64,000 nt of DNA from Haematococcus lacustris. Taxonomy: Eukaryota; Chlorophyta; Chlorophyceae; Chlamydomonadales; Haematococcaceae. The stretch spans positions 10,457,748-10,521,747 of the forward strand of contig JASKMD010000017.1 in NCBI GenBank assembly GCA_030144725.1. Direction: 5' to 3'. The translations under genes were made by a program, and so were the position numbers. Below are positions 1-64,000 of the stretch, one piece after another (the stretch's first letter is position 1; the number at the start of each line of letters is the position of its first letter). The notes beneath the pieces are model-generated. The model was not told where the DNA came from and did not search any database. It saw only the letters and a program-made list of their open reading frames with translations.

Positions 1-2910
1 CGGCTACGACTGCAAGCAGCAGCAGACGTGGGGCCAGTGCTCAGCCTCTTGGCTTGTGCAGGGGTCGTTCTGCCAAGCCACCTGTGGCGTGTGTTCAACC
101 TCAACTACCAACTGTGGAGATGTGCCACCTCCAGGTATGTACCACCCCTGGTTTGTTCAGCCTAGAACGTCATCCAATGGCATTGGTCAGGCTTGTCATC
201 TGCGAGACAATGTCTAGACATTGTGCTACTAACATGTTATTGCTGTATGGCTTGCCTTCCTTCAGGGGGGTTTTCATGTGCCCAACAGAAGGAATGGGGC
301 AAGTGTACACAGGCTTTCATGAGGGATGGCGGGTTCTGCAAGACTACATGCGGATTTTGTGGTTCCGCATGTGATGACAACCCACCCCCAGGTATGGACA
401 CTGGATGGATGGATGCCTTGACCTCAGTTCGTTTGCTCAGTTTTGTGCCATTGCGTTGGTTGTTGTCTCTGAATTCAGGTGGCTACAGCTGCGCCCAGCA
501 AAAAGCGTGGGGCGCATGTACCCAGCCTTGGATGTCACAGGGCAACTTCTGCCGGAACACTTGTGGGACCTGTGGCACCTTCAGTGCGGCATCTTCATCT
601 GGTCCTACAGTGCCCATGAACGGCACCCTGGAAGGCCCAGGAGCCAGCAATGGTTCGACCTTCAGCATCAGTTTCCCCATTGCCAGCAACTTCATTTCCA
701 GCAACGTGGTATCAGGGACGAAGGGTCCTATTCAGATGGCCAATGACCGATCAGTGCTGCCCTCCCTGCTGCCCAACTTCACCTTGGACCAGCCGCTGGT
801 CACCAGTGCCAGCCCTTACAAGCCTTCAGGCTCTGCATTCGTCTCTGCACAGCTCGTGGCTGCAGAGAGCGGCTTCCCTGGCAGTGGGGCCCTGACTGGC
901 TTGACAGCAGCCCAAGATGTGGTGCAGGTGAGGTGGTGGTGATGATGTCGTGTTGCAGGCCCAGCGACATGGAAGGCAGCGGAGACAGCACGACACCCCA
1001 CTTGTTCATTCCCTGTCACAGCATTATGACACTGCATTGTCATGCGTCGCAGTTGGGCTGGGCGGCATTGGATGGCCAGGACCCTTCAGACCCGCTTGCC
1101 CAGGCACCATTGGATAGGTACGACTACCCTGTGGACAGTGCTCCCACGCAAGTTTTCCCTCCCCTGAAACAAGCCTTTGACGTCCCTACTGTACAGCCTG
1201 CCGTCTACCCTCCTTTGCTGTTTCAACAAGACAGCTCCCCCTCTCCTCCTCACCCTCAGCCCAGCCCTACCCCTCCTCACCCTCAGCCCAGCCCCACTCC
1301 TCCTCACCCTCAGCCCAGCCCTACCCCTCCTCACCCTCAGCCCAGCCCTACCCCTCCTCACCCCAACCCTTCAAGCCCAAAGCGTGTTAGCCACAAGCCT
1401 CCGACGCTGCCGCCTCCCAAACCCCGCCTACCAGTGCCCTCTCGTGAGGCCAGCCCCCCCCCTTCCACAGCCAAGCTCCCATCTCATGCTCCAGCTACAC
1501 AGCCTCACTCCAAGACGCCAGCTATGACGGCCTTGGGTGCAGGACGTCCCCCCAATGCACAACCGCGCCAGCCTAGCCCTGCTAAGCCAGCCAGCCCTCC
1601 CCCAGCTGTGTCCAGCCAGGCAGGCAGGTCGCTGCTTGCCACTGACGCGGGTCAGGTCTCTTCTGCGGCCCCGCCTCATGGCTACGGCTCTTGGGCAACG
1701 AAGCCAAAAGGGGACAGTGCTGTTCCGTTACCCCTTGACTCAGAATTTGTCATTGCGTCTGCTGGTGCCCCGCCTCCTGGCCTGCTGCTGGACTCCCCCT
1801 CTGCTCCCACCACCAAGTTGTGGAGCCTCAACGTCACCTTGCACAGTGTGCAGCTGTGCAGCCACAACTGCTCCCTCACTTCCCTGGAAGACAGCATGGC
1901 TGATGCAATCGTTGTGGCATTGCCGCCTCAGCCCAGCAACAACAGCACAGCAGCAACAGAAGCTGTGAAACTGCCGTTGTGTGACATGTGCACTGACAGC
2001 ACCCGTGGCATGGGAGGGGTAACATGCAGCAGCTTCGTCAGCTGGGGAAAGTGTGCAGAGAGCTGGGCCGTGGAGAACAACATCTGCGACGCCTCATGCA
2101 TGAGGTAAAGCGCTGCAGCTGGCTGTTTGTTGAATGACCACTCACGTAGTCTAGACCTTCCTGAATAGTCACCCTAACCGCAACAACTTCTCATCTGTTG
2201 CTGTGCTGTAAACCAGCTGTGGCTGTACATCACAAGCTCAAACACTGCACTGGACATGTTCAGGCTTACTACATGTTGCACCTAGCACCACGCTAGACAG
2301 CAGCACTTTCAGTTGCAAGAATAGCGCGAGTAATTAGGACGAGAGTGGGAGGGGCCCCATGCCTGTTAATCTAGGTTGGCAAACCTATCTGTTCATATGT
2401 GTAGGCTATGGTCGGCAGTATAGATTCATGCCTCTTGTGCCCCATTGCACTGCGCCCAGGTGTGTGGTGCGTGACGCGTGTTGGGACTTGCAGCCCCTCT
2501 ACAGCAGCTGCCAGGAGATGCTGACAACCTTCAAGTGCACAGACCCTTTCCTCATCCAAGGTAACCTACTGGCTGCGCTGCCTTGCTTGCTGGGCTATAC
2601 ATGGCTCCCTACCTGTGGCTTTAATCCATGCACCTTGACGTTCACCTGTCCTGCAGGGGGCTGGTGCCGACAAACATGCGGATACTGCAGCCCACCAGAC
2701 CCAGTGGAGCTAGGCTGTGTGCCAGTGGTGCCATGCACTAATGAGCTGCCACCTACGGAGACCTTAGCGAGTGCAGTGCCCTCAAACTCCACTCAATCCG
2801 GCCTACGCAACTGTCAGCAGCTGGCAGCAGCTGGTGGATGCTCAAGTGACCTTGTCGTAGCAGGGGGGTATTGCTTGGCTTCCTGCGGGCGCTGCAGCAC
2901 CATAGTTTGA
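1..2910 (+). CDS. ShKT-module, proline-rich extracellular protein (5' partial)
   Basis: Secreted or cell-wall type protein; no enzymatic domain is seen. Exons read as 1-134, 266-391, 479-927, 1053-2104, 2460-2560 and 2656-2910 (stop TGA), all with GT-AG borders and consistent phase. The first three exons each carry a cysteine module of the form SC-x-QQ-x2-W-x2-C, then FC-x2-TCG-x-C, the spacing of ShKT-like modules common in volvocine algal surface proteins. Further Cys-rich modules lie at 1970-2104 with 2460-2560/2656-2700, and at 2800-2900. The centre (about 1235-1620) is a Pro/Ser-rich spacer with PSPTPPHPQ repeats, as in hydroxyproline-rich glycoproteins. Several N-x-S/T sites are present. 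The start codon and any signal peptide lie upstream of the window. ShKT is only a fold name; nothing suggests a toxin. The substrate or partner is unknown. Confidence 0.8.
1236..1370 (+). repeat. Coding 24-bp tandem repeat (PSPTPPHPQ spacer)
   Basis: Four to five near-perfect copies of a 24-bp unit (CCTCCTCACCCTCAGCCCAG plus CCCT/CCAC) encode the Pro/His/Ser-rich spacer of the ShKT protein. The repeat keeps frame, so it behaves as a length-variable linker rather than a broken region. Confidence 0.85.
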
Positions 2911-3150
2911 GGTGCATCTGATAGTGTTCAATTAGCTCTGTACATACCTCTATGCCTTTATCAAACTTGGCTGTTTAGCTCAGATGTAGCATCAACATTG
3001 TGGTAGGTTGTTCAATTCGTGGTCCAATGGCTGGTGTTTAGAATGTGTAGTTGCTCACTTGGGTGTGCATTTCAAATTCAAATCTAGTGGGCCTACTGGT
3101 AGGCTTCCTGCTAAGTTCACTGAGTGCATTGGCATTGTCATTGTACATGA

Positions 3151-3155
3151 TGTAA
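3151..3155 (+). terminator. Possible polyadenylation signal TGTAA for the ShKT gene
   Basis: TGTAA is the usual poly(A) signal in green algae. This one lies about 240 bases after the stop codon of the ShKT gene. The pentamer is short, so the call rests mainly on position. Confidence 0.35.
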
Positions 3156-3528
3156 AACTCATAGCAGAGTTGATTACAGCTGAAAATGCATGATGTGTGC
3201 AAAAGCAGTCACCACGGCCCAGGCATTGCCAAGCTCGATCTTAACAATGATCACTCAGCTGCTTGCCCACCCGCTGGTTTGCTTCCATGCCTGGGTTGCT
3301 TTGGTACATTACATTGGCATACATGCACACATGGTGATCCGGTACACCAGTTTTGGAGATATCCAGCATTTGCTCAGCATCCTCAGCACGCAAACTTTAA
3401 GCCTGCTGTTCCAGCTCTGACGCAGTCCACTTATCGTCGTCTACCACCTCGTTGTTAAAATGCCTGGGTTGCTTTGATGAATGACTTTGGCACATGCACA
3501 CATGACAATCCGTTACGGTGGTTGGGGG

Positions 3529-3533
3529 TTACA
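3529..3533 (-). terminator. Possible polyadenylation signal TGTAA for IFT140
   Basis: Reading the minus strand, TGTAA lies about 75 bases downstream of the IFT140 stop codon (3608-3610). This fits the green-algal poly(A) signal, but the motif is short. Confidence 0.35.
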
Positions 3534-3607
3534 CCCTCCGCCAGCTGTACACCAACTCCGAGCCTACTCATCAGCTGCAGATTGCATTGTGTGAACTCTG
3601 ACACCGT

Positions 3608-6600
3608 CTAGTTGTCATCGTCTAGCACTTCGTCAATGACCCCTTCTTCATCATCCACATAACCGTCCTCAGCTGTGTAGGCAGCGTTGTTGGTGAGCTG
3701 CGGGTTTGAGTAGCCAGCCCCCCTGGTGCCGCCCACCCGGTCGGCCACTGGCTCCACGCCCAGGGTCTGCGACAGGCAGGGCACACACAATAATTCAACT
3801 CAGCCATCTCTCTGTGGCATGCGTGAGAGGTCCGAACTGCCCTGCAGGCCAGGCAGCCTTGCAGCAGTGCAAAGCTTCATCACCGTCACCGCCACCACTT
3901 CCATCAACACTCAAAGTTTCATGCTGGGCATCATGCTCAGCTGCAGTGTATTGTTGGTGCTGGTGGCTGGCCAAGCATCACCATTTGTCTGGGACAGCGG
4001 TACGCAGCACAGCCTTCTTCCCTACACCTCGCTCAGTGCATCAGGGGTGTGAGGACAGGTCCCCCACCATTTGCCCCTCCCCACCCTTCATGCAGCCCTG
4101 TGTGTTCGGCTGCCCTTGGTGCTGCTGCAGCTACCTATCGCGGATCAGGCAAGATCATCAAACAGGGCGGCAGCAACATGCGGATGTCCTTGTTGCCACT
4201 GCCTCTGCTGCTGCTGCTGACGTGGCTCTGCCCCTCCTGTTGCCGCTGTCCAGCAGCTGGTGTGTGCCGTCGTACCTTGTACACATCGTCCACCATGCGC
4301 TGGTCAAGGTAGGGCGACAGGATGATGGCCCGGCTGCGCATCTGCTCTATCAGCTTGTACGCCTCCAGTGCATTGCGGGCCTCGTACCAATACTCGATCT
4401 GCAGGCCAAGCCGCAGCTGCATGAACGCACACCCTTGTCTTTCGCATGTGCACCATACTAAGGGATGTGGATGTGTTCTCTATCAAGGTCAGGATGTGTA
4501 CTGTATGCCTCTGGACTCAGTTTTCACGGTGTGCAGGGCAGGCAAGCAAAGCAGGCTGTGGATCTAGCCAGCGGGGATGCTGGTTATGATGGTGCTCGCA
4601 GCGATGGGTAGGTTAGACAGCACATTGTGCACACACTGGAGGCAGCTGTGCCAATGTCCAATGCAGTCGCCATGCTGGGGGCTGCGGAGCAGGGGCTGGG
4701 GCTGCCACACAAGGGTGCTGGACATCAAGTGGGGAAAAGAGGCAGGCTGCATGGGGCATGTAGCTCCTAGTTTGCATGCGGCGGTGATGTGAACCACAGC
4801 CCTGACCATGAGGGCAAACACATCCCCCACGCGGATGCCGCTCTCCATGTCCTGACCCTCCCCGCCGGACGGCATGCTCTCCAGCAAAGCACTACACAGA
4901 GCCAGAGCCTGCTGGGGCTGTGTGGAGATGAGGCCCCGCGCGGCCACATACTTCTCAGCCGTGGCTATGCGCTGCTGGACCTGCATGCGGCCAAGGCAAG
5001 GCCAGGCAGCCTGCAGTGGAGCACTGCCACCGGCCTCACCAGCACTAGCTCTGCAGCATCACTAGCAGCGTGTGCAGCCACAAGAGAGGGCCGGCACGGC
5101 AAGGGGTGAAGGTCATGGTCAAGGTCATGGTCAAGGTCATGGTCAAGGTTACAGGGCTGGCAGGGAGGCCACCGCACGCTGGCCAGGGCGCTGTTACTGC
5201 TCACAGGGTGCTGCTGGGTACGCTACGCTGGCCACGCTGTTTGGTGACCTGTCCTCAACAACAGCGGCCTGCAGCCTCACTACAAGGCCGTTGCTGTCAC
5301 AACCCGACACCAATGCCGCCAGCATTGCTGAACACGCCAGCTCAAGCTCGCAGCCGGCCACTGTCTAGGCGTGCATCCGGGTCCATGATGCTGTGGGTGT
5401 CAGCAGGTGTGGCATTCATGGTGGCGTCAGAGCAACTGGTGGCCTGCACCTGCTGCAGCCGCAAGTCCTTGTCCTCGCTCTTAGACTTGGCCAGGTACTT
5501 CACTGCCTCCCTCATGGCCTGCAGCCCGCAGCACAATAGGCAGGGAACACAGTCGCCCCCCGCCCCGCCCCGCCCCGCCCCGCCCCGCCCCGCCCGCCCC
5601 GCCCCGCCCCACCCCGCCCCGCCCCGCCCCGCCCCGCCCCGCCCCGCCCCGCCCCGCCCCGCCCCGCCCCGCCCCGCCCCGCCCCGCCCCGCCCCGCCCC
5701 GCCCCGCCCCGCCCCGCCCCGCCCCGCCCCGCCCCGCCCCGCCCCGCCCCGCCCCGCCCCGCCCCGCCCCGCCCCGCCCCGCCCCGCCCCGCCCCGCCCC
5801 GCCCCGCCCCGCCCCGCCCCGCCCCGCCCCGCCCCGCCCCGCCCCGCCCCGCCCCGCCCCGCCCCGCCCCGCCCCGCCCCGCCCCGCCCCGCCCCGCCCC
5901 GCCCCGCCCCGCCCGCCCGGCCCCGCCCCGCCCCGCCCCGCCCCGCCCCGCCCCGCCCCGCCCCGCCCCGCCCCGCCCCGCCCCGCCCCGCCCCGCCCCG
6001 CCCCGCCCCGCCCCGCCCCGCCCCGCCCCGCCCCGCCCCGCCCCGCCCCGCCCCGCCCCGCCCCGCCCCGCCCCGCCCCGCCCCGCCCCGCCCCCGCCCC
6101 GCCCCGCCCCGCCCCGCCCCGCCCCGCCCCGCCTTACCCCACCTGCAGTGCCTTCTCATAGTCCCTGTACTCGTCGATCTCTATCTGGGCACACGCCTCG
6201 TAGAAGGCTGCCAGGCTGTCCATAGCCTGCACACACACCAGCAGGCAACAGCAGCAGCACCAGCAGGGGTGGAGGGTGTCGGCCAGCAGCTGGTATGCTC
6301 CTGATACCACTGCTACTGGGAATGGTGGTGGTGGTGGTGGTGGTGGTGGTGGTGGTGGTGGTGCTGCTGCTGCTGCTGCTGCTCATCAGTTGTGGCAAAG
6401 CTGGTGTTCTAGGTGTTCCCTGAACCCTGCACCAAGGTGGCTGGCCAGGCTATGGCCAGAGGCGCCAGGAGCTCTGCTGCCACATGGAGGTGTGGCCATG
6501 GTTCCTGGGTTAGGTGCAGTCTTGCCTGGGCCTTGGTGTAGAAGCTGATGATGTTCTTCATGATGTCCGGGTCAGCATGCCAGTCCAGCGTCTGCAGGTA

Positions 6601-9600
6601 GTTTGCGGCCATGAGGTAGATCTCCTTCTGGCGCGACACGCCTGAGGCAAACACCCAGGCCACGCACCACAATGACGCAGCAGCAGCACCTGGGCGGAGG
6701 GTGGGGGTGGAGGGTGGAGGGTGGAGGGCGGAGGGTGGAGGGTGGAGGGTGGAGGGTGGAGGGTGGAGGGTGGAGGGTGGAGGGCGGAGGGCGGAGGGCG
6801 GAGGGCGGAGGGTGGAGGGTGGAGGGCGGAGGGCGGAGGGCGGAGGGTGGAGGGTGGAGGGTGGAGGGTGGAGGGTGGAGGGTGGAGGGTGGAGGGTGGA
6901 GGGTGGAGGGTGGAGGGCGGAGGGTGGAGGGTGGAGGGTGGAGGGTGGAGGGTGGAGGGTGGAGGGTGGAGGGTGGAGGGTGGAGGGTGGAGGGTGGAGG
7001 GTGGAGGGTGGAGGGTGGAGGGTGGAGGGTGGAGGGTGGAGGGTGGAGGGCGGAGGGCGGAGGGTGGAGGGTGGAGGGTGGAGGGCGGAGGGCGGAGGGC
7101 GGAGGGTGGAGGGTGGAGGGTGGAGGGTGGAGGGTGGAGGGTGGAGGGTGGAGGGTGGAGGGTGGAGGGTGGAGGGTGGAGGGTGGAGGGTGGAGGGTGG
7201 AGGGTGGAGGGTGGAGGGTGGAGGGCGGAGGGCAGGGCGGAGGGCGGAGGGCGGAGGGCGGAGGGCGGAGGGCGGAGGGCGGAGGGCGGAGGAATTCACC
7301 TGTGAAGAACACGATCTTCTCCGTGTCCCCGCTCCTCAGCAGCGCCTTCATCGCCTTCACCTTGTCACCAGCCTGCGCACCCAGCCAGCCAGGCGGGGCA
7401 CCCCTGGCCTGCTTCTACACGGTTGGTCAATGACGCTGAGCAATTGCACCCAGCCATACACAACGTGGCTGCTAGGCTGCCCCTGCTGCTGCCCTGCTGC
7501 TGCCCCTGCTGCTGCCCCTGCTGCTGCTGCCCCCTGCTTCCTTGCTGCCCCTGCTTCCTTGCTGCCCCGGTAGCTCTTGCTCTCACCGCTACCACAAGGC
7601 CGGCTATGCTGCCTCCAGTCCACCTACCCACTGGTCACCTGGCCTCACCCCTGGCCTGCCAGTGCTTGCAGCCTGACCTGGGTGTACTTCTTGGCCGCCA
7701 GCTGCCAGTTGGCCTGGCGCTTGGCCACCTTTGCAATGCGTGTCAGCACCAGGGTGCGCTCCTCAGCGCTCACCACGTCCTTGCCTGGCGTCATGGCGTC
7801 CGCCATCTCCTGAGACCAGCAGAGGGGGCGACAGCAGCAGCAGCAGCAGCAGCAGCAGCAATGGAATGTGGAGCAGCAGGGGGCGGAACTGGGGCAGGGG
7901 CAGCAGGGGCTGGGGCAGCACGATAAGGGATAGGGCAGGGTAGGGTGGGCTGAGGTGGGGGCCAGATGCCAAGGTGCTTGCCCTGCGCCCTGCGCCCTGT
8001 GCCCTGTGCTGCGGTGCGCTGTGCCATGGCTCCATCACACCACACCCTGCTGCTTGGCGCTGCCTGCCCTGCTGCTGCCCTGAGCTGCCAGCGCTGCGCC
8101 CCGCCCCCTGCACTGACGTCAGTGATGACCACGTCGTGTTCCACACACAGCTCCAGCGCTCGAGAGTATTGCAGCGCCGCAATCAGCATGCGCACCGCCT
8201 TGTCAAAGTGGCCGTGCTGCATGAAGAACTCGGCGCACCTGCGGGGGCAGCGGGGGGCAGGCCAGGGCAGCGGGGGGCAGGCCAGGGCAGGGGTGTGGTG
8301 TGGTATGATGGACAGGCTAGGCGTCTGTACCCAGCGCTGAGCTGGCTGGCCCCACTAGGGCTGAACTCAGCTGCAGGGGCAAGGGGACCACAGCAGGGGC
8401 CGGGGCCGGGCCCAGGGCAATGGGCAGGGGGCGGCGGGCAGGGGTGATGGGCGGGGGGCAGGGGGCGGCGGGCAGGGGGCAGGGTGGGGCAGGGGGACGG
8501 GGCAAGAGGCAGGGGCTGGAGGCCACCTGGTGTATAGTGCGGGGTCAGAGCTGGCGCTGGTCAGGTCGTCCGTGATGTGCGTGAGCACGTCAAACAGCTG
8601 CGCAGCAAAGCACATGTCCACCGCCTTGCTCATCTTCCCGCCCTTCATGTACAGCATGGCGGCGCGCTCGTGCTCCCCCTGCACCCGGTGCCAGCAGCAG
8701 CGCAGCCAGAGGCTACCAGCAGGCAGGCAGGGCGCCACCACCAGACTCACTCCGCCTCACCCTGCAGCCACACAGCCCTGCAGCCAGCCAGCAGCGCTCA
8801 AAGGCCTCGCCCTGACCCCTGCGGCTGCTTAGCCAGCTGGCAGCCAGGTGTGGGCAGTAGCACCTTCACCACCCTCACCCTTCACCCAGTGTCCCTTAGC
8901 ACCCAGCAGGCAGGCCACACAGGCGCCCCTTACCCTCACCACCCTCACCACCTGGACAGCACCGTATGCAACAGGCAGGCATCAGCAGCCGCAGACCGTC
9001 TGCCAGCCTGCCCGCCAGCCAGCCTGTCCGTCAGCAAACCAGTCCAACTCAAGGCAAGGTGGGGCACACAGCCGCAAGGTCAGCTGCGCAGCTGCTTCAT
9101 CATCAAACATATGAGCCATGTCCAATCTGCATCCTTGCGGCCACCTCGCGAGTCACACCTTCTCATTGAGGTAGTCCGCGGCTTCCACCATCACCGCCGG
9201 CGTGCTCTTCAGTGCAAGGTTTACGAGTTCGCTGTCCAGCTCGTACCGTTTGGCCAGGCGCACGCCGTGGCTGTAGCGCCGGGCCAGGGCAAAGAACTTT
9301 ATGGCCTCGCTGACCCGCTCCGCAGCTTCATATTGGCGCGCGAGGTGGAAGGCGGCGGCAGGGTCCCCGGTGCGCGCCACCTGCAGCCAGGAGCCAGGCA
9401 GCACCCTTAGCTGGGCCAGAGCCCCACACATTGAGCCATCTCGCTAGCTCCCGCTGCCCAGCCTTACAATGCCCTTAGCATGGGAACCCTTCCCTAGCAG
9501 CGGACTTCAACCTCGCTCGTTGCAATGGATAGAGAGGCCGCACTTGCAGTCGGGGGTCGCGGTCATACTACTCTTCCCCGCGCCCACCTCCTCCTCTGCT

Positions 9601-12600
9601 GCTGTGTAGTTTTTGGAGTAGCAGTGGATGCGGACAATGGACAGCGTGTCGCCGGCCTTGTCGTAGCAGGCGAGTGCACGGGACACGTCGCCACGGCTCT
9701 CGCAATAACGCGCCCACCAAATGGTCAGCTGCTTGTTGTCCTCCTGCACACCAGGGCCCGCGCTGCCAAGTTCTCACACAATTCAGACTTCGTCTCGCTC
9801 TGTGATCGCAGACGCGTCGACGGCGCGGCCTCGGCTCGCACCCAGCAGCCTCAGCCAGCAGCGGCCAGCCCGCGACCTGGCCCAGCTGCCACGCCGATGC
9901 CTGTTCGAAGCGACGCGGCACCCGCACGGGGCCCACAACCCGGCCTGGCCTGCACCTGCTTGTTGATGTAGGTTTCCAGCTCGTCCAGCATCCCGCCCTG
10001 GTAATACATGCGGGTCACCTCCACGGCGCCGCAGTCCGCCGCCTCAAAATGCTTCACGGCTCCAAGGTAGTCCCCCACCTTCTCCAGGTGCTGAAGCCAG
10101 GGAGGCAGAGCAGGCACGGGGCCGTTGTGGTGAGGTGAGGCGCAGGCGGGGCAGGCAACCCTGGCTGTGACGGCTGTGCTGGTCTGTGCTGGACTGTGCT
10201 GGACTGTGCTGGTCTGCTGCACCAAGTGCTGCCCAGACAGCGATCAAGGTGACAGCCGGCGCAGCAAAGAAAGGCTGAAAGAAAGACTACGTCCTCGCCG
10301 TCGGGTGTGCATCAAGGGAGGGAAGAAGTCCTTAGGGGGTGCCCTTGCTACCCTCCCACCAGGGACTGCCGGCGCAGAAACAAAGTGGAGACAGATACGG
10401 AGCCAGTGTCAGCAGCGGCTGGAGCTGCTAGTGGAGCTGTGGTGTGAGGCGCAGCGGCAGCGCTGTCACCTGGGCATAGGCGTAGTGGGTGGTGCGCAAG
10501 TGGATGCGGTCGCTCTTCTCCGCCACCTCAAGCGCCTTCTCCCACTGGCCGCACGCCTGCAGGCCCCACATCACACATCACACATCACACCCCACCCTGG
10601 ACCTTGTGAGCAGGGAGGAGGAGGGTACTCATACTGGCTGCTTAGTTCAGCAGGGCAGCAGGCAGAGCCCACAAGGCCTGATCTGTCAGCCCTGCAAGCC
10701 AAGCAGGTGAGCACCACCAGCAGCAGCGGTGGCAACAGCAGCAGTGGCAGCAGCAGCGGCGGCAACAGCAACTGCAACAGCAGCAGTGGCAGCGGCTGCG
10801 GTGGCAACAATAGCAACGGCGGTGGGCGGCGGAGGTGCCGGAGCAGCAGCAGCAGCGAGGGCAGCAAGGTTTGTTGCCTTAGTGGGTTGGCTGGGCCTGG
10901 TCACCCGCCTGGTAGAGTTTGTTGAGGAGGTCGTAGCGCTCCGCCGCTACGTACAGCTTGCGTGCGTCCTCCATCATGCCCAGGTGCACAGCCACCTGCA
11001 GGGCAGCCGGCAGGACCCTGGCGCCCTGGCCTGCAGGCCTGGCCCTCAGCAGCAACAGGGCGACCACAGGGCGGCCACAGTGCAGGAGCCGGGCAGGAGG
11101 GCAGGGCAGGAGGGGAGGGGGCGCAGGCTGGGTCGCTGGCTGGCTGTGATGCCCCCTGTAAAGGCCAGACTGTAGCCACAGCGGCAGGAGGGCAGCAGGA
11201 GGGGCAGCAGGAGGGGCAGCAGGAGGGCAGGGCAGCAGGCCAGGGGGATGTAAGGGCAGCAGGCCAGGATGAGGGCAGCAGAGCAGCTGGGCTGTCTAGC
11301 TGTGGGCTCACTGTTGCTACACGCGCGTCCAGCTCGTCAATGCCGCGCGCCTCCCTGACTGCCCGGGCGCCTCGAGTGTGCTGCAGGTTGCCCAGGCAGT
11401 GCTCTGCAGGCCAGGCAGTGCACAGGACAGGACAGGGGAGGGCAGCGCGCAACAGCGGGTGGGTGGTGCAGCCTGAGTCAGGCCATGCAGCTGGTCAGAC
11501 TAAGGCAGCCTCACAGGCAGCTACTAGGGAGGCAGCAGGGGTGGGGAAGTCGAGAGGAGGGCGGCAGCCGCAGAGGAGGGCGGCAGCCGAGGCAGGGCAG
11601 GGCAGCAGCGAGAGGAGGGCGCAGCGAGAGGAGGGCGGCAGCCGCAAGCATGGCAGCAAAGGGGGGGGGGGGCGGTGCGGTGGCAGGGGGGGCGGTCAGG
11701 GGGGCGCCAAGTGCAGCAGGGGGCAGCCTATGACAGTCGGAGCTGGTGGCTCAGAGGGGGTGCCAGCCTGCACTCCACCTGTCCCCCACGACCCCCTCCT
11801 ATCCCCCTCCCGGCCCCTCCCGACCTCCTCCCGCCCCCCTCCCGCCCCCCCTGCTGACCCCCTCCCGCCCCCTTTACCGGCCACGTCTAGGCGCTTGTTC
11901 TTGATGCACAAGTGTGTCATGTTCTCCCACACCGCCGGGTTCTTGATGGCCTGGCGCCAGCAGCAGGCAGTGGGCAGCAGGCGGTGGGAAGGCTAAGGAA
12001 CAGAGCCAGGCCCGGCAGGGTGGGAGGGCAGCAGGTCGGAGGCTGGGTCCTGTGGAGCCGTGGGCTGTGAACGTCTGCTGCTGCCGCTGCCACCTCCTGC
12101 TGCTGCACCGCTGCTTAATCACCCAGATCGCACCGCTGCCTAGTCACTCAGATCCCACCGCTGTCTAGTCACTCAGATCGCACCGCTGCCTAGTCACTCA
12201 GATCGCACCGCTGCCTAGTCACTCAGATCGCACCGCTGCCTAGTCACTCAGATCGCACCGCTGCCTAGTCACTCAGATCGCACCGCTGCCTAGTCACTCA
12301 GATCGCACCGCTGCCTAGTCACTCAGATCGCACCGCTGCCTAGTCACTCAGATCGCACCGCTGCCTAGTCACTCAGATCGCACCGCTGCCTAGTCACTCA
12401 GATCGCACCGCTGCCTAGTCACTCAGATCACACCGCTGCCTAGTCACTCAGATCACACCGCTGCCTAGTCACTCAGATCGCACCGCTGCCTAGTCACTCA
12501 GATCACACCGCTGCCTAGTCACTCAGATCGCACCGCTGCCTAGTCACTCAGATCACACCGCTGCCTAGTCACTCAGATCGCACCGCTGCCTAGTCACTCA

Positions 12601-15600
12601 GATCGCACCGCTGCCTAGTCACTCAGATCGCACCGCTGCCTAGTCACTCAGATCGCACCGCTGCCTAGTCACTCAGATCGCACCGCTGCCTAGTCACTCA
12701 GATCGCACCGCTGCCTAGTCACTCAGATCACACCGCTGCCTAGTCACTCAGATCACACCGCTGCCTAGTCACTCAGATCGCACCGCTGCCTAGTCACTCA
12801 GATCGCACCGCTGCCTAGTCACTCAGATCGCACCGCTGCCTAGTCACTCAGATCGCACCGCTGCCTAGTCACTCAGATCGCACCGCTGCCTAGTCACTCA
12901 GATCACACCGCTGCCTAGTCACTCAGATCACACCGCTGCCTAGTCACTCAGATCGCACCGCTGCCTAGTCACTCAGATCACACCGCTGCCTAGTCACTCA
13001 GATCGCACCGCTGCCTAGTCACTCAGATCACACCGCTGCCTAGTCACTCAGATCGCACCGCTGCCTAGTCACTCAGATCGCACCGCTGCCTAGTCACTCA
13101 GATCGCACCGCTGCCTAGTCACTCAGATCGCACCGCTGCCTAGTCACTCAGATCGCACCGCTGCCTAGTCACTCAGATCGCACCGCTGCCTAGTCACTCA
13201 GATCGCACCGCTGCCTAGTCACTCAGATCACACCGCTGCCTAGTCACTCAGATCACACCGCTGCCTAGTCACTCAGATCGCACCGCTGCCTAGTCACTCA
13301 GATCACACCGCTGCCTAGTCACTCAGATCGCACCGCTGCCTAGTCACTCAGATCACACCGCTGCCTAGTCACTCAGATCGCACCGCTGCCTAGTCACTCA
13401 GATCGCACCGCTGCCTAGTCACTCAGATCGCACCGCTGCCTAGTCACTCAGATCGCACCGCTGCCTAGTCACTCAGATCGCACCGCTGCCTAGTCACTCA
13501 GATCGCACCGCTGCCTAGTCACTCAGATCACACCGCTGCCTAGTCACTCAGATCACACCGCTGCCTAGTCACTCAGATCGCACCGCTGCCTAGTCACTCA
13601 GATCGCACCGCTGCCTAGTCACTCAGATCGCACCGCTGCCTAGTCACTCAGATCGCACCGCTGCCTAGTCACTCAGATCGCACCGCTGCCTAGTCACTCA
13701 GATCACACCGCTGCCTAGTCACTCAGATCACACCGCTGCCTAGTCACTCAGATCGCACCGCTGCCTAGTCACTCAGATCACACCGCTGCCTAGTCACTCA
13801 GATCGCACCGCTGCCTAGTCACTCAGATCACACCGCTGCCTAGTCACTCAGATCGCACCGCTGCCTAGTCACTCAGATCGCACCGCTGCCTAGTCACTCA
13901 GATCGCACCGCTGCCTAGTCACTCAGATCGCACCGCTGCCTAGTCACTCAGATCGCACCGCTGCCTAGTCACTCAGATCGCACCGCTGCCTAGTCACTCA
14001 GATCGCACCGCTGCCTAGTCACTCAGATCGCACCGCTGCCTAGTCACTCAGATCGCACCGCTGCCTAGTCACTCAGATCGCACCGCTGCCTAGTCACTCA
14101 GATCACACCGCTGCCTAGTCACTCAGATCGCACCGCTGCCTAGTCACTCAGATCACACCGCTGCCTAGTCACTCAGATCGCACAGCCGCACAGCTGGCCG
14201 CTGTCACCAAAGCCTGGGTAGGTGCCAACCAGTGTTTTTTTTTTAACGCTATATATAGCGATCGCTATAAAAAGCGACATTTCAGAGGGCTCCGTGCGCT
14301 ATGGATTGGACCCCTTGCGGACTGTGCTATAGCGCATCGCGTTATAAAAAGTGAACGTTGTACTGCAGCCGCAGCTCGGCTAAGAGCCGCAATATGGATA
14401 AGCGCCGCAGTCCCGATGGCTGAGGGCCGTGCCCGCCGAGGGTATAGCGATGGTGCCTACTTACAAGCCAGGGTTACTGGAGTTGTGGAAAACATCAACC
14501 AGCATTTCTGCAGCCCGCACCCAGAAGTACAAGCAGCTTTGCCACAGCCTTGCGGAAGCCAGCAGAGCGGCTGGTGCGTGACATCAGGTCCTTGGTGTCC
14601 TACTTTGACACAGCCTCCACTGACCTCACAGACCTCCCTACTCTCTTGGCAGCCTGCGGGCTCTTGTGTGCCAAAGCCGTGCCATCTTTGTCGAGGACCT
14701 TATGCAGGAGGTGGCCCTGACGGCCAACAAGATCACTGCCATGTACTCAGGCCCCTCCCCCTTCTCTGCACTGGACTTTCCTGAGCTGACAGCCTTCACC
14801 AATGTGGCAGGACCTGGCAGCTGCCTGGTGTACAACGGCTCTGGCCATTTGGCATTGCAGCCGCATAAGAGTGGCAGTATGACAGTGCAATCAGATGAGG
14901 CTGACAGTGACAGTGGAGGAGGTAGGCAGCAGGCAGGCAGCAGCAGACATGGAGACAACGTTTGGTGAGAATGAGGAGGAGGAGGGAGGCAGTGAGCTAG
15001 GCAGTGAGCCGGTGCAGCTGTACGCCATCCCCCCAAAAGGCGCCGGGCTGCTTTAGTGCCAGCCAGTGACTTCCAGCAGCATGTCGACAGTGCCAAGCAG
15101 GAGCTGGCAGCAACAGCAGATGCTGTGGTACGTGACCTACACAGCCGCTTCCTCCCACCGAAGCATGCCAAAGGACTGGCTGTTGTGTACGCCCACTACT
15201 GGGACAAGCAGCCCAGCGATGAAGACTTCCTTGAGCGCCTGGCCATTGTCAAGGCCCGGTACTGCATGGACACGACCCTGGCTAACGGCCAACTGGCGCC
15301 AGCCTTGTTGGAGCAGCAAAAGCTATCTGCTATCCCAGCAATCAGCATTTGTGGAAGTCATGCGCTGCCAAGCTGCACACCGTGTGGAGCAGCAGCCAAC
15401 CCAGCCATGGAGACCACCAAGCTGTAGCGCTACCTGGCTGGCCAACCCATCACCAAGGCTGACATCTCAGAGTACATTAAGCTGGCAGAGCTTGCTCTGG
15501 TCATGACACCAGGCTCAGTGGAGGAGGAGCGCATGTTCTCAGCCATGGCTTACCTCAAAGATGACACCCGCAACAGGCTGCAAGAGTGCCACTTGAATGT

Positions 15601-18600
15601 GTGCGTCCATGTCTTCAGCAGCAATCAATTTGATTTGGACACATTCCCAGATGAGCGTGCCATTAGCAAGTGGCTGGATAACGCTGCTGTGCGTGGGCGC
15701 TACCGCCTTTGATTGGGCCTATTGCTTTAAATTGACATTTTTGTTGTGCGCTATGGGGCCCAATAGGGCCGCGCTATGAACATGACAGTCCCAATCTGAG
15801 CCATGACACTTTGTGCTATGAAATTGGAAAGAGGCCAAATGAAAAAAAAAACACTGGTGCCAACCCTACCCCTGACCCCGCCCCCCCCCAGCCCCTGCCC
15901 CTCCTGCCCCATCCCCTGCTCCATGCGCCCCTAGCAGTGCAGCCATAGCCTGAGTGGACCTGCGGCGCCTCACAGCCCGGGTCAGGTCGGGTGAGGCCAT
16001 CCGTCACTGTGCTGCTGCTGCTGCTGGCCCTGCTGCTGCTGGCCCTGCTGCTGCTGCTGCTGCTGCTGGCCCTGCTGCTGCTGCTGCTGGCCCTGCTGCT
16101 GCTGCTGCTGGCCCTGCTGCTGCTGCTGGTGCATCAGACCACCTTGATGGCTCGGAATGCCTCGTCCATGTTGCCCGTGGCCAGGTGGTAGGAGAAGTCG
16201 AGCAACGCTGTCTTTGTGGCGTGGTCTCCCTCCTAACCAGGGCAAGGCAGTGGACAGCCGTGTCGGGTCGTGTGGAGTCAGGACGGGTGGGGTGGTGCTG
16301 GGCGGGGTGGGTCAGCACAGGGCGGAGGGGCCAGGGCAGCGTGGGTTGGGTTGGGTTGGGTTGGGTCAGGTGGTAAGAGGCGTCACGCGGCTGGCATCCA
16401 CTCATGAGTCATGAGGTGAGAGGCGAGGCGAGGTGGGTTGCGGCAGGGTGCTGATGAGAGTCAGGATGCAGGTGAGAGGTCAGCAGTGAGTCCTCGTGGG
16501 GGCAGCAGGCGTGTACCCCACCCCTTTGGGTGGTGACCCCCCACCCCACCTCACCCCGCTAGGCCCTGGCCCTGGCCCCACCTGCATGCCTGCAAAGCCG
16601 CGCATCAACACCCGGGCAATGTTGGAAGCTGATGCCGCCGCAGACTGGCCAGACAGGGGCAGCAGGGCAGGCTTGTTGACCACCAGGTGGGGCGCCTGGA
16701 TGGCTATCAGGCTCTTTGCACCTGATCTCCCACACACCAGCGCACACAGGAGGGGCAGGCGGGCAGCAGGTAGCAGGCAGGCGGCAGGTGGCAGTAGCAG
16801 TCAGGCAGGCAAACAGTGGCGCTTGCGGCAGTAGTAGGTAGGTATGCAGCAGCAGCAGCAGCAGCAGGGAGGCGGCAGTGGGTGGGTGGGTGGGCGACCT
16901 CCCTTGCGGGCCCCCTGTGCCGCACCAGTGCCATCCAGTGGCTGGTACTCCTGCAGCAGCACGCCATGGTCCGGGCTCACGAACAGCAGCGCCACCTCTG
17001 CCACCACGCCCTCACTGCCCAGCATGTCCTCGCCTGGCCGTGACACCGCCTGCAGGCCAGGCAGGCAGCAGCGAAATCTGGGGACGAGGAGGAGGAGGAG
17101 GAGGAGGAGGAGGAGGAGGAGGAGGAGGAGGAGGAGGAGGAGGAGGAGGAGGAGGAGGAGGAGGAGGAGGAGGAGGGGTTCAGGGGCAGGGCGGAGCTGG
17201 TGACGCTCCTCAGGCGCCAGTCACCTCTAGCTAGGTTTCCAGAGGCAGGGCTGACACTGGGCAGATGAGCAGGCGGGTGGGGAGGTGTGGGTGAACGGAG
17301 GGTTGGTGAATGGGCCAGGGTGGGTCTTGCAGCACATGAGGGGGTGGGGTGCTGTAGTGCAGTGCAAGCAGGAGGCCGTGCATGAGGCCCGGGGTAGGTC
17401 CTTGGCCCCCTGTGCAGCGCCCCCTCCCCCTCACCTACCAGGGTTTGCACGGCCAGCACCTTACTCTCCACGCTGTCCCAGGCCATGACCTGCGGGATGC
17501 GGTTGTCCTGCAGCCAGCACCACAACACCACACCCAGCCGCACCTCACCACCATCCCTGCCCGCCCCTGCCCGCCCCTGCCCGCCCCTGCCCCTCCCTGC
17601 CCGCCCCTGCCCGTCCCTGCCCGCCCCTGCCTCTCCCTGCCCGCCCCTGCCCCTCCCTGCCCGCCCCTGCCTCTCCCTGCCCGCCCCTGCCCCTCCCTGC
17701 CCGCCCCTGCCTCTCCCTGCCCCTCCCTGCCCGCCCCTTGCCTCTCCCTGCCCGCCCCTGCCCGCCCCTGCCCCTCCCTGCCCGCCCCTGCCCTCCCTGC
17801 CCGCCCCTGCCCCTCCCTGCCCGCCCCTGCCCGCCCCTGCCCGCCCCTGCCTCTCCCTGCCCGCCCCTGCCCTCCCTGCCCGCCCCTGCCCGTCCCTGCC
17901 CGCCCCTGCCTCTCCCTGCCCGCCCCTGCCCCTCCCTGCCCGCCCCTGCCTCTCCCTGCCCGCCCCTGCCCCTCCCTGCCCGCCCCTGCCTCTCCCTGCC
18001 CCTCCCTGCCCGCCCCTGCCCCTCCCTGCCCGCCCCTGCCTCTCCCTGCCCGCCCCTGCCCCTCCCTGCCCGCCCCTGCCCCTCCCTGCCCGCCCCTTGC
18101 CTCTCCCTGCCCGCCCCTGCCCGCCCCTGCCCCTCCCTGCCCGCCCCTGCCCGCCCCTGCCCCTCCCTGCCCGCCCCTGCCCTCCCTGCCCGCCCCTGCC
18201 TCTCCCTGCCCGCCCCTGCCCGCCCCTGCCCTCCCTGCCCGCCCCTGCCCCTCCCTGCCTGCCCCTGCCCGCCCCTGCCCTCCCTGCCCGCCCCTGCCTC
18301 TCCCTGCCCGCCCCTGCCCGCCCCTGCCCTCCCTGGCCGTCCCTGCCCGCCCCTTGCCTCTCCCTGCCCGCCCCTGCCCGCCCCTGCCCCTCCCTGCCCG
18401 CCCCTGCCCCTCCCTGCCCGCCCCTGCCCGTCCCTGCCCGCCCCTGCCCGTCCCTGCCCGCCCCTGCCCCTCCCTGCCCGCCCCTGCCTCTCCCTGCCCG
18501 CCCCTGCCCCTCCCTGCCCGCCCCTGCCCCTCCCTGCCCGCCCCTGCCCGCCCCTGCCCCTCCCTGCCCGCCCCTGCCCGCCCCCGCCCGCCCCTGCCCC

Positions 18601-21600
18601 TCCCTGCCTGCCCCTGCCCGTCCCTGCCCGCCCCTGCCTCTCCCTGCCCGCCCCTGCCCCTCCCTGCCCGCCCCTGCCTCTCCCTGCCCGCCCCTGCCCC
18701 TCCCTGCCCGCCCCTGCCTCTCCCTGCCCCTCCCTGCCCGCCCCTTGCCTCTCCCTGCCCGCCCCTGCCCGCCCCTGCCCCTCCCTGCCCGCCCCTGCCT
18801 CTCCCTGCCCGCCCCTGCCCTCCCTGCCCGCCCCTGCCTCTCCCTGCCCGCCCCTGCCCTCCCTGCCCGCCCCTGCCCCTCCCTGCCCGCCCCTGCCCGC
18901 CCCTGCCCGCCCCTGCCCCTCCCTGCCCGCCCCTGCCCGCCCCTGCCTCTCCCTGCCCCTCCCTGCCCGCCCCTTGCCTCTCCCTGCCTCTCCCTGCCCC
19001 TCCCTGCCCGCCCCTGCCTCTCCCTGCCCGCCCCTGCCCCTCCCTGCCCGCCCCTGCCCCTCCCTGCCCGCCCCTGCCTCTCCCTGCCCGCCCCTGCCCC
19101 TCCCTGCCCGCCCCTGCCCGCCCCTGCCCGCCCCTGCCCGCCCCTGCCCCTCCCTGCCCGCCCCTGCCCGCCCCTGCCCCTCCCTGCCCGCCCCTGCCCT
19201 CCCTGCCCGCCCCTGCCTCTCCCTGCCCGCCCCTGCCCGCCCCTGCCCTCCCTGCCCGCCCCTGCCCCTCCCTGCCTGCCCCTGCCCGCCCCTGCCCTCC
19301 CTGCCCGCCCCTGCCTCTCCCTGCCCGCCCCTGCCCGCCCCTGCCCTCCCTGGCCGTCCCTGCCCGCCCCTTGCCTCTCCCTGCCCGCCCCTGCCCGCCC
19401 CTGCCCCTCCCTGCCCGCCCCTGCCCCTCCCTGCCCGCCCCTGCCCGTCCCTGCCCGCCCCTGCCCGTCCCTGCCCGCCCCTGCCCCTCCCTGCCCGCCC
19501 CTGCATCTCCCTGCCCGCCCCTGCCCCTCCCTGCCCGCCCCTGCCCCTCCCTGCCCGCCCCTGCCCGCCCCTGCCCCTCCCTGCCCGCCCCTGCCCGCCC
19601 CCGCCCGCCCCTGCCCCTCCCTGCCTGCCCCTGCCCGTCCCTGCCCGCCCCTGCCCGCCCCTGCCCCTCCCTGCCCGCCCCTGCCCGCCCCCGCCCGCCC
19701 CTGCCCCTCCCTGCCTGCCCCTGCCCGTCCCTGCCCGTCCCTGCCCGCCCCTGCCTCTCCCTGCCCCTCCCTGCCCGCCCCTGCCTCTCCCTGCCCGCCC
19801 CTGCCCCTCCCTGCCCGCCCCTGCCCGCCCCTGCCTCTCCCTGCCCCTCCCTGCCCGCCCCTTGCCTCTCCCTGCCCGCCCCTGCCCGCCCCTGCCCCTC
19901 CCTGCCCGCCCCTGCCCTCCCTGCCCGCCCCTGCCCCTCCCTGCCCGCCCCTGCCCGCCCCTGCCCGCCCCTGCCTCTCCCTGCCCGCCCCTGCCCTCCC
20001 TGCCCGCCCCTGCCCGTCCCTGCCCGCCCCTGCCTCTCCCTGCCCGCCCCTGCCCCTCCCTGCCCGCCCCTGCCTCTCCCTGCCCGCCCCTGCCCCTCCC
20101 TGCCCGCCCCTGCCTCTCCCTGCCCCTCCCTGCCCGCCCCTGCCCGCCCCTGCCCCTCCCTGCCCGCCCCTGCCCGCCCCCGCCCGCCCCTGCCCCTCCC
20201 TGCCTGCCCCTGCCCGTCCCTGCCCGCCCCTGCCTCTCCCTGCCCGCCCCTGCCCCTCCCTGCCCGCCCCTGCCTCTCCCTGCCCGCCCCTGCCCCTCCC
20301 TGCCCGCCCCTGCCTCTCCCTGCCCCTCCCTGCCCGCCCCTTGCCTCTCCCTGCCCGCCCCTGCCCGCCCCTGCCCCTCCCTGCCCGCCCCTGCCTCTCC
20401 CTGCCCGCCCCTGCCCTCCCTGCCCGCCCCTGCCTCTCCCTGCCCGCCCCTGCCCTCCCTGCCCGCCCCTGCCCCTCCCTGCCCGCCCCTGCCCGCCCCT
20501 GCCCGCCCCTGCCCCTCCCTGCCCGCCCCTGCCCGCCCCTGCCTCTCCCTGCCCCTCCCTGCCCGCCCCTTGCCTCTCCCTGCCTCTCCCTGCCCCTCCC
20601 TGCCCGCCCCTGCCTCTCCCTGCCCGCCCCTGCCCCTCCCTGCCCGCCCCTGCCCCTCCCTGCCCGCCCCTGCCTCTCCCTGCCCGCCCCTGCCCCTCCC
20701 TGCCCGCCCCTGCCCGCCCCTGCCCGCCCCTGCCCGCCCCTGCCCCTCCCTGCCCGCCCCTGCCCGCCCCTGCCCCTCCCTGCCCGCCCCTGCCCTCCCT
20801 GCCCGCCCCTGCCTCTCCCTGCCCGCCCCTGCCCGCCCCTGCCCTCCCTGCCCGCCCCTGCCCCTCCCTGCCTGCCCCTGCCCGCCCCTGCCCTCCCTGC
20901 CCGCCCCTGCCTCTCCCTGCCCGCCCCTGCCCGCCCCTGCCCTCCCTGGCCGTCCCTGCCCGCCCCTTGCCTCTCCCTGCCCGCCCCTGCCCGCCCCTGC
21001 CCCTCCCTGCCCGCCCCTGCCCCTCCCTGCCCGCCCCTGCCCGTCCCTGCCCGCCCCTGCCCGTCCCTGCCCGCCCCTGCCCCTCCCTGCCCGCCCCTGC
21101 ATCTCCCTGCCCGCCCCTGCCCCTCCCTGCCCGCCCCTGCCCCTCCCTGCCCGCCCCTGCCCGCCCCTGCCCCTCCCTGCCCGCCCCTGCCCGCCCCCGC
21201 CCGCCCCTGCCCCTCCCTGCCTGCCCCTGCCCGTCCCTGCCCGCCCCTGCCCGCCCCTGCCCCTCCCTGCCCGCCCCTGCCCGCCCCCGCCCGCCCCTGC
21301 CCCTCCCTGCCTGCCCCTGCCCGTCCCTGCCCGTCCCTGCCCGCCCCTGCCTCTCCCTGCCCCTCCCTGCCCGCCCCTGCCTCTCCCTGCCCGCCCCTGC
21401 CCCTCCCTGCCCGCCCCTGCCCGCCCCTGCCTCTCCCTGCCCCTCCCTGCCCGCCCCTTGCCTCTCCCTGCCCGCCCCTGCCCGCCCCTGCCCCTCCCTG
21501 CCCGCCCCTGCCCTCCCTGCCCGCCCCTGCCCCTCCCTGCCCGCCCCTGCCCGCCCCTGCCCGCCCCTGCCTCTCCCTGCCCGCCCCTGCCCTCCCTGCC

Positions 21601-24600
21601 CGCCCCTGCCCGTCCCTGCCCGCCCCTGCCTCTCCCTGCCCGCCCCTGCCCCTCCCTGCCCGCCCCTGCCTCTCCCTGCCCGCCCCTGCCCCTCCCTGCC
21701 CGCCCCTGCCTCTCCCTGCCCCTCCCTGCCCGCCCCTGCCCGCCCCTGCCCCTCCCTGCCCGCCCCTGCCCGCCCCCGCCCGCCCCTGCCCCTCCCTGCC
21801 TGCCCCTGCCCGTCCCTGCCCGCCCCTGCCTCTCCCTGCCCGCCCCTGCCCCTCCCTGCCCGCCCCTGCCTCTCCCTGCCCGCCCCTGCCCCTCCCTGCC
21901 CGCCCCTGCCTCTCCCTGCCCCTCCCTGCCCGCCCCTTGCCTCTCCCTGCCCGCCCCTGCCCGCCCCTGCCCCTCCCTGCCCGCCCCTGCCTCTCCCTGC
22001 CCGCCCCTGCCCTCCCTGCCCGCCCCTGCCTCTCCCTGCCCGCCCCTGCCCTCCCTGCCCGCCCCTGCCCCTCCCTGCCCGCCCCTGCCCGCCCCTGCCC
22101 GCCCCTGCCCCTCCCTGCCCGCCCCTGCCCGCCCCTGCCTCTCCCTGCCCCTCCCTGCCCGCCCCTTGCCTCTCCCTGCCTCTCCCTGCCCCTCCCTGCC
22201 CGCCCCTGCCTCTCCCTGCCCGCCCCTGCCCCTCCCTGCCCGCCCCTGCCCCTCCCTGCCCGCCCCTGCCTCTCCCTGCCCGCCCCTGCCCCTCCCTGCC
22301 CGCCCCTGCCCGCCCCTGCCCGCCCCTGCCCGCCCCTGCCCCTCCCTGCCCGCCCCTGCCCGCCCCTGCCCCTCCCTGCCCGCCCCTGCCCTCCCTGCCC
22401 GCCCCTGCCTCTCCCTGCCCGCCCCTGCCCGCCCCTGCCCTCCCTGCCCGCCCCTGCCCCTCCCTGCCTGCCCCTGCCCGCCCCTGCCCTCCCTGCCCGC
22501 CCCTGCCTCTCCCTGCCCGCCCCTGCCCGCCCCTGCCCTCCCTGGCCGTCCCTGCCCGCCCCTTGCCTCTCCCTGCCCGCCCCTGCCCGCCCCTGCCCCT
22601 CCCTGCCCGCCCCTGCCCCTCCCTGCCCGCCCCTGCCCGTCCCTGCCCGCCCCTGCCCGTCCCTGCCCGCCCCTGCCCCTCCCTGCCCGCCCCTGCATCT
22701 CCCTGCCCGCCCCTGCCCCTCCCTGCCCGCCCCTGCCCCTCCCTGCCCGCCCCTGCCCGCCCCTGCCCCTCCCTGCCCGCCCCTGCCCGCCCCCGCCCGC
22801 CCCTGCCCCTCCCTGCCTGCCCCTGCCCGTCCCTGCCCGCCCCTGCCCGCCCCTGCCCCTCCCTGCCCGCCCCTGCCCGCCCCCGCCCGCCCCTGCCCCT
22901 CCCTGCCTGCCCCTGCCCGTCCCTGCCCGTCCCTGCCCGCCCCTGCCTCTCCCTGCCCCTCCCTGCCCGCCCCTGCCTCTCCCTGCCCGCCCCTGCCCCT
23001 CCCTGCCCGCCCCTGCCCGCCCCTGCCTCTCCCTGCCCCTCCCTGCCCGCCCCTTGCCTCTCCCTGCCCGCCCCTGCCCGCCCCTGCCCCTCCCTGCCCG
23101 CCCCTGCCCTCCCTGCCCGCCCCTGCCCCTCCCTGCCCGCCCCTGCCCGCCCCTGCCCGCCCCTGCCTCTCCCTGCCCGCCCCTGCCCTCCCTGCCCGCC
23201 CCTGCCCGTCCCTGCCCGCCCCTGCCTCTCCCTGCCCGCCCCTGCCCCTCCCTGCCCGCCCCTGCCTCTCCCTGCCCGCCCCTGCCCCTCCCTGCCCGCC
23301 CCTGCCTCTCCCTGCCCCTCCCTGCCCGCCCCTGCCCCTCCCTGCCCGCCCCTGCCTCTCCCTGCCCGCCCCTGCCCCTCCCTGCCCGCCCCTGCCCCTC
23401 CCTGCCCGCCCCTTGCCTCTCCCTGCCCGCCCCTGCCCGCCCCTGCCCCTCCCTGCCCGCCCCTGCCCGCCCCTGCCCCTCCCTGCCCGCCCCTGCCCTC
23501 CCTGCCCGCCCCTGCCTCTCCCTGCCCGCCCCTGCCCGCCCCTGCCCTCCCTGCCCGCCCCTGCCCCTCCCTGCCTGCCCCTGCCCGCCCCTGCCCTCCC
23601 TGCCCGCCCCTGCCTCTCCCTGCCCGCCCCTGCCCGCCCCTGCCCTCCCTGGCCGTCCCTGCCCGCCCCTTGCCTCTCCCTGCCCGCCCCTGCCCGCCCC
23701 TGCCCCTCCCTGCCCGCCCCTGCCCCTCCCTGCCCGCCCCTGCCCGTCCCTGCCCGCCCCTGCCCGTCCCTGCCCGCCCCTGCCCCTCCCTGCCCGCCCC
23801 TGCCTCTCCCTGCCCGCCCCTGCCCCTCCCTGCCCGCCCCTGCCCCTCCCTGCCCGCCCCTGCCCGCCCCTGCCCCTCCCTGCCCGCCCCTGCCCGCCCC
23901 CGCCCGCCCCTGCCCCTCCCTGCCTGCCCCTGCCCGTCCCTGCCCGCCCCTGCCTCTCCCTGCCCGCCCCTGCCCCTCCCTGCCCGCCCCTGCCTCTCCC
24001 TGCCCGCCCCTGCCCCTCCCTGCCCGCCCCTGCCTCTCCCTGCCCCTCCCTGCCCGCCCCTTGCCTCTCCCTGCCCGCCCCTGCCCGCCCCTGCCCCTCC
24101 CTGCCCGCCCCTGCCTCTCCCTGCCCGCCCCTGCCCTCCCTGCCCGCCCCTGCCTCTCCCTGCCCGCCCCTGCCCTCCCTGCCCGCCCCTGCCCCTCCCT
24201 GCCCGCCCCTGCCCGCCCCTGCCCGCCCCTGCCCCTCCCTGCCCGCCCCTGCCCGCCCCTGCCTCTCCCTGCCCCTCCCTGCCCGCCCCTTGCCTCTCCC
24301 TGCCTCTCCCTGCCCCTCCCTGCCCGCCCCTGCCTCTCCCTGCCCGCCCCTGCCCCTCCCTGCCCGCCCCTGCCCCTCCCTGCCCGCCCCTGCCTCTCCC
24401 TGCCCGCCCCTGCCCCTCCCTGCCCGCCCCTGCCTCTCCCTGCCCGCCCCTGCCCCTCCCTGCCCCTCCCTGCCCGCCCCTGCCCGTCCCTGCCCGCCCC
24501 TGCCCCTCCCTGCCTGCCCCTGCCCGTCCCTGCCCGCCCCTGCCTCTCCCTGCCCGCCCCTGCCTCTCCCTGCCCGCCCCTGCCCGCCCCTGCCCGCCCC

Positions 24601-27226
24601 TTGCCTCTCCCTGCCTCTCCCTGCCCCTCCCTGCCCGCCCCTTGCCTCTCCCTGCCTCTCCCTGCCCCTCCCTGCCCGCCCCTGCCTCTCCCTGCCCGCC
24701 CCTGCCCCTCCCTGCCCGCCCCTGCCCGTCCCTGCCCGCCCCTGCCTCTCCCTGCCCGCCCCTGCCCCTCCCTGCCCGCCCCTGCCTCTCCCTGCCCGCC
24801 CCTGCCCCTCCCTGCCCGCCCCTGCCTCTCCCTGCCCGCCCCTGCCCCTCCCTGCCCGCCCCTGCCTCTCCCTGCCCGCCCCTGCCCTCCCTGCCCGCCC
24901 CTGCCTCTCCCTGCCCGCCCCTGCCCGCCCCTGCCGTCCCCTCCCGCCCCTGCCCCTCCCTGCCCGCCCCTTGCCTCTCCCTGCCCGCCCCTGCCCGCCC
25001 CTGCCCCTCCCTGCCCGCCCCTGCCCGCCCCTGCCCCTCCCTGCCCGCCCCTGCCCTCCCACCCGCCCCTGCCCCTCCCTGCCCGCCCCTGCCCGCCCCT
25101 GCCTCTCCCTGCCCGCCCCTGCCCTCCCTGCCCGCCCCTGCCCGTCCCTGCCCGCCCCTGCCTCTCCCTGCCCGCCCCTGCCCCTCCCTGCCCGCCCCTG
25201 CCTCTCCCTGCCCGCCCCTGCCCCTCCCTGCCCGCCCCTGCCTCTCCCTGCCCCTCCCTGCCCGCCCCTGCCCGTCCCTGCCCGCCCCTGCCTCTCCCTG
25301 CCCGCCCCTGCCCCTCCCTGCCCGCCCCTGCCTCTCCCTGCCCGCCCCTGCCCCTCCCTGCCCGCCCCTGCCTCTCCCTGCCCGCCCCTGCCCTCCCTGC
25401 CCGCCCCTGCCTCTCCCTGCCCGCCCCTGCCCGCCCCTGCCCCTCCCTGCCCGCCCCTGCCCGCCCCTGCCCGCCCCTGCCTCTCCCTGCCCGCCCCTGC
25501 CCTCCCTGCCCGCCCCTGCCCGTCCCTGCCCGCCCCTGCCTCTCCCTGCCCGCCGCTGCCCCTCCCTGCCCGCCCCTGCCTCTCCCTGCCCGCCCCTGCC
25601 CCTCCCTGCCCGCCCCTGCCTCTCCCTGCCCCTCCCTGCCCGCCCCTGCCCGTCCCTGCCCGCCCCTGCCTCTCCCTGCCCGCCCCTGCCCCTCCCTGCC
25701 CGCCACTGCCTCTCCCTGCCCGCTCCTGCCCCTCCCTGCCCGCCCCTGCCTCTCCCTGCCCGCCCCTGCCCCTCCCTGCCCGCCCCTGCCCTCCCCTGCC
25801 GTCCCCTCCCGCCCCTGCCCCTCCCTGCCCGCCCCTTGCCTCTCCCTGCCCGCCCCTGCCCGCCCCTGCCCCTCCCTGCCCGCCCCTGCCCGCCCCTGCC
25901 CCTCCCTGCCCGCCCCTGCCCTCCCTGCCCGCCCCTGCCTCTCCCTGCCCGCCCCTGCCCTCCCTGCCCGCCCTTGCCTCTCCCTGCCCGCCCCTGCCCG
26001 CCCCTGCCCCTCCCTGCCCGCCCCTGCCCCTCCCTGCCCGCCCCTGCCCGTCACTGCCCGCCCCTGCCTCTCCCTGCCCGCCCCTGCCCCTGCCTGCCCG
26101 CCCCTGCCTCTCCCTGCCCGCCCCTGCCCCTCCCTGCCCGCCCCTGCCCGCCCCTGCCCTCCCTGCCCGCCCCTGCCCCTCCCTGCCCGCCCCTGCCCGC
26201 CCCTGCCCCTCCCTGCCCGCCCCTGCCCTCCCTGCCCGCCCCTGCCTCTCCCTGCCCGCCCCTGCCCGCCCCTGCCCTCCCTGCCCGCCCCTGCCCCTCC
26301 CTGCCTGCCCCTGCCCGCCCCTGCCCTCCCTGCCCGCCCCTGCCTCTCCCTGCCCGCCCCTGCCCGCCCCTGCCCTCCCTGGCCGTCCCTGCCCGCCCCT
26401 TGCCTCTCCCTGCCCGCCCCTGCCCGCCCCTGCCCCTCCCTGCCCGCCCCTGCCCCTCCCTGCCCGCCCCTGCCCGTCCCTGCCCGCCCCTGCCCGTCCC
26501 TGCCCGCCCCTGCCCCTCCCTGCCCGCCCCTGCCTCTCCCTGCCCGCCCCTGCCCCTCCCTGCCCGCCCCTGCCCCTCCCTGCCCGCCCCTGCCCGCCCC
26601 TGCCCCTCCCTGCCCGCCCCTGCCCGCCCCCGCCCGCCCCTGCCCCTCCCTGCCTGCCCCTGCCCGTCCCTGCCCGCCCCTGCCTCTCCCTGCCCGCCCC
26701 TGCCCCTCCCTGCCCGCCCCTGCCCTCCCTGCCCGCCCCTGCCTCTCCCTGCCCGCCCCTGCCCGCCCCTGCCAGCCCTGCCTCTCCCTGCCCGCCCCTG
26801 CCCGCCCCTGCCCTCCCTGCCCGCCCCTGCCTCTCCCTGCCCGCCCCTGCCCCTCCCTGCCCGCCCCTGCCCGCCCCTGCCGTCCTCTCCCGCCCCTGCC
26901 CGCCCCTGCCCCTCCCTGCCCGCCCCTGCCCGCCCCTGCCGTCCTCTCCCGCCCCTGCCCGCCCCTGCCCTCCCTGCCAGCCCCTGCCCGCCCCTGCCCT
27001 CCCTGCTCGCCCCTGCCCGCCCCTGGTCCCCCTGCGCCCTGCCTTGCCTTGCCAAAGTCGTACACCAGTGTGGTCTGGTTCTCGAAGCAGTGCACAAACA
27101 TGCGCGTGTCCCTGGAAGCCTCCTTGCTGTGCGCCAGGGCTGCCACCATGGTGCCAGCGCTGTTCACCCTGATGACGTCCACTGTCAGCGCCACAGGCCC
27201 AGCCACATCACCAGACAGCAGCATGC
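3608..27226 (-). CDS. IFT140: IFT140, intraflagellar transport complex A subunit (5' partial)
   Basis: IFT-A subunit of retrograde intraflagellar transport: N-terminal WD40 propellers followed by a long TPR-like solenoid. Minus-strand exons: 27048-27226, 17439-17507, 16926-17049, 16582-16721, 16143-16232, 11878-11950, 11312-11403, 10909-10995, 10470-10556, 9956-10090, 9588-9743, 9159-9380, 8527-8678, 8118-8238, 7678-7809, 7300-7372, 6526-6641, 6143-6226, 5450-5518, about 4810-4980, 4276-4416, 3608-3766. Diagnostic stretches include [40 protein letters not shown], and FYTKAQ joined to [20 protein letters not shown]. The last exon ends in an acidic tail (EVLDDDN). About 890 residues are visible against roughly 1,400 for the family. 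The first exon seen is late in the WD40 region, so about 500 N-terminal residues are missing. Three introns appear to use GC donors (after 27048, 6526 and 10909). Identity is secure; single borders may be off by a few bases. Confidence 0.93.
5108..5150. repeat. 12-bp tandem repeat in an IFT140 intron
   Basis: About 3.5 copies of AAGGTCATGGTC in the intron between the exons at 4810-4980 and 5450-5518. Confidence 0.8.
5556..6135. repeat. (CCCCG)n pentanucleotide array in an IFT140 intron
   Basis: About 115 copies of CCCCG fill nearly all of the intron between exons 5450-5518 and 6143-6226, with a few slips (near 5590, 5610, 5910 and 6090). The transcribed minus strand is CGGGG-rich, so the intron RNA could form G-quadruplexes. 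Confidence 0.97.
6321..6384. repeat. (GGT)n and (GCT)n microsatellites
   Basis: About 13 GGT triplets followed by about 7 GCT/CTG triplets, in an IFT140 intron. Confidence 0.9.
6695..7291. repeat. GGAGGGY heptamer array in an IFT140 intron
   Basis: About 85 copies of the 7-bp unit GGAGGGT or GGAGGGC, with the T/C variants clustered. It occupies most of the intron between exons 6526-6641 and 7300-7372 and stops about 10 bases from the splice donor at 7299. The open frames through it (WRVEGGG and PPPSTLH repeats) are artefacts of the 7-bp period. Confidence 0.97.
7830..7861. repeat. (CAG)n microsatellite
   Basis: About 10 CAG triplets in an IFT140 intron. Confidence 0.9.
12117..14184. repeat. 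25-bp satellite array, about 82 copies, in an IFT140 intron
   Basis: Unit CAGATCGCACCGCTGCCTAG plus TCACT. Copies are nearly identical apart from a G/A site (GATCG or GATCA). Variant order repeats at 800 bp (32 units): A-A-G-A-G-A blocks start at 12430 and 13230, others at 12905 and 13705, and A-A pairs at 12730 and 13530. The array lies in the 4.2-kb intron between exons 11878-11950 and 16143-16232, just beside the hAT element. Confidence 0.97.
14222..14229. repeat. Left 8-bp target-site duplication of the hAT element
   Basis: GTGCCAAC, identical to 15857-15864 on the other side of the element. Confidence 0.95.
14230..15856 (+). mobile_element. hAT-superfamily DNA transposon with decayed transposase
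   Basis: The 1,627-bp element has a 15-bp perfect terminal inverted repeat (CAGTG followed by ten T) at both ends. It is flanked by a perfect 8-bp target-site duplication GTGCCAAC (14222-14229 and 15857-15864). A CAGTG start and an 8-bp duplication are hAT hallmarks. Inside, on the plus strand, is a transposase relic whose C-terminus carries the hAT dimerisation signature [21 protein letters not shown]-richer subterminal regions at both ends repeat a GCTAT core. The element sits in an IFT140 intron, opposite to the gene. Perfect ends suggest a recent insertion. Confidence 0.93.
14416..15712 (+). pseudogene. hAT transposase relic
   Basis: Coding remnants are spread over several frames. 14416-14784 begins with an ATG. 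14666-14968 gives another transposase-like stretch ([16 protein letters not shown]). 15056-15712 is one frame broken by a stop at about 15425 and holds the RNase-H-like C-terminal part. Its end contains the dimerisation region ([20 protein letters not shown], then HLNVCVHVF). Stops also interrupt the frame near 14966-15055. A functional protein would need several repairs, so I call it inactive. An unrecognised intron could explain one of the breaks. Confidence 0.8.
15857..15864. repeat. Right 8-bp target-site duplication of the hAT element
   Basis: GTGCCAAC, identical to 14222-14229. Confidence 0.95.
16009..16130. repeat. Interrupted (CTG)n microsatellite in an IFT140 intron
   Basis: About 35 CTG/GCC triplets directly downstream of the exon at 16143-16232 in transcript direction. 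Confidence 0.9.
17082..17178. repeat. (GGA)n microsatellite in an IFT140 intron
   Basis: About 31 GGA triplets between exons 16926-17049 and 17439-17507. The glycine and arginine runs in the open frames here are artefacts. Confidence 0.95.
17540..27035. repeat. 9.5-kb GC-rich minisatellite filling one IFT140 intron
   Basis: Short units of 10-11 bp (CTGCCCGCCC, CTGCCCCTCC, CTGCCTCTCC, CTGCCCGTCC and slips) fill the intron between exons 17439-17507 and 27048-27226. A higher-order period of 1,596 bp is visible. The rare marker CTGCATCTCC falls at 19501, 21097 and 22693, and TGGCCGT falls at 19351, 20947 and 22543. Outer copies of TGGCCGT at 18334, 23650 and 26380 are out of register. No stop codons occur in several frames, giving open frames over 3,000 codons on both strands that are not genes. 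The transcribed strand is G-rich. Confidence 0.96.
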
Positions 27227-27388
27227 CTGCAGCCACGCGGGGAGCCAACAAGCAGGGGGGCAGGCAAGCGGGCAAGTAGGCGGGCAGGCAGGCAGGCAGG
27301 CAGGCAGGCAGCAGGGCTTGATTAGGCTCGGAGCAAGAGGCAGGCAGGCAGGGTTCAAGACGACGAACAACGCAGGGTGGAGGCAGGC

Positions 27389-30204
<2,816 letters not shown>

Positions 30205-30704
30205 NNNNNNNNNNNNNNNNNNNNNNNNNNNNNNNNNNNNNNNNNNNNNNNNNNNNNNNNNNNNNNNNNNNNNNNNNNNNNNNNNNNNNNNNNNNNNNNN
30301 NNNNNNNNNNNNNNNNNNNNNNNNNNNNNNNNNNNNNNNNNNNNNNNNNNNNNNNNNNNNNNNNNNNNNNNNNNNNNNNNNNNNNNNNNNNNNNNNNNNN
30401 NNNNNNNNNNNNNNNNNNNNNNNNNNNNNNNNNNNNNNNNNNNNNNNNNNNNNNNNNNNNNNNNNNNNNNNNNNNNNNNNNNNNNNNNNNNNNNNNNNNN
30501 NNNNNNNNNNNNNNNNNNNNNNNNNNNNNNNNNNNNNNNNNNNNNNNNNNNNNNNNNNNNNNNNNNNNNNNNNNNNNNNNNNNNNNNNNNNNNNNNNNNN
30601 NNNNNNNNNNNNNNNNNNNNNNNNNNNNNNNNNNNNNNNNNNNNNNNNNNNNNNNNNNNNNNNNNNNNNNNNNNNNNNNNNNNNNNNNNNNNNNNNNNNN
30701 NNNN
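30205..30704. other. Assembly gap, 500 N
   Basis: Exactly 500 N, the usual placeholder for a gap of unknown size. The sequence on the two sides differs in character: a pure AGGC array before it and lower-GC gene sequence after it. The join is therefore not supported by the sequence itself. Confidence 0.99.
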
Positions 30705-30825
30705 AGCCTCCCCTTCTGGCGCGCCCCACACGCACCCACGCAAAGAATCACTTCAAGGCAACCCACTCCCATCACCCAAGCAGTTGCCCCTTCCGGAACA
30801 CTGACACTGGCGAACCCTCCGTCAC

Positions 30826-33800
30826 CTGCAAAGCGTCGTCAAGGTTACCAACGCCGCTGCATATCCAGCCCATCCTATAAACGAAGTGGGTTGTGAATGA
30901 AACACCAGCCTGCGCAAACACAGTTAGTACATCATGCTGTCAAGGTATGAGGAGAGAAGCATACGGTGCATGTGTGTACCTGGATGACGTAGGTGACGAT
31001 GAGGACGTCGCATGTTGCAGCGAATGCATTGGGGTCGCGTAGGTCAAGCCGCTCAGCTTGTGGGCCGCCAGTCAACAAAACAATCCTCCTTAGCTTCGTC
31101 GCCAGGACATCTGCATCAATATTTCAAGGCCAAGGAAGGGCAATTGACATGCAACATAATGGGTATAGACTAGGAATGGCATGAAGCCGTGATATGTGAT
31201 GTGATTGCATTAACGAGTGCATGTAAGGCGTGCATGCATGCAACCAAGGTACACAAACCTGCAGACCAGCCACGCTTAGCACCCTCCTCCTTTACGACTT
31301 GCCGTAGCCATGCATGCAGACCCGTCGCCTTCGTTTGGGAATTGACGTGTAGAATGATGGGTGTTGCATGAGGCGCGGCGCCGTCGGTAGGGTGGAGGCC
31401 ACCTTTGTACAAGCGCTTCAAGATGATGAACATGATACCCTCGTTGGTGGTGATGACCAAACGCTGACCCTCCCACATGGCTCTGTCGTCATAGCGGAGC
31501 TGCAACATCGCAGTACATGGAGGGTGTTGCAATGAACGTGCAAGGCAAAGAGAATCATCACTAACATTACAAACACACACAACTACCCCGAACATGAACA
31601 CACCATTTTGGCCGTTTGGATGGGCTCCCCAATCCGAGCCATGATGTCAGCCACGTCAGGCATCATTAGGCGGTACTGCATGGCCAGCACTGATGTCGCG
31701 CACACCGCCAACAATGACATGGTGTGGCTCACCACCTGCAACGATATATATAGTTGGGTTGTGGGAAGGGGGAATGGGTGGAGGAGGCATAAGGGTAGAG
31801 GTAGGGGGAGGGGGTGTAGTCGGTAGGGGAGGGAGAGGGGGAATAGGCAGAGTAAACATAGGAGAAGGGGCTAACAAAGGGGGAGGGGGATGGGGGTGTG
31901 CTCGTGTGTGAGGGATGGGATGGAGTTGGAGGTTTGGGTAAGTGTTGGAAGGGTAGGGTAGTTGATGAGGAGGTTGGGGTGGGGTGAGTTTGAGGGTGAG
32001 GGTTGAGCTACCTTCATGTCGCCAGCACCCTTTAGAAGGCGCGAGCAAGACAGCATGGCCCGTAGTTGCCCCCACTCGTCCAGTACAAGGGAGTACTGCG
32101 GAAGCACCTGCCCCTCTATTCTGGGGCTCAGCATATGCGCACGTAAGGCTTCCATTTTCCTCAAGCTGGGAGCACAAATGACAATGCGAGGGGTGTTCAC
32201 CGGCGTGACGTCCACTAACCGCACCGCACTGTCGTTGTACGCCAATAAAGCCCATTCCCGCGAAAAGGCCGATCATTTGGCTCACCAACGACTTGCGGTA
32301 AACAACTAGCATGAGAGGAGTGTCTACAGATAGGCGCCTAATTGCTTCCACCATGGCCACAGTCTTGCCGGCACCCGTGGGAGCATCCACGCAGGTCACT
32401 CCAGGAGCCAACAAGGTGGCGGGGTTAATGACCTGTGTCAGCGTGGGTCAGGGTCAGTGTATATTAGGGGTAGGGTTTAAGATGGGAGTTTGGGTAGGTA
32501 ACAAGTACATGGATAAAGTCTGCCGCAAAACATCGGCAAAGCTGGTATTGGTGATTACTGCCGATGAGCATCGGCATACTTTGTATCATTGCTTCCTTAC
32601 CGACGCATAATACCCGCGCTAGAGAAGATGGTAGGGATAAGGTGAAGGTGAAGGTGGAGGCGAGGTCAAGGGAGGGGGTACAAGTAGGGGTGGGGTAGGT
32701 GGTGAGATGGGAAGGTGGACGGAGGGGAAGAGAGGAAAGGTAAGCACTAAGTACTGCGGATTATGACAAACTGAAGGTAAACATCGGCAGAATTGTAGAG
32801 CATTATAGAGAATTATTGTTGTTTGGGGAGTTGCACGGGGTGGGGGTGGTAAAAATGTGGGTCAGGGTTAGTGTTACGTTTAATGTTGGTGTAAGGATGA
32901 GGGTGAAAGTTGGGCAGTGCGGCATGTGTAGGAAAGTGTAAATCATGGCATGCCTTAAAAAAGCAGGCAGAGGGATTCACACACACACCTGGTGCAACGA
33001 TACCGTGCGTCCAGTTGCTAGGTCCTTAGGGAGAGGGATGATTGGGGCGGCCAACCTAGTTTCATCATCCATCTTCATGATGGTGACCTGCAAAATGATG
33101 GCTTGTATGGGATGGATAATACAGGGTGTAGCAAGGTGGAGGTGGGTGATCGATGGTGAAGGTGGGTGGTAGGGTGTGGGAGGGTAAATACATATGTCAG
33201 TGGGGAAGGGGTTGATGTTTGATATCAAGGTACGTGAGATGGAGGGGGACAAGGCAAGGAATGTGGCGTTGTGGTTGTTGATGACACTATTTGTGTGGAT
33301 GGTGATAACTTGAAAGTCGAACATCACTTACACACCTTTTTGCAAGACCAACATCCCCAGCCAACGTCCCCGCCATCGGGCTTGTGAGCGTACCCGGTAG
33401 GGCGCGATGAAACAGGCCGATTGTCTTGAACGTCACAGCACGGCGAGTAGCAATCTTGCATGTGCTCGAAGTCCCATATGACTTTCACGTGACCATCGAC
33501 GTCCAGCAGTGGAACAAGAGGCGAGGTCTCCATACTACACAGTCGAGGAAAGTTAGACAAATGTAGGCGAGACAAGCACGACATACAAAGAACCAGACGT
33601 ACACACGACCACAAACACAACAGCTACCATCATCTTCATGATGTGAACTTACCTGGTGACGACGGACATGAGTCAACACTGTTGCGGGTATATAGGTACA
33701 TGTGACACGTGGTACCACTCACCCCCCAATGGGAACCATGGGCCCTCGTTGACCCGCCAGTACATCTGGGCGAGGAGGCCGCGGGGTGCGGCGGTCATGG

Positions 33801-36006
33801 TCGGCATCGGGAATGAACATAGCGAAGCCGGGGCCCAGCTTGAACCTCAACTCATCGAGCGAGGGGCCATCGATCATCTGCGTAGGTATGTGGTACAAAC
33901 GCATTCGGTGGCTGTGGTGGGACGCAGTTACCAAATCGTATTCTGGGAGCCATAACGGCATCAACGCACTTTCAACGGTGTCGAGACCGGGCACTCGAGC
34001 ATGCCATTGTCTTCCAAGCACATACTGCAGGCCGCGATCCAATGCGCCAAAGAGCCATGGGTGAGCCACGAATGGAAACGGATAAGGAGTGGAGAGTTGC
34101 CTTCCTGCAAAACAGTACACGCAATAGTTCTAAACACCCCCGTACATAACGGCATCTAATGAATAATAGTCAATCTAGCAAGCTAGGATACACCCACCAC
34201 ACCATGGCCTCCACGTCACTTACAATAAACCGTTGCCGGATGCGGTTTTGGTGGTACATAACAACATGCTGCAACCACTCATTGAGACAGGGGACAACTT
34301 GAGACGAATTGTCCACCTCCACCTCCACGCCAAGGATCAAACTACAAGGAGCAGACCTATCGTACTTAAACCTGTGATGAACGTGGCACCTGCACCAATG
34401 CATACAACACCATGGCACACTAACCATCGTAGCCATATTATATTTCTCCATCGACCGTTCAGCATTAAATACATCATCACGCACAATTACACAAACCCAC
34501 ACACACACACACCCAACGCACACATCCACCCCACACCCACACACACATACCCCACCGCACACACGCACATATTGTTACATCCAAACAAACACACACAACC
34601 ACACCCGCACCCACACCAACACCCACACCAACACCCACACACCCACACACCCACACACCCACCCAAAACTTTACCCACACCCACACCCACACACACAACC
34701 ACAACCGCACCCACACCCACACCCACACCCCCACCCACCCTAATATCCAAAACCGCACCCACATCCACACCCACACCCACACCCACAGCCACAGCCACAC
34801 CCACACCCACACCCACTCCAACACCAACACCCACACCCACCCTAACAACCATAACAGCACCCACAACCACACCCACACCCACACCCACAGCCACACCCAC
34901 ACCCACACCCTCAGACATACATGCATCTACTCACACGCGTTTTATGGGGCCGTATGAGTCGTCGTTCTTGAGCTTGCCTGCTCCCACAACACGCAATTGT
35001 TGGTATTTGGAGTACACAGCGGTGTCCGCAACGAACACGTGCCGCCATGACTGCAAGGCACAAGGTACTAGCATATAAGGCACAAAAGCAATGATACACA
35101 ATCATAACACAGCCACTACAGCATTACTTGGAGTGTAGTTGCAATGGTGCCGATATCTACCTTGACGATGCCGGTCTTAGGACGATGCATCTGTAGCATC
35201 TTGATTGCCCACACTTGGTCGACTTTCAATCGCTTGTCGGCACCGGTCGCCCTTAAAGACGGCGCGAAGAAGGCAACCTCCTTTAGCGCTTGCTGGAGCA
35301 GCCGAGCCCCCACCTCCGCTGCCAGACCCACCCCCGAGGTTGAGGCTCCATCCAACAAGACTTCCGGGAACATGAGGTGCACGCTGAACTTTTCCGCCCA
35401 GCTGCTGTCCGCCATCAACACCTCGCCGGTGTCGGTGAGATGCAGGAGCTCCTTTACAGCACGATATACGTGTGTATACATCCACGCTCGCCCATGTCGT
35501 AACAAAGCCTCGTCGAAGGGCTGCACCATCGCCGGCAGCCACTTTTGTGCATAGCTGCCGATGGGTAGGCCCGCACCTTCCGCCATCGATGCGCCCAAGT
35601 CGCCCAAGTCGGACATGTCCACGATGTTGAATGAGGGAAGGGACATGTCTATGTCAAAGTAGGCGGGGATAGGGAGACGCCCTTTGATGACCTCGAACAC
35701 AGAGTTCCCTAGCACGGTCCCAGGGGAACGATCGGCCAAAGTCGTGTGGACGGTCGTAAACCTCGCGGCGAAAAAGTGAACCGTGGGCGCGGGAGTGCCC
35801 AAGAAGTGAATCCGGTCGCTCCACGGGAACATGGTACCATCTCGGCTGCATTGGCCTAGTGCGCCTTTTAGCTTCGGATGACCATTTGGAAACCGAGACC
35901 GAACAGACATTGTGGTGGGGGGCGGTCGCAATCGAAGTACTTCCTCGTGACGAAGCATATTGTGAGTTAGCGGGGTGTTTGCTTCAACGCCAAGGGGTTG
36001 ACCCAA
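30826..36006 (-). pseudogene. Fused AEP (UL52-like) primase and OBP (UL9-like) SF2 helicase, 3' truncated by the gap
   Basis: Minus-strand exons: 35128-36006, 34935-35050, 34224-34371, 33723-34104, 33336-33534, 32989-33091, 32012-32432, 31604-31735, 31259-31499, 30980-31110 and 30826-30909; the rest is lost in the gap. The primase part shows the AEP catalytic pattern: YFDIDMS, then KFSVHLMFP, then ADTAVYSKYQQLR. A Cys/His cluster (CYSPCC ... H ... CWSCKK, exon 33336-33534) fits the UL52-type zinc motif. The helicase part has Walker A (DAPTGAGKT), motif II (LVLDEWGQL) and the OBP-type segment DVLIVTYVIQAGVSF. UL52 and OBP proteins normally act in DNA replication of herpesviruses, giant viruses and related elements. 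Two frame problems are seen. The join of 34224-34371 to 33723-34104 is out of phase. Exon 32012-32432 has one base too many near 32240-32255. It may be a decayed gene, or an intact one with assembly errors. The start may lie upstream of 36006. Confidence 0.78.
34490..34918. repeat. ACCCAC/CACACC-type microsatellite in a primase-helicase intron
   Basis: About 420 bp of degenerate CACACC, CCCACA and ACCCAC repeats between exons 34224-34371 and 34935-35050. The open frames through it (TPTPTPT and VWVWVWV) are not genes. Confidence 0.9.
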
Positions 36007-36290
36007 TTGCGGTTAAGCGAATAGCGGTTAGGCGGTACAACCGCCAGTTATATGAACCTAGCGGGTGCAAGCAACAAGCAATGGGGGCGATACATCAGCC
36101 CCGGTTAACTATTCTAGATTATGTCAATCTAATACATACGTGTTATGCGTATGAAACAAGCTTGTAAGGTATTGCGAGCTTGACTAGGTTTAGGTTAGGC
36201 AACACAAGTCAAGGGGGGGGGAAGCTCAGTTTCGGGGTGCAAATTACATTCATCGCTCATATCCTATTCTCTAACACATCGGTCCTTCGC

Positions 36291-36343
36291 GTTAATAAGG
36301 TTATAGATTGGGTTTATCGCGTTAATAAGGTTATAGATATGGA
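36291..36343. repeat. Direct repeat of a 21-bp AT-rich motif
   Basis: CGCGTTAATAAGGTTATAGA plus T occurs twice, 26 bp apart, in a short AT-rich segment just before the 117-bp tandem repeat. Confidence 0.8.
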
Positions 36344-36351
36344 TCCAGCCC

Positions 36352-36735
36352 CCCCACTCCTGGGACCCATGCTGCTGCTGCTGCCCAACACCGGGGCAGG
36401 TGGCGGGGAGCGTGGAGGGGGTGGTGCCCACTGCCCCAGCCCCACACCTTGCCCTCCAGCCCCCCCCCTCCCGGGACCCATGCTGCTGCTGCTGCTTCTG
36501 CCCAACACCGGGGCAGGTGGCGGGGAGCGTGGAGGGGGTGGTGCCCACTGCCCCAGCCCCACACCTTGCCCTCCAGCCCCCCCCCTCCCGGGACCCATGC
36601 TGCTGCTGCTGCTTCTGCCCAACACCGGGGCAGGTGGCGGGGAGCGTGGAGGGGGTGGTGCCCACTGCCCCAGCCCCACACCTTGCCCTCCAGCCCCCCC
36701 CCCCCCCAGGACCCATGCTGTTGCTGCTGTAACCA
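36352..36735. repeat. Tandem repeat of about 117 bp, 3.2 copies
   Basis: Copies begin with the same block (GGGACCCATGCTGCTGCTGC) at 36361, 36473 and 36590, with a fourth partial copy at about 36708. The first copy lacks a CTTCTG block, which explains its 112-bp spacing. The 39-residue periodic open frames on both strands come from a period divisible by three. Confidence 0.93.
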
Positions 36736-36779
36736 ATCACCGGGGCAGGTGGGTGTGAGCGTATGCTAGCCTCCATCTT

Positions 36780-37249
36780 CACCCGCTGCACACATTTGCA
36801 ATGGGCTACAAGGGGAAGGTGCATTGCATCACACCCAGCTCGGAGTGTTTTGTCAACAAGGTGGGCTGGCCCTAGAGCATCACCGCGCTCATAGCCAGGA
36901 TGGGCCTGGCCGCTGTAGTTTGAAACATCGCGAAGTACTTCCCAGACTGTGTCTCTCCCATCCTCGTTGGGTGCCATGCACAAAGTAGTCCATGCTTTCC
37001 ATTTGCCTTGCACGCATGGTGCAGTCGACACATTGCAGATCACGCAGCGGTCCAACTTGACCAAAGCGCCCTCCACCTGCACATCTTGCCCTTTGTAGGG
37101 ATGTGGGAACGTTGGCATGTACCTGCAAAGTGTACATAGGAAGTGTTGAGTGTGGGGACTTGTTGGGCTATGACATCCTTCACGGCATTGCGGTCATTGG
37201 TTGAAACTATGCCGGAATTGCCTGCATTTTTACCTTTAGCTGAAACCAA
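36780..37249 (-). CDS. Unassigned Cys-containing exon(s)
   Basis: The minus strand is open from about 37130 to 36780 and reads as protein-like sequence with paired cysteines (DRCVICNVSTAPC, then CKCVQR near the end). A plausible acceptor CTTTGCAG lies at about 37131 and a possible donor (GTGAAG) after CKCVQR. A second open frame (37040-37249) overlaps it. It could be an upstream exon of the primase-helicase gene or part of another gene. I recognise no family. Confidence 0.3.
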
Positions 37250-38720
37250 GGCACAACACTACTGTGACCATTGTCAACACCCCTTATCAGTCTCATAGCT
37301 TGCTTTTACGTCCGTGCCCCTCAGCACCACACAGTGTGCGATGTGATGTGATCCCCTGCCATTGTGCACTCGCTGCATGCATGGTGGTCCAGCCAATTCT
37401 ATTGCGTACCTTATGCCCAAACGAGCTTGAAGGTATAGTTTCAGCCCAGATGTCGCCCTGGCTAGACCGGGGGCGGGGTTTGCAGCACCCCTGCATGGTC
37501 GCGGTCGGCTCCACGGTTGGTGAGCCACACGCGCTCATTGTTGCAGCTATGCAACGGAGCAAGTGCGAGCTGTCCTTACTCGCAGCTAACCCAGCAGGAC
37601 GGCCGACGACATGTGTTCGGGGAAAGTTTGCGACTCGAGCAACGAGCGATACGGGGCAACACACAGCAGTTTGGGCCTTGCAGCTATGACGAAAACAAGC
37701 TGTGCATTAAGGTGTCGACTTTGGCGGGCGCAAGGAATAAGCGGGGGACAGCCCTGACTGGACCTCTACAACAAGCGGGTGCAGAAATCGCGGCTCGAGG
37801 TGGCCTGGTTTGTCCATGCTGGCCCATTCGAACATTTTCTCACGGGTGTCACAGCTGACTCGCCATTGACCGAGTTGATGCACGATGAGGTCGAGTCAGC
37901 GCCAGGGTGTGAGTGTGTGGTACAGCTAGCTGCTGAAGAAGTTTCAGGCCCAGAGCCTCACGGCGTACCCCCTCAACCCGGCCATGAGACAAGCCTCTAG
38001 CAATCAGCATGTAGTTCACACTGTAGACACCCAGTAGGCACCTGGACATCGCCGAGGACATCGCCAAGGACATCGCCGCAACAGCACACATACTTTAAGG
38101 CGCTGGCGTTACGTGCTAGTAGGGGCCCCCAAACATTGGGCGGGGTCGCGGACCAGCCGGTCACCGCAGGCCTGTCCCCTTGAGCCGATGCTACGACAAG
38201 GCGTGTAATTCTTACATTGAGAAGCGGTGTATAGAGTCAGTTAGGTCCGTCCGAAAAATGGGCCTTTTTGGCTTGCTTGTCCAACCTGATTAACAGTCCG
38301 ACACTGTCGGCGACAGAAGTCATTTAACATGGGACAACATGTTTGAAGGTTGGTAATGGAAAGGCTTATATGCGTGTTATGGGAACTTCATACACTTCTC
38401 CACAAAAGGTAACGGCTGGTATCAATATGTCCCTAACCTTGGTGCGACCCTAGCCCAGGCACGTTGTGGTTGATTTCATCATTATTTATATCTCGTTGAC
38501 ACACAAGCAGACGGCTGCGGCATGCTCCAGACACGGTGTGTCTTAACAATGCAATATTCTTACGGGCGGAACTTGGCATTGATGGCACATTATTGCATGG
38601 GCTATAGCCTGCTAGACATGCATGAGATAGTTACTAGCTGATGATAGTTACTGCGTTACGCCTCGCTCGTCTTACACATTGCATTCGCAAGGCAGCGGTT
38701 AAGGTCAGCGGTTGCGCAAA
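37250..38720. other. No gene recognised
   Basis: Open frames of up to 141 codons occur on both strands (for example 37264-37689 and 37517-37858 on plus, 37293-37664 on minus). None shows a familiar domain or consistent splice pattern. The part from about 38100 to 38650 is AT-richer and has no long frame. It may hold the promoter and 5' region of the mTERF-like gene. Confidence 0.4.
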
Positions 38721-41700
38721 TGGCAGCCGGTCTGCGGGCCGCTGTCTTGCAGCAATGGGGCAGTCAAACCTCGCAGCCGAAGCCTGAAGCATCAGTGCAG
38801 CCGCCCACAACTGGGTTTGCAAGTGAGCCTCAACTCCAGAGCTCTAGATCCATCTGAAGCCAGGAGCATCATCGCATCGCAACGGGGCCCATTGCAGAGC
38901 CAGTGCGGTCACCAGGGTTTTGCGATACATCGGTGCAGACACCTCCCGCGTTAAGTGCTCCAGCGTCTTGACACTAGAGGAAGTCCGGCGTCGCTTTGAC
39001 AAGACACTGCAGCAAACCTCGCGCTATGGGGTTGTCGCAGACTACGGTAAGTAGCTCGACCCGCCCATCTGGGGATGTACTGGTGATATTGACCCAGCGC
39101 GTGCATCTCCAGACCACGACTTCGTGGGCTTGCCTGCGCCTCCGCTTCGACTACGCCAAGCGTCGCCTTCCGCCCCCGGCCCACTGCGGGAAGGGTCACC
39201 ACCTACACGGCAGTCTGGCGTCCACGGCCTGCCGGCCTGGCGTGGTCTGCGCCGGCGCCAGCCAAGGAGTGAGAGCAATACTGTGACTGACCAGCAGGCG
39301 AGGCAAGACCTGCAGCAGAGTGTGCAGGCGGTGGCGGCTGAGGTGGGGCTGCCGCCCGCTGTGTCGCGAGTCATTGCGGAAGCAGTGCTGAGGGGCCGCC
39401 TACCCAGCAACCCTGGAGTCCTGCTGGCACAGGTATGACTCAGGAAGGTTGAAGCCCCAGCAGCTGCCAGCACACACAGTGCAGCAAGCACCTCAACTGT
39501 CACGCAAGGCAGGCCTGGCCACACTGGCCAATCCTCAGCTTGTCCAGTCACCCTCACCTCTCGCATCTCTGCCTCAATCAGCTGCCATGCCAGCAGGTCG
39601 CCCCAACAGTCTTCACAGCCTGCCGGCCTGCCTGCCTGCCTGCCTGCCCGCAGCTTTTGCGCTTTCAAACGGGATTGCAGCCGCTGCTAGGCCAGCGTGC
39701 CATGCACCAGGTGCTGCGAGCTCAGCCCAGCCTGGTCATGCAGGCAGGGGAGCTGCTGACGTGGCACATGGAAGAGCTGGCGGGCTGTTTCGGTGCCCTG
39801 CATGCCGCCCGCATGGTGTGCAGGTGAGAGCCGGCCCTGCCATATCCTCCAGGCTGCCAGAGGACAGTGCCAGGTGGAGTCAGCAGGCAGGCCTGGCAGC
39901 AGGCATCAGTGGCAGCGGCCAGATGTCCTACAGGGCAGGAGGGGCGATAGCCGCATGAGCTCTGACGGTGCAGCCCTGCCCCTGGTGTCACAGCGTCAAT
40001 CTTGTGTTGCCTGTCCCTCCCCCTCCACCCTCCACCCTCCACCCTGCCCTGTGTGTCTACCCCACTCTGTCTAGATCCTGTGTTGCCTCACCCTATTCAT
40101 GCCGCCCCCTGCCTTGCCCCGCCCCCTTCCTGCCTCCACCAGGTCGCCTGGCTTGCTGGCGCTGCCCCCGACAAGCATGTGGCAATCCCTGGAGTTGCTG
40201 AGTTGCCTGCTGGACTGCCCCATAGAGGCAGCGACCAAGGTGGCCCGCCGCCAGTCCACCCTGCTGCTGCTGCCTGCTGCCTGCCTGGAGCAGCGGATGC
40301 TGGACCTGCAGGACGTCACGGGGTGAGAGGAGCAGGTAGAACGCAGTCACACACACACACACACATGCAGGGGTGGCCAGGCGTGAGTCAGGGAGGACAA
40401 GCAGGTGGGCATGCAGGCAGACGGTAGTCAGGCTGTCACCCAGAGTGCAGGCATGCCTCTTAGTCCAGTCAGCAGGCAGAGGGCAAGCAGGTGAGGCAAA
40501 CAGGCTGCCAGGCCATTCAGCAGGCCAAAAGCGGGCGCAGGGCCGCTAGCGCTGTCTCATGGCGTAAGGCTCGGAAGGGGTGACTCAGGGTGGGCTATAC
40601 ATGGATTGGCCATAACGTGTGCTAGCTGCTGCTGCTGACCTGCACTGCACTGCTGTACTCTGCCCTGCCTGTCTGCCCCTTGTGACTCGCGTCTGCCAGG
40701 CTGGGCCTCAGCCAGCTGCAGCGCCTGGTGCTGGCCCAGCCCAGCCTCCTGACCTACCACCCAGCCACCCTGGCCGCCAACATGGAGGCGCTGGCGGTGG
40801 CATTGCACACAGGTCAGCAGGGCAGGAGCAGCAGGGGCAGGAGCAGTAGGGGCAAAAGGAGCAGGGGCAGGAGCAGCAGGGCAGGAGGGGTAGGGCAGGA
40901 GCAGCAGGGGCAGGAGCAATAGGGGCAGGAGCAATAGGGGCAGGAGCAATAGGGGCAGGAGCAGTAGGGGCAAAAGCAGCAGGGGCAGGAGGGGTAGGGC
41001 AGGAGCAGCAGGGGCAGGAGCAGTAGGGGCAAAAGCAGCAGGGGAAGGAGCAGCAGGGGCAGGAGGGGTAGGGCAGGAGCAGCAGGGGCAGGAGCAATAG
41101 GGGCAGGAGCAATAGGGGCAGGAGCAGTAGGGGCAAAAGCAGCAGGGGCAGGAGGGGTAGGGCAGGAGCAGCAGGGGCAGGAGCAGTAGGGGCAAAAGCA
41201 GCAGGGGAAGGAGCAGCAGGGGCAGGAGGGGTAGGGCAGGAGCAGCAGGGGCAGGAGGGGTAGGGCAGGAGGGGCAGGAGGGGTAGGGCAGGAGGGGTAG
41301 GGCCAAGGGCAGGAGGATGGGCCCGGGCTTCACCAGGTGAGCCCGCCACCCTGCAGCACCAGCACACCCCCGTGAAGCAAACAAGCTGCCTCTCATCATG
41401 GCCCATCATGGCCCATGCTGCTGATGCTGCCACAGCCCAGCCTGCTGCCGCTGCACTTGCCACCGCAACCGTCGCAGACCTGGCAGCCGTCAGTCAGCTA
41501 GCGGCTCGCAGTCCAGCTCTGGCCATGCTGGCACCTGGATCAGTGGCCACCAAGCTGGCCGCCCTGGCAGCCATGCTGGGCTGCTCCAGCTCCCATGCAG
41601 CTACTCTGGTGCGCTGGCAGCCCACCACAACCGCACTCCCTGCTCTTCCTCCTATTCATTTGCAAGGAGGCCTGCCACCACACCCACTTGCACACAGCTG

Positions 41701-42913
41701 CCATGAACTGCACTACACATGGCATGTTCAAGGCATGGCACAACACACACTTGCCGCAACTAGGTCATGATGCGCCTGCAGCCCTGCACCCCTCCTGCCC
41801 TCCTGCCCTCCGCCGCTCCTCGCCTCCACCTGCACCCCCACACCGCACTTGACAGCACTATACAGCGTACACCACGCCATCGGGGCGCCATACCCATCGG
41901 GGCGCCTGGTCCACAACTTGTCCGCTAGCACCCCCCTAGCCACACTCTTCCTGCCTTTCTCCATCACTAGGCTGCCAGCCTCACTCGACTGCTGCCCCTG
42001 AACCCACCAGGTGCGCCGCCAGCCGTCCCTGCTCAACATGTCCTCCGACCTGCTCATTGCCAAGCTGAACCAGCTAGCCACAGAGCTGGCCTGCCCAGCC
42101 TCACTCCTCCCCCAGCAAGTCTCACTCCCAGCCATGAACCCCAAGCTGCACCCCAAGCGCAGCCTGCCAGCCGCATGCCTCACCCCAAACCCCACTGACC
42201 CAGGCCCCACTGACCCCATCACACCAGACCCTGCTGGGGTGGCCCTGGCCCTGGCCAACCCCGCGCTGATGACCCTGGCCCCCGGCAGCCTGTCGCGCAA
42301 GCTGGCCGCCCTCCAGGCAGTGCTGCAGCAAGTGCAGCTGCTGCAGGTGCACGGCGCCCCGGCAGGGGCCCGGACGCAGCAACCCACACACGTCAGGCCT
42401 AGCCTGCTCACCAGCTTGGGAATGACAGCCTCCGGGGACTCCAGTCAGGCTCACTGCACTGCCAGCACAGGCAACCAGCTTACTCCCTCACAGCCCCTTA
42501 CGAGCCAGCAAAGGCAACCAGCTTACTCCCTCATAGCCCCTTACAAGCCAGACGATGACGCCGATGCCCCAAGCATCGACCAGCAGGTCTGCTTGGGGTG
42601 CATGTGGCGCCAGCAGCTCAGGGAGGCCTCGCCTAGGGTCCGGGCAGCCCTGGCTTGCTTCAGCTGCCAGCGCCACCAACGCCTGCTGCGACTGGGTGTG
42701 GCAGTGGGCTCTGGAAGCTCCTGCTGTCATGACGCTGACGCGCTGCACAGCGCAGCCCTTGGCGCGGATGGCAGCGGACTCGAGTCGGGGCCAGGACAGG
42801 GATCTGAGCGAAGTCAGCCAGATCCGCAAGGAGAGTGGCGCGGTCGGTTGTCGCTGTCCCGGGTTTTGCGGATGACGGATGCCGAGTTCGCACAACTGTT
42901 GCTCACTATGTGA
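38721..42913 (+). CDS. mTERF-like helical-repeat protein
   Basis: Members of this family bind organelle nucleic acid and act in chloroplast or mitochondrial transcription and RNA metabolism. Exons, with phase consistent from 39113 on: 38721-38822 and about 38903-39046 (first join tentative), 39113-39432, 39654-39823, 40143-40322, 40700-40812, 41436-41608, 42011-42913 (stop TGA). Repeats of about 30 residues with L-x2-L and P-S-L-L patterns mark the family: LQRLVLAQPSLLTYHPATL, VRRQPSLLNMSSDLLIAKL, ALANPALMTLAPGSLSRKLA. The N-terminus is basic and Ser/Gln-rich, fitting an organelle transit peptide. The C-terminal part has a Cys-rich stretch and ends in a MTDAEFAQLL motif. Exact subfamily and target are unknown. 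Several repeats are separated by low-complexity linkers. Confidence 0.72.
40814..41320. repeat. 15-bp-type minisatellite in an mTERF-like gene intron
   Basis: Degenerate copies of GGGGCAGGAGCAGCA and variants (GCAATAG, GCAAAAG, GGGGTAG), about 500 bp, filling the intron between exons 40700-40812 and 41436-41608. A block of roughly 180 bp appears twice. Confidence 0.9.
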
Positions 42914-43090
42914 AATATTGGTTGGTTTGTTCATCGCTGGTTGTGTTGTTGGTCATACGCGTCAGGCTGTTCACCTTCCCTGCTTGGGCATAGCATGACC
43001 GATATGTTTGCATGACGGGCTAGCCCTCAAGCGGGCAGGGCAGCGAATAAATAACGCTCATCTATGTACGTTGAAAAGTTTGGCGACCTC

Positions 43091-43189
43091 TGATCGTCAG
43101 GTCCCACAAGGTCTCTTGGCAAAATGTACCGTGAGCCATTTGATGCCGCGCTTACACAGCCGTGATCAGCGAGCCTTCCCGATATGCCT
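43091..43189. repeat. Direct repeat, copy 1 (about 99 bp)
   Basis: Near-identical to 43522-43621, starting TGATCGTCAGGTCCCACAAG and ending GATATGCCT. The copies are 431 bp apart in the same orientation, with a few substitutions and one extra T in copy 2. Flanks are unrelated. Confidence 0.9.
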
Positions 43190-43521
43190 ACTGCATCAAA
43201 GTGCTGCGCCACTTAGTAGATATAACTAGGACTATAGATGCACCTCCCGCCAGCGTCGCGCTCGACTGGACCGTCACGTGATGCTGCTCGGTGTTGCGAT
43301 AGGCATTCAGACCCGTACGAACTTACAACAACTAGCACCCAATAGCAAGCTTGCGTCTTAAGCACATTTATTGTGGAGGGCGCCACAGGCTTCAGGCCAG
43401 GCACAACCATCAGCGGGATACAGCGCAGAAGTACGATTGCAACGCACCAGGCGCAATTGCTATCCGTGGCCTATGGGCTCCATTCGTCAAAATTTGAATT
43501 TTCCTCAGGGCGTGTCACAGC

Positions 43522-43621
43522 TGATCGTCAGGTCCCACAAGGTCTCTTTGGCAAAATGTACCGTGCGCCATTTGATGCCGCGCTCACACAGCCGTGATCA
43601 GCGAGCCTTCCCGATATGCCT
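43522..43621. repeat. Direct repeat, copy 2 (about 100 bp)
   Basis: Second copy of the repeat at 43091-43189. It differs by substitutions (for example GTGCGCC for GTGAGCC) and a single-base insertion. Confidence 0.9.
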
Positions 43622-44128
43622 GCACGGCCTGCACGGCCTGGGCGCCCACCACAAGTGACAAGTGTCCAGGTGGCAAGGTTACTGTAGATGGATGCGGCGC
43701 TCTTTCTAAAGCGGGTGCTAGTAGGTACGGTCTACAACAACGCTAGCGCGAGGGCCGGCGGTTATGTTCGGTAACTGGGTGGCTCGCGTCTCGCATCAGG
43801 CTGCCGCAGCTCGCTCGCAACATGCCTAAGCCCTCCTTCTCCACCACATTTAAGCATGTACTATGAGCTGCAGGCAGCACGACATTATTGAAAGGGCAGA
43901 TAAATGCGTATGTCGGAGCATCAGAACGAAGAAGCCGTTGCAGCTCAAGCAGCACATGCGGCAAGGTTCAGCCAGGATATCGCGTCATTTCTGCAGCCTT
44001 CAAAAGGGAACCACGACAAATGAATTAGGTCAGTGGGTCTGGCAGGGGTCTAAGCATGCGCCGTGAACATGTGTTTGACACAGGCACAGGCTCAGCAACA
44101 CCAGACTGCATAGACAGACTGGTTGACA

Positions 44129-45712
44129 CTACTGCTTGCAATACTCCGCGATGCGCTCAAGTAGTTGCCGCCTGTTCTTACCCACGGACCCCACCCCCAA
44201 CTTCTGGCTTAGACGCTTCAGCTCCTCCACCGTCATGCCTTCAGAACGCAGAGCAGGCAAGGGTGGCTCAAACCTGTTGTACACCCCCCTTGCTGTATCT
44301 TCCAACTCCTTTAGCCTCTTGCTGTCCACTTGTTGTTGCTCTTGCCGGGCTGTGACACTGTCTCTGATAGCTACAGCTGCTGTTCGTTGCTCATCTGAAG
44401 GCATGCTTACCAAGCACCTAATGCGCTTCATAAACCTCTCCGCCTTGCTTTGCCCTTGTTGTTGCCGCTTCCCTAGCCTGGTCTTGTTGGTAGCAGGAGC
44501 CTGAGTGCCCCCAAGGCTGGCAGCTGTGCCACCAGGGCTGGCAGCTGTGCCACCAGGGCTGGCAGCTGTGCCACCAGGGCTGGCAGCTGTGCCACCAGGG
44601 CTGGCAGCTGTGCCACCAGGGCTGGCAGCTGTGCCACCAGGGCTGGCAGCTGTGCCACCAGGGCTGGCAGCTGTGCCACCACTGGCGGGCAACGGGCATG
44701 GTGTAGTACCCCCCAAACACCCTGACGAGGAAGCGGACCTGTGAGGCAAGGCAATCTACCATGGTGCTGGACAGGTGCTGCTGGGCAGGAGCAGCAAGGC
44801 TGTCATGGTGCTGCTGGGCAGGAGCAGCAAGGCTGTCATGGTGCTGCTGGGCAGGAGCAGCAAGGCAGGAGTAGGCTGTCATAGTCAAGAATTCTGACCT
44901 TTGAGTCCACCTGCTCCTCCGTGACTGTCTGTCCCTCCAGCTGGGGCTCACTGGGTCCCCAGGTCATCTTGCACCCCACATTGTAGGCCTCAGCCAACAC
45001 CCTGCTTGGCTGCTTCATGGCAGCCATGAGCTCCAGCATAACACTGTGGTGGTGGGAGTGCCAATGGCACATCCACCGGCTGCTGTTGGACTGCGCCCAC
45101 AACTGCTGGACACACAACTGCTGGACGGGTGCTGCTGCTGCTCCTCCTGCTGCTGCTGCTGCTCCTCCAGCTCCTGTTGCTGCTCCTCCAGCTGCTGTTG
45201 CTGCTCCTCTAGCTGCTGCTGATGTATGTGTATGTTTGATGTATGTGCCGCAGCAAGGCCGGCCTGGGATATAGCAACAGTTCATGCACAATTGTCAGCA
45301 CTGTGATAAACAGCTTGCTACATGCCATCACTGAAACCATTGGGATTCTAGGACACACCTGCAGCTCCTCAATCTGGGCCTGAAAGTCCTGCTGACGCTG
45401 CTGGGATGCGGCGGTATCAGTGCCATGCTGCGTCTGAGATGCTTGCAACTCCGCCTCCAACACCTATATTCATGACAACACAAACAGATGGGCACACAAA
45501 GGGGTTGGGGCAGCAGGGGTTAATGCACAAGCAACAAGGGCAGAGGAGGTAGATGGAGCAGGGAACAGAGCCACGGAGGCAAGGGCCAGAAGCCTTACCT
45601 TCAGCCGGTTTGCGATGAAGCCGACCATGCGGGTCCACGGGGCAAGGCCAGCGGCAACCCGAGCTGCCATTGTCGCCGATCCTTTCTTACTACGCTTAGT
45701 GCGTCGGCCCAT
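44129..45712 (-). CDS. Coiled-coil protein with C-terminal SAP domain
   Basis: Probable nuclear, nucleic-acid-binding protein; function unknown. The first exon (45599-45712) starts MGRRTKRSKKGS, a basic nuclear-signal-like N-terminus. Exon 45359-45463 (VLEAELQAS ...) follows in phase. A Gln/Glu-rich coiled-coil stretch lies at about 45140-45230, then a segment ending EEQVDSK (donor near 44901). The last exon (about 44740 to 44129) has eight copies of a PGGTAAS repeat, a Lys/Arg-rich part, and a SAP-type helix-turn-helix (TVEELKRLSQKLGVGSVGKN, then LLERIAEY) at the extreme C-terminus. SAP motifs bind DNA or RNA. Exon joins in the middle are unresolved because two frames are open through the CAG-rich part. 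Confidence 0.6.
44513..44690 (-). repeat. 21-bp coding tandem repeat (PGGTAAS), about 8 copies
   Basis: Near-perfect copies of a 21-bp unit (plus strand GGCTGGCAGCTGTGCCACCA plus G). The unit is divisible by three, so the SAP-protein frame stays open. Alternative frames (WWHSCQP, PALVAQL) are by-products. Confidence 0.93.
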
Positions 45713-46560
45713 CGCTAATTATGGCCGCCAGTCTGCATCATTTGCGCCGCTGATGAACGCTGGCGGTAGCTTGGAGGAAGCGGAACAATCTCATCTACTT
45801 TCGCAGCCTGGTGAGAGCGAGATGATGGGGTACTTTAGACATGAGTAAGGAGCGTCCGGGGCTGTATCATATTATATGATATATACTAGGTATCATGATA
45901 ATATCGTTATATTTCAATATAAGCCCTGTTTCTGCATCGCAAGACGCCTATGGGGGCCCTATGTCCATCGCGCACTGGTCGTAACCGTGCGCGCTGAGGT
46001 TCGGGTGGCAGTTAGGCGGCAGTTGCCCGGCAGTACTGGTTCTGAGCAATGTCTCGTGCACTGGGGTCATGGCTGTCCCAGTTCCGATTGGCTGTCCCAG
46101 TTCAACAGTGAAGGCCATGTCGTTGCTGTGTCGTTGCTGTGTGCGCCCGATAATCCACAGCGTGGCCAACATCAGCCAAACGGCGGACAATGTTTCGCGC
46201 AATGTAGACAATGCGTTGCGGAGATTGCTGCATAGCTAGTCCCGCTAGTGCGGCGATGTCTGGTTGACTAGCTAGTCCTGACTTGCACGACTGCAGTGCA
46301 CCGAAGTTTGTCTTTGCACTTGCGATGCTTACCACCATCATCCCCACCGCCATCCCAGCTAACGGGAGATTAGCGAGCTTGTAAAACCAAACATGTAATT
46401 CTGCAGCCAAAACTGCAGCTACCCCTTCTAGCATAGTCTCTATGAACACAACCAATAGCCTCATCTCTATGAACACAATCAACAGAGGACATATAGGTGC
46501 ACTCCTACTCTAAGCAGAGATGCATTGCATCGGCAACAATACATACCTGGCCACTTCTAG

Positions 46561-48076
46561 TCAGGCGACCCCAACTAACAAAAAATGACAGGAAATGATA
46601 GGAAACCGACCCCTGGTAATCAAAACGACGCCGCGTCTCAGCCACGTGGTTTCTATTTATTTTTCGCACATCCCTGGATAGAGGACTCTGTCAGCTATGC
46701 GGTGCAGCTTGTAACATTTAATATTGTGCACTGTGCTGAGTGCTAAGGCGGCTCAAATCTTGACATTCAAATTCATGCCAGTTTTGCTCATGCGGGCCTT
46801 GCCGCGACCGACCGCCGCGACCGACGTGGCCCAGTAGCCTCTGCAAACAGTCAGGGACAGTCGCCGCAGTCAAAACAATGCACATGGCACGTCAAACCGA
46901 TGTAACGACGCCCCTCCACGCATGCTCGGAAGTATACAAGGCTGCTGCATTGCTTGACCGCTTCGTGAGTAGTACCTACTATCTGGCCACTCGGTAAGGC
47001 CACTCAAGGTGTGTAGGCCATTGCTACGTTACCTTGCTCGACATGTTGGGTCCGATCCCTCCCGCCCGCCCTCCGCTTGCGTGTCCAGCTTGTGTCCAGC
47101 TCCGCCCTGACCCCCTGCTGCTCAGCTGGAGGGGTGGGCAGCCCAGGGGCAGCACCAGCACCAGCTGCATGCTGCTGCCAGGGGGGTGCAGCAGGAGGGG
47201 GGGGCAGGTCAGGGGCGGCACCAGCACCAGCCGCCTGCTGCTGCCAGGGGGGTGCAGCAGGAGGGGCTACTGAACCTGGTACTGAACCTGGTACTGAACC
47301 TGGTACTGAGGGGCTACTGAACCTGGTACTGAACGCCTGCTGCTGCCGGGGGGGTGCAGCAGGAGGGGGTGGGAGGGGGTGGGAGGGGGGGTTGGAGGGC
47401 CGGGCTGGGGTTGGGAGTGGGTGAGCGGAGGTAGGAAGGCGATGCTGGGCTGGTGAGGGGGGGGAGCTGCAATGGGCAAGGTCGGATGGGCTAATCATTC
47501 CTGCAAGGCAAAGTCGGGTCACGCCAATGTCATTTCAAGCAGGCCTGATCAACTAATTGCCATGCTTTCTTCTCCAGCAGTTGTGGCGTTGAATAAGGAA
47601 CAGAGTTATGTATCGAAAAACTGGAAAGTCACAGTAGTCAGCTCACAACATGCCGTTTTGTGGATGAGGGTCCCTTTTCCTGTGTGACTAGCGAGAGAGA
47701 GACGCACATTTCCCGCATTTGCAGCAATGTCGATACATCACATGCCCAGCGATGGCCCTCCAACACCGCCTGCACCAACAAAAGGCTCGCGGAGCGAGCC
47801 AGGCGGGCTGAAATGTGATTGTACTTCCGGCTGGATGCCAGGCGGAGTTCCCTCATTGGTGCCACTACTCACCACTAGAACAATCGATAGTGAGCAGCTG
47901 AGGTGTGTCCGCGCTCGCTTGCGCCAGCATGGCCTCACTCGCAAGAGTTAACGCGCCGCTTGCCAGTAGATGGGGAATAATTCGTAGCTGCCAGTGTGAT
48001 GAACGCTATCGAAAACGGTTCAGTATTGAAAGAGTACTTGCATGAAGATTACCAACCCCATGTTGGGACATCCTGA
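46561..48076. mobile_element. Element X, copy 1 (TCAGGCGRCCCCAAC ends) inserted in Z
   Basis: 1,516 bp, bounded by imperfect inverted ends (TCAGGCGACCCCAAC; other end reverse-complement TCAGGATGTCCCAAC). It is flanked by a 7-bp duplication CTTCTAG (46554-46560 and 48077-48083), or 8 bp if a shared A is counted. The empty site is intact in copy B at about 55735-55742. The interior has proline-rich and GTACTGAACCTG-type low-complexity sequence (47080-47480) but no transposase. Confidence 0.75.
47084..47420. repeat. Low-complexity tandem repeats inside element X
   Basis: Repeats of a GGGGTGCAGCAGGAGGGG-type block and of CTGAACCTGGTA (12 bp, about four copies). The Pro/Ala-rich open frame across it (47004-47522 minus) shows no known domain. 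Confidence 0.8.
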
Positions 48077-48349
48077 CTTCTAGGCACAGAGCACAACCAG
48101 TAGCTAATTACCATCAACATCATCAGCCTGCCCACAGTAGAGAGTTACAACGTTGAGTTGGCAGTGGCATCACAGCCTACCAGGCATAAGTCTCAAGCTG
48201 AACGAGCTAGTTGCAATCTGTAAACACCTGGTTGAGCGGACGAATGCACTCGAAAGTCTGCGATTACAAGGAGTCGAACTAGGGTCGCCAAGGTGACTTG
48301 GGATGTATCATAAATGTATCGTGATAATCATGATATGCCGCTCCCAAGA

Positions 48350-49244
48350 AGTGACGGTACATTTTTTCGAGCCATTTTATCAGACCTTGTGGGACTTGAC
48401 TGATCGCGCCTAATTATAGCCTTACCTTGATTTAAAAATCTTGATTACGGTGCTAAGCAGCCGGATGTTAGAGGTCCGAAACTTTCTGACGTAAGTGGGC
48501 CACACCCACTAGTTCGGCCTCTACGTATTATCAAAAACTTCACCGGCTTACACGGCTCCTACCATTGTGCTCCCCTCAAGAACATAGCTACATCCCAAGC
48601 ATGCTCTCACTCATAAACCGACGAACGACTGCACCAAGCAGGTGGCTGCACCAGGCTGCGCCAAGCCAAACATCACACAGTACACCCATCACAAATAAAA
48701 CTCTGAACAAGCTGGCGCCAGCTTGGCTTCCAAACAAGGCGGTACTCCAAGACACAAGGTTGGGACACAAGACGTCGGAGTGGTCTTAGGGGGAGGTCAG
48801 GTAGTTGTCCTAGGTAGCGCGTGTTCCCACCACACGTCTCCACATGAGCCTGACGAGGCTGGGGAGCAGCAGCAGGGGCGGCAGCCTATAGGCTGGAGAG
48901 CAGCAGCAGGGGCAGGAGCAGCGGCCTAGAGCCCACCCGGCTGATACTAGCTAGTCTTGGCTGCTTGACTGCAGCGGTCTCCTTGCATGTGGCATCATGG
49001 CATGCAGGAGCAGGCCTGGGCACTGCCTGGCCTGGCCTGTGGGTAGAGGCTCCACCAGCGGGTGACATCACCAGAGCTCACTCAGGTCACACACCCCGCT
49101 CAGCAGTCGCGCTAGACCTCCAACGCTGCTCAAATTGCAAGGCTGCGCTGATCGCCCCCCTGGCCAGCGGCCACAGCCAGGGCTCAGTGCCTCTGCCCCA
49201 ATGCTGTCCTGGTGCCAGGGGCCTCCTCCCCTCCCCGTCCCCCT
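48350..49244. other. Intergenic and probable 3' region of the PP2C gene
   Basis: No gene recognised. A minus-strand TGTAA (plus-strand TTACA at about 48546) is a candidate poly(A) signal but is far (about 700 bases) from the PP2C stop codon. Confidence 0.4.
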
Positions 49245-52200
49245 CTATGCGCCCACTGGCCCTGTCTTGTCGCCTGGTTGGCGGCGGCGGATGCGCACCA
49301 GCAGCACTGAGATGTTGTCGCAGCTGCCCTTCTGGTAGGCAGCGCTGACGAGGGCGGCAGCGGCCTGGGTCGTGTTGCAGCCCTTGTGCAACTGCTCTGC
49401 GATGACGTTGCAGCCCAGTGCGTCGTCCACCATGTCTGCGATGCAGGGCGTGTGCCAATCAGTGAGGGAGCAGCCAAGCACAGGTGACAGAGGCCTCAGG
49501 GCGTAGAAGGGTTAGGGGTCCTGCGGGTTGAAATCAAGTCGTGGGTAATGGAGCCATGGGGGATGGCCCTAGGAAGATGCGGACTTGGGGCTTGTGTCCC
49601 AGGGCTGTGGTGTTTGCAGGCCGTGGCTGCGAAAATGCGTGGCCTAAACAGGCAGTATTGACGGTGGCAGTCTGGTGTCCCGGAGAAGGGGGTCAGTGTT
49701 AGGGCTGGTGTAGGGTTGGTCAGTGTGAGGGCTGGTGTGGGTTTACAAGGTGGCAGCTTCAGCCCAGGCCTGGGGCAGGGGAGGTGCAGGCCAGGTGCTG
49801 CAGCGCCGGGGTGAGGTCAGGGTGTGGGGTGGGTCAGGGCAACACACCAGTGACGCCGTCCGAGGCCAGGTAGAAGAACAGGTCAGCATCAGGGTCCAGG
49901 GGGCGACCTAGCACGTGTGGGTCGGGGATGACGTAGGGCTGCAGGGTGCGGTCGCCAAAGGCGCGGGACACTGCCAGACAGCCCTGCACCCGCACGGCAG
50001 AGGACAGCAGCAGCAGCCAACAGTAGCGACAGGCAACAGCAGGGGTGAGGACGTCATGAGCAGGCAACATTGACAGCATTGGGCAGCAGTGGCAAACACT
50101 GGCAAGCAAGCTGGACCTGGGCAGGCTGCGGGGCAGGGACTCCCGGGGGCCTCCTGGCCATGCCACAAGGCAAGCCAGGCCGGCGCCCCAGTGGTGCTGC
50201 TGTGCGGCGGTGCGCTCACGCCACAGACCACACAGATGTACACAAGCTGTGCTGCTTGATACTGAGTAGTATGCAGGTTGCCCTCCTCCCAGGGCGCCGG
50301 CCTGACCAGCTCCTGCAGCCTGCATGGTGTTGCTGTGCTGCCTATCCGAGCCTGAGCTTCAGCCATCATGCGCAGCAGGCCATGCCAGCAGGTGGCCCTG
50401 GGTGGCCCCTGGTGGTGGGCCTGCAACGCGCTGTCACCTGCACTCTGCCCCAAAGCACGCAGCCGCCTGCGTCAGTGATCCGTGTGATTTCTGAAGGGCA
50501 TACGCTGGGCTGTGGCTTGTGGTCCTCGCTGAGCCGCACAGCCCTGCAGGGTACGGCACAGCCCGCAAGCCCAGGTCAGATCACGGAGACAAGCAAGTAG
50601 CCTCTTGATTCCCTCTCAGCTGCCCTGCCATGACTCGACTGCCCTGCCTGCCATGGCTTGTCTGCCCTGGTAGTGCCGCCCAGCCTGCCCTGCCCTGACA
50701 GAACCATAGGTCAGATCACACCAGCAGGTTGGGCGAGTGACCCATGATGTGCACAGCATGCCAACCCACTCATCCAAGCCTAGCCGAGCCTCTCTCCCCC
50801 TTGGAGCTACACTAAGCCCCAGCTGCTGCCTGGTTGCCACCTTCTCACTGGCCTTCACTGCTAACACCATTGATCATAAACCAAGTGCCACTGCTAGACC
50901 TGACCGCTGCCCAAGAGCATGATCATGCAAACAGCCCCAGCGCGCCCGCTCCTCCCAGGCCTGGCGGTGAGGCCTGCACCACCTGCGAGTGCCGTTAGCC
51001 AGCTGGGTGTACAGCACTGCTCGGCAGTCGCCGGCGTTGGCGCACAGCAGGTATGGCCGGCCCTGCACTCTCGTGACAAAGGCTGTCACGGCGCAGGACC
51101 CAGCTTCCATGGCCTGCACCACCAAGCAGTGTGACCACCACCAGCATCAGCATGCGCAGTACAGGTGTGACCCTCACTGCCTGGCCCACACCCAGTCCTG
51201 TTGTGGTTTTCGTCAACCCCCAGGCCTACTGCTAAGAAGAGGTGGCAGGGGGGCGGTAGACAGGCTGGACCTACAAAAAGCCGCATTCACTAAACAGGCT
51301 GGTTTGGCACTTTTGCCAACCCCCGGCCTATTGCTAAGGAGGGATGACCTAGAGACCCAGAGAGGCTGGACCTGCCAAAAGCCGCAATCACCACAGGCAT
51401 GGCACTGCTACCCACCTGACCTCCCCTGGCTGCACCTGAGCTCACGCCCTCTGGCCCACAGCAAGCTAGGACAGTGGAAAGCGTGAGCCGTGAGCTGGAC
51501 TAGCTGCACAGGGTCTTGCTGCGCCTGACATGAGCTGGCTGAGCTAACCTCCCTGCACGTGGCTCACCGCATCCATCCTGCCACCAATCTCGTTATTGGT
51601 GTTGACGTAGGCGTGGTGGATGGCAGTCTGCGCCAGGGCAACCAGCAAGCCTGATCACCCCAGCCTTCATCATGGGACTCCTGACTGACCCTAACTGGCA
51701 CCAGCCTCAGGGGATGGTGCAAACTGCGATCCATGTAAGGTGATGTTAAGAGGCCACTGCACTGGCCAGGTGGCCAGTCAGGGAGGGCAGCAAGGGTAAG
51801 GTGGCTGGCTGCAGGGAGGGGGCGGGGTAGCTGCAGTGTGAGGGCGGGCTGCTCGCCCCACTCTGCCTGCAGCCTGCTGCCCCACCTGCATAGCTCGCAC
51901 GTCATCTGGTGAGCGTGCGCACACGTCAGCAATCTGACGGTTGATGTTCTGTGTGGCCACATGACACCAGCAAGACACAATGTCACGTGTGACATTGCAG
52001 CCCTGCCCTAGCATTTGATGCAGCATTAGCTGAAGGTGCCGGTGATGGAGGGTGAGTTGCGGTTGGGGTGGAGAATAAGGATGGGCTGTGGGTGCAGGTG
52101 CAGCTGCAGGTTAGGTGCAGAGTTGATGAAGGTGTAGGGGTGGCCTGACCTGCAGCAGTACCCGCTCCAGCTCCTTTGATACGTCGTCTCCTCCATGCCC

Positions 52201-53611
52201 ATCAAACACGCCCCCTGCCAGGCCCGTGGGCAGGGGCACGCAGGCCACGGTGTCCTCCTGGTAGTCCCGGGCACCCTGTGGCGCAGCAACCCAGGACACC
52301 TGCCTGGGTGACTCTGGGTGAGGGGAGACATGGGTCAGCGCTGCTGCGAGGCCTGCTGGAGAGGGTCGGTGCAGTGGGCCCTGCTTCAGGGGGTCTGCCT
52401 TCTCCGCAGTACAAGTGATGTACCCTATACATAGCTGCCCAGTGGCCTGCAAGCTGCAGGCACGGCATGGGCATTCAGGCCACCTCTTCACCAGGTCAAG
52501 GCTGGGGGCCTGGAATACACCTTGGCTGCCGCAGCCCAGCCCAGCCCAGATTAGCCCAGCTCAGCCCAGGCCAGCCCAGGCCAGCAGAGCTACCTGGAAG
52601 GAGCTGTGGCCATAGGTGAGGGTGACGTCATCCAGCACATACTGGTACTCTATTGGGGTGGATTGTGGCTTGACCCGGGAGGGTGTGGTGTATGCCATGC
52701 CTGCATGCAGCATGCAGTGGACGGTTGCTAACATCACTGGGGTCTCTGGATGGTCTTGACTTGCAGGCATGAGCTGGCGCTGCAGCGTCATGGCATGTTA
52801 GTTTATACAGCATCAAGCATAGTGCCCACCTAGTACCGGGCCATGCTGCATCATAGCCGGCTGCTCACTCACTTGTCTGTTGAGAAGTGCCCTTAAAGCT
52901 AGAGGCTAGCCTCCCACGTGAAAGGGACGCACTGAGGCTTGCTGTTGAGATGCCAGCAGCTGGCTTCTTGGAGTCCAGCACAGCTGCCAAATTATTCAAG
53001 CGGCTGCTGTTGCTGGAACGGCCATCCACAGGCACACTGGATGAAGACCTGCCATTGCTACCGATGCCTCCAGTCCGATGCTCTGCTGTGGTCCCTGTTT
53101 TGCCATTGCTCAAGATGCCTGCTCGTACATCTGGTGAACCTGTGTTGCTGGGTCTTGAACCAGCTACGCCTCCTAGTTTTGGATCTTGGGAGCCAGCTTT
53201 CCCACCGCCACCATTGAACGATGATGACAGCACTGTGCGGCTGGCATCACTGTGTCGTGCTGGGCTGCTGTAAGAGAGGCCTGTACGCCCAGATCCAGAT
53301 GCCCCAATGCCCTGCAGGAGGGTTCACTATTAGAGTGGTAAAGCCAGAACACGAAGTAGCTGACCATGTTATGCTAAGCAGTGCCCCAGGTGTTTGTATT
53401 GCGTCAAACCCGGCAACATTGCGGCGACACGACAGTTGCATAGCTTCGTAGCAGCCCCATCCCCGATCCCGCCCAGTTCGCGGGGCCAGGTACCAAAGTC
53501 CAGGGCAATGCACCTGTCCTGCGGGACTGGTCCGCTCGTCCGTGCTGGCCTGACGTCTTGCTGTCGCGGTGGCCTTGCTATTGCTCTGGGCGTGCGAAAC
53601 GCAGCAGACAT
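49245..53611 (-). CDS. PP2C-family serine/threonine protein phosphatase
   Basis: Metal-dependent (PPM) phosphatase. Catalytic exons on the minus strand: 52594-52779, 52150-52299, 51886-52029, 51568-51627, 50983-51113, 50438-50543, 49848-49983, 49245-49435 (stop). Family motifs occur in order: QGARDYQEDT and GVFDGHGGDD (metal-binding acidic residues), LLCANAGDCRAVL, AVRLSEDHKP, CLAVSRAFGD, LASDGVTGV, then KGSCDNISVLLVRI with the last metal ligand Asp. Upstream is a Ser/Gly-rich exon (about 52870-53313), likely disordered. The probable start codon is at 53609-53611 (MSAAFRTPRAIARP), though splicing of this first exon to the next is not settled in phase. The set of catalytic motifs looks complete, so an active enzyme is expected. 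The substrate is unknown. Confidence 0.85.
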
Positions 53612-54108
53612 GACACTTTTTGATGCCGGACCTGCGCCAGAGCGTTAGCTATGCTGACACATACCTTCCGATCCCCAAACATCCCAGCGTAGTGCCCACT
53701 TCACATCGGACGGGACGCGAGGGTCGTAGAAGCACCAAATTCAGGGCAGAGCCTGAGTATTATGTGCCATTGGTGGTTATCTGCTACTCAATGCTAGGCC
53801 TAAGCTGTGTTGAGTGCCGTAAGAAATGCCATGCACACTTAGAACATGAGATTACGCTGCCACGGTACTAGCTACACGGCCCGCTCTCTGGGCAGAGCTC
53901 TTCAAGCCACGCTGGCTAATGGCGCTTCGGCTGTACGGTGCAGGCAACGCATGGTGTCGGGCGGGTAACCTAGTCCATTAACCCTTAATCCCTGCCTATC
54001 ACCTGCCACTCACGATGGCCTGACATCAGCTTACCATGTGTTTCTTGTGTGGCATGACTGCAGACCATCAAGCAGGCAGCTGTTACAGGCCGCTCCTTTG
54101 CACTGGCG
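53612..54108. other. Upstream region of the PP2C gene
   Basis: No coding exon recognised. It should contain the PP2C promoter, but I cannot name a specific element. Confidence 0.4.
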
Positions 54109-54272
54109 TCAGGCGGCCCCAACATGGGGTTAGTAATGTTCATGCAACTACTCTCTGAATACCGCATCTTTTTCGATAGCGTTTGTCACATTGGTAGCTG
54201 CAAATCAATGCGCGTCATCTGACCATCAGCGCTAGCCATTAAAGATTTTGCTCGCGTACTGTCACATGTGTA

Positions 54273-55991
54273 AGGAGCGTCCGGGGCTGTATCATATTAT
54301 ATGATATAGACCAGGTATCATGATAATATCATTATGTTTCATTATAAGCCCTGTTTCTGCATCGCAAGACGCCTGTGGGGACCCTATGTCCCTCGCGCAC
54401 TGGTCGTAACCGTGCGCGCTGAGGTTCGGGTAGCAGTTAGGAGGCAGTTGGCCGGCAGTACTTCTTCTGAGCAATGTATCGTGCACTGGGGTCATGGCTG
54501 ATGCCAGAGCAGCTGTTAAACAATGCTGCCATCAAGCGATGTGTTCCGCAAGTTACAAGCATGTTGCCGATTGGCTGTCCCAGTTCAACAGTGAAGGCCA
54601 GTGAAGTTGCTGTGTGCAAGCGCTGGCCGAAAAGTAGCGCCCGAGAATCCACAGCGTGGGCAACATCAGCCAAACGACGGGCCTGTAGATGTTTAGCTAC
54701 TTCCGCTCTGCGGAGATTGCTGCATAGCTAGTCCCGCTAGTGCGGCGATGTCTGGTTGACTAGCTAGTCCTGACTTGCACGACTGCAGTGCACCGAAGTT
54801 TGTCTTTTCACTTGCGATGCTTACCACCATCATCCCCACCGCCATCCCAGCTAACGGGAGATTAGCGAGCTTGTTGTCACCAAACATGTAATTCTGCAGC
54901 CAAAACTGCAGCTACGCTTCCTAGCATAGTCTCTATGAACACAACCAATAGCCTCATCTCTATGAACACAATCAACAGAGGACATATAGGTGCACTCCTG
55001 GTCACCCCCGCCATTGGCTGCACCCCCATGGCTCAAGAGATAACATCTAACTCATTTCTGCACGGATGAGGTCGCCGATTGGTGCGATGAGCTGGCGATG
55101 GCCTGACTAGAGTGCAGCCAGCCCCAGCGGTTTGCCGGGTGGCTGGCTCCCAACCTGCGACGTGTTCTGGAGCCTCGCAGGCAATATTAGCGACTGCTAT
55201 AGGCAGCCTGGACTCAGCGCGGCTGGTTTTCGCATCCTGACTGGACATCGCAACTTTTCAGGTTGCACAAGATAATCCATACATTGATGCGTGTGTCTCC
55301 TGAGCAACCACGAGCAGCAAAAATCGGCCAAAAAGATTTGGAAAATGAGCTGACAACTGTGTTTACCGCCCACACATGAAACGGCCCACATTTGAAGGTA
55401 ACGCGTTTCTGTCTCATAGACACGTTAATATCCCACACAAGCAATCGCACAGTACTTGCAGTTCTTCATTTGACATCCTGGTTGGACTGTTAACTGGACA
55501 GCCAAAATGCCTGTATTTGAAAATTCAAACGTTTGAGCCCGCCGACCCCGGCAAAGGTGCACATCAGCCCGAGCAGACCGCCAGCTTCGCACTGATGAGC
55601 TGCACCGCCCTGCGCAAGAATCGCTGTAAAACTCTTAAAGATGAGTCAGATGTTATCAGGGGTGCAGCCAATGGCGGGGGTGACCTCCTGCTCTAAGCAG
55701 AGATGCATTGCATCGGCAACAATACATACCTGGCCACTTCTAGGCACAGAGCACAATCAGTAGCAGTGGCATCACAGCCTACCAGGCATCAGTCTCAAGC
55801 TGAACGAGCTAGTTGCAATCTGTAAACACCTGGTTGAGCGGACGAATGCACTCGAAAGTCTGCGATTACCAGGAGTCGAACTAGGGTCGCCAAGGTGACT
55901 TTGGATGTATCATAACTGTATCATGATAATCATGATATGCCTAATAGTCCATATACGTGTATCATGAGATATCATGATACATGCCGCTCCC
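54273..55991. mobile_element. Non-autonomous element Z, copy B, carrying element Y
   Basis: Second copy of the Z family, about 1,030 bp without element Y. Left end AGGAGCGTCCGGGGCTG, right end CATGCCGCTCCC. Flanking TA dinucleotides lie at the middle of an 18-bp palindrome (CACATGTG and CACATGTG around TA), suggesting insertion at a TA. The alternative is that these bases belong to the terminal repeat. Internal palindromes rich in TATCATGATA are shared with copy A. It has no coding capacity. Confidence 0.75.
55001..55684. mobile_element. Element Y, 684-bp non-autonomous inverted-repeat element inserted in Z
   Basis: A 26-bp perfect terminal inverted repeat begins GTCACCCCCGCCATTGGCTG. A further matching stretch inside (GATAACATCTRACTCAT) is offset by about 13 bp on the left side. 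A 6-bp duplication CTCCTG flanks it (54995-55000 and 55685-55690); the boundary could also be read as 4 bp TCCT. The unoccupied site is preserved in Z copy A at about 46502-46507 (CTCCTA). Superfamily not determined. Confidence 0.82.
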
Positions 55992-57085
55992 TACACATGT
56001 GCCCGCGAACAAATCACAGCGGCGAGACGGGTCTCTCTTAGACGGTGAGCCGCATCCCTGTGACCCCATCTACCTAGCGTAGTGAGCTGGTTGTGCACAA
56101 ATGGAATGTCCGGCCGACACCCATCGCGATGCCTGCCGGGCGTGCAGGGCACCTAGACGGGGTGAATGAAACATAATAGATGTGCTCACTTCCGCCGAAT
56201 ACACCATTTGGGTCGGCGCACACTAAGGTATCACCGGCTTGGAACCCCCCTCCTCCACTGTGTCCTGCACTGTGTTGCACCCGTTGCACCCACAGGAAAA
56301 CGGCCACAAAATGTGTGTTCTTGACACCTTGGCGCATTTCTTAGAACAAACCGCACGTTAAACAGCCCAGGCCTCTATCAGTTTGACATCTTCGAAGTGA
56401 CATCATGTTCTCCAAGCAGAATCAGGGCTACGGGGCTGTGGGGTGGCAGTTGAGCTATGAAACTTTGCACGCAGGTGGATGGCATGTAGGGGAGTGTAAG
56501 TCTCAGAGGAGCCGAGGCCAAATTCGGCCATGTTGTGGAGTTGTATGACTGCCTGCATGGCCCTGGCCCTGAGATCGGCTAAGGGAGTTGGGGTCAAATA
56601 CCAAAGTGAGCTTTTGGCTTGTCTGAGTATGAGCGTTTGTTACAATGTCCTAGATGAGCTTAGCCTAGTAAGTAGCATGTTGTATGTCCCAATGGTCGAG
56701 CTTTGGCACTGCCCTCCAGGTATGGGGGGGACGTGGGCTTATTGCCACATCGCCGCAATCGCTTTCCGATCCGACTGCTGCTGCCGACGCGCGTGCTCGT
56801 GTAGAGCAGCCTGAGCGACGCGGGCGGTCGCAGCGATGACTGCATGCTCCGCAACGGCACAAATTTGAATTACTAACTTTGATGCTTTGCTGTGCACGGC
56901 CTACTGACTGGATAACTATTCCGGATGGGTGAAAGGTAGCTGGATGGGTTGACTACATTCTGAGCCAGCTAGCATAAATTTTGGCGCAGCGAGTGCAGAG
57001 TTACAGCCGTCCTACTACCAGGGGTCGGTTTACTGCCATTTTTTGAATGTTGGGGCCGCCTGAATCAAAGACGGTGTCAAAAAGT

Positions 57086-57103
57086 GAATGGCGGGGGTGA
57101 CCT
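57086..57103. repeat. Isolated end of a Y-like element
   Basis: AATGGCGGGGGTGACC matches the right terminal repeat of element Y, about 23 bases after the end of X copy 2. No partner end was found nearby, so it is probably a truncated copy. Confidence 0.55.
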
Positions 57104-58878
57104 TCAGTGAGAGCGGCACCATTGGCAGCAGCGGTGTCAGGGGAAACGTTGGGTAGTGCTCGAGCACTCCAAAGGATCGTGGAATTATGTGTCAGGACTC
57201 AGGACACAGTATCACCAGTACCTAGCTGTTGTGCAGGTGCTCTCCGGCACCTCCTCCCTCACTAGGGACTACTACGATGGGACATTAGGGACCACTAGGG
57301 AGCACTACGTGGGGGCGGTGTTGTGGCTGTGTTTCCTTTTCAAGCAAGCCCTGCATACAGCTTTTTGCCTCAATCTAGTGCTCATACCAGCTGGGTACGT
57401 GGGAAGTCACAAGCAGACAACGCAAAAGCCAAGTGACATGTCCGAGCCGGGGCGAGAATCATGTTGTTGTCTACAATGGATCTCCCAGATTACTGTTGCC
57501 CAGCCTCCCCAGTCACGAAACACAGATGTCGCGCTCCTGCTCTCTTTTGGTAAAGCAGCATTCGACACGGGAACCACCATCCAGGCCAACAAAACTTGTC
57601 CAACAAGGAACAACATGTTGAACTGCGGGTAATCTCACTCAGCTATTACAAACACGTTGTAGCATCCTCGGTCGCACCCTTGATGACTACAAACCCCACA
57701 CCGGTGGCACTCGTTCCACCACCATCCAGGCTGCTGCCACTGGCGTTCACCCGGGCCTCCGTGTGCTTGCTAGCCCTCACCGCCGGAATAGTGTGACCAC
57801 AACCTTGTGGCGAACAATGCACAATGGCTCGGTGATTAGGAAGCAAAGGACCCAGACCCGGTGGTGTGACCTAGAATACAAACTTGACATGCTTGCATGG
57901 ACTGCATGTATACCTGTGTAGCACCTTGATTCGTTCCTTCAGCGAACATTAGTATTGTGAATGTCGCTGACGCTCCACAGCCTGACTTGCTGTTGGTGCT
58001 GTTGAGCAAGGGAGTGGGATGTGCAGGCGCAATGCCCGAACATGCTGCTTGCAAGCATGAATGGGCAAGGCTGCACACACGGGGCAGGCTGTCCTGTGGC
58101 TAGAGTGTGCCATGCATAAGGCCTTCCTCAGGCTCAGGCTCAGGTCCAGGCTTGGATGCTGCTGCCACTGGTATGAGGCGTGTGCAGGAGCACACAGGCA
58201 GACACAGCCTGGCGTCATCGCTTGCGCACGGGGTTGAACCACGCACCCACAAGACCCCGCGGGCCACTGCCCCTCCCCGGCAGCCCCCCCTCCCTGCCTT
58301 GTTCATGCCCAGCCTCCAAACCTGGCTGCTGGCTTGCTTCCTGCTGCTCACCCTCCCCCTCCCCTTTCTCTGGATTCGCACACAGCCATCCAACCCCTTC
58401 CTCCCCCTCCCCCTTCCCCTCCCCCTCCCCAGATTTGTGTCCTGTCAGCGTTAAGCTCGGCAGGGGTCCCGCTCCCACCCCTCCAGTCTCAGGCTCTGGC
58501 TGTGCCGGCCCTGCACCCACACAGCCCTCCGCCCTCATGCCCCCCTCAGCCCCCAGACCCCCCTGTGCCTCCGCAGGCTTGGCAGCAGCAGGCGCCCCTG
58601 TAGAGGCTGCTGGAGGGTGGCCTGGCCTGCCTGGACGGCTGTGGTGGTCCGGCTGCCCTGGGGGAGGGCCTGAGCGGGGCCCATTGCAGGTGGGGCCGGT
58701 GGGTTTTACACCCCCTCGCCCTGTTTCCTCATCAGCTAATGGCCTGCAAGCAGCAGGGTGTGGCAACTAAGCAGCAGCAGCAGCAGCAGCGGCGGCGTCA
58801 GCGGCGGCAGCAGCAGCAGGCGGTGCAGTGTGCGGGCTGCGCATCAAGCTTGGCATGTGGGCCGTGCAATTGGCACTG
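57104..58878. other. No gene firmly recognised; possible 3' exon of the CD36-family gene
   Basis: A plus-strand frame (57156-57632, 158 codons) has no known domain. On the minus strand 58215-58766 is open for 183 codons of Gly/Pro/Glu-rich sequence behind a plausible acceptor (CTGCTGCTTAG at about 58769). It could be a cytoplasmic-tail exon of the CD36-family gene or simply GC-rich non-coding DNA. CT-rich and CCCTCC-type runs lie at 58350-58435. Confidence 0.3.
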
Positions 58879-61800
58879 TCACCAGGACCCTGTGTGTGCA
58901 GCCCTGCAGGCCTGAGCGCCCTCAAGGGCAGCACTGGCTGCTGCCAGGTACAGCCCCCAGCAACCAACACCTCGTGTACAGCTGCATGGCGGCCTGCATG
59001 CAGCCCCCATGCCCCATACACCCCTTGGCCCCCTCCCACCTCCCGCCCTCCACCCTCCACCTCCCACCTTTCCACCCACATGCCCTCTCCCTACCTCACA
59101 CCCTCCCCCCTCCCCCCTCCCTAGCACCCACATGTAACCGAGGCAGGGTGGTAACTCCGCTGTGCCCCTGCTGCTGTTTTGAGTGGGCCCACGCGCTATG
59201 AGCATGAGCAGCACCGCGACACCGGCCAGCAGCCCGGCAGCCAGGAAGGGGATATGGCGCAGCTGGTCACGCAGCTTCACCACGCTGCAGGGCACAGGGC
59301 AGCAGCCTCAGCAGCAGGGCAGCCGCAGGCAACTCCGGAGGAACAGGTGGGGCGGCGGGCTTGTGGGCCCTCAGGCATGCAATGCAAGGTTCTTAGCCAG
59401 GGCTGCTGCTACAGCCTGGCTGCCACCATTGCATCTTACCACACTGCCTAGACGGCTCCTGCCTGACACTGGGCCTGCCTGCCTTGCCCCTCCTGCCTGA
59501 CGCTGGCCCTGCCTGCCTTGCCCCACCTGCCTGATGCTGGCCCTGCCTGAGTGGCTGTGACCCTGCCTGGAGGCTGCGGTTTGATTGCCTCTGATCCATA
59601 AACAAAAATAAAAAATCACACTGCCTAGGCCGCACCTGGTCACACCAGGCCCAGCCTGGCCTGGCCTGCCCTGGGTTGCTCTGCCCCTGCCTCGCCTCGC
59701 CTGTCCCTGCCACAGCTGAGCTGAGCTGAGCTGAGCTGAGCTGAGCTGAGCTGAGCTGGGCGCACCTGTACAAGCCAGCGACGATGGCGTGTGCCTGCAG
59801 TGCCCCGATCTCTGCCTTCTCCTCAATCACCACCACAGGCAGGATGACTGACTGGTTGAAGCTGGGCTCCACGTGCTGCCGGGCCGCCAGGGTCACCTGG
59901 CTAGACACCTGCAGCCGCTTGGCCGCCCTCATGCTGGTGCCTGGCCAGGGGTGGGGGGCAGGGGTGGGGGGCAGGGGTGGGGGGCAGGGGTGGGGGGCAG
60001 AGGGTGGGGTCCGGGGAGGGGGGCAGGGGGAGGGGGTTCAGACATCCGGCGCTGAGCACAAGCTGCTGCTTGGCCAGTTGCATCAGAGCAGGCGGGGCTG
60101 GCTGGGTCAGGATGGTGGTGAGCGAGGCAGGCTGGTGCAGGGAAGAGCAGAGAGGCTCAGTGAGGCCAGGCTGTGTGGAGCAGACAAGAGCTAGGGCTGG
60201 GGCAAGCAGGGAGGGAGGGAGGGCACACACTGAGCTTCCTTTCGCAGCAGGCAAAGCGGGCAGATGGGCGCAGCAAGGTCATGGGGTCTCCTTCCCGCTG
60301 CCTCCCTCCTTGCTCCTGCCCCCCTCTCCCCCGCTGCATCTCCTCCCCTCCCTGCCCCTGGCCTACTCCCTCCCGCTGCCTCCCCCTCCTGCCCCTGCCC
60401 CCTGCCCCCTCCTCACCGGTCAGGGGCTCTACATCCACACTGGTGCCCAGCCTGCCATCCCAATCCTCACAGCCCTCCAGCCCATCCAGGGCATCCCTCA
60501 GAGACGGGTCAGATCTGGGTCAACAGCCAGGCAGGCAGGCGGAATAAGAATGCCTAGTAAAAACTGATAATCACCCGGAATGAAATAAGAAAGGAGGGAG
60601 TGTGGGTTTCCTGTCACTTTGCTGACCCCCACCCTGAAAACAAAGGACAGACTGTAAAGGACTAAGAGTGACAGAAGTGAGCATGCGCTTCAGGTTGGAA
60701 GGTGTATGAAACAATGCACAGCGCTTCCCAGACTTGTCCCACACCCTCCCTGATGTTTGAGCCAGGTAATGGAGCCAGGTAATCGAGCCAGGTGGTTGAG
60801 CCAGGTGGTTGGTGGTTACCTGCAGAAGTGTGGCGGGGACAGCAGCACTGGCGGTCCATGGGCCTGGGAGGCGTTGCCCTGGGGCCCCACGCTGCTGGGC
60901 CGACTGATGTTGAACAGGCCAGGCAGCAGCTGGTCACGACAGGGGTTGGTGCTTGCCTCCTCAATGTCCTGCAATGTCAGCAAGCACCTGGACAGATGTT
61001 CTTGCATACACAGGTGGCTGTCACCATCACCATCACCATCACCATTACCATCGCCTCACAACCACCACAACCACCATCACCATCACCATGGCCACCCCCA
61101 GCATCATAACCATCACCATCACCACCATCAGTGCTGAACTAGGGTAGATGGTGAGAGCAGGCCAGTTCATCCGGAGTATTCTTATTCTTCTGCTTCTTCT
61201 TCTTTCTCTACTGATCACCGATACACCTAGCACCGTCCCAACCCCTTCCCACCAGCGCCACCACCATCCCCGCCACTGGTGTTCAGGGGCTCAGGCGGTG
61301 GCAGGGAGGCAGGCAGGGCTGATGAGGGACCCACCGGCTCATAGCGCAGCAGGCGCACGCCCAGCAGCTCCTGTGGTCCACTGCAGACCAACTCTGAGGA
61401 GCGGTACCTGAACCACAGCCAGACAGGCGTACTGGCATCGCATCTGGCCCGTTCCTACCTCAGGTGCCACATTGCGTGCGTGGGTACCTCGGCTGAGCCC
61501 TGGGGGTAATAGAAAGGTATGGTCCTAATGTCAGTTGGAATGTAGGATAGAGGGTTAGATTTCGGGGCGGAGGGTCGACCAAGGTTATCTAAGTGCGCGT
61601 TGTTACCACCTACAAGTCGCCAACCCATAGCCGCAAGCGGTCTCGACCGCAGTCAACCCCGGGCCGGAACTGCGTCCCGTCGGTGCCGCGGACGCGCTCC
61701 GGCGCGCAAGACGGCCCTTCCGGCCACGATGTGACTAAAGTGACGCCCTTGTCCTCGACTACCTGCGGTCGTCGCACGCCGACAGCGTCGCTTAAAAGGA

Positions 61801-63693
61801 GAAAACAGCACCCCATGGTTATGTCCCACATATGAATTGTGCGGATGTCCGACACTTTCGGCACCACCTGTTCTGCGCACGCACGTTCCAGAGGTTGGCG
61901 AGGTCCCGGTGGCCGGTGTCGATCAGCGACGGCGGCGCGGCCCAGGCCTCCTCCAGGCTGGTGTTCGTCACCAGCTTCACGGTAGTCGTCTTAATCAGGC
62001 CAGGAGGCAGCAGCAGCGACAGGCGGCTGAGGAGGCGGTCCTGCAGCGGCGCAGGCAAGGATTCTACTGGGTAGGGCTGGCCGTGCGAGGTGCAACGTAT
62101 GGGGATAATCACACTGACATGCCCTAGCCAGCAATGCCACTGCTGATGAACCCAATCAATGGTGTAGTTGCCGTAGACTGCTGATGCAGCTGCTGAACAT
62201 GAAGTTGACAAGAGTCTTGACAAGGAAGGATCAGGGGATGATGGGATCAGGTGTCAGGGGCCAGGCAGCACCTCATAACCCCACAGCAGCTCCTGGGCAC
62301 TTCGTGTGATGAAGATGCCATCATGCTCATCATGCCACCTGCAGGCGGTGCCACAGGCAGCGAGACACAGTACTGTGAGAGGCGTTGGCATCAGGGGATG
62401 AGCGGGTGCATCAGCGGCCAGGCAGTGAGTGTTGGGGCCAGCACAGCTCAGTTGAGAGCTGGATCCAGATCCCCCTGCAGCGCTGTACCCCTATCAAGCA
62501 GCCATACCAGGCTGGCGCTGACTACGCCGGAATAGCGGTGTAGACCCACCATCACCCACGCACATGGCATGCAGTCACTGAAGAGACTGCCAAAAACAAA
62601 AATCCCAGTAAGGAGCCAGTGAGGGGTCAGTGAGGAGTCAGTGAGGAGGTTGCTGGCCATGGTTGCTGCACCCTGGCTGAGTGCGTGCAGGGGGTCACGC
62701 ACGATGCCATGACAGCCACGATGATGTCCAGGAGTGCGGGGGCTGCCGTGCCCATCGAGCCAGTCACTGCCTCCATCACCCCCAGCAGCGCCAGGTTCAG
62801 GGTGGTGACCTGGTCCTGGCTGGCGTCCCGGCCCCCCTGCTGCTGGGTGGCTGATGCTAGAGGCTCCAGGTACTGAACCCAGTCCTGCCCAAGCAGCACC
62901 CATGCACCAGGACAGCTGACTGGCACAATGTGAGGGGGAGGGCCTCAGGGAGGCACAGGTTCGCTGCTGGGGGTTCAGCAGGCAGGTTGGGATAGGGTAT
63001 GCGCAGCCAGCCTCTCCATTCAGCCTAATGCCTGCCCTTGACCGCCCTCGTCTCATCTATCCCACACAATAGTCTCATTCCATCACACATACTGCCATGG
63101 CACTCACATCACACACCCAGCTCACTCGTGTAGCCTAGACAGGGCCCAGCCCTCGCCCCCTCCCTCTCTACCTTCATTGCCCCCAGCCCCACTGCCGCTG
63201 AATCCATGCGGCTGCTACCTGCCCTGCTTACCTTAGCGCTGACTCTGCCTTTGTTGTCCCACCACACGTCAACCTTGCGGTACACCTTGCGGTACAGATA
63301 CGGCCCAACCAGCGCCTGCACAGGGCGAGGTCCAGGGTCAGGGTCAGGGTCAGCGCCAGGGTCAGAGCCAGGGGAAGGGTAGGAGACAGGGCACACTGCC
63401 CCTCCCCAGCCATTGTCCCTCCCGCCCCCTCCCCCGCCCCTGCCCCCGCCCCTGCCCCCGCCCCTCACTCACCAAGTGGGGCCGTGCCCCTGCCCGCATG
63501 GCCTGAACATTAGTGATATTGTACAGCCAGAACGACATGTGTGACACCACAGCGCTCGGGTCGCTGGCATTCTCAGGGCCACGGTAGCGTTGGTCAACCT
63601 CAGGGGCAGAGTCAGGGCCCCATACCACCGCAGCGCGGATCTGTGCCAGCAGCAGTAGCAGCAGCAGGATCAGCAGCAGCAGGATCAGCAGCC

Positions 63694-63735
<42 letters not shown>

Positions 63736-64000
63736 GCAGCAGGATCAGCAGGATCAGCAGCAGCAGCAGCAGCAGCAGTGATAATGGTAGGCCCAGTAGA
63801 AACAGAATGGGCGGCAGCACTGTCCATGCTTGATGGGCTTGGTATGGGCATGGGGCAGCATGGTGTTTTTGATGGGGGTCCGGTGCCGGTAGAGCTGCTC
63901 TCGCTCACCCCGTCGCTCAAGAGCTTGTCGACCACTCGAGGCCCCACTAGCCCCAGCATCAAGCTCACACTGGCGCATACGAAGCTGACCCGTGCGCACC
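58879..64000 (-). CDS. CD36/LIMP-2-family (scavenger receptor class B) membrane protein, 5' partial
   Basis: CD36-family proteins have two membrane spans around a large lumenal or extracellular lipid-binding domain. Minus-strand exons: 63909-64000, 63473-63640, 63232-63315, 62703-62872, about 62520-62586, 62272 to about 62342, 61868-62066, 61614-61790, 61335-61407, 60820-60968, 60417-60514, 59766-59940, and 59284 down to at most 58879. Motifs in family order: hydrophobic SLMLGLVGPRVVDKLL, SFWLYNITN, VGPYLYRKVY, DQVTTLNLAL, RSAQELLWGYE, PSLIDTGHRDL, VRGTDGTQFRPG, PVLLSPPHF, TSVDVEPLTG, AAKRLQVSSQV, and the second span IPFLAAGLLAGVAVLLMLIA. Phase is consistent from exon 61868-62066 to the second span. 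Joins around 62272-62700 are unresolved. The N-terminal Met lies beyond the window and the tail end is uncertain. Confidence 0.87.
59714..59760. repeat. (GAGCT)n pentanucleotide repeat in a CD36-gene intron
   Basis: About nine copies of GAGCT immediately next to the splice donor of the exon at 59766-59940. Confidence 0.9.
59943..60015. repeat. GGCAGGGGTGGGG minisatellite in a CD36-gene intron
   Basis: About five copies of a 12-13-bp G-rich unit directly beside the exon at 59766-59940. Confidence 0.85.
61019..61132. repeat. (ACC ATC)n microsatellite in a CD36-gene intron
   Basis: Degenerate CACCAT/CAACCA triplet repeats, about 110 bp, between exons 60820-60968 and 61335-61407. Confidence 0.9.
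63645..63779. repeat. (AGC)n microsatellite in the first visible CD36-gene intron
   Basis: About 40 AGC triplets interrupted by AGGATC. The poly-Leu and poly-Ala open frames here are artefacts. Confidence 0.93.

Follow-up and report, generated by a model that had tools for sequence, protein, structure and literature searches.

A spliced gene on the minus strand of the window

The window analyzed here, a 64,000-nucleotide stretch of the Haematococcus lacustris genome, carries on its minus strand, at 30826-35958, a gene of 12 exons and 11 introns, each of them GT-AG. The exons and an adjoining run of N are as follows, with the support for each.

35128..35958, minus strand: exon 1, AEP primase domain with motifs I (YFDIDM) and II (KFSVH)
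34935..35050, minus strand: exon 2, AEP motif III (ADTAVYSKYQQLRVVGAGK); GT-AG joins, motif III block score
34224..34371, minus strand: exon 3, linker; GT-AG joins, entire peptide present in the public protein HaLaN_07991
33970..34104, minus strand: exon 4, linker; GT-AG joins, HaLaN_07991, a copy on scaffold C89 with a similar exon (by eye)
33723..33877, minus strand: exon 5, linker (GPGFAMFIPDAD); GT-AG joins, HaLaN_07991
33336..33534, minus strand: exon 6, cysteine cluster CC-X27-C-X2-C; GT-AG joins, HaLaN_07991, C89 copies likewise with CC and CxxC
32989..33087, minus strand: exon 7, linker; GT-AG joins, HaLaN_07991
32012..32432, minus strand: exon 8, helicase motifs I (DAPTGAGKT), Ia and II (DEWG), with one internal frame break; joins, both halves in HaLaN_07991
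31604..31735, minus strand: exon 9, helicase (AMQYRLMMPDVADIM); joins, HaLaN_07991, homologous exon on C89, C542 and C127
31253..31499, minus strand: exon 10, helicase; joins, HaLaN_07991, DNA-level matches on C89, C542 and C127
30980..31110, minus strand: exon 11, helicase (LRRIVLLTGG ... VLIVTYVIQ); GT-AG joins, HaLaN_07991
30826..30909, minus strand: exon 12, motif V region (AGVSF), last exon present at the locus; joins, HaLaN_07991
30205..30704, no strand: 500-N run, a probable scaffold join at which the 3' end is lost

Splice phases keep the reading frame from exon 1 to exon 7 and again from exon 9 to exon 12, in agreement with the first-pass annotation, which had placed the gene on one strand with compatible phases across most joins. 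HaLaN_07991 (P0001, partial, 604 residues) is covered over 577 residues by exons 3-12; ten of the 11 peptide pieces from these exons are found in it whole and the remaining one over 80 of its 81 residues. Since HaLaN_07991 spans window exons 3-12 only and lacks exons 1 and 2, the link between primase and helicase at the window locus rests on splice phase. In a paralogue from another assembly, V8C86DRAFT_3205669 (P0002), the AEP motifs through helicase motif VI lie in one predicted protein, and this gene model has no Walker A. A single exon read in one frame across 34129-33723 was ruled out by the C89 copy and HaLaN_07991, giving the separate exons 4 and 5.

Exon 8 (421 nt) is read in two frames, compared with a single open frame of 420 nt in its C89 counterpart. 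Since HaLaN_07991 is continuous through the break, another assembly has this exon intact; the break in the window comes from strain variation, misassembly or decay. 3D-DNA puts 500 N at joins. As the H. lacustris HiFi/Hi-C assembly was scaffolded with 3D-DNA (PMC10400597, in excerpt), the single 500-N run is a probable contig join, with a different contig expected to its left. On that side of the run, IFT140 TPR models are matched by two ORFs of the minus strand. The exon that comes next after exon 12, with motif VI, can be read in the C89 copy (ALGRRR) and in V8C86DRAFT_3205669 (AVGRRR). The window copy is thus incomplete as assembled, with a frame break in exon 8 and a 500-N join before motif VI, and the full protein would not be made from it.

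Primase and helicase domains

All three motifs of the AEP superfamily, I (DhD/DhE), II (SxH) and III (hD), are found in exons 1 and 2 in the right order; the AEP catalytic motifs had been reported initially. The motif III block of exon 2 outscored all 2000 shuffles of the AEP ORF from a second locus, on scaffold C83 (described below). The catalytic residues D102, D104, S192, H194 and D286 are invariant across a three-row family alignment, and motif I is also invariant in a five-row alignment. AlphaFold pLDDT values were 31.6 for HaLaN_07991 and 29.1 for V8C86DRAFT_3205669.

A UL52-type Cys/His cluster had also been described, and this claim did not survive. The exon 6 cysteines are arranged as CC-X27-C-X2-C, which the C89 copy shares apart from one extra residue, and a pattern search found no UL52-type C-H-C-C arrangement in window exons 3-7 or in the C89 copy. 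The herpes UL52 zinc finger is C-X4-H-X29-C-X4-C (PMC8187027, in excerpt). The proposed check of the joined exons against PF03121 (Herpes_UL52) was negative, Pfam model searches with the family sequences giving no match at E up to 5 or up to 10. Since PF03121 also fails on the C83 ORF despite its canonical zinc pattern, its silence at the window is weak evidence.

In the C-terminal half, SF2 motifs I and II and the motif V region are present in the window, and motif VI in the C89 copy and V8C86DRAFT_3205669. The only Pfam model above cut-off was ResIII (27.3, 24.3, 23.7 and 23.8 bits; cut-off 22.5). It reached only 21.7 bits with a 656-residue query, used for Pfam and protein searches, that included the wrong one-frame 34129-33723 stretch. 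PF02399 (Herpes_ori_bp), which the joined exons had been expected to match, scored 16.4, 11.0, 17.1 and 17.1 bits, and 10.3 for C89, all below its cut-off of 20; as a control, a helicase piece from C83 in the same genome scored 62.4 bits.

PHROG profiles annotated 'replication' and 'DNA helicase' matched HaLaN_07991 at 5.5e-5 and 2.1e-4. In PDB profile searches, four replication origin-binding protein (OBP) sequences, which we take to be from herpesviruses, came out on top (E 0.003-0.004), with RAD25 as the next SF2 enzyme at E 1.1-1.5; when a single C89 helicase sequence served as query, OBP was not found at all. Against OBP, the segments of motifs V and VI fall in the right order, but by themselves their score of -2 bits is not significant. 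With hhalign, the family profile matched the same-genome OBP piece at E 1.1e-7, its motif V-VI piece at E 0.51 and a phage UvsW-type SF2 helicase at E 5e-8. The phage sequence had come up as a hit to the helicase; its Pfam hits are those of a UvsW-type helicase, and it was kept as a control. The profile comparison does not prefer the OBP helicase over the UvsW-type enzyme. Of the SF2 helicase with OBP-style segments in the first-pass annotation, the SF2 motifs and the first rank of OBP among PDB profiles stand, but the UvsW-type match is equally good; the C-terminal half would be classed as an OBP-leaning SF2 helicase and nothing finer.

A family of copies and a second locus in the same genome

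Own-genome searches of the 308-Mb assembly and exon-wise tblastn, from which copy counts are lower bounds, placed divergent relatives of the window gene at no fewer than seven places on five scaffolds.

C64: the window (10457748-10521747); 4.385 Mb
C89: 2.42 Mb; 2.44 Mb
C476: 6.760 Mb; 6.768 Mb
C542: 2.23 Mb; 4.81 Mb
C127: 2.528-2.548 Mb

As judged from the ends of tblastn alignments, the exon 8/9 boundary falls at the same residue in the window, C89 and C542, the exon 9/10 boundary at the same residue in the window, C89, C542 and C127, and the exon 11/12 boundary is common to the window and C89 and, from the left side only, C127; splice signals were read in the window and C89 only. Since intron places are shared, the introns are older than the divergence of the copies to 49-53% identity in exon 1, which upholds the proposal of a long nuclear residence. 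Between the window and C89 (720 codons), differences at codon positions 1, 2 and 3 are 0.31, 0.21 and 0.54, with dN 0.32 and a dS of 1.49 that is near saturation, for a dN/dS of about 0.2. This codon comparison shows that the family was under purifying selection for a long time in the past.

Every other copy read is broken or partial. The two C89 copies lie within a 36-kb palindrome, one in each arm (arms 96.8-99.0% identical among the matches listed); the plus copy has an in-frame TAG and the minus copy a 614-column insertion in the homologue of window exon 5. In one C127 copy, exon 10 is split by a 586-bp stretch that is a 95% identical relative of this insertion, and the other has exons 9-11 only within the 6 kb read. 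On C542, two head-to-head palindromes with arms about 82% identical hold copies that begin inside exon 8 and contain stops, and the palindromic unit occurs at two sites 2.6 Mb apart that are 88% identical. C476 has exons 1-3 only within the 30 kb read, and the 4.385-Mb place on C64 only part of exon 1. A six-copy tree (117 columns) gave no well-supported position for the window copy.

A telomere-linked helicase was considered and dropped. The C89 and C476 copies are flanked by TTAGGG arrays and a 1-kb repeat, yet both are widespread (98 places genome-wide for the repeat; 25,768 overlapping matches for a 36-base pattern), and arrays of at least three units were found neither in the window nor in the scanned C64:4.385, C542, C127 and C83 stretches.

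At a different location, on C83, PF02399 is above cut-off at three places (5.37 and 5.43 Mb; best piece 62.4 bits, E 3e-17), indicating that Pfam is able to find an OBP helicase in the H. lacustris genome. About 2.5 kb upstream of the 5.433-Mb piece lies a 517-aa open frame with YFDLD, KISLH and VDQSVYSSFRSFRTLGSTKLG, which carries an AEP domain together with a canonical finger, C-X6-H-X19-C-X4-C, and whose sole match in the genome is itself. The pieces of this AEP/UL52-zinc/OBP locus are separated and broken by insertions, and ORFs between and around them resemble retroelements by eye. It is close to what the first-pass annotation described, a UL52-like primase with an OBP, but elsewhere in the genome. 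The AEP motif III and helicase motif I regions of the two loci can be aligned; C83 differs from the window gene in having AEP and finger in one 517-aa frame, a canonical zinc pattern and the PF02399 match at E 3e-17. The C83 locus may be a younger arrival than the window family.

Origin of the family and comparison with known systems

Overall, the outline of the first-pass annotation is real: the motifs and joins support an intron-rich gene of the algal nucleus in which an AEP and an SF2 helicase would be fused, whereas the UL52 zinc cluster is absent, and the two Pfam domains are below cut-off or silent. A protein search with the window gene returned H. lacustris proteins only. No relative was found in viral contigs by two protein-guided scans with the window family or by one with the C83 helicase piece. 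Two motif-pattern scans of viral contigs fetched 17 and 41 stretches; the AEP motif III pattern was found in none of their 522 ORFs of at least 120 aa, the best HMM match among these had E 0.16, and the matches look like chance. Viral Pfam matches were absent among ten window ORFs and among eight ORFs on C89, where one of the eight is the last exon of the copy itself. Literature searches turned up nothing on such a gene for Haematococcus, and the words virus, viral, primase and helicase do not occur in the main text of PMC7617258.

We somewhat favor the view that a viral-type primase-helicase gene was captured anciently and is now an old, mostly decaying nuclear family in H. lacustris. With similar, modest preference, we read the family protein as a PrimPol/UL52-clade AEP with a cysteine cluster peculiar to the family and an SF2 helicase leaning to UL9/OBP, which is the architecture of mimivirus R8. 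An ATP-driven motor would open duplex DNA and the AEP domain would lay primers on the exposed strand, so that a single polypeptide would have served a replicon as its initiator and its primase. A large DNA virus or a virus-like replicon is the probable source of the captured ancestor; introns would have been gained afterwards, copies would have multiplied in the nucleus, in part through local inverted duplications, and most of the family would now be in decay. For a viral ancestor, as proposed initially, the architecture of viral AEP-UL9 fusions speaks in favor (PMC11253617, PMC2373305, both in excerpt), but the two viral-contig scans returned no relative; the viral donor is therefore something we infer, like the biochemical activity and present use of the family.

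Other readings draw on the same data. A rather unlikely one would see the family as a eukaryotic AEP-helicase primase-initiator lineage of its own, with a CC/CxxC metal site, shared introns, paralogues about 50% identical under purifying selection and at least one working copy, which would make it a spliced, nuclear replication module of viral type. It is rather unlikely that at least one copy makes a primase-helicase that the alga uses (for example, in re-priming or antiviral defence) and that selection keeps: dN well below dS between copies, the invariant catalytic residues and motif I, and predicted proteins in two public assemblies fit such a host gene, but each other copy read (C89, C542, C127, C476 and C64:4.385 Mb) is broken or partial, and V8C86DRAFT_3205669, from another assembly, is modeled without Walker A. 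With the window copy itself frame-broken and cut as assembled, the earlier suggestion of domestication is not borne out.

We consider it unlikely that the gene served replication of an unrecognised resident mobile element, a transposon or virus-like, that had introns and is now largely dead. Its spread in many copies over five scaffolds, and the palindromic C542 unit at two sites, would agree with mobility; however, in the stretches read, what the clusters share at the DNA level outside the C542 pair consists of exons or dispersed repeats (the best 120 of 155 matches in one comparison), and no transposase, integrase or capsid was recognised among the few ORFs scanned. That the alga itself joined a cellular PrimPol to some generic SF2 helicase, without any viral ancestor, is very improbable. 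In favor of this are ResIII as the only Pfam model above cut-off, the equally good UvsW-type alignment and the silence of the two viral-contig scans, but origin-binding proteins lead the PDB profile searches and the AEP-helicase pairing is documented in viruses (PMC11253617, in excerpt).

AEP-OBP fusions as such are already known, from viruses and a brown alga. Here, a green alga has two unlike AEP-helicase loci, one canonical and broken by insertions (C83), the other spliced, divergent and multi-copy; together they make testable for how long a viral-type replication gene can persist in a nucleus under selection, and by what route it gains introns. A working copy, if there is one, would give a photosynthetic eukaryote one more primase-initiator system.

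The letters of the DSSxxxKFSxH block of PrimPol are common to the window gene. Human PrimPol and herpes UL52 share with it the AEP motifs DxD/E, SxH and hD, but have no helicase in the same protein, and their finger uses three Cys and one His as opposed to CC-X27-CxxC (PMC5295015, PMC8187027, both in excerpt). AEPs include a named clade of NCLDV and herpesvirus primases (PMC5862659, in excerpt). Closer in architecture are the fusions of an AEP with a UL9-like SF2 helicase in mimivirus R8, ASFV pF1055L, Ostreid herpesvirus 1 and some mriyaviruses (SF2_hel), in which, as predicted for the window gene, AEP is followed by SF2 helicase in one protein, with AEP catalytic motifs and a helicase leaning to UL9 (PMC11253617, in excerpt). 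Compared to these, the window gene is nuclear and multi-copy with 11 spliceosomal introns, scores below cut-off for PF02399, has a divergent zinc region, and found no homologue outside H. lacustris in the protein search and viral-contig scans. The nearest parallel in an algal nuclear genome is the region C OBP ORF of the brown alga Ectocarpus siliculosus, reported in 2008 as a complete AEP-UL9-like helicase ORF without zinc domain, alongside an OBP pseudogene (PMC2373305, in excerpt). A UL52-type zinc domain is thus found in neither gene; the Ectocarpus ORF differs in being complete (1162 aa), annotated with PF02399 and matched by BLAST to a mimivirus helicase at 6e-11.

Surroundings of the gene in the window

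Across the 500-N run, probably a scaffold join, which as assembled cuts the 3' end of the primase-helicase gene, lie exons of IFT140.

Window 4567-5058 and 8370-8756: the IFT140 exons, two minus-strand ORFs that match the TPR_IF140_C and TPR_IF140-IFT172 models

As judged by eye, minisatellite sequence fills most of 13 kb (window about 17400-30204), where a C-rich array is followed by a CAGG tetranucleotide array reaching the N run. Also by eye, about three copies of a unit some 120 bp long stand in tandem just upstream of the gene (window 36337-36740), and a CACCC-type simple repeat makes up most of its intron 2 (window 34480-34930).

Duplicated and palindromic family copies

Copies of the gene family on scaffolds C89 and C476 are held in inverted duplications, and truncated helicase exons form head-to-head palindromes on C542.

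C89:2.412-2.449 Mb: inverted duplication, 36 kb
C476:6.758-6.763 Mb: inverted duplication, 4.7 kb
C542:2.2346 Mb and C542:4.8137 Mb (stretches L046, L047): palindromes

As assembled, the arms of the C89 and C476 duplications are 96.8-99.0% identical among the matches listed; these duplications may be either genuine or an effect of assembly. The C542 palindrome arms are ~82% identical to each other, and the palindromic unit is found twice on this scaffold, at sites 2.6 Mb apart that are 88% identical. Read-through across these palindromes could yield a hairpin RNA.

Exons of two different family members carry insertions of a ~0.6-kb dispersed repeat, 95% identical to each other over 586 bp. A second, ~1-kb repeat, headed by TTAGGG units, occurs at 98 places genome-wide, short pieces included, both internally and at contig ends.

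Exon 5 of the C89 minus-strand copy, and C127:2541472-2542057: ~0.6-kb repeat insertions
L011:8951-10000: ~1-kb repeat

A second AEP/OBP locus

On C83, canonical Herpes_ori_bp helicase pieces lie downstream of an AEP/UL52-zinc ORF.

G000:C83:5435738-5437288 (stretch L114): AEP/UL52-zinc ORF, 517 aa
C83:5369746-5370219, 5426076-5426561 and 5432728-5433201 (L054, L055): helicase pieces

The locus is broken up by stops and by ORFs that are, by eye, retroelement-like.
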